Origin: Streptomonospora nanhaiensis
GTDB lineage: Bacteria; Actinomycetota; Actinomycetes; Streptosporangiales; Streptosporangiaceae
Length of the DNA: 64,000 nt
Reading direction: 5' to 3'
NCBI RefSeq assembly: GCF_013410565.1
Contig: NZ_JACCFO010000001.1
Coordinates: forward strand, 2,976,001 to 3,040,000
In this document: in pieces, positions 1 through 64,000 of the stretch
How positions within the stretch are numbered: the stretch's first letter is position 1
Layout: each line of letters starts with the position of its first letter
The notes under the pieces: model-generated
Seen by the model: the letters and a program-made list of their open reading frames with translations, nothing else
Databases searched by the model: none
Told to the model about the DNA's origin: nothing
Translations under genes and position numbers: made by a program

Positions 1-335
1 TGGATGCCGGTCGGGGCGAGGATGTAGCGCTTCTCCCCGTCGACGTAGTGCAGCAGCGCGATCCGCGCGGTCCGGTTCGGGTCGTACTCGATGTGCGCGA
101 CCTTGGCGGGAACCCCGTCCTTGTCGTGCCGGCGGAAGTCGATCACCCGGTAGGCCCGCTTGTGGCCGCCGCCCTGGTGGCGCGCGGTGATGCGGCCCTG
201 GCCGTTGCGCCCGCCCTTGGAGTGCAGCGGACGCACCAGCGACTTCTCCGGGTGGGAGCGCGTGATCTCGACGAAGTCGGCCACGCTGGAGCCGCGGCGA
301 CCTGGTGAGGTCGGCTTGTACTTACGAATGCCCAT
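1..335 (-). CDS. rplB: 50S ribosomal protein L2 (N-terminal part, cut by window edge)
   Basis: L2 is a primary 23S rRNA-binding protein of the large subunit, needed for subunit association and peptidyl-transferase centre assembly. The visible 111 residues begin [14 protein letters not shown] and continue with the RNA-binding segment [18 protein letters not shown], both diagnostic of bacterial L2. The gene runs off the left edge, so the rest of the roughly 275-residue protein is missing. The start is ATG at 333-335, preceded by GAAGAAG and, further up, AAAGGA. It follows rplW by 76 nt in the standard S10 order. Identity is certain; only length is unknown. Confidence 0.97.
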
Positions 336-411
336 CTTCTTCGCGCATTCCTTTGCGTGTTTCTCTGGCGGTCAGCCCTGCGGGGCACCGCCGCGGGGAC
401 GGTGCGGTGTC

Positions 412-702
412 CTAGACGCCGAAGATGTCGATCCGGTCGCCCTCGCGCAGGCTGACGATCGCGCGCTTGGTGTCAGGACGCTTGCCGTAACCGAACCGGG
501 TGCGCTTGCGCTTGCCCTGCCGGTTGATCGTGTTCACGTTGGTGACCTTCACGTCGAAGATCTTCTCCACCGCGATCTTGATCTGCGTCTTGTTGGCCGT
601 GGGCTGCACCAGGAACGTGTACTTGTTCTGGTCCATGAGCCCGTAGCTCTTCTCGGAGATCACCGGCTCGATGATGATGTCCCGAGGGTCGGGGATCCTC
701 AC
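412..702 (-). CDS. rplW: 50S ribosomal protein L23
   Basis: L23 sits at the polypeptide exit tunnel and docks trigger factor and SRP. The 96-residue product starts [19 protein letters not shown] and carries the family pattern [15 protein letters not shown] at the front and [15 protein letters not shown] in the RNA-binding loop; length is normal. The start is GTG at 700-702, overlapping the rplD stop by 4 nt (GTGA), with its GAGGAGG ribosome site inside the rplD coding end. This indicates translational coupling to L4 in the S10 operon. Confidence 0.97.
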
Positions 703-1373
703 TGGTCCTCCTCCTGAGCCTCCGCGGCCCGGGCGCCGCCCTGGGCGTGGGCCACGAACTCGTCGTAGCCGCGCTCGGTGAAGACGATGTCGTCGGCGCG
801 CAGGACGTCGTAGGTGTTCACCTGGTCGGCGTCGAGGATGTGCACCTCGGGGAGGTTGCGCAGCGCCGTCCGGTTGTGGTGGTCGTCGCGGTCCAGGACC
901 ACGAGCACCTTGGTGGACTCGGTGATGCCGCGCAGCGCCTTCAGAGCGGTCTTGGTGCGCTGGCTGGTGACGTCCTCGCCCAGGAACTCGCTGATGATGT
1001 GGACGCGGTTGTGGCGGGCGCGGTCGGAGAGCGCGCCGCGCAGGGCCGCGGCCTTCATCTTCTTGGGCGTGCGCTGGCTGTAGTCGCGCGGCTTGGGGCC
1101 GTGGACGACGCCGCCGCCGGTGAACTGCGGCGCGCGGGTCGAGCCCTGGCGGGCCCGGCCGGTGCCCTTCTGGCGGTACGGCTTCTTGCCGCCGCCGCGG
1201 ACCTCGCCGCGGGTCTTGGTCGAGTGCGTGCCCTGGCGGGCGGCGGCCTGCTGGCCGTTCACGACCTGGTGCATCAGCGGGATGTTGACCTTCTGGTCGA
1301 AGATCGACTCCGGCAGTTCGACGCTGCGGCCGGCCTTGCCCTCGGGGCTCTTCACCTCAACGGTGGTGGCCAT
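699..1373 (-). CDS. rplD: 50S ribosomal protein L4
   Basis: L4 lines the exit tunnel and in E. coli also represses the S10 operon. The product is 224 residues, normal for actinobacteria. Visible features are the tunnel-loop region with [20 protein letters not shown] and the following [20 protein letters not shown], which are hallmark L4 motifs. The start ATG (1371-1373) lies 2 nt after the rplC stop and is preceded by AAGGGGGACAAG. The C-terminus overlaps rplW by 4 nt. No macrolide-resistance change is obvious in the tunnel loop. Confidence 0.97.
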
Positions 1374-1375
1374 GG

Positions 1376-2026
1376 TTACTTGTCCCCCTTCACGGCGGTG
1401 CGGACGAGCACCAGCCCGCCGTTGGGGCCGGGCACGGCGCCCTTGACCAGGATCAGGCCCTTGTCCGCGTCCACGGAGTGGACGGTCAGGTTCTGGACGG
1501 TCGTGCGCGCGTTGCCCATGCGCCCCGCCATCCGCAGGCCCTTGAACACGCGGCCGGGCGTGGCGCAGCCGCCGATGGAGCCGGGCGAGCGGTGCTTGCG
1601 CTGGGTACCGTGCGTGGCGCTGAGGCCGCGGAACCCGTGGCGCTTCATGACGCCGGCGTAGCCCTTGCCCTTGCTCTTGCCGGTCACGTCGACCAGCTGG
1701 CCGGCCTCGAACGCCTCGGCGGTGACCTCCTGGCCGAGCTGGTACTCGGTGGCGTCGGTGGTGCGGACCTCGACGTAGTGGCGGCGCGGGGTCAGATCGT
1801 GCTTGCGCAGGTAGTCGCCGAGGGGCTTGTTCACCTTGCGCGGGTTGATCTTCCCGTAGCCGAGCTGGATGGCGGAGTAGCCATCGGTATCCGGAGTGCG
1901 GACGCGCGTCACAACGCACGGACCGGCCTTCAGGACAGTCACGGGCACGATCCTGCCCGCGTCGTCGAAGACCTGGGTCATGCCGAGCTTCTCGCCCAGA
2001 ACTCCCTTGATCTGCTTGGTGGCCAT
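1376..2026 (-). CDS. rplC: 50S ribosomal protein L3
   Basis: L3 is an early assembly protein whose extended loop reaches the peptidyl-transferase centre. The 216-residue product begins [20 protein letters not shown]. The central loop carries [20 protein letters not shown] followed by [14 protein letters not shown], both strongly conserved in L3. It starts with ATG at 2024-2026, 13 nt after rpsJ, and ends 2 nt before rplD. The very tight spacing shows a single transcript with S10, L4, L23 and L2. Confidence 0.97.
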
Positions 2027-2039
2027 GTCAGTGCGTCCC

Positions 2040-2348
2040 TTAAAGCTTGATCTCGATGTCGACGCCGGCCGGAAGGTCGAGCCGCATGAGCGAGTCGACG
2101 GTCTTCGGCGTCGGGTCGATGATGTCGATCAGCCGCTTGTGCGTGCGCATCTCGAAGTGCTCGCGCGAGTCCTTGTACTTGTGCGGCGAGCGGATGACGC
2201 AGTAAACGTTCTTCTCCGTCGGCAACGGCACCGGGCCAGCGACGCTCGCGCCAGTCCGCGTCACGGTCTCGACGATCTTGCGAGCCGAGCTGTCGATGAC
2301 CTCATGGTCATAGGCTTTGAGCCGAATGCGGATCTTCTGTCCCGCCAT
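2040..2348 (-). CDS. rpsJ: 30S ribosomal protein S10
   Basis: S10 is a late-assembling 30S head protein and, as NusE, a partner of NusB and NusG in antitermination. The 102-residue product has the family signature [15 protein letters not shown] at the front and [19 protein letters not shown] in the middle. The ATG start (2346-2348) is preceded by AAGGACGAAAAGG. It is the first gene of the S10 block and is separated from tuf by 255 bp containing tandem hairpins, so transcription of S10 genes may start anew in that gap. Confidence 0.97.
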
Positions 2349-2603
2349 GGTGGCCTTTTCGTCCTTCGCTTAGTGTCCGTAGAGGCGCGGCGCCGGTGAG
2401 ATGGCGCCGTGCCCTTCGGGGGCTTGCCCGTGTCTGGCTCTATTCACCTGAGAATCTGCGACAGGGCTGTCCCCTGAGGCGCATCACCGCTACAGAGCCC
2501 GATGACGTCGTTCATGTCGGGGGCGGCCGGTCCGTCTCGGCGGTCCGGCCGCCCCCGGGGGCGGTCCCCGCGTTGCCGCGGCGACCGCCCCCGCACGTTC
2601 GTG
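2349..2603 (-). terminator. tuf-rpsJ intergenic region with two tandem terminator hairpins
   Basis: Directly after the tuf stop (minus strand) lie two GC-rich inverted repeats. The first has arms 2584-2592 and 2557-2565 (9 bp, ACCGCCCCC type); the second has arms 2545-2556 and 2519-2530 (12 bp, perfect, 14-nt loop). Neither has a U-tract, as usual in actinobacteria. They probably end or attenuate the str operon before rpsJ. The remaining 2349-2518 should contain the S10 promoter, but I cannot single out convincing -35/-10 boxes. Confidence 0.7.
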
Positions 2604-3797
2604 CTACTTGATGATCTTGGTCACTCGGCCGGCGCCGACGGTCCGGCCACCCTCGCGGATGGCGAACCGCAGGCCCTCTTCCATGGCGACCGGCTGGATC
2701 AGCTGGACGGTCATCTCGGTGTTGTCACCGGGCATGACCATGTCCGTGCCCTCCGGCAGCGAGACGACGCCGGTGACGTCGGTCGTGCGGAAGTAGAACT
2801 GCGGCCGGTAGTTGTTGAAGAAGGGCGTGTGGCGGCCACCCTCGTCCTTGGACAGGATGACGACCTGCGCCTCGAACTCGGTGTGCGGGGTGGTCGTGCC
2901 CGGCTTGATGACGACCTGGCCGCGCTCGACGTCCTCGCGCTTGGTGCCGCGCAGGAGCAGGCCGACGTTGTCGCCCGCCTGGCCCTGGTCGAGCAGCTTG
3001 CGGAACATCTCCACACCGGTGACGGTGGTGGTCTGCTTCTCTTCCTTGATGCCCACGATGTCAACGGTCTCGTTGACGTTGATGACACCGCGCTCGATGC
3101 GGCCGGTGACGACCGTACCGCGACCGGTGATCGAGAAGACGTCCTCGATCGGCATCAGGAAGGGCTTGTCGATGTCGCGCTGCGGCTCGGGGATGTTCTC
3201 GTCCACGGCCTTCATCAGCTCAAGGACGGCCTTGCCCCACTCGGGGTCGCCCTCCATGGCCTTGAGCGCCGAGACGCGGACCACCGGGACGTCGTCGCCG
3301 GGGAACTCGTACTCGCTGAGCAGCTCGCGGACCTCGAGCTCGACCAGGTCGAAGATCTCCTCGTCGTCGACCATGTCGGCCTTGTTCAGCGCCACGACGA
3401 TGTAGGGCACGCCGACCTGGCGGGCCAGGAGCACGTGCTCCTTGGTCTGCGGCATCGGGCCGTCGGTGGCGGCCACGACCAGGATCGCGCCGTCCATCTG
3501 GGCCGCACCCGTGATCATGTTCTTCACGTAGTCGGCGTGGCCCGGGCAGTCCACGTGCGCGTAGTGGCGGTGCTCGGTCTCGTACTCGACGTGGGCGACG
3601 GAGATCGTGATACCGCGCTCGCGCTCCTCGGGAGCGTTGTCGATGTCCTCGAACGGCGTGAACGGGTTCAGCTCCGGGAACGCGTCGTGCAGAACCTTGG
3701 TGATCGCGGCGGTAAGGGTGGTCTTACCGTGGTCGATGTGACCGATGGTGCCGATGTTTACGTGCGGCTTGGTCCGCTCGAACTTGGCCTTCGCCAC
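2604..3797 (-). CDS. tuf: Translation elongation factor Tu
   Basis: EF-Tu carries aminoacyl-tRNA to the ribosomal A site as a GTP complex. The 397-residue protein has all G-domain motifs: GHIDHGKT at 19-26, DCPGH at 83-87 and NKAD at 138-141. The C-terminus [20 protein letters not shown] is standard, and no typical kirromycin-resistance change is seen in the RFAIREGG segment. The start is GTG (3795-3797) with AGGAG 8 nt upstream. It follows fusA by 52 nt and is the last gene of the str operon; tandem hairpins follow. Only this tuf copy is in the window. Confidence 0.98.
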
Positions 3798-3849
3798 TGG
3801 ATTTCTCCTAGACGTACAGGTTTGCTAGCTGACTTGATACGTGTCGCGG

Positions 3850-5964
3850 TTACTCGCCGCGCGCCTTCGCCACAATCTCTTCTGCGACGTTGGACGGGAC
3901 CTCCGCGTAGGAGTCGAACACCATCGTGTACGTGGCTCGACCCTGCGTACGGCTGCGCAGGTCACCCACGTAGCCGAACATCTCCGACAGGGGCACCTGG
4001 GCCTTGACGACCCGTGTCCCGGAGCGCTCGTCCATGGACTGGATCTGACCGCGCCGGCTGTTCAGGTCGCCGATCACGTCGCCCATGTACTCCTCGGGCG
4101 TCGTGACCTCGACCGCCATCACCGGCTCCAGCAGAACCGGCTTGGCCTTGCGCGCCGCCTCCTTGAAAGCCATGGAGCCGGCGACCTTGAAGGCGAGTTC
4201 GGAGGAGTCGACGTCGTGGTAGGCGCCGTCCTGCAGGGTGACCTTGATCCCCACGAGAGGGTACCCGGCGAGGACACCGAACTCAGCGGCCTCCTGGCAG
4301 CCCGCGTCCACCGAGGGGATGTACTCCCGGGGGATGCGGCCGCCGGTGATGTTGTTGACGAACTCGTATCCGGCGGTGTCGCCCTCGCCGTCGGCCATCA
4401 GCGGCTCAAGGTCGATCACCACGCGGCCGAACTGGCCCTGGCCACCCGTCTGCTTCTTGTGGGTGTAGTCGACCTTCTCGACTTTCTTGCGGATGGTCTC
4501 ACGGTAGGCCACCTGCGGACGGCCGATGTTGGCCTCGACCTTGAAGTCGTCGCGCATGCGGTTGACCAGGACCTCCAGGTGCAGCTCGCCCATACCGGAG
4601 ATCACGGTCTGGCCGGTCTCCTGGTCGGTCGAGACGCGGAAGGACGGGTCTTCGTCGGCCAGCCGCTGGATCGCGATGCCCAGCTTCTCCTGGTCGCTCT
4701 TGGTCTTCGGCTCGATGGCGACCTCGATCACCGGGGCCGGGAAGGTCATCGACTCCAGCACGATCGGGTCGGAGGAGTCGCACAGGGTCTCGCCCGTGGT
4801 GGTGTCCTTCAGGCCCATGACGGCGACGATGTCGCCGGCGCCCACGCGGCCGATCTCCTCACGCTTGTTGGCGTGCATGCGGTAGATCTTGCCGATGCGC
4901 TCCTTGCGGCCCTTCACGCTGTTGAGCACCTGCGTGCCGGCCTCCAGGACACCGGAGTACACGCGCACGTAGGTGAGCTTGCCCAGGTGGGGGTCGCTCA
5001 TGATCTTGAAGACCAGGGCGGCCAGCGGCTCTTCCTCGCTCGGCCGGCGCTTGAGCACGGTCTCCTCGGTCTCGTCCTTGGGGTCGTGGCCGGTGATGGC
5101 CTCGATGTCCAGGGGCGAGGGGAGGTAGGCGACGACCGCGTCCAGCAGCGGCTGCACGCCCTTGTTCTTGAACGCCGTGCCGCACAGCACCGGGATGGCG
5201 GTGCCGGCGATGGTGGCGCGCCGGATGGCCGGGACGATCTGCTCCACCGTGGGCTCGACGCCCTCGAGGTAGAGCTCCATGATCTCGTCGTCGGCCTCGG
5301 CCAGGGTCTCGATCAGCTTGTCGTGCGCCTCGCGGGCGGCCTCGATGTGGGTGTCGGGGATGTCGACGGTCTCGTACATCTCGCCCAGCGCGGCCTCGTC
5401 GCTCCAGACCAGAGCCTTCATGCGCACCAGGTCGATGACGCCCTTGAAGTCCGACTCAGCGCCGATGGGCAGCTGGATCGGCATCGGGTTGGTGTTCAGG
5501 CGGTCGGAGAACATGTCGACGCAGCGCTGGAACTCCGCACCGATCTTGTCCATCTTGTTGACGAAGCAGATCCGCGGAACACCGTAGCGGTCGGCCTGGC
5601 GCCACACCTGCTCCGACTGGGGCTCGACACCCTCCTTGGCGTCGAAGACCGCGACCGCGCCGTCGAGCACACGCAGCGACCGCTCGACCTCGACCGTGAA
5701 GTCGACGTGGCCGGGCGTGTCGATGATGTTGATGGTGTGGTCGTCCCAGTGGGTGGTGGTCGCCGCGGAGGTGATCGTGATCCCCCGCTGCTGCTCCTCC
5801 TTCATCCAGTCCATGGTGGCCGCGCCGTCATGGACCTCGCCCAGCTTGTAGTTCACGCCGGTGTAGAAGAGGATGCGCTCGGTGGTCGTGGTCTTACCCG
5901 CGTCGATGTGCGCCATGATCCCGATGTTGCGGACCTTGGCAAGGTCAAGAGCAGTGGTAGCCAT
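3850..5964 (-). CDS. fusA: Translation elongation factor G
   Basis: EF-G is the GTPase that drives ribosomal translocation and, with RRF, ribosome recycling. The 704-residue product has the five-domain bacterial layout: the P-loop [13 protein letters not shown] at 18-30, switch [21 protein letters not shown] for base recognition, then domains III to V ending in EIVAKARGE. Length is typical. The start is ATG at 5962-5964 in a purine-rich context. It lies 47 nt after rpsG in the conserved order rpsL-rpsG-fusA-tuf. Confidence 0.98.
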
Positions 5965-6011
5965 GAGGGCTCGTCTTCTCTCGGTCTCTCGTATCGATTG
6001 GGCCGCGGGGA

Positions 6012-6482
6012 TTACCAGCGGTAGTGGGCGAAGGCCTTGTTGGACTCCGCCATCTTGTGGGTGTCCTCGCGACGCTTGACGCTGGCGCCCAGACCGTTGC
6101 TGGCGTCGACCAGCTCGTTCATGAGGCGCTCGGTCATGGTCTTCTCGCGGCGCTGCCGCGAGTAGCTCACGAGCCAGCGAAGAGCGAGGGTGGTGCTGCG
6201 GGACGAACGGACCTCGACTGGCACCTGGTAGGTGGCGCCACCGACGCGGCGGCTGCGCACCTCCAGGGCGGGCTTCACGTTGTCCAGCGCACGCTTGAGC
6301 ACCACGAGGGGGTCCTGGCCGGTCTTCTCGCGGGCGCCCTCAAGAGCGTCGTAGACGATCCCCTGGGCCTTGGAGCGCTTGCCGTCCAGCAGCACCTTGT
6401 TGATCAGTGCGGTGACGAGCGGCGATCCGTAGACCGGGTCCGTGATGAGGGGGCGCTTCGGCGCCGGGCCCTTGCGCGGCAT
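6012..6482 (-). CDS. rpsG: 30S ribosomal protein S7
   Basis: S7 nucleates assembly of the 30S head and contacts the E-site tRNA; in E. coli it is the feedback repressor of the str operon. The 156-residue protein starts [11 protein letters not shown] and contains [20 protein letters not shown] and the C-terminal [11 protein letters not shown], all diagnostic. The ATG lies 2 nt after the rpsL stop, with its AAGGAG site inside the rpsL coding end, so translation of the two is likely coupled. Confidence 0.98.
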
Positions 6483-6484
6483 GC

Positions 6485-6856
6485 TTACTTCTCCTTCTTA
6501 GCGCCGTAGCGGCTGCGCGCCTGCTTGCGGTTGCGCACACCCTGGGTGTCGAGCGAGCCGCGGACGATCCGGTAGCGGACACCCGGCAGGTCCTTCACAC
6601 GGCCGCCGCGCACGAGCACGATGGAGTGCTCCTGCAGGTTGTGGCCGATGCCGGGGATGTAGGCCGTGACCTCGATCCCGCTGCTCAGCTTCACACGGGC
6701 GACCTTGCGCAGCGCGGAGTTCGGCTTCTTGGGCGTAGTCGTGTAGACACGCGTGCACACACCACGACGCTGCGGACTCCCCTTCAGCGCCGGGGTCTTG
6801 TTCTTCGCGACCTTGTCCTGTCGGCCCTTGCGGACTAGCTGCTGGATGGTGGGCAC
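6485..6856 (-). CDS. rpsL: 30S ribosomal protein S12
   Basis: S12 is at the decoding centre and controls accuracy. The 123-residue protein begins [15 protein letters not shown]. The loops [11 protein letters not shown] (Lys43, Lys44) and [12 protein letters not shown] (Lys88) are unchanged at the residues whose mutation gives streptomycin resistance, so the predicted state is streptomycin-sensitive. The start is GTG at 6854-6856 with GGAG 7 nt upstream. It is the first gene of the str operon, with a long untranslated leader. Confidence 0.98.
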
Positions 6857-7114
6857 CGCGTCTCCGTGTCTTTCTCGTGACCTACGCCGGTTCTGTTAGC
6901 CGATGTGTCGCTATGACCTGCTTGGCTTCCCGTCCTCCCCTACCCCCGCACTCGGGCGTGTCGCGCTCTACCCGATGCATGGCGGAACGAGCAAACCCGA
7001 CCCTGCGGTCAATTTCTCTGGGAGGAGGTGTCACGCGCCGCGTTCTGCTTTGGCGTCCAAGCCGGTTCGAATACGCGCACGTGCTGACCCGTCGACTCAC
7101 GGGCACGAAGTTAG

Positions 7115-7143
7115 AGAGTACCGAAGGCTGAGTAACGGGTCAA
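7115..7143 (-). promoter_or_regulatory. Predicted str-operon promoter with a ~250-nt leader
   Basis: On the minus strand TTGACC (7138-7143) is followed after exactly 17 nt by TACTCT (7115-7120), a good housekeeping sigma pattern (-35 five of six; -10 of the TAnnnT form). Transcription would start near 7,108, leaving about 250 nt before the rpsL GTG. The rest of the 584-bp gap (6857-7440) holds no gene I can support. Confidence 0.6.
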
Positions 7144-7342
7144 AACGGCGACCGCTACCCTCGGTACCCGGCTCCGAAGCCTCATGCTGTCGTAGGTCTC
7201 TGTCCATTGTACGGGCTCCGCCGAGTGCTCGCGCGGTGATTACCGGCGGCCCCGCTCCACCTGATCTCGGTGATCTTGCCCGGGCCGGCGGGGCGGCCCG
7301 CCGCGCCGCCCGTTCGGGCCCGGCCCCTGCCCCCAACGGCGC

Positions 7343-7373
7343 GGTGCCCGGCGCGGAGTCCGCGCCGGGCACC
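7343..7373 (-). terminator. Terminator hairpin after the disordered membrane protein
   Basis: A 15-bp perfect inverted repeat (arms 7343-7357 and 7359-7373, GGTGCCCGGCGCGGA type) starts 68 nt after the stop at 7441. There is no U-tract; this is the common GC-rich actinobacterial form. It separates this gene from the str promoter. Confidence 0.7.
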
Positions 7374-7440
7374 GTGCGTGACCGCGGCCGTTCGGAAGGT
7401 GGCCGCCCCTCGCGGCGGTGCCGCGGGGGGCGCCGCCTCA

Positions 7441-10400
7441 TCAGGAGAGCACCGTGGTCGCCACGAACACCACCGCCTCGACGACGAACAGCGCGATACC
7501 GACCCACGCGGTGATCGTGCCGCCGCGCACCAGGTTGAGCCCCTCCAGTTCGCCGTTGGACCGCTGGATGGCGCGCCGGGCGCGCGGCCCGGTGACCAGC
7601 GCCGCGATCGCGGTGAACAGGCCGATCACCGGCACCAGGCCGATGATGCCCAGCCACAGGGTCGCGGCGGCCCCGGGGGCGGTCTCGGGCCAGTAGTCGA
7701 TGTTGTCGTAGCCGGGGTAGGCGTCGCCGGCCGCCGCGCCGGGCGGGCGGTCGTCGAAGCCGGGGAAGTCGTCGGCGACCGGGTCGCGGCCGGACCGGCC
7801 CCGGCGGGTCGGGGCGTCGGCACCGCGCCCGCCGCGGTCGTCGCGGGTGTCGGGGTGGCCCTCGGCCTCGCCGTACTCCCCGTGCCGGCCGTGGTGCCGG
7901 TCGCCGTACTCGCCCGCGTACGGCTCCTGGTGGCGGGTGCCGTAGGGGTCGCCGCCGGGCTCGGGCGCCTCGCGGCGGTCGCCGTAGGGGGTGTCGGCGT
8001 AGCCCTGCGGCGCCCCGCCGAACTCCCCGCCCTCGCGGTGGCCGCGCGGGTACTCCGCGCCGCCGTCGAGGTAGGGCGAGGGGGCCTCCGGCTCGCGCCG
8101 CCAGGGGTCGGCGGGCTCGCCGCGGCCGTGGTCGGTCCCGGGCGCGCCGGTGAAGCCGCCCGGGGGGAACGCCTGGGTGCGGTCGCCGGGCGCGGCCGCC
8201 GCCGGGTCGCCGGCGGCGGAGCCGTAGGGCTCGGGCGCGGCGCCGAACGGGTCGCCCGCGCGGTCGGCGGACTCCCGGTCGTAGCCGCCGCCGGGTTCGG
8301 CACCGTAGCCGCCCGGGTCGCGCCGGGCGGCGGGGTCCTCGGCGGCCCAGGGGGCGCCGCGGTCGCCGCCGAGCGGGTCGCGCCGCGGCTCGTCGCGCAG
8401 GTCGGGGCCCAGTTCGTCGGCGACGGCGGGCATCGCCTGGGTGCTGGGGCCGCCCTCGTCGGCGGGCCGGGGCTCGCGCTCGGACCACCGGGGGGCGCCG
8501 GGGTCCTCACCCGGGCGTTCGCCCCGGCGGGACTCGCGCAGGTCGGGGCCCAGTTCGTCGGCGACGGCCGGCACGGCCTGGGTGCCCGGTCCGGGGTCTC
8601 CGCCCCAGCCGGGGTCGGCGGCGGAGGCCGGCGGCTCGGGGTCGTCGGAGCGGGCCCGCGCCTGCTGGGCCGCGATGGCGGCGAGCGGGTCGTCGCCGAG
8701 GTCGGTCACGGGCGTGCCCGGCCGGGGGCCGGTGTCGGGGCGGCCGCCGGGGGTGCCGGGGGTGTCGCCGCCGGAGCGGAACACCTGGGTGGTGTGCTCG
8801 GGCGAGCCGTCGCGGCGCTTGCGCTGGGCCTCGGCCGCCGCCTGGCGGATGTGCTCGGGCAGGCGTTCGTCGTCGCGGCTGAAGGCCCACGTGTTGCCGC
8901 TGCCGGTGCCGAGGTCGCCGCCCAGACCGGTGTCGGCGCGCGCGGGGTCGTCGGCGCGGCGGTCGGCTCCGGTGTCGCCGGCCGGAGGGCCGTTGGCGGC
9001 CGGGGTGCCCGCGGGCGCGCTGGACTGCCGGTAGCCCGGCGAGGTCGCGCCGAGGTCCTCGTCAGCGGGGATCCGCGAGGAGTAGGGGCGCGACAGCTCG
9101 TCGTCGTAGCCGTCGCCGCGCTCGGCGCCGCCCGCGGGCGCGCCGAGGTCGGCCGCCGGCCGCGCACCGGTCTCCCACTGGCCGGTGCCCCACTCCGCCG
9201 CCCGACCGGGATCGGCACCCAGCGGGTCGGCGGACTCCCGCCGCTCCTGCCGGGACTCCGGCGCGAGCGGGTCGCCGCCGGAATCCCGCGTCGGAGCGCC
9301 GGGGTCGGCGGCGCCGCGGGCGCCGGTGTCCCATGCCGAGGCGGTGCGCTCGGCGCCGGACTCCGGCGAGCGGGGGAACCCGCCGCCGAAGGGGTCGCCG
9401 GAGTCGGGCCGCTCGCGGCGGAACGGGTCGGCCTCGGCGCCGCGCTCGGCGCCGCCCGCGGGCGCGCCGAGGTCGGCCGCCGGCCGCGCACCGGTCTCCC
9501 ACTGGCCGGTGCCCCACTCCGCCGCCCGACCGGGATCGGCACCCAGCGGGTCGGCGGACTCCCGCCGCTCCTGCCGGGACTCCGGCGCGAGCGGGTCGCC
9601 GCCGCCCCAGGGGGCCCCGGCACCGGAATCGGTCGCGGAGCGGGGGGCGGGGTCGTCGTGGCGGCCGGGCTCGGCCGCGCCCGAGGGGGCGCCGTACCGG
9701 TCGGGCCGGGGCTCGCCCCAGCGGTCGGCGGGGGTGTCGGAGCCCTCGCGTCCGCCGAGCGGGTCGGCGCCGTAGGACGGGCGCTCGCCCGGCGCGCCGG
9801 CGGGGCCGCCCAGCGGGTCGGCGTATCCGGGGGTGTCGGCGCGGTGGTCGCGCTCGCCGCCCCGGTCGGTGTCGGTTGGCCGCCGCCACGCGTCGTCGGC
9901 GGGGCCGGCCGAGGTCGATCCGCCCAGCGGGTCGGCGCCGTAGGACGGGCGCTCGCCCGGCGCGCCGGCGGGATCGGACGCCGCGGGCGCGGCGCCGGGA
10001 CGGGTGGTGTCCCACGGCGCCGCGCTGTCGGCGGCGCGGCCGCCGGACAGGGGGTCGGTGGACAGGGGGTCGCCGGCCGCCGGACCGGCGGGGGCGGACC
10101 ACTCGCGCGCGGGGGCCCCGGGGTCGGTGCGCTCGCCGAAGGCGGGCCCCTCGCCGGCGCCGAAGCGCTCAGCGGGAGCGCCCGGAACCGGGCGGTCGCC
10201 GAAGGACGGCCGCTCGGTGTCGGCGGCCGGGGTGCCCCAGGGCCGGGGCCCGGCCTCGCCCGGAGCGGCGGGGCCGCCCCACGGGCGGGGGTCGGTGTCG
10301 CCGGGCGCGGGCCGGCCGGTGCCGGCGAAGGGCGCGGTGTCGGGGCCGTCGTCGGCCGCGGGCCGCTGCTCGGCGGGCCGGCCGGGCGCGCCCGCGCCGT

Positions 10401-11139
10401 CCTGGCCCGGCCACAGCGACTCCGCCGGGCCGGCGGGCGCCTGGGGCGCCTGGTCCGGGCGGCCGCGCACGGTCGAGCCGAAGCCGGGGTAGCCGCCGGT
10501 GCCGCCGCCGAGCGCGCTCAGCGGGGAGCCGGGCTCGCCGCCCGGCCGCCCACCGCCCGCGGGCCGGGCGTAGCCGCCCGCGGGGTCGCCGAAGTCGCGG
10601 CCCGGGTCGGCGCCGGCCGCCGGGCCCGGCGCCGGGGTGCCCGGCCGGGGCCCGGCCTCGCCCGGAGCGGCGGGGCCGGTGGTGCCGAGGTCGTAGGCGG
10701 CCTCAGCGGGCGCGGGCCGGTCGGCCTGCGGCGCCGGGGCGGCGTAGGGCCGGATGGGCGAGGGCGGGTCGCCCGCCGGCGGGCCGGGCGGCGCCAGGGG
10801 CGAGCCGCCGAGGTCGCCCAGGGCCGAAGGGTAGGGCTCCGCCATGCCGGGGCGCTCGCCGCTCAGGCCCGGGTACCCCCCGCTGTTGGGGAAGGTCGGG
10901 CGGGGCCGCGCGGGCTCCCCCGGCGCCCCGGGCTCCTGGCGGGACGCCTCGGGCGCGGGGCCGCCGGGCGCGCCGCGCCCGGGGTCGCCGCTCTCGGCGC
11001 TGTCGCTAAAGGTCTCCTGGTACTGCGCCTGCGACCGGTGTCGGTCGCCGCTCGGCCGGAACCACGATTCCGTGTTCTCCTGCCGGGCGCCGTGTTCGTC
11101 GTCGGACGGCACGTACCGCTGTCCCCCGTTGTCCGTCAC
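7441..11139 (-). CDS. Giant intrinsically disordered protein with C-terminal DUF4190-like membrane anchor
   Basis: Hypothetical protein of 1,232 residues. Residues 1 to about 1150 are almost wholly Gly, Pro, Ala, Asp, Glu, Arg and Ser with no recognisable fold. They are built from loose repeats such as DPLGG, APGERPSYGADPLGG (twice), TQA(M/V)PAVADELGPDLR (twice) and an exact 55-residue duplication. The last 74 residues hold two hydrophobic helices (about 1160-1182 and 1209-1231) separated by a basic linker RARRAIQRSNGELEG, the layout of DUF4190-type domains. The protein is therefore probably membrane-tethered with a long cytoplasmic tail. I chose GTG at 11137-11139 because GGGAGA lies 10 nt upstream; an earlier in-frame start exists at 11229. 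Function unknown. It sits alone between the str and rpoBC operons. Confidence 0.75.
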   Translation of the reverse strand: MTDNGGQRYVPSDDEHGARQENTESWFRPSGDRHRSQAQYQETFSDSAESGDPGRGAPGGPAPEASRQEPGAPGEPARPRPTFPNSGGYPGLSGERPGMAEPYPSALGDLGGSPLAPPGPPAGDPPSPIRPYAAPAPQADRPAPAEAAYDLGTTGPAAPGEAGPRPGTPAPGPAAGADPGRDFGDPAGGYARPAGGGRPGGEPGSPLSALGGGTGGYPGFGSTVRGRPDQAPQAPAGPAESLWPGQDGAGAPGRPAEQRPAADDGPDTAPFAGTGRPAPGDTDPRPWGGPAAPGEAGPRPWGTPAADTERPSFGDRPVPGAPAERFGAGEGPAFGERTDPGAPAREWSAPAGPAAGDPLSTDPLSGGRAADSAAPWDTTRPGAAPAASDPAGAPGERPSYGADPLGGSTSAGPADDAWRRPTDTDRGGERDHRADTPGYADPLGGPAGAPGERPSYGADPLGGREGSDTPADRWGEPRPDRYGAPSGAAEPGRHDDPAPRSATDSGAGAPWGGGDPLAPESRQERRESADPLGADPGRAAEWGTGQWETGARPAADLGAPAGGAERGAEADPFRRERPDSGDPFGGGFPRSPESGAERTASAWDTGARGAADPGAPTRDSGGDPLAPESRQERRESADPLGADPGRAAEWGTGQWETGARPAADLGAPAGGAERGDGYDDELSRPYSSRIPADEDLGATSPGYRQSSAPAGTPAANGPPAGDTGADRRADDPARADTGLGGDLGTGSGNTWAFSRDDERLPEHIRQAAAEAQRKRRDGSPEHTTQVFRSGGDTPGTPGGRPDTGPRPGTPVTDLGDDPLAAIAAQQARARSDDPEPPASAADPGWGGDPGPGTQAVPAVADELGPDLRESRRGERPGEDPGAPRWSEREPRPADEGGPSTQAMPAVADELGPDLRDEPRRDPLGGDRGAPWAAEDPAARRDPGGYGAEPGGGYDRESADRAGDPFGAAPEPYGSAAGDPAAAAPGDRTQAFPPGGFTGAPGTDHGRGEPADPWRREPEAPSPYLDGGAEYPRGHREGGEFGGAPQGYADTPYGDRREAPEPGGDPYGTRHQEPYAGEYGDRHHGRHGEYGEAEGHPDTRDDRGGRGADAPTRRGRSGRDPVADDFPGFDDRPPGAAAGDAYPGYDNIDYWPETAPGAAATLWLGIIGLVPVIGLFTAIAALVTGPRARRAIQRSNGELEGLNLVRGGTITAWVGIALFVVEAVVFVATTVLS
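9114..9604. repeat. Exact 167-bp direct repeat inside the disordered-protein gene
   Basis: Positions 9114-9280 and 9438-9604 are identical over 167 bp by eye, offset by 324 bp (108 codons, so in frame). Identity at third positions shows a recent duplication or gene-conversion event rather than protein-level convergence. Shorter repeats lie nearby (around 9757 and 9929). Confidence 0.9.
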
Positions 11140-11215
11140 TGTCTTCGATCTCCCGACCGCGCGTGCGCGCTGATGTCTCCATCCGCATACGAGTATGCCG
11201 AGGGTGAACGACGAA

Positions 11216-11254
11216 CGGCGGCAGTCCACTCCAAAAGGGAGTGGACCACCGCCG
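11216..11254 (-). terminator. rpoC terminator hairpin
   Basis: Arms 11216-11221/11249-11254 (CGGCGG/CCGCCG) and 11224-11232/11238-11246 (GTCCACTCC/GGAGTGGAC) form a two-part stem with a 2x2 internal loop and a 5-nt AAAAG loop. It lies 42 nt after the rpoC stop, and on the minus strand it is followed by a moderately T-rich stretch. This closes the rpoBC unit. Confidence 0.75.
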
Positions 11255-11296
11255 CTGCTTCGTCAAGCAATCGATGTCACCGATTGACTCTTCAGG

Positions 11297-15172
<3,876 letters not shown>

Positions 15173-15206
15173 TTAATTCGTCCCCTGCTCTTGAAGATCG
15201 CGGAAG

Positions 15207-18674
<3,468 letters not shown>

Positions 18675-18880
18675 CAGGGGTCCTTCCGAAGGCTTGTGGC
18701 GGTTGATGCGCGCGCACGCCGGACGATCCGTAACTGTCAGGTCGAAGACCCGCCGACGTGGGATCGGTCGGGTCTCGTGTGAGACGTACAGTGGGGTCCG
18801 GAAAGCCCGAGAAACCTCGGAATCCGGACGCGGAGCACGGACACCGGCACACGGATCGCCAATGGGCAGCGCAAAAGGGC

Positions 18881-18910
18881 AGTGTAGCCGAATACTACAC
18901 CGCTGTCCAA
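18881..18910 (-). promoter_or_regulatory. Predicted rpoB promoter with an embedded inverted repeat
   Basis: On the minus strand TTGGAC (18905-18910) is followed after 18 nt by TACACT (18881-18886). The start site would be near 18,874, about 200 nt before the TTG. The 6-bp inverted repeat GTGTAG/CTACAC (18882-18887 and 18895-18900) overlaps the -10 box and spacer, a place where a repressor or sigma-factor competitor could act. A weaker TTGACG-17-GATGCT pair lies further upstream. The remainder of 18675-19359 holds no gene I can support. Confidence 0.6.
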
Positions 18911-19359
18911 CCACAGCCCCCGGAGTCAGTCACGACACCACGCAGCATCGCCCCAACGGCCGGATCCGTCAAGCCCGAGTCCGGGGCTGCGGCCCATTCC
19001 AGCGCCGTGAGAGGTCCCACAGCGGATACGGGGTGTGAGAGCCCCGACAAGCGGGAAAGTATCTTCGACCCCCGGTCCGGCAGAGTGATTCCGCGGCGCC
19101 CCGCGGCGCCCGCCTCCCAGCCGCGCCGGGCGCCTTTCCCGATGCCCGCTCGCCCCCGGGCGGCTCCGCGCCGCCCTGCGGGCTCCGCGCGCCTCCCGCT
19201 CCCCCACTCTCGCACGGCCCCCGGGCCGCCGCGCACGGGCCACGCCGGGGCGCCCGCCCGCCGCCCTCAGCCCGCGCCCGCCCAGACCCGCCGCGCACGA
19301 GCGCGGGGGCCGCGCGGCGCCCGGGCACGGCGCGTACCCGGGCGCGCCCCGGACACGGC

Positions 19360-19433
19360 GGAGGGCGGCCACCCCGCGCGGGATGACCGCCCTCCAGAGC
19401 CGGTCCGTCCGGATCCGCTCACGCGGTCCGGAC
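19360..19433 (-). terminator. Two tandem hairpins between rplL and rpoB
   Basis: Directly after rplL are inverted repeats 19407-19413/19427-19433 (GTCCGGA/TCCGGAC, extended inward) and 19360-19368/19387-19395 (GGAGGGCGG/CCGCCCTCC). They are placed to terminate or attenuate rplJL transcripts before rpoB, which would lower polymerase-subunit output relative to L7/L12. They have no U-tracts. Confidence 0.65.
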
Positions 19434-19440
19434 AGGGGGC

Positions 19441-19833
19441 CTACTTCAGGGTGACGGTGGCGCCGGCGCCTTCAAGGGTCTCCTTGGCCTTCTCCGCGGT
19501 CTCCTTGTTCACGCCCTCCAGCAGCGGCTTGGGGGCGTTGTCGACCAGGTCCTTGGCCTCCTTGAGGCCCAGGCTGGTGAGGCTGCGGACCTCCTTGATG
19601 ACCTGGATCTTCTTGTCGCCGGCGGCCTCGAGGATGACGTCGAACTCGTCCTTCTCGGGCTCCTCCTCGCCGCCGGCGGCGCCGGCGCCGGCGGCGGGGG
19701 CGGCCATCATCGCGGCCGGGGCGGCGGCGGTGACGTCGAACTTGCTCTCGAACTCCTTGACGAACTCGGACAGCTCGAGAAGGGTCATCTCCTCGAAGGC
19801 GCTGAGCAGCTCTTCGGTGCTGAGCTTCGCCAT
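19441..19833 (-). CDS. rplL: 50S ribosomal protein L7/L12
   Basis: L7/L12 is the flexible stalk protein that recruits translational GTPases. The 130-residue product has the N-terminal dimerisation domain ([20 protein letters not shown]), an Ala/Gly-rich hinge (about 36-57) and the C-terminal factor-binding domain containing [20 protein letters not shown] and [14 protein letters not shown]. It is an ordinary actinobacterial size. It starts with ATG at 19831-19833, about 100 nt after rplJ, and is followed by tandem hairpins before rpoB. Confidence 0.98.
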
Positions 19834-19932
19834 GATCGCGATCTCTCTTTCTCTTCCGGCACGTGCGCCGGGCGGCGCCGTGCCGAGCGTGGGGACACCG
19901 GCGCGGGCACGCCGGCGGGTCGGGTGGTGTTC

Positions 19933-20457
19933 CTAGCCCTCTTCGGAGCGCTTGTCGGCCAGCGCCTGAGCGAGCCGCACGGCCTTGGAGGGCAGTGCCT
20001 GGAACAGCGCGGCGGCCTGGCCCTGCTTGGCCTTCAGCGCACCGGCCAGCTTCGCGAGGAGAACCTCGCGGGACTCAAGGTCGGCCAGCTGGGTGATCTG
20101 CTCGGGGGTCATCGCACGGCCGTCGATGACACCGCCCTTGATCACCAGGGGCGCGTTCGCCTTCGAGAAGTCACGCAGGCCCTTGGCGGCCTCGACCACG
20201 TCCCCGCGGACGAAGGCGATGGCCGAGGGGCCCTCGAACAGGTCCATGACCTGGTCGTCCAGACCGGCCTCGGTGGCCGCGATCTTGCTCAGCGTGTTCT
20301 TGACGATGCGGAAGCGCGCGTTCTGGCCGAGGCTGCGGCGCAGTTCGGTGATCTGCGCGACGCTGAGCCCCCGGTATTCGGTCAGCACGGCGCCCTGAGA
20401 GCTCTGGAACTCCTCCGTGAGCTCGGCGACCGCGGCGACCTTGTCCGGCCTCGCCAT
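19933..20457 (-). CDS. rplJ: 50S ribosomal protein L10
   Basis: L10 anchors the L7/L12 stalk and, with L12, binds its own leader RNA. The 174-residue product starts [17 protein letters not shown] and contains [19 protein letters not shown] and the family stretch [13 protein letters not shown]; the C-terminal helix that binds L12 follows. The start ATG (20455-20457) has AAGGAG 4 nt upstream. A longer open frame to 20640 exists but crosses the leader and its attenuator, so I rejected it. First gene of rplJL. Confidence 0.97.
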
Positions 20458-20682
20458 GGGACTCCTTCCAACTGTGATCACCGGTCGTGAAGGCCGACGC
20501 GAAGGGAGGGGCGCGAGGCAGCAAAAAAGCCCCGGCGCAGGGCACGGGGCGCGGTCGGGCCGCACCCGCCAACGGCGGATCGGCCACCACATCGTCGTAC
20601 ACCTGCGCGGGCCGCCCATTCGCATGGGTCCTTCGGCCACCCTTCGGGTGGCGACCGGCGGTCTTCGGCGTCCTCCATCCTA
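20458..20682 (-). ncRNA. L10-type ribosomal protein leader with attenuator; -10 box at its upstream end
   Basis: The rplJ leader (minus strand) has GGTCGCC..., the hairpin CCACCCGAAGGGTGG and downstream GAAGGACC, a layout recalling the L10-binding kink-turn region of bacterial L10 leaders. It is followed by a GGCCG..CCGCC hairpin (about 20558-20585) and then a true intrinsic terminator. A good -10 box TAGGAT (20677-20682) would place the start near 20,670; the matching -35 is poor. Expected role: the L10-(L12)4 complex binds the leader and shifts it toward termination. Family assignment is from layout, not from a covariance model. Confidence 0.65.
20523..20550 (-). terminator. Intrinsic attenuator in the rplJ leader
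   Basis: GCCCCG (20529-20534) and CGGGGC (20545-20550) form a 6-bp stem, followed on the minus strand by six T residues (20523-20528). It is one of the few canonical U-tract terminators in the window and lies 65 nt before the rplJ start, so it must be read through or melted for rplJL to be expressed. Confidence 0.85.
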
Positions 20683-20778
20683 GCCGAAGTACAGTACCCG
20701 CGCGAACGGCCCCGGAAACTCCCCTCCGGCCCGCCCCGCGCGGTGGCCCCGGGCGCCCCCGCACAACCCCTGGAACGG

Positions 20779-20816
20779 CCGCGGCGCCCCGGTCCTGAAG
20801 GACCGGGGCGCCGCGG
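20779..20816 (-). terminator. rplA terminator hairpin
   Basis: A 17-bp perfect stem with a TGAA tetraloop (arms 20779-20795 and 20800-20816) lies 44 nt after the rplA stop. It separates rplKA from rplJL. Confidence 0.85.
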
Positions 20817-20860
20817 CGCGTGGTGTCCCGCCGGCGGGCCGGCGCGTCAGCCGACCGCCG

Positions 20861-21562
20861 TCAGGCGGCGACGGGCCGGGTGACGTTGGGGTCGACCGGG
20901 ATGCCGGGGCCCATCGTGGTGGTCAGCGTGGCCTTCTTGATGTAGCGGCCCTTGGCGGCGGCCGGCTTGAGGCGCAGCACCTCGTCCAGCGCGGCGCTGT
21001 AGTTCTCGACCAGCTGGTCCTCGGAGAACGACAGCTTGCCGATGATGAAGTGCAGGTTGCCGTGCCGGTCGACACGGAACTCGATCTTGCCGCCCTTGAT
21101 GTCGGTCACGGCCTTGGCGACATCGGGGGTGACGGTGCCGGTCTTGGGGTTGGGCATGAGGCCGCGCGGGCCCAGGACCCGGCCCAGGCGGCCGACCTTG
21201 CCCATGAGGTCGGGGGTGGCCACGACCGCGTCGAAGTCCAGGAAGCCCTTCTGGATCTCCTCGACCAGGTCGTCGTCGCCGACGAAGTCGGCGCCCGCCT
21301 CGCGCGCCTGCTCGGCACGCTCACCGGTGGCGAAGACCAGGACCCGGGCGGTCTTGCCGGTGCCGTGCGGCAGGTTGACGGTGCCGCGCACCATCTGGTC
21401 GGCCTTGCGGGGGTCCACGCCCAGCCGCAGGGCGACCTCGACGGTCGCGTCGAACTTCACGACGCTGGTCTCCTTGGCGAGCTTGACGGCCTCGACGGGC
21501 GCGTAGAGCTTGCTGCGGTCGACCAGGTCGCTGGCCTTGCGGTAGTTCTTGCTGCGCTTCAC
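20861..21562 (-). CDS. rplA: 50S ribosomal protein L1
   Basis: L1 forms the mobile E-site stalk and in many bacteria represses rplKA translation. The 233-residue product starts with GTG (21560-21562) as [20 protein letters not shown], with AGGAG 6 nt upstream; I rejected a longer frame to 21613. It holds [19 protein letters not shown] and the L1 signature [16 protein letters not shown]. It follows rplK by 85 nt and precedes a strong terminator. Confidence 0.97.
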
Positions 21563-21647
21563 GTACTTCTCCTGACGAGAGCTGTGGTGAGGGCCAGCGC
21601 CTGGCCCTGCCACGGTTGGCGGGGGCGGCCGGTGTGCGGCCGGAGGA

Positions 21648-22076
21648 CTACTTGACCTCGATGCCCATGGAGCGGGCGGTGCCGGCGACGATCTTGGCGG
21701 CGGCCTCGATGTCGTCGGTGTTGAGGTCGGGCAGCTTGGTCTGCGCGATCTCGCGGACCTGGTCCATGGTCACCGAGCCGACCACCTGGCGGCTGGGGTC
21801 CGTGCTGCCCTTGTCCAGGCCGGCGGCCTTGAGGATCAGCTTGGGCGCCGGCGGCGTCTTGGTGACGAAGCTGAAGGAGCGGTCCTCGTAGATGGTGATC
21901 TCGACGGGGATGACGCTTCCGCGCTGGGCCTCGGTCGCAGCGTTGTACTGCTTGCAGAAGTCCATGATGTTGACGCCGTGCGGACCGAGCGCGGTACCGA
22001 CGGGCGGCGCCGGGGTCGCCTGGCCGGCGGGCAGCTGCACCTTGACCAGGGCGGCGATCTTCTTCTTCGGAGGCAT
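21648..22076 (-). CDS. rplK: 50S ribosomal protein L11
   Basis: L11 binds the GTPase-associated centre of 23S rRNA and is the thiostrepton and RelA-response site. The 142-residue product begins [20 protein letters not shown], with the conserved proline pair in [20 protein letters not shown] and the C-terminal rRNA-binding domain [11 protein letters not shown]-like (as [15 protein letters not shown]). The ATG is at 22074-22076, with AAAGGACCC upstream. First gene of rplKA. Confidence 0.97.
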
Positions 22077-22350
22077 ATCGGGTCCTTTGCCTGATCTGCT
22101 GTGTGTGCTGGATCCCGGTGTGGGTGCCAGAGGCGCACCGGACTGCGCGGTGCGCGCGGCGTCCGCGCCGAGGCGGGGGCCACGCCCGCGCCGGGATCCG
22201 CGCACAGGCGTGGAAGCGCCCCGGGTGCCGGGGCGCGACGGGTCGGCTCCGCGAACGGGCCAACCCGTCAAGTCTACGCGCCGCCGTGAAGCGGCGGACC
22301 GGCCCCGACCGCCGGGCGGCGGCGGGACCGGCTGCGGATCCGCTGGATCC
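22077..22350 (-). promoter_or_regulatory. nusG-rplK intergenic region with hairpins and a possible rplK promoter
   Basis: On the minus strand CCGCCG/CGGCGG (22281-22286/22292-22297) can close the secE-nusG unit. TAGACT (22271-22276) is a plausible -10 box, but I see no convincing -35. A 7-bp hairpin GCGCCCC/GGGGCGC (22216-22222/22230-22236) lies in the resulting ~190-nt leader. An L1-binding mimic would be expected here from other bacteria, but I cannot identify one. Confidence 0.4.
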
Positions 22351-23178
22351 CTAGATCTTGGAGACCTGGTTGAACGCCAGCTCGACCGGGGTCTCGCGGC
22401 CGAAGATCGACACCAGCACCTTGAGCTTCTGGGTGTCGGGGTTGATCTCGCTGACCGTGGCGGGCAGCGTGGCGAACGGGCCCTCCATGACGGTGACGGA
22501 CTCGCCGACCTCGTAGGCGACGTCGGAGCGGGCCTCGGCCTTCTCCTTGCGCTCCTGCTCGGGCAGCTCCTCGGGCTCGGGCGCCAGCAGGTCGGCGACC
22601 TCCTGGAGGCTCAGCGGGGCGGGCCGGTTGGACAGCCCCACGAACCCGGTGACCCCGGGGGTGTTGCGGATGGCGGCCCAGGACTCGTCGGTCAGCTCCA
22701 TGCGCACCAGCACGTAGCCGGGCAGGACCTTCTCGGTGACCTGCTGCCGCTTGCCGCTCTTGACCTCGGTGACCTCCTGGGTGGGCACCTCGACCTGGAA
22801 GATGTACTCCTCCATGTTGAGCGACTGGGTGCGGCTCTCGACGTTGGCCTTCACGCGGTTCTCGTAACCGGCGTAGGTGTGCACGACGTACCAGTCGCCG
22901 GGAAGCAGCAGCAGCTCCTGCTTGAACTCCTCGACGGGGTCGACGCGCGGCGCCTCCTCGGCCTCGGTGTCGTCCGCGGCCTCGCCGGCCTCGGTCTCGT
23001 CGTCGGCGCCGGCCTCCAGGCCGGCCGCGGGCTCGTCGCCCTCGGCGGCCTCGGCCTCGGGGGCCCGAGGCTCCTCGGCGGGCTCCGCGTACTCGGCGCG
23101 CCGGCCGGCGTCATCCTCCGACGACTGATCCTGCTCCTCGTAGGGGAGGTCGCCAGGGGTCAGTGGGGACTCGGACAC
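22351..23178 (-). CDS. nusG: Transcription termination/antitermination factor NusG, acidic N-terminal extension
   Basis: NusG binds RNA polymerase and links it to Rho or to ribosomal S10. The 275-residue protein has a disordered, strongly acidic extension (about residues 1-88, rich in Glu, Asp and Ala), then the NGN domain starting [20 protein letters not shown] with the conserved [16 protein letters not shown], and a C-terminal KOW domain [19 protein letters not shown]. Such extensions are usual in actinobacterial NusG. The start is GTG (23176-23178). It follows secE by 121 nt. Confidence 0.97.
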
Positions 23179-23299
23179 GGCTGCTCTTTCTCTCGTCGGT
23201 TACGCGCTGCCGAAGGCGCGGCAGGGTGCCGCGCCGACGCAGGTTACTGCCAGCTTACGGGCTCGGTGGACGAGCCGGGACCAGGAGAGGGCCGCGCCG

Positions 23300-23566
23300 C
23301 TACTGCGGGGCGCCCGCCGCGGGGTCCGGGCTGAACTGGCCGTAGAGCCAGGTGACGGCCTCGCCGAAGCCGAAGTCCAGCAGCGAGACGTAACCGACCA
23401 TGATGAGGACGAACACGATGACGACGATCGTGTAGGTGATCAGCTCGCGGCGCGTGGGCCAGCGGACCTTGCGGAGTTCGCCGACGACCTCCTTGGTGAA
23501 GGTCACCGGACCCGTGCGACGCTTGCGCTCCTTCTCCGGCTTTGCGTCGGCGTCAGTCTGTGTCAC
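23300..23566 (-). CDS. secE: Preprotein translocase subunit SecE
   Basis: SecE clamps SecY in the inner-membrane Sec translocon. The 88-residue protein has a charged N-terminus, the amphipathic motif VVGELRKVRWPTRREL (about 27-42) that is diagnostic of single-span SecE, and one membrane helix (about 43-64). The start is GTG (23564-23566), with AAGGACC 8 nt upstream. It lies between tRNA-Trp and nusG, the usual actinobacterial arrangement. Confidence 0.97.
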   Translation of the reverse strand: MTQTDADAKPEKERKRRTGPVTFTKEVVGELRKVRWPTRRELITYTIVVIVFVLIMVGYVSLLDFGFGEAVTWLYGQFSPDPAAGAPQ

Positions 23567-23648
23567 CTGAAGGTCCTTAGGAGTCGGTTCGGCTGACCTG
23601 CTTCCGGCGGAAACTGCCTCGTTCTGTGGGTAAGACCCAGTGTCCTTG

Positions 23649-23721
23649 CAGGGCAGGAGGGACTCGAACCCCCAACCGCCGGTTTTGGAGACCGGTGCTC
23701 TACCAATTGAGCCACTGCCCT
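23649..23721 (-). tRNA. tRNA-Trp (CCA anticodon)
   Basis: A 73-nt cloverleaf on the minus strand: acceptor AGGGCAG/CTGCCCT, D-arm GCTCAATTGGTAGAGC, anticodon loop CTCCAAA with anticodon CCA, T-loop GGTTCGAGTCC, discriminator G; the 3' CCA is not encoded. A TATGGT -10-like box lies at 23751-23756. Position just upstream of secE-nusG is conserved in actinobacteria. Confidence 0.97.
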
Positions 23722-23931
23722 TCGCGGGTACCGCGTACGCCGGTTACCCCACCATAGCCGCTGACCGCGACCGCGCGCACCGCACAGCGAGCCGGTGCCG
23801 CGGCTGGGGTCCCAGACCATCGGCTGGACGAGTCTATGCCCTATCGGGGCCGCGGACCAACCCGGATTCCCGGGGCGCCGCCCGCCTCCCGCGCGGATAA
23901 GGAGTGGCGGCCACGTGCAAGCATGGGGAAC

Positions 23932-25140
23932 ATGACTGACCGACCTCGTATCTCCGCACGTATCGGCGGCATCTCCGAGTCGGCGACCCTCGCCGTCGAC
24001 GCCAAGGCCAAGGCCATGAAGGCGGCGGGGCGCCCCGTGATCGGCTTCGGCGCCGGGGAACCCGACTTCCCCACCCCCGACTACATCGTCGAGGCGGCGG
24101 TGAAGGCCGCCCGCGAGCCCCGCTTCCACCGCTACACGCCCGCCGGCGGGCTGCCCGAGCTGAAGGAGGCGCTGGCGGCCAAGACGCTGCGCGACTCCGG
24201 CTACCGCGTGGAGCCCGCCCAGATCCTGGTCACCAACGGCGGCAAGCAGGCGATCTACGAGACCTTCGCCACACTGCTGGACCCGGGTGACGAGGTCATC
24301 GTCATCGCCCCGTACTGGACGACCTACCCGGAGTCGATCAAGCTGGCCGGCGGCGTGCCGCGCTACGTGGTCACCGACGAGTCCACCGGCTACCTGGCCT
24401 CGGTGGCCGACCTGGAGGCGGCGCGCACCGAGCGCACCAAGCTGCTGGTGTTCGTCTCGCCGTCCAACCCCACGGGCGCGGTCTACACCCCCGAGCAGGT
24501 CCGCGAGATCGGCCGGTGGGCCGCCGAGCACGGCCTGTGGGTGCTGACCGACGAGATCTACGAGCACCTGGTCTACGGCGACGCGCGCTTCAGCTCGCTG
24601 CCGGTGGAGGTGCCCGAGATCGCCGACCGCACGGTGATCGTCAACGGCGTGGCCAAGACCTACGCCATGACGGGCTGGCGCGTGGGGTGGGTGATCGGCC
24701 CCAAGGACGTCGTCAAGGCGGCGGGCAACCTCCAGTCGCACGCCACCTCCAACGTCGCCAACGTGTCGCAGGCTGCGGCGCTGGCCGCGGTGTCGGGCGA
24801 CCTGGCGGCCGTGGCCGAGATGCGCACCGCCTTCGACCGGCGCCGGCGGACCATCGTGCGGATGCTCAACGAGATCCCGGGCGTGCTCTGCCCCGAGCCG
24901 CAGGGCGCGTTCTACGCCTACCCCTCGGTCAAGGAGCTGCTGGGCCGGGAGATCCGCGGCCGCCGCCCGCAGACCTCCGCCGAGCTGGCCGAGCTGATTC
25001 TGGAGCAGGCCGAGGTCGCGGTGGTGCCCGGCGAGGCGTTCGGCACCCCCGGCTACCTGCGGCTGTCCTACGCGCTGGGCGACTCCGACCTCGCCGAGGG
25101 CGTGGGCCGGATCCACAAGCTGATCAGCGAGTCGGAGTGA
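23932..25140 (+). CDS. aspC: Pyridoxal-phosphate aminotransferase, aspartate aminotransferase type
   Basis: A class I fold-type aminotransferase, expected to interconvert aspartate and 2-oxoglutarate with oxaloacetate and glutamate in the cytoplasm. The 402-residue product starts [20 protein letters not shown]. It shows [29 protein letters not shown], the cofactor lysine Lys242 in [16 protein letters not shown] and the substrate-binding arginine region [10 protein letters not shown] near the end. ATG 23923 is an alternative start; I chose 23932 from the family N-terminus. It diverges from tRNA-Trp-secE and is followed by hairpins. Symbol by family; exact substrate not provable here. Confidence 0.88.
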
Positions 25141-25146
25141 TCCGAA

Positions 25147-25253
25147 GGCGGGCCGCCGCGCGCGGGGGCCCGCCTATCGCCGCCGGCTCCGCGCGCAGGC
25201 GCGCAGCCGAACAGGCGAGCAGGTGAAGGGGCGTCCGCACCGGGCGCCCCTTC
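25147..25253 (+). terminator. Two hairpins after aspC
   Basis: GGCGGGC/GCCCGCC (25147-25153/25168-25174) starts 6 nt after the stop, and GAAGGGGCG/CGCCCCTTC (25225-25233/25245-25253) follows. They probably terminate the aminotransferase transcript before the deaminase gene. Confidence 0.6.
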
Positions 25254-25363
25254 GGCGTCCCAGGCCCCGCTGCGCCGGGGGGCTGACTCCCGCGTGCCCC
25301 GCGCCACAGGGGTTTTCAGGGGAGGTCCGGGCGGCGCGGGGGCTGTTGAGGCACCCTTGGGAC

Positions 25364-26464
25364 ATGGAACGTCCGATCTCCCGACTGCCCAAGGCCCACC
25401 TGCACCTGCACTTCACGGGTTCCATGCGGCATCCCACCCTGGTCGACCTCGCCGAGCGCTCCGGGGTGCACCTGCCCAACGCGCTGGTCACCGACTGGCC
25501 CCCGCGGCTGAGAGCCACCGACGAGCGGGGCTGGTTCCGCTTCCAGCGGCTCTACGACATCGCCCGCTCGGTGCTGCGCACGCCCGAGAGCATCTACCGC
25601 CTGGTGCGCGAGGCCGCCGAGGACGACCGCGCGGCCGGCGCCGGCTGGACGGAGATCCAGGTCGACCCCAGCGGCTACGCCGGCCACTTCGACGGCCTGA
25701 CCGCCACGCTGGAGCTGGTCCTGGACGCCGTGCGGGCCGCCGAGCAGGCCACGGGGCTGCGCATGGGCGTGATGGTCGCGGCCAACCGCACCCGCCACCC
25801 CCTGGACGCCAAGGCGCTGGCGCGGCTGGCCGCCCAGTTCGCGGGCCGGGGCGTGGTCTCCTTCGGGCTGAGCAACGACGAGCGGCGGGGCCGCGCGCTG
25901 GACTTCGAGGGCGCCTTCCGGATCGCGCGCCGGGCCGGGCTGCTGTCCACGCCGCACGGCGGCGAGCTCCAGGGGCCGCGCAGCGTGCGCGAGTGCCTGG
26001 ACGACCTCGCCGCCGACCGCGTGGGCCACGGCGTCCGCGCCGTGGAGGACCCCTACCTGGTCGAGCGGATCGCCACGCAGGGCGTGACCCTGGAGGTGTG
26101 CCCGACCTCCAACGTGGGCCTGGGCGTGGTCAACCGGCTGGAGCAGGTGCCGCTGCGCCGGCTGTTCGACGCGGGCGCGCCGATCGCGCTGGGCACCGAC
26201 GACCCCCTGCTGTTCGGGCCGCGCCTGGCCGAGCAGTACCGGATCGCCCGCGAGGTGTTCGGGTTCACCGACCCCGAACTCGCGGAGCTGGCGCGGATGT
26301 CGATCCGCGGGTCGGGCGCGCCGGACTGGCTGAAGAAGGAACTGCTGGGCGGGGTGGACGACTGGCTGGCGGCGCCGCCCGAGGAGGAGCCCGGAGCCGG
26401 CGGCGGGGCCCGCGTGGCCGAGGAGCCCCACGGCTCCGCCCCCGGCGGCACCGACCCGGCCTGA
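25364..26464 (+). CDS. Adenosine deaminase family protein
   Basis: A zinc amidohydrolase predicted to deaminate adenosine or a related purine. The 366-residue product has all metal and catalytic motifs of the family, with local variations: PKAHLHLHFTGSM near the N-terminus (HxH ligands), SFGLSNDE, PHGGE (His and catalytic Glu), VGHGVRA, LEVCPTSNVGLGV and GTDDPLLFG (Asp ligand pair). About 20 C-terminal residues are a Gly/Glu-rich tail. The start is ATG 25364; earlier in-frame sequence lacks family similarity. Substrate could be adenosine, deoxyadenosine or another N6-purine, since the substrate-loop residues differ from classical Add. Confidence 0.85.
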   Translation: MERPISRLPKAHLHLHFTGSMRHPTLVDLAERSGVHLPNALVTDWPPRLRATDERGWFRFQRLYDIARSVLRTPESIYRLVREAAEDDRAAGAGWTEIQVDPSGYAGHFDGLTATLELVLDAVRAAEQATGLRMGVMVAANRTRHPLDAKALARLAAQFAGRGVVSFGLSNDERRGRALDFEGAFRIARRAGLLSTPHGGELQGPRSVRECLDDLAADRVGHGVRAVEDPYLVERIATQGVTLEVCPTSNVGLGVVNRLEQVPLRRLFDAGAPIALGTDDPLLFGPRLAEQYRIAREVFGFTDPELAELARMSIRGSGAPDWLKKELLGGVDDWLAAPPEEEPGAGGGARVAEEPHGSAPGGTDPA

Positions 26465-26515
26465 GCGGCCCGGTCCCGCGCGGGGGCGGGCACTCCCCCG
26501 GCGCTCGGGCGCCGG

Positions 26516-27106
26516 TCAGGAGGTCACGGCCAGCACGCCCTGGAACAGCATGGCGCCGCCGGCGAGGAAGAACAGCACGGCCGCGCCGATCTTGATGGCG
26601 CGCTCGGGCAGCCGCTTGCCCACCACGGCCGCCAGCGCGATGGCGAGGGCGTCGGCCACGACCATCCCGGCGGTCGAGCCGATCCACACCGGCAGCCAGT
26701 CGTACTGGGTGCCCACGGTGATGGTGGCCAGCATGGTCTTGTCGCCGAGTTCGGCCACGAAGAACACGGCCGCCACGGTGAGCAGCCCCGAGCGGATGCG
26801 GCGGGAGGCGGCGCGCGCCTCGTCCTTGTCGGTCAGTTCGTCGCCGATGAGGGTCCACACGCCGAACACGACGAACGCGGCGCCGGCGATGAGGGTGAGC
26901 CAGTCGGTGGGCAGTGCCAGGCCGAGTACCTCGGCGATGAACACGCTGAAGCCGTGCACGGCGACCGTGGCGATGGTGATGCCCAGCAGGACGGTGGCGG
27001 CGCGGTAGCGGGTCGCCAGCGACATCGCCACGAGTTGGGTCTTGTCGCCCATTTCGGCGACGAATACGGCCAGCGCGCTGATGGCGGCGGCGGAAAGGAA
27101 TCCCAT
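26516..27106 (-). CDS. UPF0016/TMEM165-GDT1 family Mn2+ exporter
   Basis: An integral membrane protein of 196 residues with six predicted helices in two homologous halves. Each half contains the family motif: AEMGDKTQ near residues 16-23 and AELGDKTM after the central loop. Family members export Mn2+ (MneA in bacteria) or move Mn/Ca in eukaryotes. The upstream Mn-type riboswitch strongly supports manganese. The start is ATG 27104-27106 with GGAG 6 nt upstream. It converges with the deaminase gene; an 18-nt hairpin (26498-26515) lies between the stops. Expected job: relief of manganese excess. Confidence 0.9.
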   Translation of the reverse strand: MGFLSAAAISALAVFVAEMGDKTQLVAMSLATRYRAATVLLGITIATVAVHGFSVFIAEVLGLALPTDWLTLIAGAAFVVFGVWTLIGDELTDKDEARAASRRIRSGLLTVAAVFFVAELGDKTMLATITVGTQYDWLPVWIGSTAGMVVADALAIALAAVVGKRLPERAIKIGAAVLFFLAGGAMLFQGVLAVTS

Positions 27107-27164
27107 GGGATCTCCGTCTGCGTCAAACCAGGCGGATACGGCTCCGGCCCGGACGAATACGACT

Positions 27165-27282
27165 GCCAGGCCGAAGGTCTCGTCCGCCTCCGCCGCAGGC
27201 GCAGGCTCACGCGACCGGGCAGGTGGAGGGCACCGCCAGTGTGTCGACCGCGTGGATCGGGGACTACTCCCCCTCGACGAAT
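27165..27282 (-). promoter_or_regulatory. yybP-ykoY manganese riboswitch
   Basis: The minus-strand leader of the UPF0016 gene contains GAGGGGGAGTAGTCCCC at its 5' side, then GGTCGACACACTGGCGGTG, and at its 3' side the conserved GAGACCTTCGGCC. These are the consensus elements of the yybP-ykoY class (Rfam RF00080), which senses Mn2+ and commonly controls mntP and UPF0016 exporters. The predicted transcription start, about 27,279, coincides with the 5' end of the motif. Boundaries are approximate; called from conserved blocks only. Confidence 0.88.
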
Positions 27283-27285
27283 TCG

Positions 27286-27313
27286 ATATTACCAGCGCAA
27301 TTTGCAAACGCAA
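27286..27313 (-). promoter_or_regulatory. Promoter of the riboswitch-exporter unit
   Basis: On the minus strand TTGCGT (27308-27313), 16 nt, TAATAT (27286-27291). Two direct copies of AATTGCG flank the -35 region, in an AT-rich patch (27280-27420) that contrasts with the surrounding DNA. Confidence 0.6.
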
Positions 27314-27594
27314 TTCGTGGGCAAAGCGATGTGTTTGCCGACGCGCGGCCAAAAATGGAGTTCGGCGCGCCGAAGAAAAAAGGTCGATCACCCTTTTCGA
27401 ACGCCTGGCCCCCGGCTCCGGGCGCATTCCGCCCCCGCCGGGGCGAGGTCGGCCGGCGGCGTTGGGACGCGGGCCGCACCGCCCGCCCCGGGCGCTCCGG
27501 CTGCCGCGCCGCGGGCGGCGGTTCGCGAGGCGGGCGCGCTGGGCGGGGCGGCGGTACCGCCGCACGGTGACACGGAGCGCGCGGCGGCACCCGC

Positions 27595-27650
27595 GGGAAC
27601 GCGGGGATGCGGGAACGCGGGGATGCGGGAACGCGGGATGCGGGGATGCG
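27595..27650. repeat. Short tandem repeat, 16-bp unit
   Basis: The unit GGGAACGCGGGGATGC occurs at 27595-27610 and 27611-27626, then as a 15-bp variant at 27627-27641, then a partial copy. It lies 26 bp beyond the murB stop in the 570-bp gap (27107-27676) that otherwise holds the riboswitch leader and no gene. Copy number could vary between strains. Confidence 0.85.
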
Positions 27651-27676
27651 GCCGCCACCCGGTCGCGACGCCCCGG

Positions 27677-28765
27677 CTACAGGGCCACGCCCACCATGAC
27701 CGGCTCGTTGACCAGGGTCACCCCGAACGCCTTGGCCACCCCGGCGCGGACCTCGCGGGCCAGGGCGAGCAGGTCGGCGGTGGTGGCGCCGCCGGGGTTG
27801 GTGAGGGCGAGGGTGTGCTTGGTGGAGATCCGGGCGGGCGAGCCGTAGCCCCGGGCGAACCCCGCCCGGTCGATCAGCCAGGCCGCCGACAGCTTCACGC
27901 GGCCGTCGGGGCCGGGGTGGGCGGGCGGCCGCACGTCGGGGCCGAGCAGGTCGGCGGCGCGCCGGGTGAACTCGGCGTAGTCCTCGGGGTCGAGCACCGG
28001 GTTGGTGAAGAAGGACCCCGCGCTGCGGGTGTCGGGGTCGTCGGGGTCGAGCACCATGCCCTTGCCCCGGCGCAGCTCCAGCACGGTCGCGCGCGCCTGG
28101 TCCAGCGGCACCCGCGCGCCGGCCTCGGTGCCCAGCGCGCGGGCGACCTCGGCATAGCGGATGGGGCGGCTCAGCGGCGAGCGGGTCAGCTCGAACACGA
28201 CCTCGCACACCACGTGGCGGTCGTCGCCCTTGAAGACGCTGTCGCGGTAGGCGAACCCGCACTCGGCGTTGGACATGGTGCGCCGCTCGCCGGTGCGGCG
28301 GTCGTAGACCAGCACCTCGGCGATGGTCTGGCTGACCTCCTGGCCGTAGGCGCCCACGTTCTGGATGGGGGTGGCGCCCACGCGGCCGGGGATGCCCGAC
28401 AGGAACTCGATGCCGCTGAGGCCCTCGGCCACGGCCCGCTCGACCAGCGGGTCCCAGTGCACGCCCGCGGCGGCGCGCACCCGCACGCGGCCGTCCCCGG
28501 CCTCGGCGAACTCCACGGACTGGGAGTCGGCGTGCACGACCGTGCCGGCGAAGCCGTCGTCGGCGACCACGAGGTTGCTGCCGCCGCCCAGCACGAGCAG
28601 GGGGTCGCCGGCGGACTCCGCCTCGGCGACCGCCGCGACCAGTTCGTCGGTGTCGCGCGCGACGCGGAACCGCGCGGCCGGGCCGCCCAGGCGCAGGGTG
28701 GTGTAGTCGGCCAGCGGGACGCCGGTCTGGACGGGCGCGGAGTCGGCGGGACCGGGACGGGACAC
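27677..28765 (-). CDS. murB: UDP-N-acetylmuramate dehydrogenase
   Basis: MurB is the FAD-dependent reductase that makes UDP-MurNAc in cytoplasmic peptidoglycan synthesis. The 362-residue product shows TTLRLGGPAARFRVA, the FAD-binding LLVLGGGSNLVVADDGF, GIPGRVGATPIQNVGAYGQE, the catalytic serine segment AGSFFTNPV, and SAAWLIDRAGFARG near the C-terminus. I chose GTG 28763-28765 because AGAGG is 6 nt upstream; a TTG two codons earlier is possible. It is followed by the tandem repeat and lies 67 nt after the MaoC-like gene. Confidence 0.95.
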   Translation of the reverse strand: MSRPGPADSAPVQTGVPLADYTTLRLGGPAARFRVARDTDELVAAVAEAESAGDPLLVLGGGSNLVVADDGFAGTVVHADSQSVEFAEAGDGRVRVRAAAGVHWDPLVERAVAEGLSGIEFLSGIPGRVGATPIQNVGAYGQEVSQTIAEVLVYDRRTGERRTMSNAECGFAYRDSVFKGDDRHVVCEVVFELTRSPLSRPIRYAEVARALGTEAGARVPLDQARATVLELRRGKGMVLDPDDPDTRSAGSFFTNPVLDPEDYAEFTRRAADLLGPDVRPPAHPGPDGRVKLSAAWLIDRAGFARGYGSPARISTKHTLALTNPGGATTADLLALAREVRAGVAKAFGVTLVNEPVMVGVAL

Positions 28766-28832
28766 GGGCAACCTCTGCGGTAGGGGCGGGAGGGGCCGCC
28801 GGGCGGCGCGCGCCGCGCGGCGGCCCGCGCTG

Positions 28833-29261
28833 TCAGGCCAGGCGGACGACGGCGGTGGAGCGCGCCAGGACCTTGGCGCCGCCGGAGCGGGCGGTCAGGG
28901 CGATCCGCACCCGGTTGCCGTCGAGCTTCTCCTTGACGACACCGCTGACGGTGACCTCGGCGCCGGTGTCGTCGTCGGGCACGACCACGGGCGCGGAGAA
29001 CCGCACCTTGTACTCGACCAGGGCGCCGGGGTCGCCGGCCCAGTCGGTGACCAGGCGCCCGGCCTGGGCCATGGTGAACATGCCGTGGGCGATCACGTTG
29101 GGCAGGCCCACCGACTTGGCGGTGCGCTCGCTCCAGTGGATCGGGTTGAAGTCGCCGGAGGCCCCGGCGTAGCGCACGAGGTCGACCCGGCGCACCGGGA
29201 AGGCGCGCTCGGGGATCTCGGTGCCGACCTCGACGTCGCTGTAGGCGATGGCGGCGGTCAT
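28833..29261 (-). CDS. MaoC-like hot-dog dehydratase, HadB-like subunit
   Basis: A 142-residue single hot-dog protein expected to pair with the upstream gene to dehydrate 3-hydroxyacyl thioesters. The hydratase-2 motif is present: YAGASGDFNPIHWSERTAKS with Asp and His catalytic residues, then GLPNVIAHGMFTMAQ. Its ATG overlaps the preceding stop by 4 nt (29258-29261), so both are made together. Mycobacterial HadB is the closest named relative. The role in this organism (fatty acid or polyketide chain) is inferred. Confidence 0.88.
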   Translation of the reverse strand: MTAAIAYSDVEVGTEIPERAFPVRRVDLVRYAGASGDFNPIHWSERTAKSVGLPNVIAHGMFTMAQAGRLVTDWAGDPGALVEYKVRFSAPVVVPDDDTGAEVTVSGVVKEKLDGNRVRIALTARSGGAKVLARSTAVVRLA

Positions 29262-29758
29262 ACGGCGCTCCCCTCCTGGGCGGCGGCCGTGCTCGCGGCC
29301 GGCGCGCCCGCGGCGGCGCCCCCGCGCACGACCAGCATGTTGACGGCGGTCACGACGTGCTCGCCCTCGACGGTGCGCATCTCGCTTTCGAGGGTCAGCA
29401 GCTCGTTGCCGCCCAGGGCCGAGACCGAGGCCACGCGGGTGACGGTCTCGACCACGTCGCCGGCGTGCAGCGGGCGCCGGTAGGCGAAGCTCTGGTCGCC
29501 GTGGACCACCATCGAGAAGTCGAGCCCGAGCTCGGGGTCGACCACCGCCTGGGACATCCCCTCCATGCCCATGATGACCGGGAAGGTCGGGGGCGCGATG
29601 ACGTCGGGGTAGCCGTGGGACCGCGCGGTGGCGGTGTCGGTGTAGACCGGGCTGGTGTCGCCGATCGCCTCGGCGAACTCCCGGATCTTGCCCCGGGTCA
29701 CCTCGTAGGGCTGCGGGGACCGGTACTCCCGGCCCACCAGGTCGCGGTTGATCGCCAT
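29258..29758 (-). CDS. MaoC/FAS1-type dehydratase-like protein, HadA-like subunit
   Basis: A 166-residue hot-dog protein beginning MAINRDLVGREYRSPQPYEV. It shows FAEAIGDTSPVYTD and YPDVIAPPTFPVIM but lacks the full catalytic DxxxxH helix of its partner, as in mycobacterial HadA, which serves as the substrate-binding subunit. The start ATG 29756-29758 has GGGAG upstream; an in-frame extension to 29806 is unlikely. The last ~20 residues are Ala-rich. It forms an operon with HadB-like and probably murB, downstream of rpmG. Confidence 0.87.
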   Translation of the reverse strand: MAINRDLVGREYRSPQPYEVTRGKIREFAEAIGDTSPVYTDTATARSHGYPDVIAPPTFPVIMGMEGMSQAVVDPELGLDFSMVVHGDQSFAYRRPLHAGDVVETVTRVASVSALGGNELLTLESEMRTVEGEHVVTAVNMLVVRGGAAAGAPAASTAAAQEGSAV

Positions 29759-29915
29759 CGGCTCCCTCTCACCTGCGTTGTCGGCCGCGTGCCGCGGGCG
29801 AGTCACACACTAATGGCCCAGCGAGCCGGTACGCTCACTGGGCTGGTGACCACGCGACGGTGCGGCCTTGCGCCCGTGCACCGGACCCGCGGGGCGCCGG
29901 GGACGGCGCGGCCTG

Positions 29916-30080
29916 CTAGCGGGTCTCGCGGTGCTCGCGGTGCTGACGGCAGTTCGGGCAGAACTTCTTCAGCGCCAGGCGGTCGGGGTTGTTCCGCCGG
30001 TTCTTGCGCGTGATGTAGTTACGGTGCTTGCACTCCTGGCAGGCCAGGGTGATCTTCGGCCTGACGTCGGTGGTAGCCAC
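29916..30080 (-). CDS. rpmG: 50S ribosomal protein L33, zinc-ribbon form
   Basis: Translating 30080 to 29916 gives 54 residues starting [20 protein letters not shown] and ending REHRETR. L33 binds near the E site. Two CxxC pairs (CQEC at 14-17 and CPNC at about 42-45) mark the zinc-binding form rather than the zinc-independent paralog expressed on zinc starvation. The start is GTG 30078-30080 with AGAAAGG upstream. Position between tRNA-Met and the HadA-like gene is conserved in actinobacteria. Confidence 0.95.
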
Positions 30081-30195
30081 GTCGGAGTGCCTTTCTCACG
30101 GGAAACAACGGGACACAACTGCGCGCCCACGCGCCCGCCCGGGGGCCGGGCAGCAGGACGGCGCCCCGCGAACGGGACGGCCTGGGCGTGGGCAG

Positions 30196-30268
30196 TAGCG
30201 GAGGCCGGACTCGAACCGACGACACAACGATTATGAGCCGTTTGCTCTACCAACTGAGCTACTCCGCC
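30196..30268 (-). tRNA. tRNA-Met (CAT), elongator type
   Basis: A 73-nt cloverleaf: acceptor GGCGGAG/CTCCGCT, D-arm GCTCAGTTGGTAGAGC, anticodon loop CTCATAA, T-loop GGTTCGAGTCC, discriminator A, no encoded CCA. It lacks the unpaired first base of an initiator. A lysidine-modified tRNA-Ile also reads CAT, but sequence and location fit elongator Met. Confidence 0.93.
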
Positions 30269-30381
30269 GTGGACCGGGTGGACTGGCCCTGGAAGCCAGG
30301 GTACCGGAACCCGGACAGACCGGAGACAAGGTTTTCTCCGGTCGTATACCACCTGAGTGGTCCGGAACCTCAATCAAGTGG

Positions 30382-30457
30382 TGGAGCCCCTTTACGGAAT
30401 CGAACCGTAGACCTTCTCCTTACCATGGAGACGCTCTGCCGACTGAGCTAAAGGGGC
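30382..30457 (-). tRNA. tRNA-Thr (GGT)
   Basis: Acceptor GCCCCTT/AAGGGGC, D-arm GCTCAGTCGGCAGAGC, anticodon stem TCTCC/GGAGA around loop ATGGTAA (anticodon GGT), T-loop GGTTCGATTCC. Unlike its neighbour it encodes the 3' CCA (30382-30384). It is probably cotranscribed with tRNA-Met and rpmG from the promoter just upstream, and forms the left boundary of the accessory island. Confidence 0.95.
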
Positions 30458-30510
30458 GCGCGTCTGCGGTTTCGGCCCCTCGGGGCTTTCCGCCGCTCGC
30501 GTTGATGTTG

Positions 30511-30541
30511 ACTATACAGGGCTCCGGGGGTGCTCTGCCAA
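30511..30541 (-). promoter_or_regulatory. Predicted promoter for tRNA-Thr/tRNA-Met/rpmG
   Basis: On the minus strand TTGGCA (30536-30541), 19 nt, TATAGT (30511-30516). The start would be near 30,504, 47 nt before the mature tRNA-Thr 5' end. The strong -10 box compensates for the long spacer. Confidence 0.6.
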
Positions 30542-30567
30542 ATCGAATGCCGGGCGCCCCCGGGCGC

Positions 30568-32772
30568 TCATCCGATGCCCCGCAGCGGGTCGGCCCGCGG
30601 CGCGCCCCAGGGGTCGCCCGACCCCGGCGGCGCGGCCGGTCCCCCGGCCCCGGCGGCGCCCCCGCCCGTGCGGTCGGTGTCGGCCACCCACACGTTCGAC
30701 ATGGCGTCGCGCTGGATGCGCCGGATGTCGGCGGGCAGCCCGAGCCGGTGCAGCGCGTCGGGCAGCCGGGTGTCGTGGGTGAACACCACCAGTTGGCGGT
30801 GCCGCCCCACCTCGGCCAGCACCGTCGACAGCCCTTCCACGGTCTCGGTGTCCATGGCCTGCACGGGGTCGTCCAGCAGCAGGAACCCGAACGGGTTGTC
30901 GGGCACCAGCGTGCGCGGCAGGCAGATCGACAGGGCCAGCGCCTGGAACTCTCCCTGGCTGAGCAGGCCGGGCGAGGTCCCCTCGGCCTCGGCCCCGTCC
31001 ACGGCGACGTCCACGGCCACCCGGCGGCGGGCGCCCCGGCCCACCAGGCGCAGCGCCTCCAGGTCGATGCGGCGCTCCTGGCGCAGCCGGTGCCACACGT
31101 GCTCGGCCTGGGCCGCCAGCGGGCGCAGCCGCTCGGCGCGGATCTCGCGGGCGATCCCGGTGAACCACTCCAGCGCCTGCTCGGCCGGGCGCAGGGCCTC
31201 GCGCGCCGCCGTGGCCGCGCGCGCGTCCTCCACCCAGGCCGCCAGCTGCTCGGCGAGTTCGGACCAGCCGTCGGTGGGGTCGTCCAGCCGCTCGCCGGCG
31301 GCCTTGCGGGCGGCCACGGCGGTCGAGCGCAGCCGGCGGCCCACGGTCTCGATGTGCTCGGCCAACTGGGTGAGGTCGGTGATCTCGGTGCCGGCCTCCC
31401 ACTCGGCCCACACCCGGCCCAGCTCGGAGTCGGGCGGCAGCCACGCCGGCATCGGCGCCATCAGGAACCGGGCCTGGTCGCGGGCGTTGTCGGCGCGCTC
31501 GTAGGCCGCCGCCGCACCGGCCGCCACCGGCTCCAGGCGGCGGATCTCGGCCTCGGCGCGGCGCACCCAGTCGCCGTCCAGCGCGCCGCCGGCCCCGCAG
31601 GTGGGGCAGTCGGTCTCGGCGGGGTGGCGCCGGTGGTGCTCCAGGGCGCGGCGCAGCAGCTCGGCGACGCCGCGCGCGCGGTCGCCCTTGGTGCCGGCGG
31701 CCATGGCCAGCTCCATGGCGGCGCCGCGCAGTTCGTTGACCACGTCGGTGAGCAGCGCGCGCTCGGGGACCGACAGCCGGCGCAGGCGGCGCAGCACGAG
31801 GTGCTGGGCGGGGTCGGCCGGGCCGTCGTCGGCGGCGATCTGGGCCAGGCGGTCCAGGTCGATGGAGGGCGCCGTGAGGAGCTGGGCGGCCAGCCCGGCG
31901 CGGCGGTCCGACGACGACCGCAGCCGCTCCAGCAGATAGCCGTGCTCGCGGCCGGGCCGGTCGCGCCGCTTGGCGTACTGGTCGCAGGCGCGGGCCAGGC
32001 GGCGCTCGGCCTCGGTGAGGTCGGTCAGGCCCAGCAGCGCGGTGAGGGTGTCGTACAGCTCGGCGGCCCGCCCGGTGACGGCCCGGCCGAGTTCGTCGTA
32101 GGACAGGAACGGCCGGTAGCGCGACAGCTCGGGGTCCCAGCCCATGCTGCGCAGCGGCACGACCGCGCCGTCGGGCCCCACCACCTCGCCGCGGGCCGAG
32201 CGGACGCTGTCGCCGCTCCAGACCCGGGTGACGCGGGTGGGGCCGCGGTCGCCGGCCAGCTGCAGCTCGACGGTGATCTCGGTGCGCTCGTCGAAGTGCA
32301 GGTTGCGCCAGCCGTCGCGCCAGCCCGCGGGCATGGCGTCCCAGCGCAGGTTGCGGCCGGTCAGCGCGGCCTCGGCGGCCTCGGCGAAGCTGGACTTGCC
32401 CGACCCGTTGCGGCCGACGATCACGGTGAGGCCGGGGCCGGGTGCGAACTCCAGGGCGGCGGGGCGGCCGATGCCGCGGAAGCCCTGGACCTCGATGCGG
32501 CGCAGGAAGCTGCGGCGGGCGTGGGCGGCGGGCGGGAGCCGGCGGGCGTCCTCGGCCTGCTCCACGACCGGCCAGGGGATGTCCTCGCCGCGCGCGCAGG
32601 CGGCGATCGCGTCGTCGCCGCGCAGGGCGGCCAGCACCCAGCGCCGCGCCGCGGGGTCCAGGCCGGAGTCGGCGAGGCGGTCGAGGAGGGAGCGCGCGGC
32701 CACCGCGCTGCTGTCGTACCGGCGCGGGGCAGCCCCGGTGGAGGTCGCAGGCCCTGTCGTCACTGTCGTCAC
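30568..32772 (-). CDS. Rad50/SbcC-like ATPase with CPTC zinc hook, downstream of the condensin-like operon
   Basis: A 734-residue SMC/Rad50-type ATPase. Walker A GRNGSGKS is at 120-127, the mid-protein zinc-hook motif CPTC at 389-392 is flanked by helical segments, the ABC signature is LLSQGEFQALALS and Walker B is FLLLDDPVQAMD, followed by the switch histidine in VVFTHDTR. About 85 N-terminal residues precede the ATPase head. Such proteins tether or process DNA ends with a nuclease partner, but no SbcD-like nuclease is nearby. It lies 93 nt after the JetC-like gene, in the slot where the Wadjet nuclease JetD normally sits. The start is uncertain (GTG at 32772, 32775 or 32763). The C-terminal 30 residues are disordered. 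Confidence 0.8.
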   Translation of the reverse strand: MTTVTTGPATSTGAAPRRYDSSAVAARSLLDRLADSGLDPAARRWVLAALRGDDAIAACARGEDIPWPVVEQAEDARRLPPAAHARRSFLRRIEVQGFRGIGRPAALEFAPGPGLTVIVGRNGSGKSSFAEAAEAALTGRNLRWDAMPAGWRDGWRNLHFDERTEITVELQLAGDRGPTRVTRVWSGDSVRSARGEVVGPDGAVVPLRSMGWDPELSRYRPFLSYDELGRAVTGRAAELYDTLTALLGLTDLTEAERRLARACDQYAKRRDRPGREHGYLLERLRSSSDRRAGLAAQLLTAPSIDLDRLAQIAADDGPADPAQHLVLRRLRRLSVPERALLTDVVNELRGAAMELAMAAGTKGDRARGVAELLRRALEHHRRHPAETDCPTCGAGGALDGDWVRRAEAEIRRLEPVAAGAAAAYERADNARDQARFLMAPMPAWLPPDSELGRVWAEWEAGTEITDLTQLAEHIETVGRRLRSTAVAARKAAGERLDDPTDGWSELAEQLAAWVEDARAATAAREALRPAEQALEWFTGIAREIRAERLRPLAAQAEHVWHRLRQERRIDLEALRLVGRGARRRVAVDVAVDGAEAEGTSPGLLSQGEFQALALSICLPRTLVPDNPFGFLLLDDPVQAMDTETVEGLSTVLAEVGRHRQLVVFTHDTRLPDALHRLGLPADIRRIQRDAMSNVWVADTDRTGGGAAGAGGPAAPPGSGDPWGAPRADPLRGIG

Positions 32773-32865
32773 CACACACCCGCTCGATTGTTGGCCTTGC
32801 ACTGCAGAGTAGGACAAGGTCGGGCGAAAGCTATAGGTCGGGGCGGGCGGTGCGCGGGGCCCCGG

Positions 32866-35800
32866 TCACACCCCCACGAGTTTGCGGCGGCTGCCGTCCC
32901 AGGTGAAGTGCAGGGTGGCGATCCCGGGGACGGCGGGGTCGCGCAGGCACTCGTAGATGTCCAGGCTCGGCACACTCGGGAAGCACCCCCAGACGCGCTC
33001 GGAGGTGAGCACGAAGTCCAGGTCCAGCTCGACCAGCAGGCCGAGCAGGCGGCCGTGGGTGGGCTCGTCCACCTTGGCGAACGCGTCGTCCAGCAGGATC
33101 AGCCGGGGCGCGGCGGGCGCCTGGGCGGCCAGGGAGCCGAACTGGGCCGCGGCGGCGGCGAACAGCACCAGGTAGGCCACCACGCGCTGCTCGCCCTGGC
33201 TGAGGGCGGTGCGGTGGGTCAGGCGGCGCTCGCGGTCGGGGTGGGCCGCGTCGGTGACGTAGACGGTGAACGCGAACCAGGAGCGGTAGTCCAGGGCGGC
33301 GCGCAGCTGGGCACCGCCGGTGGCGGTGGGGTCGAGGCGGCGGATGGCCTCGATGCAGCGGCGCAGCGCGTCGCGCAGCCGCGTGGTCTCGACCCGGGTG
33401 CGCTGCTCGGCGGGTGTGGCCAGCAGCGGCACGACCGCCCGGACGTCCTCGTCGGCGTCGGGGGCCAGCTGCCAGTCCAGCCGCACGCCCAGGCCCTGGG
33501 AGGTGGTGACGTCGCGCAGCACGTCGTTCATGGTGGAGATCAGCGCGCGCGCCTCGTCGATCTGGCGGGAGAGGTGGCCGGCCAGCTCGCCGAGCAGGTG
33601 GCGCTCGAAGGCGTCCTCCTCGCGCAGCAGGGCGGCCTCCTCGGCGGTGGCCACGGCCCGGTCGAGGCGTTCGGCGTAGGCGGTGATGTCGTGGCTGCCG
33701 TCGTCGCCGTGGACGGTGAGCCGCTTGAGGCCGGCGGGCTCGGTCAGCTCGGTGCGGGCGCCCACGGCGTCGCTGCCGGCCAGGTGGCGGTGCAGCTCCT
33801 CGCGGCGGCGCAGGATGCCGCTGTCGTCCAGTTCGTGCTCGGCCGGCTCGCCCAGCTCCTTCTCCAGGGCGGTGAGCAGGGTGTCGAGCGCGGCGACGCG
33901 GCGGGCCAGGGCGTCGTGGTCGGCCGCGGGCTCGGGGGAGGCACCGTCAACACGGTCAACACCGTCACCACTGTCGGCGCCGTCGGCGCCGTCGGCGGGA
34001 CCGGCCGGCTCGGCGGGGTCGGAGCCGCCGGGGGCGGCGACCGCGGCGGTCTCGGCCGCCAGCGGCGCGACCGACTCCAGTCCGGCCGCCGCCAGCAGCG
34101 CGGAGTCGGGGGTGCCGTCGGGCCGGGTGAGCATGCCGCGCAGCACGTCGCCGGCCGCCAGCGCCCGGCGGGCCTGCTCGGCGCGCTCCAGCACGGCGGT
34201 CTCCAGCCGGGTCTCGGCGGCCACGCGCTCGTCGCGGGCGCGCTGAGCCTCGCGCTCGACCTCGGGCAGCCGCGCGGCGGCCTGCTCCATGCGCTCGCGG
34301 ACCTGGTCGACGGCGGCGGCGATCTGCTCGGGCGCGGCGGCGCGGGCGCGGTCGGTCAGCTCGATCTCGCGCCGCACGGTGATCATGTCGCTGATGGCGC
34401 CGGTGCGGGCGTCCTCGGCGATCACGCGGCCCGAGCGGGCCTCCTCCCAGGCGGCGATGTCGGCCTGGTAGTCCTCCAGCAGCACGGCCAGGGCCGCCAG
34501 GTCGCGGTGGCCGTCGGCCAGCTCCGCGCGCAGCCGCTCCAGCGCGGCGCGGGTGGCGCGCAGCGCCTCGACGCCCGTGGGCAGGTCCAGGCGGGCGGCG
34601 GGCCCGGCCAGGTCGGCGCGCAGCTGCAGCGCGGTCTCGCGCGCCTCGGCGAGGTCCTCGCGCGCGGCGCTGTAGGCGCGCTGGGTCTGGGCCAGCCACG
34701 AGCGGGCGTTGTCGAGCCCGGCCCAGGCCGCCTGGAGGTCGGCGGAGTCGGGCAGGGCGCGGTCGGTCTCGACGAGGGCGGCGTGCAGGCGCTCGATGTC
34801 GCCGCGCCGCTCGCCGGCCTCGGCCAGCAGCGCCTCGGCGATGGCGATCCGGCGGTCGGCGTTGGCCCGCTGGCGGTCGCCCGCCTCGGCGCGGGCCTCC
34901 TTGCCGATGTACTCGGCGGCGGGCTTGGTGTGGGAACCGGAGGCCACGCCCAGGCGCCAGCGGCCGTCGAGGGCGACGGCGGTGGCCACGGGGGGCGGGC
35001 TGTCGCGGCGGTGGCGCGGCTCGGGTTCCTCCTCGCCGGGGGCGGCCAGCAGGCCGATGGAGTCGAGCAGGGCCGAGACGGCGCCGGCGGTGGTGCCGGC
35101 GGGCAGCGGCTCGGCGGGCACCAGCACCTCGCGCAGGCTGCGGCCCTTGACCGGGCGGCCGGGGGCCAGCACGACGTCGCGGGTGGCGGGGTCGGTGAGG
35201 GAGCCGTCGGCCGAGATCCAGCCGGCCAGCAGGCCCGAGGCCTCCAGCGCGGCCTCCAGGTTGGCGCGCTCGGCGGCGCCCAGGCCCGTGGCGAAGTCCA
35301 CGGCGAGGTGGAAGGGCGCGCCGGCGGAGTCGTCGCGCACGGCGGTGGCCCAGGCGGGGCGCTCGGGCGCGGTGTCGCCGTCGGCGGCGGCGCGGCGCTC
35401 CGACAGCTCGTCCAGTTCGGCCGCCAGCTCCCGCTCCTCGCTCACGGCGGTGTCGCGGCGGGTGCGCAGTTCGCGCAGCAGCGGGTCGACGATGCCGTGG
35501 GCGTGGCGGGCCACCCGCTCGCCCACGTCGGCGTCGAGCACCCGGAGGGTGTCCTCCAGGGGCAGCTCGACCAGCGCCTCCAGCTCGGCCAGCGAGGCGC
35601 CGAGGTCGGTGTCGGCGGCGGTGGCGCGCAGGCCGGTGCTCCACTCGCGCACCCGCGCGGCGTAGCCGGCGCTGGCGGCGCGCACGGCGTCGATGGCGGC
35701 CTGCTCGCGTTCGCGGGCGCGCTCCAGGGCGGCCTCGGCGGCCTCGGCCTCGCCGGCCAGCGCGGCCTCGCGCTCGTCGGCGGCGGCCCGCTCGGCGGCG

Positions 35801-37569
35801 CGCTCGATGAGGTCGGCCGCCACGGCGGCGCGCTCGGCGGCGGCGGTGTCGGCGGCGGCGTAGCGGTCGTGCAGCTCGGCCAGGCGGTCGCGCAGGTCGC
35901 CGACGTCCAGGCCGGGCACGGGCTCGCGCTCGACGGCCTGCTCCAGGCCCTCCAGGTTGACCCGGGTGACGCTCTCGCGGGGGGCCAGGGTGGTGGCGAC
36001 CGGGTGCGGCACCTGGCCCAGCCCGGCGGTGTCCACGCCCGCGGCGCGCGCGGACTCCGCCATCTGGGCGTGCAGGCCGCGCAGGCCCTCAAGCGCGCGG
36101 TCGATGGCGGCGGTGTCGGCGGCCATGCGCCGCTTGGCGTGCTCCTCGTTGGTGATGGCGTAGCCGGCGGCGGCCGAGGCGGCCTCGGCGGCGCGGATGT
36201 AGGCCGAGACGGCGGCGTCGCGGGCCTGCTGCTCGAAGTCGGTGGCCCCGGCCGAGGACGCTCCGCCGGCGGTGAGGGTGGCGGCGTCGGAGGCGGCGGT
36301 GTCGCGGGTGCGGCGCAGCCGGTCGCGCTCCTCCTGCACGGCGCTCTCGGCGGTGACGAGGCGTTCGAGGTCGTCGGTGAGGCGGTCGACCTCGGCGTCG
36401 CGGCGGGCGTGCGCGCGGACCTGCTCGCGCGCGGCGCGGGTCTGGACGCGCAGGGTGCGGTGCAGGTAGCCGCGGTAGTCGGTGAGGAACCCGGCGACCT
36501 GCTCGCGGGCGGTGCGCAGCGCCTCCAGGCGGGCGCGCGCCTGTTCGAGGTCGGTGATGTTGCGCGCCATCTCGTCCAGGACGCCCTGGTCCATGGGCGG
36601 CAGCGCCTCGGCCAGCACCGACACCAGCTCGCCGGCCTCCAGGCGCTCGCCGATGGTGGGGCGGCGCAGCCGGTAGAGCAGGTGGATGAGGTTGCGGTAG
36701 CGCACGGGGTCGTCGATGCCGAACAGTTCGCGCATCACCCGGGCGCGGTAGGCCACCGGGCTGTCGTAGCAGTTGTCGGGGCCGACCTCGGTGCGCAGCC
36801 GGTCGATGGGCATGGGGCGGCCGTCGGCGATCAGCTTCAGGTCGGCGCCGAGTTCGCGCTCGGTGACGAAGAACACGCTGCGGGCGTCGGTGCCGGGCGA
36901 GGCGGTGACGGCGGCGCCCAGGGTGATGCGGGCGGGCTGGGCCGCCTCGGGGGTCTCGGGGGTCTCGGCCGCGGCGCCGCCGCGGGTGAACTCCACCCAC
37001 AGGTAGCCCAGGGTGGAGGCGGCGCGCGGGTCGCCGCCCTCGGCGCCGTCGGGGTCGTCGGCCGCGCGGGCGGGCTCGCGGCCCTCCAGCAGCAGCCAGC
37101 GCAGGCTGGTGCGGCTGCTGCCGGTGGTGTCGAGGCGGCGGGCGTCGCCGTCGAGCAGGAACGGCAGCAGCATCTCCAGCGCCTTGGACTTGCCGGCCCC
37201 GTTGCGGCCGCGCAGCAGCAGCCGGCCCTGGGCGAAGTCGAAGACGTGGTCGTCGTAGTGCCAGACGTTCTGGATTCCGGCGCGGTTGAGCCGGTAGCGG
37301 CCGGGGCGGCGGCGCTCGGGGTCGGGCCGGCCGGACTCCAGCGGCTCGGGCTCGGGGTCGGGCTCGGCCGGGGCGGCGGTGGGGGGCTGCTGGGCGCCGA
37401 GCAGGTCGCCGGGGCGCAGGGCGTCGGCGATGGAGCCGCGGCGCCGCGCCTCGGCGCGCGCCGCCGCGTCGGCCTCGGCCGCCTGGGCGCCGGAGGCGGC
37501 GCCGTGCGGGTCGCCGTCGCCGCCCAGGGGCGACGGTTCGGCTCGCCCGTTCGCGTTGGCGGCGGTCAT
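32866..37569 (-). CDS. JetC-like (TIGR02680 family) condensin SMC ATPase of a Wadjet type II-like system
   Basis: A 1,567-residue MukB/SMC-like motor expected to extrude DNA loops. After a ~70-residue disordered start comes PGRYRLNRAGIQNVWHYDD, typical of TIGR02680, then Walker A GRNGAGKS at 121-128. A long Ala/Arg/Glu-rich coiled-coil region (about 330-1390) follows, with a central hinge-like block around 640-760. The C-terminal head has signature RTALSQGEQRVVAYL, Walker B LILLDDAFAKVDE (Asp1494, Asp1495) and the tail TSERVWGCFPSVPSL. The start ATG 37567-37569 has AAAGGA upstream. It follows the JetB-like gene by 202 bp. All catalytic motifs are intact. Role (plasmid defence versus chromosome organisation) is discussed in the findings. 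Confidence 0.9.
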   Translation of the reverse strand: MTAANANGRAEPSPLGGDGDPHGAASGAQAAEADAAARAEARRRGSIADALRPGDLLGAQQPPTAAPAEPDPEPEPLESGRPDPERRRPGRYRLNRAGIQNVWHYDDHVFDFAQGRLLLRGRNGAGKSKALEMLLPFLLDGDARRLDTTGSSRTSLRWLLLEGREPARAADDPDGAEGGDPRAASTLGYLWVEFTRGGAAAETPETPEAAQPARITLGAAVTASPGTDARSVFFVTERELGADLKLIADGRPMPIDRLRTEVGPDNCYDSPVAYRARVMRELFGIDDPVRYRNLIHLLYRLRRPTIGERLEAGELVSVLAEALPPMDQGVLDEMARNITDLEQARARLEALRTAREQVAGFLTDYRGYLHRTLRVQTRAAREQVRAHARRDAEVDRLTDDLERLVTAESAVQEERDRLRRTRDTAASDAATLTAGGASSAGATDFEQQARDAAVSAYIRAAEAASAAAGYAITNEEHAKRRMAADTAAIDRALEGLRGLHAQMAESARAAGVDTAGLGQVPHPVATTLAPRESVTRVNLEGLEQAVEREPVPGLDVGDLRDRLAELHDRYAAADTAAAERAAVAADLIERAAERAAADEREAALAGEAEAAEAALERAREREQAAIDAVRAASAGYAARVREWSTGLRATAADTDLGASLAELEALVELPLEDTLRVLDADVGERVARHAHGIVDPLLRELRTRRDTAVSEERELAAELDELSERRAAADGDTAPERPAWATAVRDDSAGAPFHLAVDFATGLGAAERANLEAALEASGLLAGWISADGSLTDPATRDVVLAPGRPVKGRSLREVLVPAEPLPAGTTAGAVSALLDSIGLLAAPGEEEPEPRHRRDSPPPVATAVALDGRWRLGVASGSHTKPAAEYIGKEARAEAGDRQRANADRRIAIAEALLAEAGERRGDIERLHAALVETDRALPDSADLQAAWAGLDNARSWLAQTQRAYSAAREDLAEARETALQLRADLAGPAARLDLPTGVEALRATRAALERLRAELADGHRDLAALAVLLEDYQADIAAWEEARSGRVIAEDARTGAISDMITVRREIELTDRARAAAPEQIAAAVDQVRERMEQAAARLPEVEREAQRARDERVAAETRLETAVLERAEQARRALAAGDVLRGMLTRPDGTPDSALLAAAGLESVAPLAAETAAVAAPGGSDPAEPAGPADGADGADSGDGVDRVDGASPEPAADHDALARRVAALDTLLTALEKELGEPAEHELDDSGILRRREELHRHLAGSDAVGARTELTEPAGLKRLTVHGDDGSHDITAYAERLDRAVATAEEAALLREEDAFERHLLGELAGHLSRQIDEARALISTMNDVLRDVTTSQGLGVRLDWQLAPDADEDVRAVVPLLATPAEQRTRVETTRLRDALRRCIEAIRRLDPTATGGAQLRAALDYRSWFAFTVYVTDAAHPDRERRLTHRTALSQGEQRVVAYLVLFAAAAAQFGSLAAQAPAAPRLILLDDAFAKVDEPTHGRLLGLLVELDLDFVLTSERVWGCFPSVPSLDIYECLRDPAVPGIATLHFTWDGSRRKLVGV

Positions 37570-37771
37570 CGCCCGTCCTTTCGCTCTGTGCCGTCGGGGG
37601 TCGCGCCACCGGAGGTTTCCGGGGCGGCGGGACTCGTCGGGGCCGGCCGGAGCCGCGGCGCGCGGGCGGCCGCGGCGGCCCGGCACGCCCGGGGGCCGTG
37701 CGGACCCTGCCATTGTTCCGGATGCGGAGAGTGCTCCTCGTGCGCTCCCCCGCCGCCGGGGGCGTGCGGGG

Positions 37772-39037
37772 TCACAGGCCGCTTCCGGGGGCGGCCGGCG
37801 CGGGGCGGCGGTGGCGGCCGGTGTCGTCGGCGGAGGCGCCCGTGTCCGGCTCGGGGGCGGGGGCCGCTGCGTCGGAGGGGCGCCCGCCGTAGCGCGCGGC
37901 GGCGGCCAGCAGCCACCAGCCGGTGCGGTCGCCGCTGTCGGGGCGGGGGTGGTGCATGAGCCGGGTGTCGCACAGCAGCCGCAGGACGCGGGCGGCGAGG
38001 GTGGCGGGGTCGGGCTCGTGGCGCAGCGCGGAGCGGTCGCCGCCGGTGCGCGCGGCGGTGGCGTGCGCCAGCTCCTCCTCCAGCACCTCGGCGGGAACGG
38101 CGACCCGGGTCTGGGGGGCGGCCGGCCGCAACCGGGCCACCAGGCGCTCCACGAGCAGCAGCGCGGCCTGCCCCACGGGGCCGGCACTGGGGAAGGCGGC
38201 GACCGCGTCGGCCCCGGTGTCGCCCGGCATGATCAGGGCGACCCCCTCGGCGCGGATCTCGGCGTCGCAGCCCAGCAGGTCGCCGAGTTCGGCGACGGCG
38301 CGCCACTGGTGGGCGGCCAGGCGGCGGCGCTGGCGCTCGGAGAGGTCGGCGCGGTAGACCACGGCGGTCTCGGCGAGCGCGCGGCGCAGCGCCACCTCGC
38401 CGGCGTCCTCGCCGGCGGGGTCGGTGGCGTCCATGTCGGCGACGAACGCTGCGGGGTCGTCGGTGGCGTGCGGGGGGTGGGCCACCACCCGGCGCACGAC
38501 CTCGTGGTGCACGGCCAGGTGGACCTCGTGGGAGGAGTCGGCGGCGTAGGCGGGCAGCCGGCCCTGCTCCTCGCTGAGGGCGCCCCAGTCGGCCAGGCGG
38601 CGCAGCGCGGCGGCGTAGGCGCGGCGCTCGCCCATGCGGCGGCGCGGGTCGAGGTCGAGGCCGGCCTCGGCGGCGGCGGCGCTGACGTCGGCGGCCAGGC
38701 CGGCGGCGGTGACGCGCGCGGGCGCCTCGACCAGGACGGCCAGGCTCAGCGCGAGGTAGCTGTAGGTGCGCGGGGAGAAGTAGGCGCCGCTGGGGCGGGT
38801 CAGGGGGCGGGTGGTGCCGCTGACGAGCCCGGTCTTGACCAGCCGCGCGTGGTCGGCCGCCACCTTCAGCTCGTAGCCCAGGACGCGGCGGAAGCGCTGG
38901 ATGAGCCAGTCGGAGTGGGTGCGGATGACCGCGAAGTCGTCGGGGTGGGTGCGGGCGGTGACTATGGGGTCGGCGAGGAGCCGCCGGGCGGCGGCCTGGC
39001 GCTCGCCGATCAGGGCGATGTCGTCCGTTGCCGTCAC
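37772..39037 (-). CDS. JetB-like protein (DUF2398/TIGR02678), Wadjet type II kleisin-associated subunit
   Basis: A 421-residue protein. The N-terminal AAARRLLADPIVTARTHPDD, then WLIQRFRRVLGYELKVAADH and ARLVKTG match the DUF2398 family, whose members act as the MukE-like winged-helix subunit of type II Wadjet complexes. The last ~50 residues are disordered. A perfect AAGGAGG site overlaps the GTG at 39047-39049, so I start at GTG 39035-39037, 11 nt downstream of it; the true start could be either. It lies 93 nt after the JetA-like gene in the same direction. Confidence 0.85.
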   Translation of the reverse strand: MTATDDIALIGERQAAARRLLADPIVTARTHPDDFAVIRTHSDWLIQRFRRVLGYELKVAADHARLVKTGLVSGTTRPLTRPSGAYFSPRTYSYLALSLAVLVEAPARVTAAGLAADVSAAAAEAGLDLDPRRRMGERRAYAAALRRLADWGALSEEQGRLPAYAADSSHEVHLAVHHEVVRRVVAHPPHATDDPAAFVADMDATDPAGEDAGEVALRRALAETAVVYRADLSERQRRRLAAHQWRAVAELGDLLGCDAEIRAEGVALIMPGDTGADAVAAFPSAGPVGQAALLLVERLVARLRPAAPQTRVAVPAEVLEEELAHATAARTGGDRSALRHEPDPATLAARVLRLLCDTRLMHHPRPDSGDRTGWWLLAAAARYGGRPSDAAAPAPEPDTGASADDTGRHRRPAPAAPGSGL

Positions 39038-39130
39038 GGTCGTCGCCACCTCCTTACGTCGCTGGGTCGCCTGGGCGGTCGCGGGCCCGGGGGCGGGCGG
39101 TTCCGGCGGTGTGGGGCCGCCGGTGCGCTG

Positions 39131-39895
39131 TCAGGCCTGGCGGGCCAGTGGTAAGCCGGTTCCCGCCGCGGGAGTGGGGCGGCGGTGGGGGTCGTCCGCC
39201 TCGGGGTCGAAGGGGTCGCCGGAGGCGGCGAAGGGGGTGACGACCAGCCGCAGGCCGTCGAGGGCGAGGTCGCCGCCGGAGCCGCGCAGGGTGAGGGCGG
39301 CCTCGGGGTCGTGGCGGACGTGCAGCCGGATGCCGAGTTCGAGGTCGCCGGCGGACACCGGGCCCCGCGTGGCGTCGCCCGAGCCCAGCGCGGCGGTCAG
39401 CAGCTCCATCAGCACGCCCATGGCGGAGCTGGAGAGGCGGATGCGGGAGTCGGTGCCGGTGGCCTCGGCCAGCACGCGGTGGACCTCCTGGGCGGCGGAG
39501 CGGCGCCAGTGCGCGGAGGACTCCGCGGCGTCGCGCAGCCGGGCGCGCTGGGCGGTGTGGTCGCGCACGGGGTCGGCGGGCAGGGCGCTGGTCAGCCGGG
39601 CGGCGGCGATGTCGGCCAGGGGCGCCTGCCACCAGCTGGTGGTGGCGGCGACGGACTCCTCGCCGGCGCCGCCGAGGTGCGTGGCGCTGTGGGCGGCGAA
39701 GGCGGCGGTGTAGATGCGGTGCGCGGTCTCCGTGTCGGCGCCCTCGAACCACGCGGCCAGGCGCAGCAGGGCCGCGCGGCCGTGCCGGGGCACGGGGCCG
39801 TCGGCCGGCGCGCCGCCGGCGCGCAGCCGCTCCCAGGCGTCGGCGGCACTGCCACCGGCGCCCACCGTCCTCACCCGATCCGCTGAGTCACCCAC
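39131..39895 (-). CDS. Truncated JetA-like protein (C-terminal half of DUF2397/TIGR02677)
   Basis: A 254-residue product. The segments RAALLRLAAWFEG, AHRIYTAAFAAHSATHLGG and SWWQAPLADI match the C-terminal half of DUF2397, the kleisin-like JetA of type II Wadjet, whose usual length is close to 500 residues. The N-terminal winged-helix half is absent: upstream DNA (39896-40120) contains stops in all minus frames and nothing similar. The start is GTG 39893-39895 with only a weak ribosome site. Either the complex works with a short kleisin, or the gene is a 5'-truncated remnant. Family call is by motif and by neighbours. Confidence 0.7.
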   Translation of the reverse strand: MGDSADRVRTVGAGGSAADAWERLRAGGAPADGPVPRHGRAALLRLAAWFEGADTETAHRIYTAAFAAHSATHLGGAGEESVAATTSWWQAPLADIAAARLTSALPADPVRDHTAQRARLRDAAESSAHWRRSAAQEVHRVLAEATGTDSRIRLSSSAMGVLMELLTAALGSGDATRGPVSAGDLELGIRLHVRHDPEAALTLRGSGGDLALDGLRLVVTPFAASGDPFDPEADDPHRRPTPAAGTGLPLARQA

Positions 39896-40120
39896 AACTC
39901 AGCAGACTAAAGACCCCCGGCCACCGACGCGGCCCGAACGCCGCCATCGGGGCCGCTGATGGGCCGGATTTCACGGCGGTGATCTGCGATTTCCGGTCAT
40001 TGGTATTTCTTCGGACGCCGGTTGGCACCCCGCCGCGGCCGGTGCCGGCGGGCCGCCCGCGGCACCCCCGCCGCCGCCGGCGCGCGGGGCCCGCGCGGGG
40101 GCGGAAGCGGGCAACGCGAA

Positions 40121-40162
40121 GGGCCCCCGGTGCCCCGCGCGTTGGCGGGGCACCGGGGGCCC
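40121..40162 (-). terminator. Terminator of the small secreted-protein array
   Basis: An 18-bp perfect stem (arms 40121-40138 and 40145-40162, GGGCCCCCGGTGCCCCGC type, 6-nt loop) begins 31 nt after the stop of the last chaplin-like gene. It insulates that array from the condensin-like operon. The rest of 39896-40192 shows nothing else I can support. Confidence 0.85.
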
Positions 40163-40192
40163 AAAGCCGTCAGGCGGCGTGGTGCCGCGTGA

Positions 40193-40483
40193 TCAGCGGC
40201 CGTCCCCCCTGGGCTCGGGGATCGCGTTGTACGCGTCCCGCGAGTTCAGGTTGGTCAGGGAGGGCCCGTTGACGCAGTCCCCCGTGGTCTGCGGGGACAG
40301 CACCGGAACGTTGGCGCCGAGTACGGCGACGTTCGTGTTGCACAGCTGGATCGGCAGCACCTGCAGGTTCTGGTTGAACTGCTGATCCGCGCCGCGGTCC
40401 TCGGCCTGCGCCGGACCGGCCAGGAGCAACGCCCCCAAGGCGGCACCGGCGAGCAGACCGGCGGCGGTCACCTTGCGCAGCAT
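40193..40483 (-). CDS. Small secreted two-cysteine protein, chaplin-like, copy A
   Basis: 96 residues: a 27-residue signal peptide ending AQA, then a mature part with DQQFNQNLQVLPIQLCNTNV (residues 33-52) and VPVLSPQTTGDCVNG. The two cysteines, Cys48 and Cys70, could form one disulfide. It differs from its three paralogs by EDRGA after the cleavage site and a 26-residue charged tail (NSRDAYNAIPEPRGDGR). The hydrophobic beta-prone Q-V-P-I-x-x-C-N pattern recalls chaplins, the amyloid surfactants of Streptomyces aerial hyphae, but cysteine spacing is longer (21 versus about 17 residues between). ATG start with AGGAGTCGG upstream. Confidence 0.75.
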   Translation of the reverse strand: MLRKVTAAGLLAGAALGALLLAGPAQAEDRGADQQFNQNLQVLPIQLCNTNVAVLGANVPVLSPQTTGDCVNGPSLTNLNSRDAYNAIPEPRGDGR

Positions 40484-40508
40484 GGAAACCGACTCCTATT
40501 CCGAGGAC

Positions 40509-40751
40509 CTAGTCGACGTTGGCGCCGACGGATCCGTTGGTGCAGTCGCCGGTGGTCTGCGGCGACAGGACCGGCACGGTGACGCCGACCACGGACGCGT
40601 TGACGTTGCAGCCCTGGATCGGGATCAGCTGCAGGTTCTGGTTGTACTGCTGGTCGCCGGAGTTGGTCGCGGCGGTGGCCGGCGAGGCGGCCACAACGGC
40701 CCCCAGCGCGGCGCCGGCGATGAGGCCGGCGATTCCGAGCTTGCGCAGCAT
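40509..40751 (-). CDS. Small secreted two-cysteine protein, chaplin-like, copy B
   Basis: 80 residues. The signal peptide (1-27, ending ATA) is identical to that of copy C. The mature part has ATNSGDQQYNQNLQLIPIQ then GCNVNASVVG and TVPVLSPQTTGDC, with Cys48 and Cys70, ending GSVGANVD. It sits 25 nt downstream of copy C and 25 nt upstream of copy A on one strand, so they are probably cotranscribed. ATG start with GGGAGA upstream. The nearly identical signal peptides show recent duplication, while the mature cores have diverged. Confidence 0.78.
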   Translation of the reverse strand: MLRKLGIAGLIAGAALGAVVAASPATAATNSGDQQYNQNLQLIPIQGCNVNASVVGVTVPVLSPQTTGDCTNGSVGANVD

Positions 40752-40775
40752 GGCTGGTGTCTCCCTCGTCCGCTC

Positions 40776-41033
40776 TTACTTCTTGCCGGTGTCGATGTTG
40801 GTGCCGACCGGGCCGTTGGTGCAGTCGCCGGTGGTCTGCGGCGACAGGACCGGCACGGTGACGCCGATCAGCGCACTGACGTTGGCGTTGCACAGCTGGA
40901 CCGGGACACCCTGCAGGTTCTGGTTGTACTGCTGGTCGCCGGAGTTGGTCGCGGCGGTGGCCGGCGAGGCGGCGACGACCGCACCCAGGGCGGCACCGGC
41001 GATCAGACCCGCGATTCCGAGCTTGCGCAGCAT
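40776..41033 (-). CDS. Small secreted two-cysteine protein, chaplin-like, copy C
   Basis: 85 residues. The signal peptide matches copy B; the core is DQQYNQNLQGVPVQLCNANV with a one-residue insertion (SALIGV for SVLGV) that gives Cys48 and Cys71. It ends NIDTGKK, a lysine tail not seen in B or D. ATG start with AAAGGA 7 nt upstream, the best ribosome site of the four. It follows copy D by 105 bp. Confidence 0.78.
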   Translation of the reverse strand: MLRKLGIAGLIAGAALGAVVAASPATAATNSGDQQYNQNLQGVPVQLCNANVSALIGVTVPVLSPQTTGDCTNGPVGTNIDTGKK

Positions 41034-41138
41034 GGCAATGTCCTTTCGGCTGGAAAAAGTCAGAGAAGTCTTGGCTTGCTGTCCCGGGGGCCACCGGAGG
41101 CGTGCCCGGGATTCACGACGTCGTAGGCGCGCCGGCTG

Positions 41139-41381
41139 CTAGTCGACGTTGGCGGCGACCGGGCCGTTGATGCAGTCGCCGGTGGTCTGCGGCGACAGGA
41201 CCGGCACGGTGACGCCCAGCACCGAGACGTTGGCGTTGCACAGCTGGATCGGCACGACCTGCAGGTTCTGGTTGAACTGCTGGTCGCCGGAGTTGGTGGC
41301 GGCCTGAGCGGGGCCCGCCATAAGCACAGCGCCCATCGCGGCACCGGCGATCAGACCCGCGGCGGCAAACTTCTTCAGCAC
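41139..41381 (-). CDS. Small secreted two-cysteine protein, chaplin-like, copy D (first in array)
   Basis: 80 residues: signal peptide MLKKFAAAGLIAGAAMGAVL and on to AQA27, then ATNSGDQQFNQNLQVVPIQL, Cys48, NANVSVLGVTVPVLSPQTT, Cys70 and PVAANVD. It has a GTG start (41379-41381) with GGGGGA just upstream and a near-consensus promoter about 70 nt further. As the promoter-proximal member it is likely the most highly expressed. Small size, export signal, no charge clusters and one predicted disulfide suggest a self-assembling surface protein. Confidence 0.78.
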   Translation of the reverse strand: MLKKFAAAGLIAGAAMGAVLMAGPAQAATNSGDQQFNQNLQVVPIQLCNANVSVLGVTVPVLSPQTTGDCINGPVAANVD

Positions 41382-41456
41382 GATTCCCCCGGTAATTCAA
41401 ACGAGGTTGATTGGAGAAGGCGCGGCAAGCGCCCGATGTCGTGGTGGACTGGAGCA

Positions 41457-41486
41457 ATCATCGACCCCGCAAATGGATTTTGTCAA
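41457..41486 (-). promoter_or_regulatory. Promoter of the chaplin-like array
   Basis: On the minus strand perfect -35 TTGACA (41481-41486), 18 nt, GATGAT (41457-41462, four of six). It lies at the edge of a notably AT-rich tract (about 41390-41660). The predicted leader is about 70 nt. Confidence 0.65.
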
Positions 41487-41499
41487 CGCCAAAAACAAC

Positions 41500-42547
41500 G
41501 AAGACAGTATGTCCGTTTAGTCCGCAGTGAGCAATTGACCGAGAATGGCGGAAAAAGCGCGGGTTTTATTTTCCGATGTTTACGAAATACTTGGCGTGTC
41601 CGTTGCACGCCACTATCTCCGCTGGTGACGGCTTTGCCGCAGGCATTCCGGACATAGCACAGGGCACCACCCCGACACGCGGCACGCCGCACCGCCGCAC
41701 ACCCCGGATGCGGACACGCCGCCGCCACCGCGGAGGACACGCAAAACCCTCTGGGGAGCGATCGCGGACGCGTGTTGCCCTGTTACGGCCATGACGAAAT
41801 TCCCGGCCGCCGCCAGGCGCCGGGAACGGCACAGGGATTGCGAGAGGGAAGGGGGCGGGCCCACCGGAGGCGACTCACCCGGCACCCGCCGCCGCACCGC
41901 AACCACAAAGGGCCACCGTGCGAACACCCCGACCATAGCCCACCGCGCCGCCCCACACAGCCAAGTCGTTCGAATGCGCCCCGCGCCGGCGGGCCCGGAC
42001 ACGCGGCACCCCCCGCTGGACGGCACGTTCGCGCCGTTCACAGGTCTCCGTGGGTGGCAGGCGCGCGCCTGGCGCAGGTAGGGGTCCGAGTACGAGCGGA
42101 AGGGTGATCCCCGGCGACTGTCGCATCGGTTGACACGCTCTTCGCCATGCGTGCAGGGGACCGTCCTGCCGCACGGCTGAACCGGCGGGCCGCCGAGGAC
42201 GGTCCTGACGTCGGCGGCTTGCCGGGTGACGGGCGGCTCGTGGACCCCGTGGATGCCCATGTGGTCGCGGAAGCGGGCCTCCCCAGCGGCACCGCGAGCC
42301 CCGGGTCGGGCCGGTGGCGCCGGCAGGGTGGGCGGCGCGGCGCCGACCTCCCGTTCGTTCCGGGCGTGCCAAGGTGTGGCCGAGGCACTGGTGGGCGCCG
42401 TAGTTGACGGCCGTGTGGCCGCGGGGGTGCGGTCGGTGTCGGCGCGGTTCCCCCGAAGCCAGGCGAGCTTGACGTCGGCGGGTTTGCACATGCCGTAGCG
42501 GCATGTGGTCCAGTGAACGGTGAGCACGACGCTGAGAGGTTTCCTTC
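41500..42547. other. Gene-poor, partly AT-rich stretch with no intact gene
   Basis: About 1 kb upstream of the chaplin-like array. Open frames here switch phase and have no coherent family signature. On the minus strand near 42150-42300 fragments such as ADVRTVLGGPP resemble the C-terminus of NmrA-type oxidoreductases, which are often divergent from MerR regulators, but no continuous gene can be drawn. I regard it as decayed accessory DNA. Confidence 0.5.
42010..42061. repeat. Imperfect copy of the tRNA-Tyr 3' flank (partner at 42906-42961)
   Basis: CCCCCGCTGGACGGCACGTTC (42010-42030) and TCCGTGGGTGGCAGG (42047-42061) recur at 42906-42926 and 42947-42961, where they form the tRNA-Tyr terminator and 3' end. 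The ~20 bp in between differ. The spacing is about 896-900 bp. The pattern fits an old integration/excision scar at the tRNA gene. The copy carries no tRNA-like structure of its own. Confidence 0.75.
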
Positions 42548-42759
42548 ATGCACCTGCCTGCGATTCCCCGCTGGGTCAAGATCGGCGACGCTGCCGCATT
42601 CACCGGGACCACTCCCCGAGCCATCCGCCACTACCACGCCATCGGGCTGCTCGCCGAACCGCGGCGGGGCGCCGACAACCGCCGCCGCTACGGACCCACT
42701 TCCTCGCCTGGCTCGCCCGAGCCCGCGAGGACGGCCAGACGGGCAGGCGCGCGTGCGGA
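42548..42759 (+). pseudogene. Broken MerR-family regulator (N-terminal DNA-binding part only)
   Basis: ATG 42548, with GAGAGG upstream, opens into WVKIGDAAAFTGTTPRAIRH and YHAIGLLAEPRRG...NRRRYG, a clear MerR winged-helix start. At about 42694 the frame is lost. A different phase continues with HFLAWLARAREDGQTG before similarity ends. The effector half is missing. It lies inside the interval bounded by the tRNA-Tyr flank duplication, consistent with decay of an inserted element. Confidence 0.75.
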
Positions 42760-42901
42760 GGACGGCGGCCGCGGCGCCGAGACCCCCTTCGCGTGTCCGG
42801 GCCGACCTGGGACGACACGCGCGAGAGCATTCCGCGAATATTCCGCGACCACCCGCGTGGAGTTGCTTTCCGTGGCATGTGGCTGCACGACGAGGAAAGC
42901 G

Positions 42902-42945
42902 AAAACCCCCGCTGGACGGCACGTTCCTGCTGTTCAACGGGGGTT
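42902..42945 (-). terminator. tRNA-Tyr intrinsic terminator
   Basis: AAAACCCCCG (42902-42911) pairs with CGGGGGTTTT (about 42936-42945 as read on the plus strand), giving a hairpin with a T-run on either strand, just 3' of the tRNA-Tyr gene. It is one of the few canonical U-tract terminators here. Confidence 0.8.
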
Positions 42946-42954
42946 TTCCGTGGG

Positions 42955-43036
42955 TGGCAGGTGCAGGGTTCGAACCTGCGTAGGCTGAGCCGGCGGTTTT
43001 ACAGACCGCTCCCTTTGGCCACTCGGGCAACCTGCC
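42955..43036 (-). tRNA. tRNA-Tyr (GTA)
   Basis: An 82-nt class II tRNA with a long variable arm: acceptor GGCAGGT/ACCTGCC, anticodon loop CTGTAAA (anticodon GTA), T-arm GCAGGTTCGAACCCTGC, discriminator A; no encoded CCA. A -10-like TATCCT at 43073-43078 (minus) lies about 37 bp upstream. The tRNA-Tyr next to yajQ is, in S. coelicolor, the attachment site used by SLP1, so it is a plausible island boundary. Confidence 0.95.
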
Positions 43037-43072
43037 TGGAGTGCGGCGACTGTTCGTCGCGGCGCACCAGTG

Positions 43073-43078
43073 AGGATA
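43073..43078 (-). promoter_or_regulatory. Putative -10 box of the tRNA-Tyr promoter
   Basis: Minus-strand TATCCT; transcription would begin near 43,066, 30 nt before the mature tRNA. The -35 position (TTCGTG, 18-nt spacer) matches poorly. The gap to yajQ (43037-43283) shows nothing else. Confidence 0.4.
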
Positions 43079-43283
43079 GCGGACAAGCGGTGCGGACACG
43101 AAATCGGTTTGGCGCGGCGGGGCGCGGGGGCGGGTCGCGGGCCCGCGCGTGGTGAAGCGGGCACGGCTAAGCTCGGGGGCTGTCGCGACCAGGGCCGCCG
43201 GAGGGCGGCGGGTCGTGCTCCCAGGCAAGCTCGGGCCGCAAACGGCGCGGCCCGTGGATCCAAATCTGAAGGTGTGAGCGCAC

Positions 43284-43781
43284 GTGGCCGCTGAATCCAG
43301 TTTCGACGTCGTCTCCAAGCTCGACCGGCAAGAGGTCGACAACGCGCTGAACCAGGCCGCCAAGGAGCTCTCCCAGCGCTTCGACTTCAAGGGCACCGGT
43401 GCCGCCATCGCCTGGCAGGGCGAGAACGGCGTGGAGATCCGCGCCAACGCCGAGGAGCGCGTGAAGGCCGCCCTGGACGTCTTCAAGGAGAAGCTGGTCA
43501 AGCGCGGCGTCTCGCTGAAGGTCCTCGACACCGACGAGGAGCCGAAGGTGTCGGGCAAGGAGTACCGGCTGCAGATCTCGCTGAAGGAGGGGATCTCCAC
43601 CGAGGACGGCAAGAAGATCTCCAAGATCATCCGCGACGAGGGCCCCAAGGGCGTCAAGGCGCAGATCCAGGGCGACGAACTGCGGGTCAGCTCCAAGAAG
43701 AAGGACGACCTCCAGGCGGTCCAGGCCCTGCTCAAGGAGAAGGACCTCGACGTCGCTCTCCAGTTCACCAACTACCGCTGA
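43284..43781 (+). CDS. yajQ: YajQ family nucleotide-binding protein
   Basis: A cytoplasmic protein of 165 residues with the duplicated ferredoxin-like fold of UPF0234/DUF520. Hallmarks are [20 protein letters not shown] at the start, [34 protein letters not shown] and the end [10 protein letters not shown]. In Xanthomonas a member binds cyclic di-GMP and acts as a transcription co-factor; in other bacteria the role is unsettled. The start is GTG 43284 with GAAGG upstream. Diverges from tRNA-Tyr. Confidence 0.95.
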
Positions 43782-43890
43782 CCCTGCTGGGCCCCGACGG
43801 GGCCTCCGCACGGCGGCGCACCGGTACGGGCTCGCGGCCGGCCCCGGCGCCCGGCCGCCCGGTGGACCGCCGCCCGCCCGCAGGACACCC

Positions 43891-43972
43891 GCCCGGAGCC
43901 CGGTGGCCGTCCGCGCGGCGGGCGGGTGCCGGGCTCCGGGCGCCTCGCCGCCGGCCCGGGGCGGGCCGGCGG
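43891..43972. terminator. Two strong hairpins between convergent yajQ and the aldo-keto reductase
   Basis: GCCCGGAGCCCGG/CCGGGCTCCGGGC (43891-43903/43929-43941, 13 bp) and CCGCCGGCCCG/CGGGCCGGCGG (43948-43958/43962-43972, 11 bp, 3-nt loop) serve the two converging genes. Confidence 0.8.
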
Positions 43973-43983
43973 GCAGCCGCTGA

Positions 43984-45033
43984 TCAGCCGGCGAACGGCG
44001 GGCGGGCCGTCGTGCGGCGGTCGTCCACCTCCCGCCACCGGGGGCCGTAGACCGCCTCGCGCACGACCGGGGCCGCCAGGAAGTCGTGCGGGAAGCCGAG
44101 GTCGATCCGGCTGACCTCGTCGAGGCGGCGCACCTGGTCCGCGCTCAGGCCGACCTCCAGGGCGGCGATGTTGGTGCGCAGCTGCTCCTCCGTCCGGGCG
44201 CCGATCAGCGGCACCACCGTGCCCGGCCGGGTGCGCAGCCACGCGATCGCCACCTGGGCCGGGCTCCAGCCGCCCTCCTCGGCGACCGCGGCGACCTCCG
44301 CGTAGATCTCGGCCGTGCGGTCGTGGCCGCCGCCCCAGTCGAACGTGTCGAGCCGCCCCGTCTCCCCGCGCAGGTACTTGCCGGTGAGCCGCCCCTCGGC
44401 CAGCGCGCCGAACGCCACCACGCCCAGGTCCAGGGCGGCGGCCATGGGCAGCAGCTCCCGCTCGGGCGTGCGCTCCAGCAGGTTGAGCCGCAGCTGCACC
44501 CCGGCGAACGGCGTCCAGCCGCGCAGCCGCGCCAGTGTGTCGGCCTGGGCGATCTCCCACGCCGGCCAGTCCGAGACCGCGACGTAGAGCACCTTGCCGG
44601 CGCGGACCTGGTCGTCCAGCGCGCGCATGGTCTCCTCGACGGGGGTGAGCACGTCGCGGGCGTGCACGTAGAGGATGTCGACGTGGTCGGTGTCCAGCCG
44701 GCGCAGGCTGCCCTCCAGCGAGGTCACCAGGTTCTTGCGGTGGCTGCCGCCCGCGTTGAGGTCGGTGGCCGAGGAGCTGCACGTGTACTTGGTGGCCACC
44801 ACGAACGCGTCGCGGCGGCCCTTGAGCAGCCGGCCGAGGATCCGCTCGGAGCTGCCGTCGGTGTACTGGTCGGCGGTGTCGACGAAGGTGCCCCCGGCCT
44901 CGGCGAACGTCTCGAACAGCCGGGCGGACTCGGCCTCGGAGGCCCCCCACCCCCAGTCCTCGCCGAACGTCATCGCGCCCAGCGCCAGCTCGGAGACGCG
45001 CAGGCCGGTGCGGCCGAACAGGGTGTATCGCAT
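43984..45033 (-). CDS. Aldo/keto reductase
   Basis: A cytoplasmic NAD(P)H-dependent oxidoreductase of 349 residues with the (beta/alpha)8 AKR fold. Seen are MRYTLFGRTGLRVSELALGA, the catalytic Asp/Tyr segment DTADQYTDGSSE, the lysine in VVATKYTCSS, the His-containing LYVHARD and the cofactor loop GARTEEQLRTN. ATG 45031-45033 is chosen over a longer frame that runs into the LysR gene. It is divergent from that LysR regulator (196-bp gap), which probably controls it. Substrate unknown. Confidence 0.9.
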   Translation of the reverse strand: MRYTLFGRTGLRVSELALGAMTFGEDWGWGASEAESARLFETFAEAGGTFVDTADQYTDGSSERILGRLLKGRRDAFVVATKYTCSSSATDLNAGGSHRKNLVTSLEGSLRRLDTDHVDILYVHARDVLTPVEETMRALDDQVRAGKVLYVAVSDWPAWEIAQADTLARLRGWTPFAGVQLRLNLLERTPERELLPMAAALDLGVVAFGALAEGRLTGKYLRGETGRLDTFDWGGGHDRTAEIYAEVAAVAEEGGWSPAQVAIAWLRTRPGTVVPLIGARTEEQLRTNIAALEVGLSADQVRRLDEVSRIDLGFPHDFLAAPVVREAVYGPRWREVDDRRTTARPPFAG

Positions 45034-45229
45034 CGCGTGTGTCTCTCCATGGGTCTTCGCGTGTGCCCGGTCCCCGTCGGGGCCGGTTTCCCCACCCGAT
45101 CGCGGAAACCCCCTGCGCGTCCAAGACCCGCTCTTATAACCTGCGTGCATCAATAGGTCCGCATTGCCGGGAATAGCGGCGGTACCAGGGGTTTCGCCGC
45201 GCGCACCGGGCCGAGGGAGGCTCGCCGCC

Positions 45230-46225
45230 GTGGACGTCGACACCCGGTTGCTGCGCTACTTCGCGGCCGTGGCCGAGGAGCTGCACTTCACCCGCGCCGC
45301 CGAGCGCCTCTACGTCTCCCAGCCCGCGCTGAGCCGGCAGATCCGCCGGCTCGAACGCGACCTGCGGGTCACCCTGTTCGAGCGCACCACCCGGGGTGTG
45401 CGGCTCACCCCCGCGGGCGAGGCGCTGCTGCCGGTCGCCCGGCGGATGATCGACGACTGGGCCGCCGGGCAGCGCGCGGCGCGCACCGCCCGCGCCGCGG
45501 CGCAGCGGGTGCTGCGGCTGGGCTTCGAGGCGACCGGCGCGGCCGACCTGACCACCCGCGCGCGGATGCGCTTCCGCGAGCGCCACCCCGACGCCTCGAT
45601 CGAGCCGCACCGCTTCAACTGGGGCGGCGAGGTCGCGGCGCTGCGCGAGGGCCTGGTCGACGCCGCGCTCATCTGGCTGCCCAACGACCTGTCGGGCCTG
45701 ACCACCGAGATCGTCGCCGAGGAGCCGCGCGCGGTGGGCATGCGCGCCGACCACCCGCTGGCCGCCAAGGACGTGCTGACCATCGAGGACCTGCGCGACG
45801 AGCCGCTGCCCTGGGCGCGCAGCGCGCCGCGCGAATGGGTGGAGTGGTGGGCGGTGGTCCCGCGGCCCGACGGCTCGCGGCCGCGCTGGGGGCCCGCCAA
45901 CGACAACGCCGAGGAACTGCTGGAGAACGTGGCGGGCGGGTCGGGGGTGTGCATCGTGTCGCGCTCGATCTCGGTGTACTACCGGCGCCCCGACCTGGTG
46001 TGGCGCCCCCTGGTGGGCGTGGAGCCGCTGCGGATCGCGCTGGGCTGGACGCACGAGTGCGCCCACCCGCTGCTGCCGGCCTTCGCGGCGATCGTGCGCG
46101 AGCTGCGCGCGCCCGAGCTGGCCCACGAGGTGCCGCGCCGGCACGGCCCGCGCCCGGCCGAGGCCGGGCCCGCGGGGCCCGAGCCCTCCGGGGGCGCGCC
46201 CGGCCCCGCGCCGGCGCCGGGGTAG
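45230..46225 (+). CDS. LysR-family transcriptional regulator
   Basis: 331 residues. The N-terminal winged helix reads LLRYFAAVAEELHFTRAAER then LYVSQPALSRQIRRLERDL and VTLFERTTRGVRLTPAGEAL, canonical for LysR. The effector domain follows (about 90-295), and the last ~35 residues are a Pro/Gly tail. The start is GTG 45230 with GGGAGG 10 nt upstream. Divergent from the aldo-keto reductase, its likely target. The shared gap has GGAAACCCC (about 45104) and GGGGTTTCG (about 45188) as a spaced inverted repeat, but I cannot define a T-N11-A box with confidence. Confidence 0.93.
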   Translation: MDVDTRLLRYFAAVAEELHFTRAAERLYVSQPALSRQIRRLERDLRVTLFERTTRGVRLTPAGEALLPVARRMIDDWAAGQRAARTARAAAQRVLRLGFEATGAADLTTRARMRFRERHPDASIEPHRFNWGGEVAALREGLVDAALIWLPNDLSGLTTEIVAEEPRAVGMRADHPLAAKDVLTIEDLRDEPLPWARSAPREWVEWWAVVPRPDGSRPRWGPANDNAEELLENVAGGSGVCIVSRSISVYYRRPDLVWRPLVGVEPLRIALGWTHECAHPLLPAFAAIVRELRAPELAHEVPRRHGPRPAEAGPAGPEPSGGAPGPAPAPG

Positions 46226-46233
46226 GCGGTGGG

Positions 46234-47097
46234 TTAGGGCGCGCCCCAGGTGTCGGCGAGCCGCTGGAGGCGGCGGATGCGCTCGGCGATCGGCGGGTGC
46301 ACGGCGAAGAGCCGGTTGACCCCGCGCAGCGGGAACGGGTGGGCGATCATCAGGTGCCCGGCGGTCAGCAGGGGGCGCTCGGCCGGCAGCGGGTGGATGC
46401 GGGCGCCGACGTCGATCTTGCGCAGCGCGTTGGCCAGCCCCAGGGGGTCGCCGGTGAGCTCGGCGGCCGCGCGGTCGGCGGAGTACTCGCGCGTGCGCCC
46501 CACGCCCACCCGGATCACCCCGGCGGCCAGGGGCCCCAGCAGCAGGAACAGCAGCGCGCCCAGGACGCTGGGGACGTCCTCGTCCTCGGAGTCGCCCAGC
46601 GGCAGCAGCAGCGCCAGCGCGGTGAGCGAGGTGATGGCCGCGGCCACGGCGGCGGCCACCGAGCACACCACGGTGTCGCGGCTGCGGATGTGGGCCAGCT
46701 CGTGGGCGATGACGCCGCGCAGCTCGCGCTCGTTGAGCAGGCTCAGCAGCCCGGTGGTGCAGCAGACGGCGGCGCGGCGCGGACCGCGCCCGGTGGCGAA
46801 GGCGTTGGGGGCGCGCGTGGGCGAGAGGTAGAGCCGCGGCATGGGCTGGCGGGCCTGGGTGGCCAGGTCGCGGACGATCCGGTACAGCTCGGGCCGCTCG
46901 ATCTCGCTGACCGGGCGCGCCCGCATGGCCCGCAGGGCCATGGTGTCGCCGAAGAAGTAGACGACCGCGTTCAGCCCGACCACGGCGACGATGCCGATCT
47001 GCAGGCCCTGGGCCCCGCCGCAGATCCAGCTCGCCGCGATGACGAACGCGGATACGCCGACCAGCAGAGCGGCTGCGCGGATCGTGTTGAGCTGCAC
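46234..47097 (-). CDS. htpX: M48-family membrane zinc metalloprotease, HtpX-like
   Basis: 287 residues. Two N-terminal membrane helices (about 7-25 and 32-50) are followed by the protease domain: zinc motif HELAH at 132-136, third ligand Glu204 in REYSADRAAAEL, and two further hydrophobic segments (about 143-166 and 178-197). In E. coli HtpX degrades damaged membrane proteins with FtsH. The C-terminus AVHPPIAERIRRLQRLA is typical. GTG start. It converges with the LysR gene, with only 8 bp between stops. Confidence 0.9.
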   Translation of the reverse strand: MQLNTIRAAALLVGVSAFVIAASWICGGAQGLQIGIVAVVGLNAVVYFFGDTMALRAMRARPVSEIERPELYRIVRDLATQARQPMPRLYLSPTRAPNAFATGRGPRRAAVCCTTGLLSLLNERELRGVIAHELAHIRSRDTVVCSVAAAVAAAITSLTALALLLPLGDSEDEDVPSVLGALLFLLLGPLAAGVIRVGVGRTREYSADRAAAELTGDPLGLANALRKIDVGARIHPLPAERPLLTAGHLMIAHPFPLRGVNRLFAVHPPIAERIRRLQRLADTWGAP

Positions 47098-47289
47098 GAC
47101 GGCTCACGGCCTCCCTCCGGTCGGCGGCCCCCTCCAGGCCGCTCCTGGGAGGCAAACGCGCGAGCGCACGTCAAGCGTTCCCGCATCGGCCGGGTGACCA
47201 GCCCCTCATCGGTGTTCCGGTTGGGTCACGCCCGCGCGCCCCGATGCCCGCAACCGCCCAACCGCAGGTTAAGCGGGACGTTTCACGTC

Positions 47290-47301
47290 TCACACGTGTG
47301 A
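47290..47301. promoter_or_regulatory. 12-bp palindrome upstream of korA and htpX
   Basis: TCACACGTGTGA, a perfect palindrome, lies 40 bp upstream of a plus-strand TATAGT (47341-47346) that could be the korA -10 box. Placement near -45 or further suggests an operator or activator site. The 663-bp gap 47098-47760 between divergent htpX and korA otherwise shows nothing I can support. Confidence 0.45.
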
Positions 47302-47760
47302 TATCCCCCACTCGCCTCGGTAGCGGCGACAACGACCACCTATAGTGCGAGAGTGGCCGCTTACCCTTCGACGACCGTCGTACCAGGCGCAGCGCTGACC
47401 GGTCGACGGCACGTGGACCTCGTGCGCATCGCACGCGAGCCCTGTTGTCCCTAGACACGCGGCTCCCCGGCGGCACCACCCGCCGCCGGCCACCGCGGCG
47501 TCCGGCGCGGTCCAGCGGTCGAGCCCGCTCGGTCCCGTCCGGATGACACCGGGGTCCCCGTCCCGCAGGATCGGCGCCCGCCAGGCGTGCGTGAGCGCGC
47601 GACGGCGTTCCTCGGCCGCCGGAGCCAGGCCAGGTCCCCGCTCGAACAAGTCCGTCCGGCCACCCCCGGCCCAGCCGGTGCACGAACGTGGTGGTGAGGA
47701 CTCTGCCAACCTGAGCCGCCGACCCCATTCGGCGGCGTGCCGAGGAGGTCGGCGATCCCC

Positions 47761-49611
47761 GTGACCAAGCAGGTCAAGCAACTCGATCGCGTCATCATCC
47801 GATTCGCAGGCGACTCCGGCGACGGCATGCAGTTGACCGGCGACCGGTTCACCCAGGAGACCGCGTCGTTCGGCAACGACCTGTCGACCCTGCCCAACTT
47901 CCCCGCCGAGATCCGCGCACCGGCCGGCACCCTGCCCGGGGTGTCGAGCTTCCAGCTCCACTTCGCCGACCACGACATCATGACCCCGGGCGACGCGCCC
48001 AACGTCCTGGTCGCGATGAACCCCGCCGCGCTCAAGGCCAACGTCGACGACCTCCCGCGCGGCGCCACGATCATCGTCAACACCGACGAGTTCACCAAGC
48101 GCGCCCTGGCCAAGGTCGGCTACGACTCCGACCCGCTGAGCGACGGCTCGCTGGCGGAGTACAAGGTCAGCCAGGTGCCGCTCACCTCCATGACGGTGCG
48201 GGCGCTGGCCGACTTCGACATCTCCAAGAAGGACGCCCAGCGCGCGAAGAACATGTTCGCCCTGGGCCTGCTGTCGTGGATGTACAACCGCCCCACCGAG
48301 GGCACGCTGGGCTTTTTGAAGTCCAAGTTCGCCGGCAAGCCCGAGATCCTGGCGGCCAACCTGGCGGCGTTCCAGGCGGGCTGGAACTTCGGCGAGACCA
48401 CCGAGGACTTCGCAGTCTCCTACGAGGTCAAGCCGGCCCAGCTGCCCCCGGGCACCTACCGCAACATCACCGGCAACCTCGCGATCTCCTACGGCCTGAT
48501 CGCGGGCTCGCGGCTGTCGGGCCTGCCGCTGTTCCTGGGCTCCTACCCGATCACCCCGGCCTCCGACATCCTGCACGAGCTGTCCAAGCACAAGCGGCTG
48601 GGCGTGCGCACCTTCCAGGCCGAGGACGAGATCGCCGGGGTGGGCGCCGCGCTGGGCGCGGCCTTCGGCGGCTCGCTGGGGGTCACCACCACCTCGGGCC
48701 CGGGCATGGTGCTCAAGGCCGAGACCCTGGGCCTGGCGGTCATGACCGAGCTTCCGCTGCTGGTCGTCGACGTCCAGCGGGCCGGGCCCAGCACGGGCAT
48801 GCCGACCAAGACCGAGCAGGCCGACCTGCTGATGGCGATGTTCGGGCGCAACGGGGAGTCGCCGGTGCCGGTCCTGGCGCCGCGCTCGCCCTCGGACTGC
48901 TTCGACATCGCGATCGAGGCCACCCGGATCGCCGTGAAGTACCGCACGCCGGTCATCGTGCTCTCCGACGGCTACCTGGCCAACGGCTCCGAGCCCTGGC
49001 GGATCCCCGACGTGGCCGAGCTGCCCGACCTGTCGGTGCCCTTCACCACCGAGCCCAACGGCGACGACGGCGAGTTCCTCCCCTACCGGCGCGATCCCGA
49101 GACCCTGGCGCGGCCCTGGGCGGTGCCGGGCACGCCGGGCCTGGAGCACCGCATCGGCGGCATCGAGAAGAGCGACGGCTCGGGCAACATCTCCTACAGC
49201 CCGGCCAACCACGACCTGATGGTGCGCACGCGCCAGGCCAAGATCGACGGGATCGCCCGCGACATCCCCGAACTCGAGGTCGACGACCCCACCGGCGACG
49301 CCCGGGTGCTGGTGCTGGGCTGGGGCGGCACCTACGGCTCCATCGCCGCCGGGGTGCGGCGGGTGCGCCGCGCCGGCGGCACGGTCGCCCAGGCGCACCT
49401 GCGCCACCTCAACCCCTTCCCGGCCAACCTGGGCGAGGTGCTGCGGTCCTACGACCGCGTGCTCGTGCCCGAGATCAACCTCGGCCAGCTCGCGCTGCTG
49501 CTGCGCGGCAGGTTCCTGGTCGACGTCATCAGCTACACCAAGGTCCGCGGCCTGCCCTTCAAGGCCGAAGAGCTGGCAGGCGTGGTGCAGGAGGTCATCG
49601 ACCGTGTCTGA
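47761..49611 (+). CDS. korA: 2-oxoacid (2-oxoglutarate) ferredoxin oxidoreductase, alpha subunit
   Basis: With KorB this oxidises 2-oxoglutarate to succinyl-CoA using ferredoxin, a CO2-releasing alternative to 2-oxoglutarate dehydrogenase. The 616-residue subunit is a gamma-alpha fusion: the gamma domain starts RVIIRFAGDSGDGMQLTGDR; the alpha domain begins near residue 240 with ISYGLIAGSRLSGLPLFLGS and YPITPASDILHELSKHK, and contains TTTSGPGMVLKAETLGLAVM. GTG 47761 is chosen from homologous N-termini (GAGGAGG lies 12 nt upstream). It overlaps korB by 8 nt. Same arrangement as M. tuberculosis KorAB. Confidence 0.94.
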   Translation: MTKQVKQLDRVIIRFAGDSGDGMQLTGDRFTQETASFGNDLSTLPNFPAEIRAPAGTLPGVSSFQLHFADHDIMTPGDAPNVLVAMNPAALKANVDDLPRGATIIVNTDEFTKRALAKVGYDSDPLSDGSLAEYKVSQVPLTSMTVRALADFDISKKDAQRAKNMFALGLLSWMYNRPTEGTLGFLKSKFAGKPEILAANLAAFQAGWNFGETTEDFAVSYEVKPAQLPPGTYRNITGNLAISYGLIAGSRLSGLPLFLGSYPITPASDILHELSKHKRLGVRTFQAEDEIAGVGAALGAAFGGSLGVTTTSGPGMVLKAETLGLAVMTELPLLVVDVQRAGPSTGMPTKTEQADLLMAMFGRNGESPVPVLAPRSPSDCFDIAIEATRIAVKYRTPVIVLSDGYLANGSEPWRIPDVAELPDLSVPFTTEPNGDDGEFLPYRRDPETLARPWAVPGTPGLEHRIGGIEKSDGSGNISYSPANHDLMVRTRQAKIDGIARDIPELEVDDPTGDARVLVLGWGGTYGSIAAGVRRVRRAGGTVAQAHLRHLNPFPANLGEVLRSYDRVLVPEINLGQLALLLRGRFLVDVISYTKVRGLPFKAEELAGVVQEVIDRV

Positions 49612-50668
49612 CAACAACGGCCGCGAGGGCGGCGGGTTCAAAGGCCTGCGGCTGGTCCCGCGCGCCGAGGCGTCCTACAAGATGAAGGACTTCAAGTCCG
49701 ACCAGGAGGTCCGCTGGTGCCCGGGATGCGGCGACTACGCCATCCTGGCCGCCTTCCAGGGCTTCCTGCCGGAGCTGGGGGTGCCGCGCGAGAACATCGT
49801 GATCGTGTCGGGCATCGGCTGCTCGTCGCGGTTCCCCTACTACCTCAGCACCTACGGCATGCACTCGATCCACGGGCGCGCGCCGGCTATCGCCACGGGC
49901 CTGGCGGCCAGCCGCCCGGACCTGTCGGTGTGGGTGATCACGGGTGACGGCGACGGCCTGTCCATCGGCGGCAACCACCTCATCCACGCGCTGCGCCGCA
50001 ACGTCAACATCAACGTGCTGCTGTTCAACAACCGCATCTACGGGCTCACCAAGGGCCAGTACTCGCCGACCTCCGAGGCCGGCAAGATCACCAAGTCCTC
50101 GCCGATGGGCTCGCTGGACACCCCGTTCAACCCGGTGTCGCTGGCGCTGGGCGCCGAGGCGGGGTTCGTGGCGCGCACGATCGACTCCGACCGCCAGCAC
50201 CTGACCGGCGTGCTGCGGGCGGCGGCCGACCACGAGGGCGCCTCGTTCGTGGAGATCTACCAGAACTGCCCGATCTTCAACGACGACGCGTTCGAGCCGC
50301 TGAAGGACCCCGCCGAGCGCGACATGCGGCTGCTGCGCATGGAGCACGGCGAGCCGCTGCGCATCGGCGCCGACCGGGGCGTGGTCATGGGCGACTACGG
50401 CGAGCTGAAGGTGGCCGACATCGCCGAGGTGGGCGAGGACGCGCTGGTGCGCCACGACGCCCACCGGGCCGACCCCGGGTACGCGTTCGCCCTGTCCCGC
50501 ATGGACTACCCGGCGTTCGAGCACGTGCCGGTCGGCGTGTTCCGCGACATCTCCCGGCCCACCTACGACGAGCTGATGGCGGAGCAGCTCGGCGGGGCCG
50601 AGGCGCGGAGCGGCCAGGAGGAGCTGGCGTCGCTGCTGGCCGGCGGCGACACCTGGACGGTGCGCTGA
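49604..50668 (+). CDS. korB: 2-oxoacid (2-oxoglutarate) ferredoxin oxidoreductase, beta subunit
   Basis: The thiamine-diphosphate and iron-sulfur subunit, 354 residues. RWCPGCGDYAIL carries Cys39 and Cys42, with Cys73 in GIGCSSRFPYY as a further cluster ligand. The TPP motif is TGDGDGLSIGGNHLIHALRR (from residue 113), followed by LLFNNRIYGLTKGQYSPTS. No ferredoxin domain is fused. The start overlaps korA by 8 nt, so the subunits are made in equal amounts. A strong hairpin follows. The last 30 residues are a variable tail. Confidence 0.94.
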   Translation: MSDNNGREGGGFKGLRLVPRAEASYKMKDFKSDQEVRWCPGCGDYAILAAFQGFLPELGVPRENIVIVSGIGCSSRFPYYLSTYGMHSIHGRAPAIATGLAASRPDLSVWVITGDGDGLSIGGNHLIHALRRNVNINVLLFNNRIYGLTKGQYSPTSEAGKITKSSPMGSLDTPFNPVSLALGAEAGFVARTIDSDRQHLTGVLRAAADHEGASFVEIYQNCPIFNDDAFEPLKDPAERDMRLLRMEHGEPLRIGADRGVVMGDYGELKVADIAEVGEDALVRHDAHRADPGYAFALSRMDYPAFEHVPVGVFRDISRPTYDELMAEQLGGAEARSGQEELASLLAGGDTWTVR

Positions 50669-50683
50669 GGGCGGTCGGGACCC

Positions 50684-50723
50684 CGCCGGCGGGCGGTCCG
50701 CACGAGCGGGCCGCCCGCCGGCG
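50684..50723 (+). terminator. korAB terminator
   Basis: A 13-bp perfect stem (50684-50696/50711-50723, CGCCGGCGGGCGG type), extended by three inner pairs, starts 16 nt after the korB stop. Confidence 0.8.
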
Positions 50724-50910
50724 TGCCGGCGCGGGCGCCGGCGGCCACCGCGGTGCGAATGTTTTTCATGTTTCCGCTGAGGCGCGACCAGCGATTCCGC
50801 GGGTGTGCGCGGATTGCGTCTGGCCTCCCGGCGCCTTCGCACCCTAGGTTTGGTGGTGCGCCACGTCACAGCGGCGGGGCGGGCAGCCAACGACGGCGGC
50901 GGGAGGCGGC

Positions 50911-52449
50911 ATGGGAGCGGTCGGCGACTCGGCACTGACCACGGCGAGCACGGTCGACGGCGTGCTGCGCCGCACGGCGGCGCGCGCACCGGGCAAACAC
51001 GCGCTGCGCTTCGGCGACCGGGACTGGACCTTCGCCGAACTGGACCGCGGCGCCACGCGGGTGGCCGCCTGGCTGCTGGGCCTGGGCCTGACCCGCGGCG
51101 ACCGGGTGGCGTGCTTCGGGCACAACTCCGACGCCTACCTGCTGGCGTTCCTGGGCTGCGCCCGCGCCGGGCTGGTGCACGTGCCCGTCAACCAGAGCCT
51201 GCGCGGCGCGGAGCTGAGCTACCTGCTGGCGCAGTCGGGCAGCATCGTGGTGCTGACCGACCCCAAGCTGGCCGGGCGTGTCGAGGAGATCCGCTCGGAG
51301 ATCCCCGCGCGCGACGTGCTGGCGCTGCGCGGCGCCGAGGAGTCGGTCCTGGAGGTCGCGCGCGACCCCGACGCCCCCGAGGAGCTGATCACCGACGTCG
51401 CCGACACCGACCTGGTGCAACTCCTCTACACCTCGGGCACCACGTCCAAGCCCAAGGGCGCGATGATGACCCACCGCGCGCTGGTGCACGAGTACGCCAG
51501 CTGCCTGCACGCGCTCGACATCGGTCCGGGCGACCGCATGCTGCACGCGCTGCCGCTGTACCACTCGGCGCAGATGCACGTGTTCCTCATGCCGGCGCTG
51601 GCGGCGGGCGCCTACAGCGAGATCGTGGAGGCGCCGGAGCCCGGCGACATGCTGCGGCGGATCGAGGCCGACGGCATCACGTCGTTCTTCGCGGCCCCCA
51701 CGGTGTGGGCGGCCATGGCCAACCACGCCGACTTCGCCACGCGCGACCTGTCGGGGCTGCGCCGGGCCTACTACGGGGCCGCCATCATGCCGGTGCCCGT
51801 GCTGGAGCGGATACGGGCGCGGCACCCGGGGATCGGCTTCTACAACTGCTTCGGGCAGAGCGAGATCGGCCCGCTGGCCACGGTGCTGCGGCCCGAGGAG
51901 CACGTCGAGGGGCGCATGGAGTCCTGCGGGCGGCCGGTGCTGTTCGTGGAGGCGCGGGTGGTCGACGACCAGGGCGCCGAGGTCGGGCCGGGCGAGCGCG
52001 GCGAGGTGGTCTACCGGTCGCCGCAGCTGTGCGAGGGGTACTGGGACAAGCCCGAGGAGACCAAGGAGGCGTTCCGCGACGGCTGGTTCCGCTCGGGCGA
52101 CATCGCGCGGCGCGACGCCGAGGGCTACTTCACGATCGTGGACCGGGTGAAGGACGTCATCAACACGGGCGGGGTGCTGGTGGCGCCCCGGGAGGTCGAG
52201 GACGTCGTCTACCAGCACCCGGCGGTGGCCGAGGCGGCGGTGATCGCCGTCCCCGACGAGCGGTGGGGCGAGGCGGTCACGGCCGTGGTGGTGCTCAAGG
52301 AGCCGGTGGCCGAGGAGGAGCTGATCGAGTTCGTCCGCGCCCGGCTGGCCGGTTTCAAGACCCCCAAGCGGGTGCACGTCGTCGACGACCTGCCGAAGAA
52401 CGCGAGCGGCAAACTCCTCAAGCGCGTTCTCCGCGAGCGGTTCCGCTGA
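50911..52449 (+). CDS. Acyl-CoA synthetase (AMP-forming), long-chain fatty-acid CoA ligase type
   Basis: An ANL-superfamily enzyme of 512 residues predicted to activate a fatty or aromatic acid via an acyl-adenylate. The P-loop YTSGTTSKPKG is at 173-183, then PLYHSAQMHVFLMPAL, FYNCFGQSEIGPLATVL (A5), GWFRSGDIARRDAEGYF (A7), DRVKDVINTGG (A8) and the catalytic Lys501 in KNASGKLLKR (A10). The start ATG 50911 has GGGAGG 4 nt upstream. It is monocistronic. The final codons TTC CGC TGA are the first bases of a 100-bp tandem repeat array, so the 3' end may itself have been duplicated. Substrate cannot be read from the sequence. Confidence 0.92.
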   Translation: MGAVGDSALTTASTVDGVLRRTAARAPGKHALRFGDRDWTFAELDRGATRVAAWLLGLGLTRGDRVACFGHNSDAYLLAFLGCARAGLVHVPVNQSLRGAELSYLLAQSGSIVVLTDPKLAGRVEEIRSEIPARDVLALRGAEESVLEVARDPDAPEELITDVADTDLVQLLYTSGTTSKPKGAMMTHRALVHEYASCLHALDIGPGDRMLHALPLYHSAQMHVFLMPALAAGAYSEIVEAPEPGDMLRRIEADGITSFFAAPTVWAAMANHADFATRDLSGLRRAYYGAAIMPVPVLERIRARHPGIGFYNCFGQSEIGPLATVLRPEEHVEGRMESCGRPVLFVEARVVDDQGAEVGPGERGEVVYRSPQLCEGYWDKPEETKEAFRDGWFRSGDIARRDAEGYFTIVDRVKDVINTGGVLVAPREVEDVVYQHPAVAEAAVIAVPDERWGEAVTAVVVLKEPVAEEELIEFVRARLAGFKTPKRVHVVDDLPKNASGKLLKRVLRERFR

Positions 52450-52791
52450 GCGCGCGGAGTGGGCGGTGCCGACGGCGCAGCCGACCCGCACCGCCCGCGC
52501 AGCAAGCGAGGCGGCACCGCGAGCCAGACGACACCGGCGGTTCCGCTGAGCGCGCGGAGTGGGCGGTGCCGACGGCGCAGCCGACCCGCACCGCCCGCGC
52601 AGCAAGCGAGGCGGCACCGCGAGCCAGACGACACCGGCGGTTCCGCTGAGCGCGCGGAGTGGGCGGTGCCGACGGCGCAGCCGACCCGCACCGCCCGCGC
52701 AGCAAGCGAGGCGGCACCGCGAGCCACACCACACCGGCGGTTCCGCTGAGCGCGCGGAGTGGGCGGTGCCGACAGCGCAGCCGACCCGCAC
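52441..52791 (+). repeat. 100-bp tandem repeat array, 3.5 copies, each with a hairpin
   Basis: Units start at 52441, 52541, 52641 and 52741. Copies 1 and 2 are identical, copy 3 differs at two bases near its end, and copy 4 stops after ~51 bp with one change. The first unit begins inside the acyl-CoA synthetase gene and includes its stop codon. Each full unit has the inverted repeat GGGCGGTGC/GCACCGCCC (in copy 1 about 52460-52468 and 52488-52496), so the array supplies three consecutive terminator-like hairpins. The rest of the 52450-52871 gap has one more hairpin (52802-52826). Confidence 0.95.
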
Positions 52792-52871
52792 ACTCCAGGT
52801 TGTGAGCGACGCGAAACCGTCGCTTACCGGCAATTCCCGCCAACACCGCCACCACGACATAGCCTGCGGGT

Positions 52872-53534
52872 ATGCGTATTGTCATCGCCGGAGGACACGG
52901 CAAGATCGCGCTGCGGCTCGAACGCCTGCTGGCCGCGCGCAACGACACACCCGTCGGGCTGATCCGCAACCCCGACCACGCGGCCGACGTCGAGGCGGCC
53001 GGGGCCGAGCCCGTGGTGATCGACCTGGAGAACACCACGGTCACCCAGCTCACCGAGAAGGTCATGGGCGCCGACGCCGTGGTGTTCGCCGCGGGCGCGG
53101 GCCCCGGCAGCGGGGCGGCCCGCAAGGCGACCGTCGACCGCGACGCCGCTCGCCTGCTGGCCGACGCCGCCTCCCTGGCGGGGGTGCGCCGCTACATCAT
53201 GGTCTCGGCGATCGGCGTGGACGACGGCCCCGCGCCCGGCTCCGACCCGGTGTGGGCGGCCTACGTCGAGGCCAAGCGCGCCGCCGACGACGACCTCCGC
53301 CAGCGCAGCCTGGAGACCGACTGGACCATCCTGCGCCCCGGACGCCTGACCGATGACGCGGGAACCGGAAAGGTGTGGCTCGCGCCCAAGGTAGAGCGGG
53401 GCGAGGTCGCACGGGAGGACGTCGCCGCGGTCATCGTCGCGCTGCTCGACGAGCCTGCCACCATCGGCCAGGTTCTGGAGCTGGTCGGCGGGACCACCCC
53501 GATTGCCGAGGCGGTGCGGGCCGTCGGAGCGTAG
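52872..53534 (+). CDS. NAD(P)-binding atypical short-chain dehydrogenase (NAD(P)H-binding family)
   Basis: 220 residues with a Rossmann fold. MRIVIAGGHGKIALRLERLL gives the dinucleotide loop GGHGKIA; VVFAAGAGPGSGAARK precedes the region of the lost catalytic Tyr, and YIMVSAIGVDDG and WTILRPGRLTDDAG are typical of YwnB/YhfK-like atypical SDRs. These often act as flavin or quinone reductases or redox sensors. There is no clear ribosome site before ATG 52872, and a TAGCCT -10-like box lies about 10 nt upstream, so the transcript may be leaderless. Stands alone after the repeat array. Confidence 0.88.
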   Translation: MRIVIAGGHGKIALRLERLLAARNDTPVGLIRNPDHAADVEAAGAEPVVIDLENTTVTQLTEKVMGADAVVFAAGAGPGSGAARKATVDRDAARLLADAASLAGVRRYIMVSAIGVDDGPAPGSDPVWAAYVEAKRAADDDLRQRSLETDWTILRPGRLTDDAGTGKVWLAPKVERGEVAREDVAAVIVALLDEPATIGQVLELVGGTTPIAEAVRAVGA

Positions 53535-53688
53535 TAGCCGTTCACGGGGTCTTCTGGCTTGAAGTCCCCATACAGGGCATCATGGGTGCGAACGGCCCGG
53601 CGGGCCAACTCCTCGACGGACGTGGATGGTGGGGCAACGCTCAACGGGCAGGCGAGCGCCGCAGAGAGCAGATAGGTACGGTTGACAA

Positions 53689-54243
53689 ATGAGCGTCACG
53701 CAGGTCGTGAGGGACAGCACCGTCGTCGAGCACGCGAAGGTCGCCGCGCAGCAGAAGCGGAAGATGTTCATCGTGCAGTTGGACGTCAACGCCTATGACG
53801 AGGCGTCAAGCAAGGTCCGGCCCGGCCTGACCCGCATCCTGGAGGGCATCGAGGACGCCGGCTGGCGGCTGGACCAGACCGCGCCCAGCACCGGCGCCGA
53901 GGGCGAGGCCGCGCGGCTGTTCATCTTCCGCCCCGACCCCGAGGCGGCCGAGGGCTCCTCGTCCGGCTCGGGCCAGGAGAGCAAGGACCGGTCCGCGCAG
54001 CAGCAGGCGTCGGCGCAGCCGACCAACACCGGCGGCCAGCCCCAGCAGGACCCCTACGCCGGCTACCAGTACCAGACCGGCCAGCAGTACAGTCAGGGCT
54101 ACCAGCAACAGCAGCAGTACCCGGGCTACGGCCAGCAGCAACAGCAGTACCCCGGTTACGGTCAACAGCAGCAGCCCGGTTACGGTCAGCAGCAGCCGGG
54201 CTATGGGCAGCAGTACCCCGGCTACGGCCAGCAGGGCTGGTAA
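53689..54243 (+). CDS. Hypothetical protein with prion-like Tyr/Gly/Gln C-terminal tail
   Basis: 184 residues. Residues 1 to about 80 look folded: MSVTQVVRDSTVVEHAKVAA, then FIVQLDVNAYDEASSKVRPG and a helix LTRILEGIEDAGWRL. Residues about 85-105 are a Ser/Glu/Lys linker. The rest (about 105-184) is low-complexity Gln, Tyr, Gly and Pro with repeated YPGYGQQ units, the composition of phase-separating or aggregation-prone domains. No signal peptide or membrane helix, so cytoplasmic. The start lacks a strong ribosome site. A 20-bp terminator follows. I do not recognise the N-terminal domain; function unknown. Confidence 0.8.
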   Translation: MSVTQVVRDSTVVEHAKVAAQQKRKMFIVQLDVNAYDEASSKVRPGLTRILEGIEDAGWRLDQTAPSTGAEGEAARLFIFRPDPEAAEGSSSGSGQESKDRSAQQQASAQPTNTGGQPQQDPYAGYQYQTGQQYSQGYQQQQQYPGYGQQQQQYPGYGQQQQPGYGQQQPGYGQQYPGYGQQGW

Positions 54244-54316
54244 TCTGCCCCGTTTCCCCGCGCCCGGCTGAGGCCGCGCGGCGGGGACGCTGAGAGCCCG
54301 ACCCGGCCCAACACGA

Positions 54317-54360
54317 CACGGCAGCGGCCCGCGCGCATTCGCGCGCGGGCCGCTGCCGTG
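54317..54360 (+). terminator. Very strong terminator after the prion-like gene
   Basis: A 20-bp perfect stem with an ATTC tetraloop (54317-54336/54341-54360), 74 nt after the stop. The remaining 54361-54491 holds nothing I can support. Confidence 0.9.
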
Positions 54361-54491
54361 TGCGCGCTCCGTGACGGCCGCGCGGGGCGCCGGGGCCCGG
54401 CCGAGGGCTCCCCAGGGGGCGCACCCTCTGCCCCGATCTGCGTAGAAGCGCCGCATCTCCGCAGCTCAGCGCCAAAACAAACTCCCGCCTT

Positions 54492-54520
54492 TTGCCCGTA
54501 ATAACGTGACGCGCTGTAGT
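54492..54520 (+). promoter_or_regulatory. Promoter of the small secreted-protein gene
   Basis: TTGCCC (54492-54497), 17 nt, TGTAGT (54515-54520), in a locally AT-rich segment. The start would be near 54,527, giving a leader of about 70 nt. Confidence 0.55.
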
Positions 54521-54597
54521 GACTACGTTAGGTTACTTGGCGCGGGCGGTTTTCCGCCCCGGCCAAGCTTGCCGAGCTTTCTCCGAGAGGATCGACT

Positions 54598-54816
54598 ATG
54601 AAGCGCATCGCCACGGTCTCCGGTCTCATCGCCGCCACCGCCCTCGCCCTGGGTGCCATGACCGGCACCGCCGCCGCCGACAACAACGCCGAGGTGCAGA
54701 ACATCACCATTCCCGTCTGCCTCGACCTCGGCGCCCTGCAGGGCAGCGGCGTGTACGGCGGCGACGGCTGCAACGTCGTGGACGTCCACTCCGAGAAGGG
54801 CGTCGGCGTCTCCTGA
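54598..54816 (+). CDS. Small secreted two-cysteine protein
   Basis: 72 residues: signal peptide 1-27 (MKRIATVSGLIAATALALGA through TAAA), then a 45-residue mature peptide with NAEVQNITIPVCLDLGAL, Cys41 and Cys58, ending HSEKGVGVS. The (V)QNITIPVC segment resembles the NLQVVPIQLC of the chaplin-like array at 40-41 kb, and cysteine spacing (16 between) is closer to classical chaplins. ATG with GAGAGG 8 nt upstream; own promoter and terminator. Function unknown; surface or exported peptide is the likely class. Confidence 0.75.
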   Translation: MKRIATVSGLIAATALALGAMTGTAAADNNAEVQNITIPVCLDLGALQGSGVYGGDGCNVVDVHSEKGVGVS

Positions 54817-54830
54817 CCCGTCGCACCTCA

Positions 54831-54864
54831 GACAGGCCCGAGCGGGCGCCCGCTCGGGCCTGTC
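54831..54864 (+). terminator. Palindromic terminator after the small secreted-protein gene
   Basis: A perfect 34-bp palindrome (arms 54831-54847/54848-54864, GACAGGCCCGAGCGGGC type); in RNA the central GGCGCC would form the loop. It starts 15 nt after the stop. Confidence 0.88.
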
Positions 54865-54931
54865 GCCGTACTTGGGGCGCCGCACCGCCCGGCCTCCGGC
54901 GCGCCGGGACCCGCGGCCGAGAGTGCGCCGG

Positions 54932-55306
54932 CTACTCGGGGAGGTGGCAGACGGCCTCGATGCTGACGCCGTCGGGGTCGCGGACGAAGGCGGCGTAGTA
55001 GGCCGGGTGGTACTCCGACCACACGCGCGGGGCGTGCAGGACCTCGGCGCCGGCCGCCGCGGCCGCCGCGTGGAAGGCGTCGACGGCCGCGCGGTCGGGG
55101 GCGCTGAACGCCAGGTGGACCTCCCGCACCTCACCGCCGCCGACGGCCGGGACCAGCCAGAGGACGGGCCGGTCGGCGCCGAAGGCCACCACCGCGCCGT
55201 CGCCGAGTTCCACCAGCCGGTGGCCGCCAAGCGGGCGCAGGACGGAGTCATAGAAGGCGGCGCTGACGGCCACGTCCGCGACCTGGAGGGACAGGTGGTC
55301 GATCAT
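54932..55306 (-). CDS. VOC-superfamily (glyoxalase-like) protein
   Basis: 124 residues with two beta-alpha-beta-beta-beta modules: MIDHLSLQVADVAVSAAFYD and LRPLGGHRLVE in the first, REVHLAFSAPDRAAVDAFHA and AAFVRDPDGVSIEAVCH in the second. His4, His of VHLAF and Glu of SIEAV would be metal ligands. Members include glyoxalase I, fosfomycin-resistance thiol transferases and dioxygenases; none can be chosen here. ATG 55304-55306 is preferred over an upstream in-frame start that overlaps the divergent gene. Confidence 0.87.
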   Translation of the reverse strand: MIDHLSLQVADVAVSAAFYDSVLRPLGGHRLVELGDGAVVAFGADRPVLWLVPAVGGGEVREVHLAFSAPDRAAVDAFHAAAAAAGAEVLHAPRVWSEYHPAYYAAFVRDPDGVSIEAVCHLPE

Positions 55307-55398
55307 GGGAGCGAGTGTGGCACCCGCCACCGACAAACCCGGCGCCGCGCCGCACTGACTGACAGAGGGTGTCAGCCACCCGGGGAAGAATCGGCGCC

Positions 55399-55929
55399 AT
55401 GTACGAATCACCCGCCGAACTCGCCGAACTCCAGGGGCTGCTGGACACATCGCTGCGCGGCTCGACCGCGCACCTGCGCTCCATCGTCGCCCCTGAGAAC
55501 ACCGCGCCCAACACGCTCAACGCCGAGCAGCTCGCCCGCGCCCTCACCGGCATGTGCACGCTGGCGATCTCCACGGTCACGGCCAAGGGCGAGCCGCGGA
55601 TCAGCGGAGTCGACGGCCACTTCCTGCACGGCCGCTGGATCGTCGGCACCGACCGCGGCGCGGCCAAGGCCCGCCACCTGGCGGCCCGGCCCGCCGTCAG
55701 CGTGGCGCACCTGCGCGGCGAGGCCCTGGGCGTGTTCACCCACGGCCGCGCGGTGCCCATCGCGCCGCCGGACGCCGACGACCCGCAGTGGCCCGAGGTC
55801 CTGGACCACCTCACCCGCCACTACGGCAGCAACCCCGTGACCTGGGGAGACATCGTCTACTACCGCATCGAGCCGCACTGGATGGTGGCCTACTGCGCCG
55901 ACCCCAAGCAGGTCCTGCCCGACACCTAG
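55399..55929 (+). CDS. Pyridoxamine 5'-phosphate oxidase-like (FMN/F420 split-barrel) protein
   Basis: 176 residues. The split beta-barrel is visible as MCTLAISTVTAKGEPRISGV, HFLHGRWIVGTDRGAAKARH and ARPAVSVAHLRGEALGVFTH, the core layout of PNPOx-like and actinobacterial F420-dependent FDOR proteins. YRIEPHWMVAY is the usual last strand. Cofactor cannot be settled by eye; F420 is common in this group. The start is ATG 55399. Divergent from the VOC gene across 92 bp, so they may share control. Confidence 0.82.
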   Translation: MYESPAELAELQGLLDTSLRGSTAHLRSIVAPENTAPNTLNAEQLARALTGMCTLAISTVTAKGEPRISGVDGHFLHGRWIVGTDRGAAKARHLAARPAVSVAHLRGEALGVFTHGRAVPIAPPDADDPQWPEVLDHLTRHYGSNPVTWGDIVYYRIEPHWMVAYCADPKQVLPDT

Positions 55930-56112
55930 CCCTATCCGTCGGGGCCGCGGCCGCGGACCGGACCCGGGGGTGGAGCGGGCTACACCCCCGGGGTGGCGCC
56001 CGCCGGTGCGCGGAGACGGGTGGCGGCTCCGCTGATCTGCGGCTTTCGCGCAAATAGCGTCTTCTCTTGAACGGACCAACCCCCGGTCCCCCGGTTCAGA
56101 GGAGACGGCGCC

Positions 56113-58062
56113 GTGTCGCCACGCATCCGATCCGCATTCGCCTTCTGCACGGCGGCGGCCCTCGCCGCCGGGCTGGCCGTGCTTCCCGCCGGCGCGGCGG
56201 CGGCCGACGACTCCCCCGGCGCCGAGGCGCACGAGGCCGCCGCGCCCACGGCCGAGAACGTGCGCCGCTTCCTCGACGAACGGGTCCCCGAGCTCCTCCG
56301 GGAGCACCAGGTCCCCGGCGCGGCGGTCGCGGTGGTGGCCGACGGCGAGCAGGTGCACGCCGGCGGGTACGGCGAGGCCGACGTCGCCGAGGGCACGCCG
56401 GTCGACCCCGAGGCCACCTCGTTCCCCATGGCCTCGGTGAGCAAGTCCTTCACCGCGACCGCCGTGCTCCAGCTCGTGGACGAGGGCAGGCTCGACCTCG
56501 ACGCCGACGTCAACACCTATCTGCCCGAGGACGCCCGGCTGCCCGACACCTACCCCGGGAAGCCCGTCACCCTGCACCACCTGCTCACCCACACGGCCGG
56601 GTTCGAGGACAGCGTGGAGGGCATGGCCGCGCCGTCGGCCGAGGGCCTGCTGCCGCTGGCCGAGTACGCCGCCCGGTACCAGCCCGCCCGGGTGTACCCG
56701 CCCGGCCGGTTCATCGCCTACTCCAACTACGGCACCACCCTCGCCGGCCTGGTCGTGCAGGAGGTGTCGGGCACGCCCTTCAACGACTACCTGGACCGGC
56801 ACGTCTTCGGGCCGCTGGGCATGGCCCGCAGCGGGTTCGCCGACCCCGACGAGGCCGGGCGGCGGTTCACCCTGCCGACGCTCTACGCGGACTCTCCGGA
56901 GACCACCGCCGCCCCCATGTACGTCAACCAGGGGCCGGCGGGCGAGGGCTGGGCCACGGCGGCCGACATGTCGAGGTTCATGCTCGCCCTGCTCAACGGC
57001 GGTGAACTGGACGGCGAGCGGGTCCTCTCCCCGGAGTCCGCCGAGGCGATGCTGGCCCACCAGGCCGACCTGCACCCGGAGCTGACCGGCGCGGGCTACG
57101 GCACCTGGGACCGGTTCTGGAACGGTCCCCGCGTGGTGGGCCACAGCGGCGACCTCGACGGCGCCCACAGCGAGTACGCGCTGGTGCCCGAACTGGACCT
57201 GGGCGTCTACGTGGTCGTCAACGGCGACGGTGTGGCGGAGAACCCGCTGAAGGACGCCCGCGCCCGGATCGTCGACGCGGTCCTGACCGAGTTCGCGGGC
57301 ACCACCGGCGCCCCGGTCGTGGAGCCCGCCGCCGACGTGGACCTGGACCGCTACGCGGGCACCTACACCACCACCCGCACCAGCCGGAGCGAGCCCAGCG
57401 CCGCCATGGTGGTCATGGACCAGATGTCGGTGGCGGTCACCGGCGACGGCCGCCTGCGCACCACCAACGCGATCTTCGGCGAGCAGTACTGGACGCCCGT
57501 CGGGGACGGCGTCTTCCGGTCGGAGCAGGGCGAGCGGCTGGCGTTCGCCGAGCACGGCGGCGAGGTCGCCGGTCTGGGCCTGGACTCCATCCCCTCACAG
57601 GACTACGAGCGCCGCGCCTGGTACGAGGCGCCCACGCCGCACTTCGCCGCCGCCGGGATCGCCCTGGTGGTCATGCTGACCGCCCTGGCCTGGCCCCTGA
57701 CGGCCCTGGTCCGCCGGCTGCGCGGCCGCACCCGCCCCACCCCGGCCGCTGCCCGCGCGGCCACCCTCGCCGCCGGCCTCGCCGTCCTGGTGGTGTTCGG
57801 GTTCGCCGGCTACCTGGTCTACCTGCTGAGCAGCGGCTACGCCTTCACGTGGGCGATGTTCACCGGCTCGCCGATGCTCACGGTGCCGATGGCGGTGGCC
57901 GCCGTCATCGCGGTCCCGGTCCTGGTCGGGGTGGCCGCCGCGTGGATCCGCGGCTGGTGGACCCTGGCCGGCCGCGTCCACTTCACCCTGGTCGCCGCGG
58001 CCCTCACCGTGGTCGTCAACGTCGCGGGGGCCTACGGCCTGCTCTGGACCCCGCCGGTGTAG
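56113..58062 (+). CDS. Membrane-anchored class C serine hydrolase (beta-lactamase/DD-peptidase family)
   Basis: 649 residues. A signal peptide (about 1-31) leads to an extracytoplasmic class C penicillin-binding fold: Ser108-x-x-Lys111 in MASVSKSF, Tyr203-Ser-Asn205 in AYSNYG and His344-Ser-Gly346 in place of KTG. A domain of unknown function (about 395-505) follows, then four membrane helices (about 515-640). This matches the serine hydrolases annotated as beta-lactamase-related or Pab87/EstB-like rather than true resistance enzymes; the substrate may be a peptide or ester. GTG 56113 with GAGGAG 9 nt upstream. Monocistronic, with a terminator. Confidence 0.87.
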   Translation: MSPRIRSAFAFCTAAALAAGLAVLPAGAAAADDSPGAEAHEAAAPTAENVRRFLDERVPELLREHQVPGAAVAVVADGEQVHAGGYGEADVAEGTPVDPEATSFPMASVSKSFTATAVLQLVDEGRLDLDADVNTYLPEDARLPDTYPGKPVTLHHLLTHTAGFEDSVEGMAAPSAEGLLPLAEYAARYQPARVYPPGRFIAYSNYGTTLAGLVVQEVSGTPFNDYLDRHVFGPLGMARSGFADPDEAGRRFTLPTLYADSPETTAAPMYVNQGPAGEGWATAADMSRFMLALLNGGELDGERVLSPESAEAMLAHQADLHPELTGAGYGTWDRFWNGPRVVGHSGDLDGAHSEYALVPELDLGVYVVVNGDGVAENPLKDARARIVDAVLTEFAGTTGAPVVEPAADVDLDRYAGTYTTTRTSRSEPSAAMVVMDQMSVAVTGDGRLRTTNAIFGEQYWTPVGDGVFRSEQGERLAFAEHGGEVAGLGLDSIPSQDYERRAWYEAPTPHFAAAGIALVVMLTALAWPLTALVRRLRGRTRPTPAAARAATLAAGLAVLVVFGFAGYLVYLLSSGYAFTWAMFTGSPMLTVPMAVAAVIAVPVLVGVAAAWIRGWWTLAGRVHFTLVAAALTVVVNVAGAYGLLWTPPV

Positions 58063-58084
58063 GCACCGCCTCGGCCGACCGAAG

Positions 58085-58117
58085 GAGCGGGCGCCCGGAC
58101 ATCCGGGCCGCCCGCTC
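58085..58117 (+). terminator. Serine hydrolase gene terminator
   Basis: GAGCGGGCG/CGCCCGCTC (58085-58093/58109-58117) with inner CCCGG/CCGGG pairs, followed by TTT. Confidence 0.88.
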
Positions 58118-58212
58118 TTTCCACAGGTTCACCGGTTTCCGCCCGCGGTCGGACGCCGACGGGGAGTCCTGGACCGGACACCTCGGGGGAGGCCGGCGGC
58201 CGAGTGCTCGGG

Positions 58213-58878
58213 TCAGGCCGGGGTGCGGGCCACGCCCACGGGGCAGGTGGCTCCGGTGCCGCCCAGGCCGCAGTAGCCGTTGGGGTTCTTGGCGGCCGAC
58301 AGGTACTGCTGGTGGTAGTCCTCGGCGAAGTAGAACGGGCCGGCGGCGGTGATCTCGGTGGTGATCGGGCCGTAGCCGTCGCGGGTGAGCACCTGCTGGA
58401 AGGCGTCGCGCGAGGACTCGGCGGCGGCCTTCTGGGCGTCGGAGTGGTAGAGGATCGCCGACCGGTACTGGGTGCCGAGGTCGTTGCCCTGGCGCATGCC
58501 CTGGGTGGGGTCGTGGCTCTCCCAGAAGACCTTCAGCAGGTCGGCGTAGGAGATCACCCGGGGGTCGAACACCACGCGCACGGCCTCGGTGTGGCCGGTG
58601 CGGCCGGTGCAGACCTCCTCGTAGGTGGGGTTGGGGGTGTAGCCGCCCGCGTAGCCCACGGCGGTGGTGATCACGCCGTTGGCGGCGCCCAGCTCCCAGA
58701 ACCGGCGTTCGGCGCCCCAGAAGCAGCCCATGCCGAACTCGGCGATCTCGCTGCCCTCGGGGTAGGGCGGTGCCAGCGGGGTGCCCAGCACCTCGTGGCG
58801 CGGCGGCACGGGCATGGGGGTGTCGCGGCCGGGCAGTGCCTGCTCCGGAGTGACCATGGTCATCTGCTTGCCGAACAT
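58213..58878 (-). CDS. msrA: Peptide methionine (S)-S-oxide reductase
   Basis: Repairs oxidised methionine in proteins. 221 residues. The catalytic motif is [10 protein letters not shown] with Cys52, and [28 protein letters not shown] and [12 protein letters not shown] are all standard. Two C-terminal resolving cysteines, Cys203 and Cys212, lie in [15 protein letters not shown]. An N-terminal ~45-residue extension containing [20 protein letters not shown] is usual in actinobacteria. ATG 58876-58878 with GAAGG near. Thioredoxin would regenerate it. Single gene; no msrB adjacent. Confidence 0.96.
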
Positions 58879-59081
58879 GCCTTCAGGCTACCCGGCCGGT
58901 CCAACGGGGACCGGGCCAGGGCGGCGCCCGCCCCGGCTGCTCACCCCGCTTCCCCCCGGCCCACGCCCCGGCCGTCGCCCCCGTTCCACCCCCCGTCCGG
59001 TCCGTCCCGGAACGGCCGCTTCCGGGCGGTGCCAGCTGATTCACATACTCATGGGATGAATTTTCGCCTACGCTAGCGCGC

Positions 59082-60053
59082 GTGTCCGATTCCAACCGCG
59101 GCATGCTCTTCGGGGCCGGTGCCTACCTGCTGTGGGGTGTCTCCACCCTCTACTGGCCCCTGGTCGCGGCCGCCGGCGCAACCGAGGTCATCGCGCACCG
59201 CATGGTGTGGTCGCTGCTGACCGTCCTGGCCGTCCTCGCGGTCCGCCGGCACTGGCGCTTCCTGCTCGGCGTGCTGCGCACCCCGCGCCAGCTCGCGGTG
59301 CTCGCGGGGGCCGCGGCGCTCATCACGGTCAACTGGGGCCTGTTCATCTACACCGTGAACAGCGGGCAGACCAGCCAGGCCGCGCTGGGCTACTTCATCA
59401 ACCCGCTGGTGAGCGTGCTGGTGGGCGTGGTGTTCTTCGCCGAGCGGCTGCGCCGGGCGCAGGTGGCGGCGGTGGTCCTCGGCGCCGTGGCGGTGGCCGT
59501 GCTCAGCCTCGCCTACGGCGGGGTGCCGTGGCTCTCCCTGGGCATGGCGTTCTCCTTCGCCACCTACGGCGCCCTGAAGAAGACGGTCCGGCTGGACGGC
59601 GTGGAGAGCCTGGCGGTGGAGACCCTGCTGCTGTTCCTGCCCGCGGCGGCCTACCTCGGGTTTCTTGAGGCCACCGGCGCGGGCACCTTCACCGGGGTCT
59701 CCACGGCCCACACCTGGGCGCTGGTCGGCTCGGGGGTGGTCACGGCGCTGCCGCTGCTGTGCTTCGGCATGGCGGCGCGCCTGGTGCCGCTGAGCATGCT
59801 GGGGCTGCTCCAGTTCGTGGTGCCGGTCATGCAGTTCCTGTTCGCCTGGCTGGTGTTCGACGAGGCGATGCCGCTGAGCCGGTGGATCGGGTTCGGAGTG
59901 GTGTGGGTGGCGCTGGTGGTGTTCGTGGCGGACATGCTGCGCGCCACCGCGCGGACACCGCGCGGCGCGGAGCCGGGGCAGCGCGCGGACCGCGCGGCGC
60001 GCGGCACCGGCCCCGAGCCCGACCCTGAGCCCGAGCCCGACCAGAGGACCTAG
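59082..60053 (+). CDS. rarD: RarD/EamA-type membrane permease
   Basis: 323 residues with ten predicted membrane helices in two EamA halves. The RarD pattern is clear: GMLFGAGAYLLWGVSTLYWP at the start, VNWGLFIYTVNSGQTSQAAL and GYFINPLVSVLVGVVFFAER, then LLQFVVPVMQFLFAWLVFDE. Helices end near residue 290; the last ~30 residues are charged and disordered. Named after E. coli RarD; substrate unknown, drug/metabolite transporter superfamily. GTG 59082 has no strong ribosome site. Bidirectional terminator follows. Confidence 0.9.
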   Translation: MSDSNRGMLFGAGAYLLWGVSTLYWPLVAAAGATEVIAHRMVWSLLTVLAVLAVRRHWRFLLGVLRTPRQLAVLAGAAALITVNWGLFIYTVNSGQTSQAALGYFINPLVSVLVGVVFFAERLRRAQVAAVVLGAVAVAVLSLAYGGVPWLSLGMAFSFATYGALKKTVRLDGVESLAVETLLLFLPAAAYLGFLEATGAGTFTGVSTAHTWALVGSGVVTALPLLCFGMAARLVPLSMLGLLQFVVPVMQFLFAWLVFDEAMPLSRWIGFGVVWVALVVFVADMLRATARTPRGAEPGQRADRAARGTGPEPDPEPEPDQRT

Positions 60054-60085
60054 GCCCGCAGGGGACGCGTCCGCCACGCGCACGG

Positions 60086-60120
60086 GGGGGCGGCGGGCGC
60101 GTGACGCGCCCGCCGCCCCC
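60086..60120. terminator. Bidirectional terminator between rarD and the PRC-barrel gene
   Basis: A 16-bp perfect stem with a 3-nt loop (60086-60101/60105-60120, GGGGGCGGCGGGCGCG type), placed between converging genes. Confidence 0.9.
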
Positions 60121-60142
60121 GCGGGGATGTCATGTGCCCCGG

Positions 60143-60871
60143 CTAGGGCTGCCCGGGGCGCGCGGGCGGCCGGTTCGGCGGCTGCCAGGAGCGGGCCCAC
60201 TCCCCCGCGCGGCCGGCCTCGGGCGCGCCGGGGCGGACCTGCGGGGCCGTGGGCCCCGCCCATCCGGGCCTGGCCTGGCGCGGACCGGCCTCGCCGGGGG
60301 CCTCGCCCCTCCGGGGCGCGCCTCCCCGCGCGGCCGGCCCGCCGCCGCTGCCGGCCTGCGGCGCGGCCGGGCCCGGACGTTCGGCGCGCTCCCGGCGCGG
60401 CACCTGGTCGCCGGGGCTCTGCGTGCGCTGCCGGGGGGCCTGCCGCGGCGGGGGCTCCGAGCGGTCCAGGTACTCCGGCTGCTCGGGCCGGTCCTCGGCG
60501 CGGGCGTGCCGGCCGCGCGGGCGCTCGATCGGCTCGGCCGGGCGCTGTCCCGGTATCTCGGGGGTGAGGCCGTAGTGCTCGTAGACCCGGTCCTCCTGCT
60601 CCACCGAGATGTGCTGGTCGATGTCGAAGCTCGGGGCCGACTTGATCTCCGCCTTGGACCACGGCACCTGGAGGGCGTCGTAGACCATCTCCGCGCCCAG
60701 CAGCGGCACCAGGTTCTCCCGCGACCCGAACAGGCCGGTCCGCACCGTGATCCACTTGGCTTCATCGGTCTGGTCGTCGTAGTAGACCTGGCCGATCTTG
60801 CCGACCGCGGCGCCGTCCCTGTCCACGAGCCGGTGCCCGATCAACCGCTGTGTTCCCATCTGCGCCGCCAC
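60143..60871 (-). CDS. PRC-barrel domain protein with disordered Arg/Pro tail
   Basis: 242 residues. Residues about 5-90 form a PRC-barrel: GTQRLIGHRLVDRDGAAVGK, IGQVYYDDQTDEAKWITV, LFGSRENLVPL and VYDALQVPWSKAEIKSAP; this small beta fold occurs in RimM and the photosynthetic reaction centre. YEHYGLTPE follows near 99-107. The remaining ~135 residues are Pro, Arg, Gly and Ala rich and unstructured. Start uncertain: GTG 60869-60871 or ATG 60857-60859. In other actinobacteria similar proteins are stress-associated; function unknown here. Confidence 0.85.
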   Translation of the reverse strand: MAAQMGTQRLIGHRLVDRDGAAVGKIGQVYYDDQTDEAKWITVRTGLFGSRENLVPLLGAEMVYDALQVPWSKAEIKSAPSFDIDQHISVEQEDRVYEHYGLTPEIPGQRPAEPIERPRGRHARAEDRPEQPEYLDRSEPPPRQAPRQRTQSPGDQVPRRERAERPGPAAPQAGSGGGPAARGGAPRRGEAPGEAGPRQARPGWAGPTAPQVRPGAPEAGRAGEWARSWQPPNRPPARPGQP

Positions 60872-61051
60872 GGCGACTCACATCCCCCCGTTGTGCCCCA
60901 ACGTCCTCGGCGGACGCCCGGCGCACGACCCCGAGCGGCGCCAGCCCGCCAGTGTGCGGATTCCCGCAGGCGAGGGAGGTCATGCCGGTTTTGCCCGGCT
61001 ATGACCGAGTCCGGACCCGCGCGTTACCCGCGGGCCCCGGAAGACAACGGC

Positions 61052-61083
61052 GGCCCCGCCCCGCGCGGCGGCGGGACGGGGCC
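61052..61083 (-). terminator. Terminator of the polyprenyl synthase gene
   Basis: GGCCCCGCCCCGC pairs with GCGGGACGGGGCC (61052-61064/61071-61083), 12 pairs with one mismatch, 20 nt after the stop. The rest of the gap to 60872 shows only weak signals. Confidence 0.7.
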
Positions 61084-61103
61084 GGAGGCGGCGCGGGCCG
61101 GGG

Positions 61104-62117
61104 TCAGCCCGAGCGCCGCACCACGTAGTCGCACAGCGCCTCGAACGCGTCGCGCGGGGCGCCCTCGGGCAGGGCGGCCAGCTCGGCGCGGGCGCGCTCG
61201 GCCCACTCGCGGGTGGTGGCCCGCGCCTCGTCCATGGCCGGGTGCACGCGCAGCAGGCCCAGGGCCTCCTCGGTCTCGGCGTCGCTCAGCGGCCGGCCCA
61301 GCAGGGAGTCGAGCCGGGCGCTGCCGGTGTCGCCGGCCTGGGCGGCGCGGCGGGCATAAAGCATGGGCAGTGTGAGGACGCCCTCGCGCAGGTCGGTGCC
61401 GGGGACCTTGCCCGACTCGCTGGGGTCGCCGGCGACGTCGAGGATGTCGTCGGCGAGCTGGAAGGCCATGCCCAGCGCGTCGCAGGCGCGGGTGATGGTG
61501 CCGGTGACCTCGGGTCCCGCCCCGGCGAACGTGGCACCGAACTCCGCCGACGACGCGATGAGCGAGGCGGTCTTGTCGGAGATCACCCGCAGGTAGTGCT
61601 CCAGCGGGTCGGCGCCGTCGCGGGGCCCCGAGGTCTCCAGGATCTGGCCCTGCACCAGCCGGCCGAACGTGCGCGCCTGCATCCGCACCGCCTCGGTGCC
61701 GAGGTCGGCCAGGATCTCCGAGGCGCGCGCGAACACGTAGTCGCCGGTGAGGATGGCCACGCTGTTGCCCCAGCGCTGGTTGGCGCTGGGCTCGCCGCGC
61801 CGCAGCTCCGCCTCGTCCATCACGTCGTCGTGGTAGAGCGTGGCGACGTGGGTCAGCTCCACCACCGCGGCCGCGCGCGTGAGGTCGGGCACCGTGGGGT
61901 CGCCGAAGTGCGACGCCAGGAGCACGAGGGTGGCGCGGAACCGCTTTCCGCCGGCCGACAGCAGGTGCGAGGCGGCCTCGGTGAGCAGGGGGTCGCTCGC
62001 GGCGACGGACTCCCGAAGCAGCTTCTCGACCTGGTCCAGGGCCTCCTGGACCTCCTTGGCGAGGCCGGCGTCGATACTCGGCAGAGCGAGGAAATCGCTC
62101 GGGACAGCACCGCTCAC
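61104..62117 (-). CDS. Long-chain polyprenyl diphosphate synthase (menaquinone side chain)
   Basis: A trans-isoprenyl diphosphate synthase of 337 residues. First Asp-rich motif HDDVMDEAELRRG and second FQLADDILDVAGD are intact, and the conserved GGKRFRATLVLLAS precedes them. At the two positions before the first motif (ATLYH) the small Ala/Leu residues favour long products, and actinobacterial homologs next to nuoN are linked to menaquinone chains (heptaprenyl, octaprenyl or nonaprenyl). I chose GTG 62115-62117 with GGAG 5 nt upstream. Own promoter; follows nuoN, joining quinone synthesis to respiratory complex I. Product length is inferred. Confidence 0.92.
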   Translation of the reverse strand: MSGAVPSDFLALPSIDAGLAKEVQEALDQVEKLLRESVAASDPLLTEAASHLLSAGGKRFRATLVLLASHFGDPTVPDLTRAAAVVELTHVATLYHDDVMDEAELRRGEPSANQRWGNSVAILTGDYVFARASEILADLGTEAVRMQARTFGRLVQGQILETSGPRDGADPLEHYLRVISDKTASLIASSAEFGATFAGAGPEVTGTITRACDALGMAFQLADDILDVAGDPSESGKVPGTDLREGVLTLPMLYARRAAQAGDTGSARLDSLLGRPLSDAETEEALGLLRVHPAMDEARATTREWAERARAELAALPEGAPRDAFEALCDYVVRRSG

Positions 62118-62138
62118 CTGGGCTCCACATGTCAACGG

Positions 62139-62229
62139 GCGCGCGATACCCCCTAACCGGACATATCGCGCGCTCTCGGGATGAACAAAACCGACTAGCC
62201 AAGTTATCCGACCCGGATAGCGGTGCCAA
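62139..62229 (-). promoter_or_regulatory. Promoter and leader inverted repeat of the polyprenyl synthase gene
   Basis: On the minus strand TTGGCA (62224-62229), 17 nt, TAACTT (62201-62206); the start would be near 62,194. Within the 77-nt leader, TATCGCGCGC (62164-62173) and GCGCGCGATA (62139-62148) form a perfect 10-bp inverted repeat with a 15-nt centre, 21 nt from the start codon. It may be an RNA stem or operator. Confidence 0.6.
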
Positions 62230-62252
62230 AGCCACCCACCGGGTCACGGCGG

Positions 62253-63899
62253 CTACCCCGCGGAGCCCTCCGCCGTGGCCACCAGCGACTCGCCCTGCTC
62301 AGTGCCCGGCTGGGGCAGCAGGTTGTCCAGGACCGGGGTCGGGTAGACGCCCAGCACGACGGTCGCGGCGACACCGATCGCGATGGCCGAGCCGGTGAAC
62401 ACGCCCGCGCGGACCACCGTGGGGCCGGTCTCGGCCGGGTCGGCGAAGAACATCAGCACGATGATGCGGACGTAGAAGAACGCCGTCACCGCGCTGCTCA
62501 GCACGCCCACCACCACCAGCGGGGCCGCACCCGCCGCCATGGCCGCCTCGAACACCGCGAACTTGCCGATGAACCCGCTGGTCAGCGGGATCCCGGCGAA
62601 GGCGAGCAGGAACAGCGCCAGCGCCCCGGCCAGCAGCGGCGAGGTGCGCCCCAGCCCGGCCCACTGGGCCAGCTCGCCCGCCTCGGGGCCGTTCTCGTGC
62701 GTGCGCACCAGGGTGACCACGGCGAACGCGCCGATGGTGGTGAAGCCGTAGGCGGCCAGGTAGAACATCGCCCCGGCCAGGCCCTCGGGGCTGGCGGCGA
62801 CGACCGCCGTCAGCACGAACCCGGCGTGCACCACCGAGGAGTAGGCCAGCAGCCGCTTGATGTCGCGCTGGGTCACCGCGACCACGGCGGCCAGCACCAT
62901 GGTCAGGATCGCCACCACCCACAGCATGGGCGCCCAGTCGGCCGCCGAGCCGCCGAAGGGCACGTAGAACACCCGCAGCACGGCGCCGAAGGCGGCCACC
63001 AGGGTGCACGAGGCCATCAGCGCCGTGACGGGGGTGGGCGCGCCCTGGTAGACGTCGGGCTTCCAGTTGTGGAAGGGCACCGCGCCGACCTTGAACAGCA
63101 GGCCCACCGCGACCATGCCGATGCCCAGCAGCAGCAGCGGCCGGCCCCCGCCGTCGGCGAACAGCGGCCCGCCGCCGTCGCGCACCGCCGCCGCGATGTC
63201 GGCGAAGTTCACCGACCCCGCGTAGCCGTAGACCATGGCGATCCCGAACAGGAAGAACGCCGAGGAGAACGCGCCCAGCAGGAAGTACTTGACGGCCGCC
63301 TCCTGGGAGAACAGCCGGCGCCGCCGGGCCAGGCCGCACAGCAGGTACAGCGGCAGGCTCATGACCTCCAGCGCGACGAACATCGTCAGGAAGTCGTTGG
63401 CCGCGGGGAACAGCTGCATGCCCAGCAGCGCGAACAGCACCAGCGGGTAGACCTCGGTGTGCTGCGAGCCCGCCATCACGTGCTCGCGCTCCTCCTCGCT
63501 GCCGGGCACCGCCGCGGCTTGGGCCGCGAACGCGCTCTCACCCCGGCGGTTCTCCGCGATGAGCAGCAGGCTGACGAACCCGAGCACCAGCACGGAGCCC
63601 TGGAGGAACACCGACACCCGGTCCACCGCGACGCTGCCGAAGGCCAGGGTCTCGCCCGGCCCCTCGGCGGGCAGCGCGCCCACGATCAGGATGCTCAGCA
63701 CGAACGCGGCGGCGACCGCCGCCAGCGCCAGGCCGAGCTGGACCGGCCGGCGCCGCGCCGTCGGCACGAACGCCTCGACCAGCACGCCGACCACGGCGGC
63801 GCCGAACACCACCAGCATCGGCGACAGCAGCCAGTAGTCGATCTGCGGCGGGTTCTCCGTGATGGTCGGTGCCGCCATCACGAGCAACGGTGTACTCAC
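62253..63899 (-). CDS. nuoN: NADH-quinone oxidoreductase subunit N
   Basis: An antiporter-like proton-pumping subunit of respiratory complex I. 548 residues with about 14 membrane helices. Conserved charged positions are seen in MFVALEVMSLPLYLLCGLA, QEAAVKYFLLGAFSSAFFLF and VGAVPFHNWKPDVYQGAPTP with the buried lysines, and QRDIKRLLAYSSVVHAGFVL. GTG start overlaps the nuoM stop by 4 nt (63896-63899). Last gene of the nuo operon. It precedes the polyprenyl synthase by 135 bp, as in other actinobacteria. Confidence 0.96.
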   Translation of the reverse strand: MSTPLLVMAAPTITENPPQIDYWLLSPMLVVFGAAVVGVLVEAFVPTARRRPVQLGLALAAVAAAFVLSILIVGALPAEGPGETLAFGSVAVDRVSVFLQGSVLVLGFVSLLLIAENRRGESAFAAQAAAVPGSEEEREHVMAGSQHTEVYPLVLFALLGMQLFPAANDFLTMFVALEVMSLPLYLLCGLARRRRLFSQEAAVKYFLLGAFSSAFFLFGIAMVYGYAGSVNFADIAAAVRDGGGPLFADGGGRPLLLLGIGMVAVGLLFKVGAVPFHNWKPDVYQGAPTPVTALMASCTLVAAFGAVLRVFYVPFGGSAADWAPMLWVVAILTMVLAAVVAVTQRDIKRLLAYSSVVHAGFVLTAVVAASPEGLAGAMFYLAAYGFTTIGAFAVVTLVRTHENGPEAGELAQWAGLGRTSPLLAGALALFLLAFAGIPLTSGFIGKFAVFEAAMAAGAAPLVVVGVLSSAVTAFFYVRIIVLMFFADPAETGPTVVRAGVFTGSAIAIGVAATVVLGVYPTPVLDNLLPQPGTEQGESLVATAEGSAG

Positions 63900-64000
63900 T
63901 CGTGGTCCCCTTCTTCCTGCCCGCTCGCGGTGGTCTCGGCGTCGCCGAGCGCCGGTGCGGGGTCGGTGACGCCGACCTGCCGCATGGTCGCGTCGACCGC
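63896..64000 (-). CDS. nuoM: NADH-quinone oxidoreductase subunit M (C-terminal end only)
   Basis: Only the last 34 residues fall in the window: AVDATMRQVGVTDPAPALGD and then a Glu/Thr-rich end DHE. The segment AVDATM-(x)-VG-x-TDP is the usual end of actinobacterial NuoM. Its stop overlaps the nuoN GTG. Identity rests on this short tail and the operon order. Confidence 0.85.
   Translation of the reverse strand, partial: AVDATMRQVGVTDPAPALGDAETTASGQEEGDHE

Follow-up and report, generated by a model that had tools for sequence, protein, structure and literature searches.

A type II Wadjet descendant with a half-length kleisin, a neighbouring Rad50-like ATPase and no JetD

Introduction

The SMC complexes closest to the locus described here are plasmid-cutting Wadjet of type II and the condensin MksBEF, whose Pseudomonas aeruginosa form falls in a different Wadjet branch. 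It has been suggested in reviews that plasmid-cutting Wadjet systems may be the ancestors of condensins, MksBEF and MukBEF among them, and intermediates on the way from Wadjet to condensins are scarce. According to the review PMC10586767, the kleisin N-termini pair the two motors. What happens to such a system when its nuclease and the pairing end of its kleisin are both gone?

We analysed a window of 64,000 nucleotides of Streptomonospora nanhaiensis (contig NZ_JACCFO010000001.1, positions 2,976,001 to 3,040,000). It holds a new form of type II Wadjet, for which MksBEF is a partial precedent; a search of the open PMC literature found no paper on a type II Wadjet that lacks JetD and carries a Rad50-like gene.

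Anatomy of the locus

An earlier note on this DNA had read the minus-strand order as half of a DUF2397 gene, DUF2398, a TIGR02680 SMC and a Rad50-like ATPase, and profile matches and open reading frames bear out all four. The features of the window are:

39896..39914, minus strand: conserved stretch gtctttagtctgctgagtt, directly before the JetA start
39131..39895, minus strand: JetA, 254 aa, reduced to its C-terminal half (the end of the kleisin that binds the head)
37772..39049, minus strand: JetB, KITE subunit, DUF2398, 425 aa
32866..37569, minus strand: JetC, SMC ATPase, TIGR02680, probably 1567 aa (open frame up to 38187)
30568..32772, minus strand: Rad50-like ATPase with a zinc hook, 734 aa (frame open as far as 32817)
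30382..30457, minus strand: tRNA-Thr(GGT), flank of the site (ARAGORN)
30195..30268, minus strand: tRNA-Met(CAT), flank of the site (ARAGORN)
28833..29758, minus strand: hadA and hadB, core genes that flank the site (NCBIfam HadA/HadB matches)

JetC and JetB are of the type II kind. JetC scores 806.5 bits with TIGR02680 (cut-off 462.85) and 1099 bits with PADLOC JetC2. JetB fills positions 1-362 of the 363 in PF09661 (DUF2398; 257.1 bits, cut-off 26.9) and scores 302 bits with PADLOC JetB2; its 104.5 bits with NCBIfam TIGR02678 fall under the cut-off of 124.65, and it is by PF09661 that it counts as the DUF2398/TIGR02678 subunit of Wadjet type II. The Rad50-like frame, 749 aa when read from 32817, has an SMC_N match of 53 bits, and the 734-aa form fits a VVTT start that is also the gene caller's choice in four related loci (L051, L061, L095 and L116). 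Its best matches in the PADLOC defence library are mad3 (1.6e-21) and LmuB (9.3e-14). That both large ATPases have intact Walker A, signature and Walker B motifs, as noted before, holds well beyond this genome. The window JetC has GRNGAGKS, LSQGE and ILLDDAF, respectively; the Walker A and B patterns recur in 21/21 JetC rows and the signature pattern in 20/21 (missing in L065). In the Rad50-like protein, Walker A (135), the CPTC hook (404), signature (619), Walker B (645) and H-loop (677; 749-aa numbering) are kept in nearly all close relatives.

JetA is present only in part. Its frame matches DUF2397 (PF09660) at positions 300-481 of 483 alone (86.5 bits), and its 46.9 bits with TIGR02677 lie below the cut-off of 165.85, so that it does not count as the complete JetA of Wadjet type II. 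Homology to the 500-aa JetA of N. vireti starts near residue 309-317. An AlphaFold model, only modest in quality with a mean pLDDT of 71, superposes its residues 107-225 on the stretch 388-495 of JetA in the N. vireti Wadjet-II structure 9qe1, with 106 residues aligned, rmsd 3.9 and Z 7.2, which is below 8 but well above the next row (3.8). The truncation is itself conserved, a point missing from the earlier note: a C-terminal-half JetA stands in 41 of the 42 complete loci and an N-terminal half in one. When a full JetA was used as a query for a hidden upstream N-terminal half, it matched only in the basal Allonocardiopsis and at a separate second locus (L066); a long open frame upstream of JetA in L117 gave no JetA match.

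Absence of JetD

The lack of DUF2399 (JetD) reported in the earlier note extends beyond the window. One JetD query found none in 80 named loci (0/80), and PF09664, TIGR02679 and a profile of 12 family JetDs found none elsewhere in the same genome. The PF09664 null is insufficient alone, because that search gave no match in its control genomes either; the 12-row profile, in turn, gave strong matches in 3/3 controls. Alongside those controls, the profile was run on 15 linked genomes, out of the 18 that have no TIGR02679 match. It found nothing in 13/15 and only scraps in the remaining two, at 1.3e-4 over 37 model positions in G132 and at 0.036 in G023, where a stop interrupts the match. Those 18 belong to a sample of 35 genomes whose Rad50-like gene is of the close type, and two of the 35 loci are cut off by the end of a contig; the other 17 genomes have a TIGR02679 match, never near that gene. 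Further JetC copies occur in many linked genomes, some of them with JetD.

The neighbourhood search across relatives establishes nuclease-free JetABC with a Rad50-like gene as a real, conserved arrangement and no strain accident. JetC adjoins the Rad50-like gene in 47/50 named close relatives, which excludes a locus confined to one strain, just as the JetD counts exclude homologous loci that always carry DUF2399. The idea that the Rad50-like protein takes the place of JetD fared less well: the protein is unrelated to JetD, and the genes conserved around it showed no other nuclease.

A fixed site and its history

Across the Nocardiopsaceae, the JetABC and Rad50-like locus occupies a single core chromosomal site marked by tRNA-Thr, tRNA-Met and hadAB; tRNA-Thr lies near the Rad50-like gene in 50/50 close loci, and hadB is likewise found in 50/50. 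The carriers include harmless species that are open to genetic work, Thermobifida fusca being one of them. JetC and the Rad50-like gene share a strand in 41/42 complete loci. Departures from the common layout are a convergent (inverted) Rad50-like gene in Allonocardiopsis, three other genes between the two ATPases in L048, and their placement on different contigs in N. endophytica. The stretch gtctttagtctgctgagtt before JetA is conserved across 31 aligned upstream regions and may act as the promoter of an operon whose transcript is leaderless.

All four genes are under purifying selection, with dN/dS of 0.16-0.39 in three species pairs. Residual evolutionary rates correlate most strongly between JetC and the Rad50-like protein (0.82, the highest among 36 gene pairs; JetB-JetC, 0.75), although this may partly stem from the less noisy distances of long proteins, hadB still reaching 0.63-0.67.

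In the JetC tree, the 21 linked JetCs all fall into a single clade (SH-aLRT 99), which is nested among type II JetCs linked to JetD, and the sister of this clade comprises two JetABCD loci, L195 and L196, with JetAs of 518 and 500 aa; trees were made by a quick method without bootstrap, and the long branches L189 and L197 are placed unsurely. JetD loss looks older than the JetA truncation, because Allonocardiopsis, which is basal in this tree, has no JetD and a whole 487-aa JetA. Read from these trees and gene contents, the ordered steps run from JetABCD in the sister lineages, through JetABC with whole JetA in Allonocardiopsis, to half-JetA in the rest, and the locus is a descendant of a type II Wadjet that lost the JetD nuclease and then the N-terminal half of its kleisin. 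A family that preserves such steps is of interest for how condensins arose.

The Rad50-like tree, which is unrooted, gathers 50 close rows on one branch with support 100, apart from that of N. eucommiae (L130), an artefact row with 14% of columns filled; it is because of this row alone that the close label is not one clade. In that genome, JetB and the Rad50-like gene have apparent frame breaks, for which sequencing errors are possible.

Armed relatives of the Rad50-like ATPase

Distant relatives of the Rad50-like protein (37-43% identical) are conserved elsewhere, away from JetABC. The earlier note had held that conservation of this gene without the operon would refute its proposal, and this is half borne out, because the distant relatives do stand without JetABC but are a different, armed form. 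Their proteins are extended by a further C-terminal domain, a gene for a HEPN-fold protein accompanies them in 30/30 loci, and the 30 extensions conserve R (30/30), E (29/30) and H (30/30). The extension is missing from the close group, including the window protein, and the HEPN partner gene was found in 0/50 close loci. Because both are missing there, as JetD is, the locus unites two disarmed defence ATPases; the armed form is taken as ancestral by parsimony because of its wider spread.

A spacing of 30-70 residues from R-X3-E to H occurs in 43/49 HEPN genes vs 11/30 extensions, so few of the latter passing because the E-to-H alignment distance there is about 73 columns, and hhalign (E 0.0013, probability 18%) gives a weak hint that extension and HEPN gene may be one family. 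For the HEPN-like gene, Foldseek returned no match at E <=0.001 (best 0.05, probability 1.00), with 6 of the first 9 rows titled HEPN; in VIA-align, HEPN rows dominate the top, and the Z of 13.9 to the HEPN protein 2hsb compares with about 13 reached by helical bundles by chance. The armed relatives represent a widespread two-gene system of ATPase and HEPN protein to which a PADLOC scan gave no name.

Proposed function and alternatives

From this anatomy and history we infer a function. Our preferred reading, in which we place a little short of even confidence, is that the product of the locus is a domesticated SMC complex with half a kleisin and no nuclease, which works with the Rad50-like ATPase in chromosome maintenance. 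By homology to other kleisins, half-JetA would tie JetB to the JetC head; it would no longer reach the neck of a partner JetC nor pair two motors, so that the two-motor extrusion by which Wadjet fires JetD could not occur. JetC, JetB and half-JetA may instead form one unpaired, open motor or bridge on DNA, with the zinc-hook Rad50-like protein supplying a second DNA-binding and pairing element, and the pair would fold, tether or repair the chromosome with no plasmid cutting. The complex does not replace Smc-ScpAB, since canonical Smc and ScpA were found in 6/6 genomes tested.

Could the two ATPases be neighbours without any relation, so that a reduced JetABC and an independent repair ATPase of Rad50 type share no more than an ancestral site? 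We regard this as unlikely. The inversion in Allonocardiopsis, the intervening genes in L048 and the separate contigs in N. endophytica favour it, as does the conservation of everything around the locus, and co-location at a vertically inherited site is a weaker sign of physical partnership than repeated independent linkage would be; against it stand the loss of effector parts from both in the same lineage, their shared strand and their top-ranking rate correlation. Alternatively, the locus may still serve defence, JetABC and the Rad50-like ATPase sensing foreign DNA and calling in a nuclease or toxin from another locus. The two parent modules are of defence type (the JetC2 and mad3-like PADLOC matches) and the ATPase motifs are intact, yet we consider continued defence unlikely, given the genomes in which the JetD profile found nothing or weak scraps, and a fixed core site with vertical inheritance that is unusual for defence. 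Moreover, a separate contig of 14.7 kb in the same genome has genes that look plasmid-like by eye; this candidate plasmid has no megablast match in PLSDB, and a small plasmid may therefore coexist with the system.

Two further explanations treat the locus as a remnant. A dominant-negative or regulatory relic might curb active Wadjets elsewhere in the genome by binding their JetC or JetB, and half-JetA could indeed cap JetC heads where further JetC copies, some with JetD, exist; the JetC ATPase motifs are intact, however, and a target to curb is often absent, TIGR02679 matching nothing in 18/35 linked genomes, which leaves this very improbable. The decaying defence island proposed in the earlier note would account for the missing JetD and half of JetA and for the frame breaks of N. 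eucommiae, but those are limited to one genome and may be sequencing errors, whereas the truncation is kept family-wide, the start region is conserved, and the dN/dS values and the same core site throughout contradict decay; it was rejected on the dN/dS of the three species pairs, and we give it almost no credence.

Returning to the domesticated half-kleisin complex, the locus points to immunity machinery that took on a permanent role without cutting in the Nocardiopsis family, from two defence-system ancestors whose cutting parts were lost. With somewhat more doubt, we raise the possibility that half-kleisin JetABC and the Rad50-type ATPase form a new class of SMC machine, in which disarmed immunity modules have joined as a family-wide core chromosome-maintenance factor. 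Because it naturally lacks the part of the kleisin by which two motors are paired in Wadjet and MukBEF, the complex offers a direct test of whether SMC function needs ring closure and motor pairing, and it hints that an SMC complex can have a partner of Rad50 type.

Comparison with known systems

The Rad50-like protein shares with Rad50/SbcC an ABC head, CPTC hook cysteines and an SMC_N match, but scores 27.6 bits with NCBIfam Rad50 against a cut-off of 700, and no Mre11/SbcD-type gene, as in Rad50-Mre11/SbcCD, was recognised among the genes listed around 20 loci. Its best matches, PADLOC mad3 (MADS) and Lamassu LmuB, come with no other MADS or Lamassu genes seen adjacent. RloC and PrrC are likewise zinc-hook ABC ATPases of Rad50 type; the window protein differs from them in lacking the C-terminal R-X3-E...H domain. 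Sequence similarity to AAA_13, the PrrC family model, ranges from weak to none. In the distant relatives, the C-terminal domain resembles the RloC triad as presented in PMC2610378, with E-to-H at about 73 alignment columns vs 36-52 in RloC and with a separate HEPN gene that sets them apart from RloC/PrrC.

A nuclease-free condensin of MksBEF type likewise keeps SMC, KITE and kleisin genes together without a nuclease, but the window kleisin, its N-terminal half missing, does not have both SMC-binding ends. The precedent does not extend to the half kleisin, because MksF of P. aeruginosa is a full kleisin, and MksBEF is not known to have a half kleisin or a Rad50-like partner. The closest likeness is to Wadjet type II of N. 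vireti (nvJET, PDB 9qe0/9qe1), with the same JetA-JetB-JetC order and families and with JetC and whole JetA matching 9qe0 chains (8.3e-51 and 2.2e-16); from it, the window locus differs in having no JetD, in a JetA without its N-terminal half, and in the addition of the Rad50-like gene.

The four-gene set and the JetD search

The set is bounded by a tRNA gene on one side and by a cluster of small secreted-peptide genes on the other (window positions).

30382-30457: tRNA-Thr
30568 to about 32772, minus strand: Rad50-like ATPase
32866 to about 37569, minus strand: JetC (TIGR02680 SMC)
37772-39049, minus strand: JetB (DUF2398)
39131-39895, minus strand: JetA, C-terminal part of DUF2397 only
from 40193: small secreted-peptide gene cluster

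The earlier note had reported DUF2399 (JetD) missing from the window, and the absence extends to the whole genome: Pfam, NCBIfam and a family-built profile all fail to match JetD anywhere in the 6.28 Mb, two-contig assembly. At genus level this genome goes with Streptomonospora mangrovi (95% identity).

A conserved chromosomal site

Rad50-like relatives are encoded in 52 of 150 genomes drawn from the GTDB family. Of these relatives, 35 belong to the close type (60-100% identity); a JetC match lies nearby on the same contig in 33, the contig ending there in the other two (G049, G008). A class-wide sample gave Rad50-like matches in 54/394 genomes, 23 of the close type and all of those from the same family. 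Scanning named genomes turned up 330 relatives; the best 80 of them, 50 close and 30 distant, were retained. The close 50 come from Streptomonospora, Nocardiopsis, Thermobifida, Marinactinospora, Murinocardiopsis, Allosalinactinospora, Marinitenerispora, Actinorugispora, Allonocardiopsis and unnamed kin, and JetC was found in 47, so the conserved neighbourhood that the earlier note proposed to look for does exist. In two of the remaining loci (L098, L099) the sequence stops just upstream; in the third (L095, N. endophytica) other genes fill the 10 kb upstream, and a same-class JetC lies on another contig. All four genes share one strand in 41 of the 42 loci in which every gene is complete enough for comparison, and tRNA-Thr and hadB flank all 50 close loci. 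The locus occupies a core position in the chromosome and is no island.

Several individual records deserve mention. In L048 (8752-11773), which belongs to genome G147, JetC and the Rad50-like gene are separated by an insertion of three genes, two of which look ABC-transporter-like by eye; in L130 (N. eucommiae) the reading frames of JetB and the Rad50-like gene seem to be broken; and L121, recorded as Streptomonospora nanhaiensis, groups among Nocardiopsis in the Rad50-like tree.

Purifying selection acts on all four genes and on their neighbours, as shown by the dN/dS values for three species pairs: JetA 0.21, 0.27, 0.39; JetB 0.19, 0.23, 0.31; JetC 0.32, 0.23, 0.28; Rad50-like 0.18, 0.17, 0.16; hadA 0.31, 0.21, 0.12; hadB 0.16, 0.13, 0.11; murB 0.22, 0.17, 0.22. 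The Jet genes evolve somewhat faster than hadB. Across 38 loci, the correlation between JetC and Rad50-like protein distances is 0.97; once the shared background is removed it is 0.82, the top of 36 pairs (JetB-JetC, 0.75; hadB with JetC or Rad50-like, 0.63 and 0.67); this agrees with a partnership, short of proving one.

The sequence immediately ahead of JetA shows striking conservation in 31 loci, which keep the block GTCTcTAgTCTGCTGAGtTGTGGG (window 39880-39914) at the JetA start; in many of them a TGAGT...ACTCA inverted repeat spans the start codon. The block may serve for autoregulation or as a leaderless promoter. Tandem genes at 40193-41381 encode small signal-peptide-bearing proteins (NSGDQQ..NQNLQ..TTGDC), the one tested having no Pfam family above cut-off, and such genes also lie upstream of JetA in many relatives. 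A lipoprotein-like family, c10, with a TWCLPECQDDPYPV motif, occurs upstream of JetA in 13/20 loci (e.g. L058:14656-15177) and near the armed Rad50-like gene of genome G026 (L079); the window has none.

Half a kleisin

JetA has been inherited as a half protein. Its N-terminal half was not found in 41 of the 42 comparable loci, the exception being Allonocardiopsis opalescens with a whole JetA of 487 aa, and in 19/19 loci the homology of the short forms starts at residue 268-283 of that protein. In the solved Wadjet-II complex of N. vireti (9qe0), whose JetA has 500 aa, the short-form profile aligns from about residue 309-317 onward. Modelled by AlphaFold (mean pLDDT 71; >88 at residues 121-230), the window JetA has 9qe0 and 9qe1 as its sole Foldseek matches (E 3e-3 and 4e-3), and VIA-align places its residues 107-225 on 9qe1 residues 388-495 (Z 7.2). 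Profile and model fit thus identify the retained portion as the kleisin C-terminal end. In established kleisin anatomy (PMC10512200, PMC10586767), it is the C-terminus that contacts the SMC cap; neck binding and the pairing of two motors belong to the N-terminal region.

The JetC tree covers 52 proteins, and the 21 with a linked Rad50-like gene group together as a single clade (SH-aLRT 99). Their nearest relatives are L195 and L196, then L193 and L194, each with an adjoining JetD and with JetA of 500-534 aa. Allonocardiopsis, with a whole JetA, no JetD and a convergent Rad50-like gene, branches first in the clade; read from this tree, JetD loss and Rad50-like arrival would have come first and loss of the JetA N-terminal half later.

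A second JetABC set lies near sodA in the same genome (C1:1485448-1502809; L066, positions 2948-11383), with a whole JetA of 548 aa and no JetD found. JetD is likewise without a match at the sodA-type site in L186, L187, L191, L201, L202 and L203 and is present there in L185 (Marinactinospora); it has therefore been lost at this site too. A 37-position JetD-like scrap in a genome otherwise without JetD (G132:C1:97918-98028) is perhaps a remnant.

Armed relatives of the Rad50-like protein

The distant Rad50-like proteins are about 115 residues longer at the C-terminus than the close ones (extension columns: filled in >=60% of distant and <30% of close rows). Directly after their genes stands c16 (~120-140 aa), in 19/19 loci of the first sample and 30/30 of the named scan, two overlapping sets. 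Among the best 80 of 330 relatives, JetA, JetB and JetC occur in 0/30 distant loci within the stretch examined, and c16 in 0/50 close loci; the JetABC-linked form has neither extension nor c16. The nuclease triad of RloC is R-X3-E-X36-52-H (PMC2610378). R, E and H are present in 30/30, 29/30 and 30/30 distant extensions and each in 48/49 c16 proteins; c16 matches the RloC spacing in the examples printed, whereas in the extension E and H lie farther apart. The AlphaFold model of c16 (mean pLDDT 89.7) best matches HEPN domains, the class to which the RloC and PrrC nuclease domains belong (PMC3710099). The distant relatives thus resemble RloC-type ATPases carrying one or two putative HEPN nuclease-like parts.

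This two-gene module, an ATPase with an R-X3-E...H extension plus a HEPN-fold gene (L136-L165, L067-L085), is widespread in Actinomycetota and in MAGs of Acidobacteriota, Myxococcota and Dormiibacterota. Three loci carry type I R-M-like genes, and PADLOC has no match for the HEPN-fold gene. The module is a candidate unnamed defence system.

Proposed function and relation to known systems

The locus is not expected to cut plasmids in the way known for Wadjet, since JetD is absent, the kleisin would be unable to pair two motors and the Rad50-like protein lacks nuclease-like parts. Intact ATPase motifs and selection nonetheless require some function. From its anatomy, we suggest that JetABC would work on the chromosome as a DNA motor or tether that does not cut, and that the zinc-hook Rad50-like ATPase would be its pairing partner. 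Smc and ScpA are retained in 6/6 genomes tested, so this machine is additional to them. The second contig of the genome (C2; L205, 14,689 bases) is plasmid-like, with ParA-like, FtsK/TraB-like and GntR-like genes by eye and no megablast match in PLSDB; its presence is weakly consistent with absent plasmid restriction.

Our literature search found no type II lineage without JetD, no conserved half kleisin and no disarmed RloC-like ATPase adjoining such a locus. The locus is a variant of Wadjet type II not encountered in that literature: it departs from the type in two defining features, a whole JetA and JetD, and shares the loss of JetD with MksBEF, the precedent described in PMC10586767.
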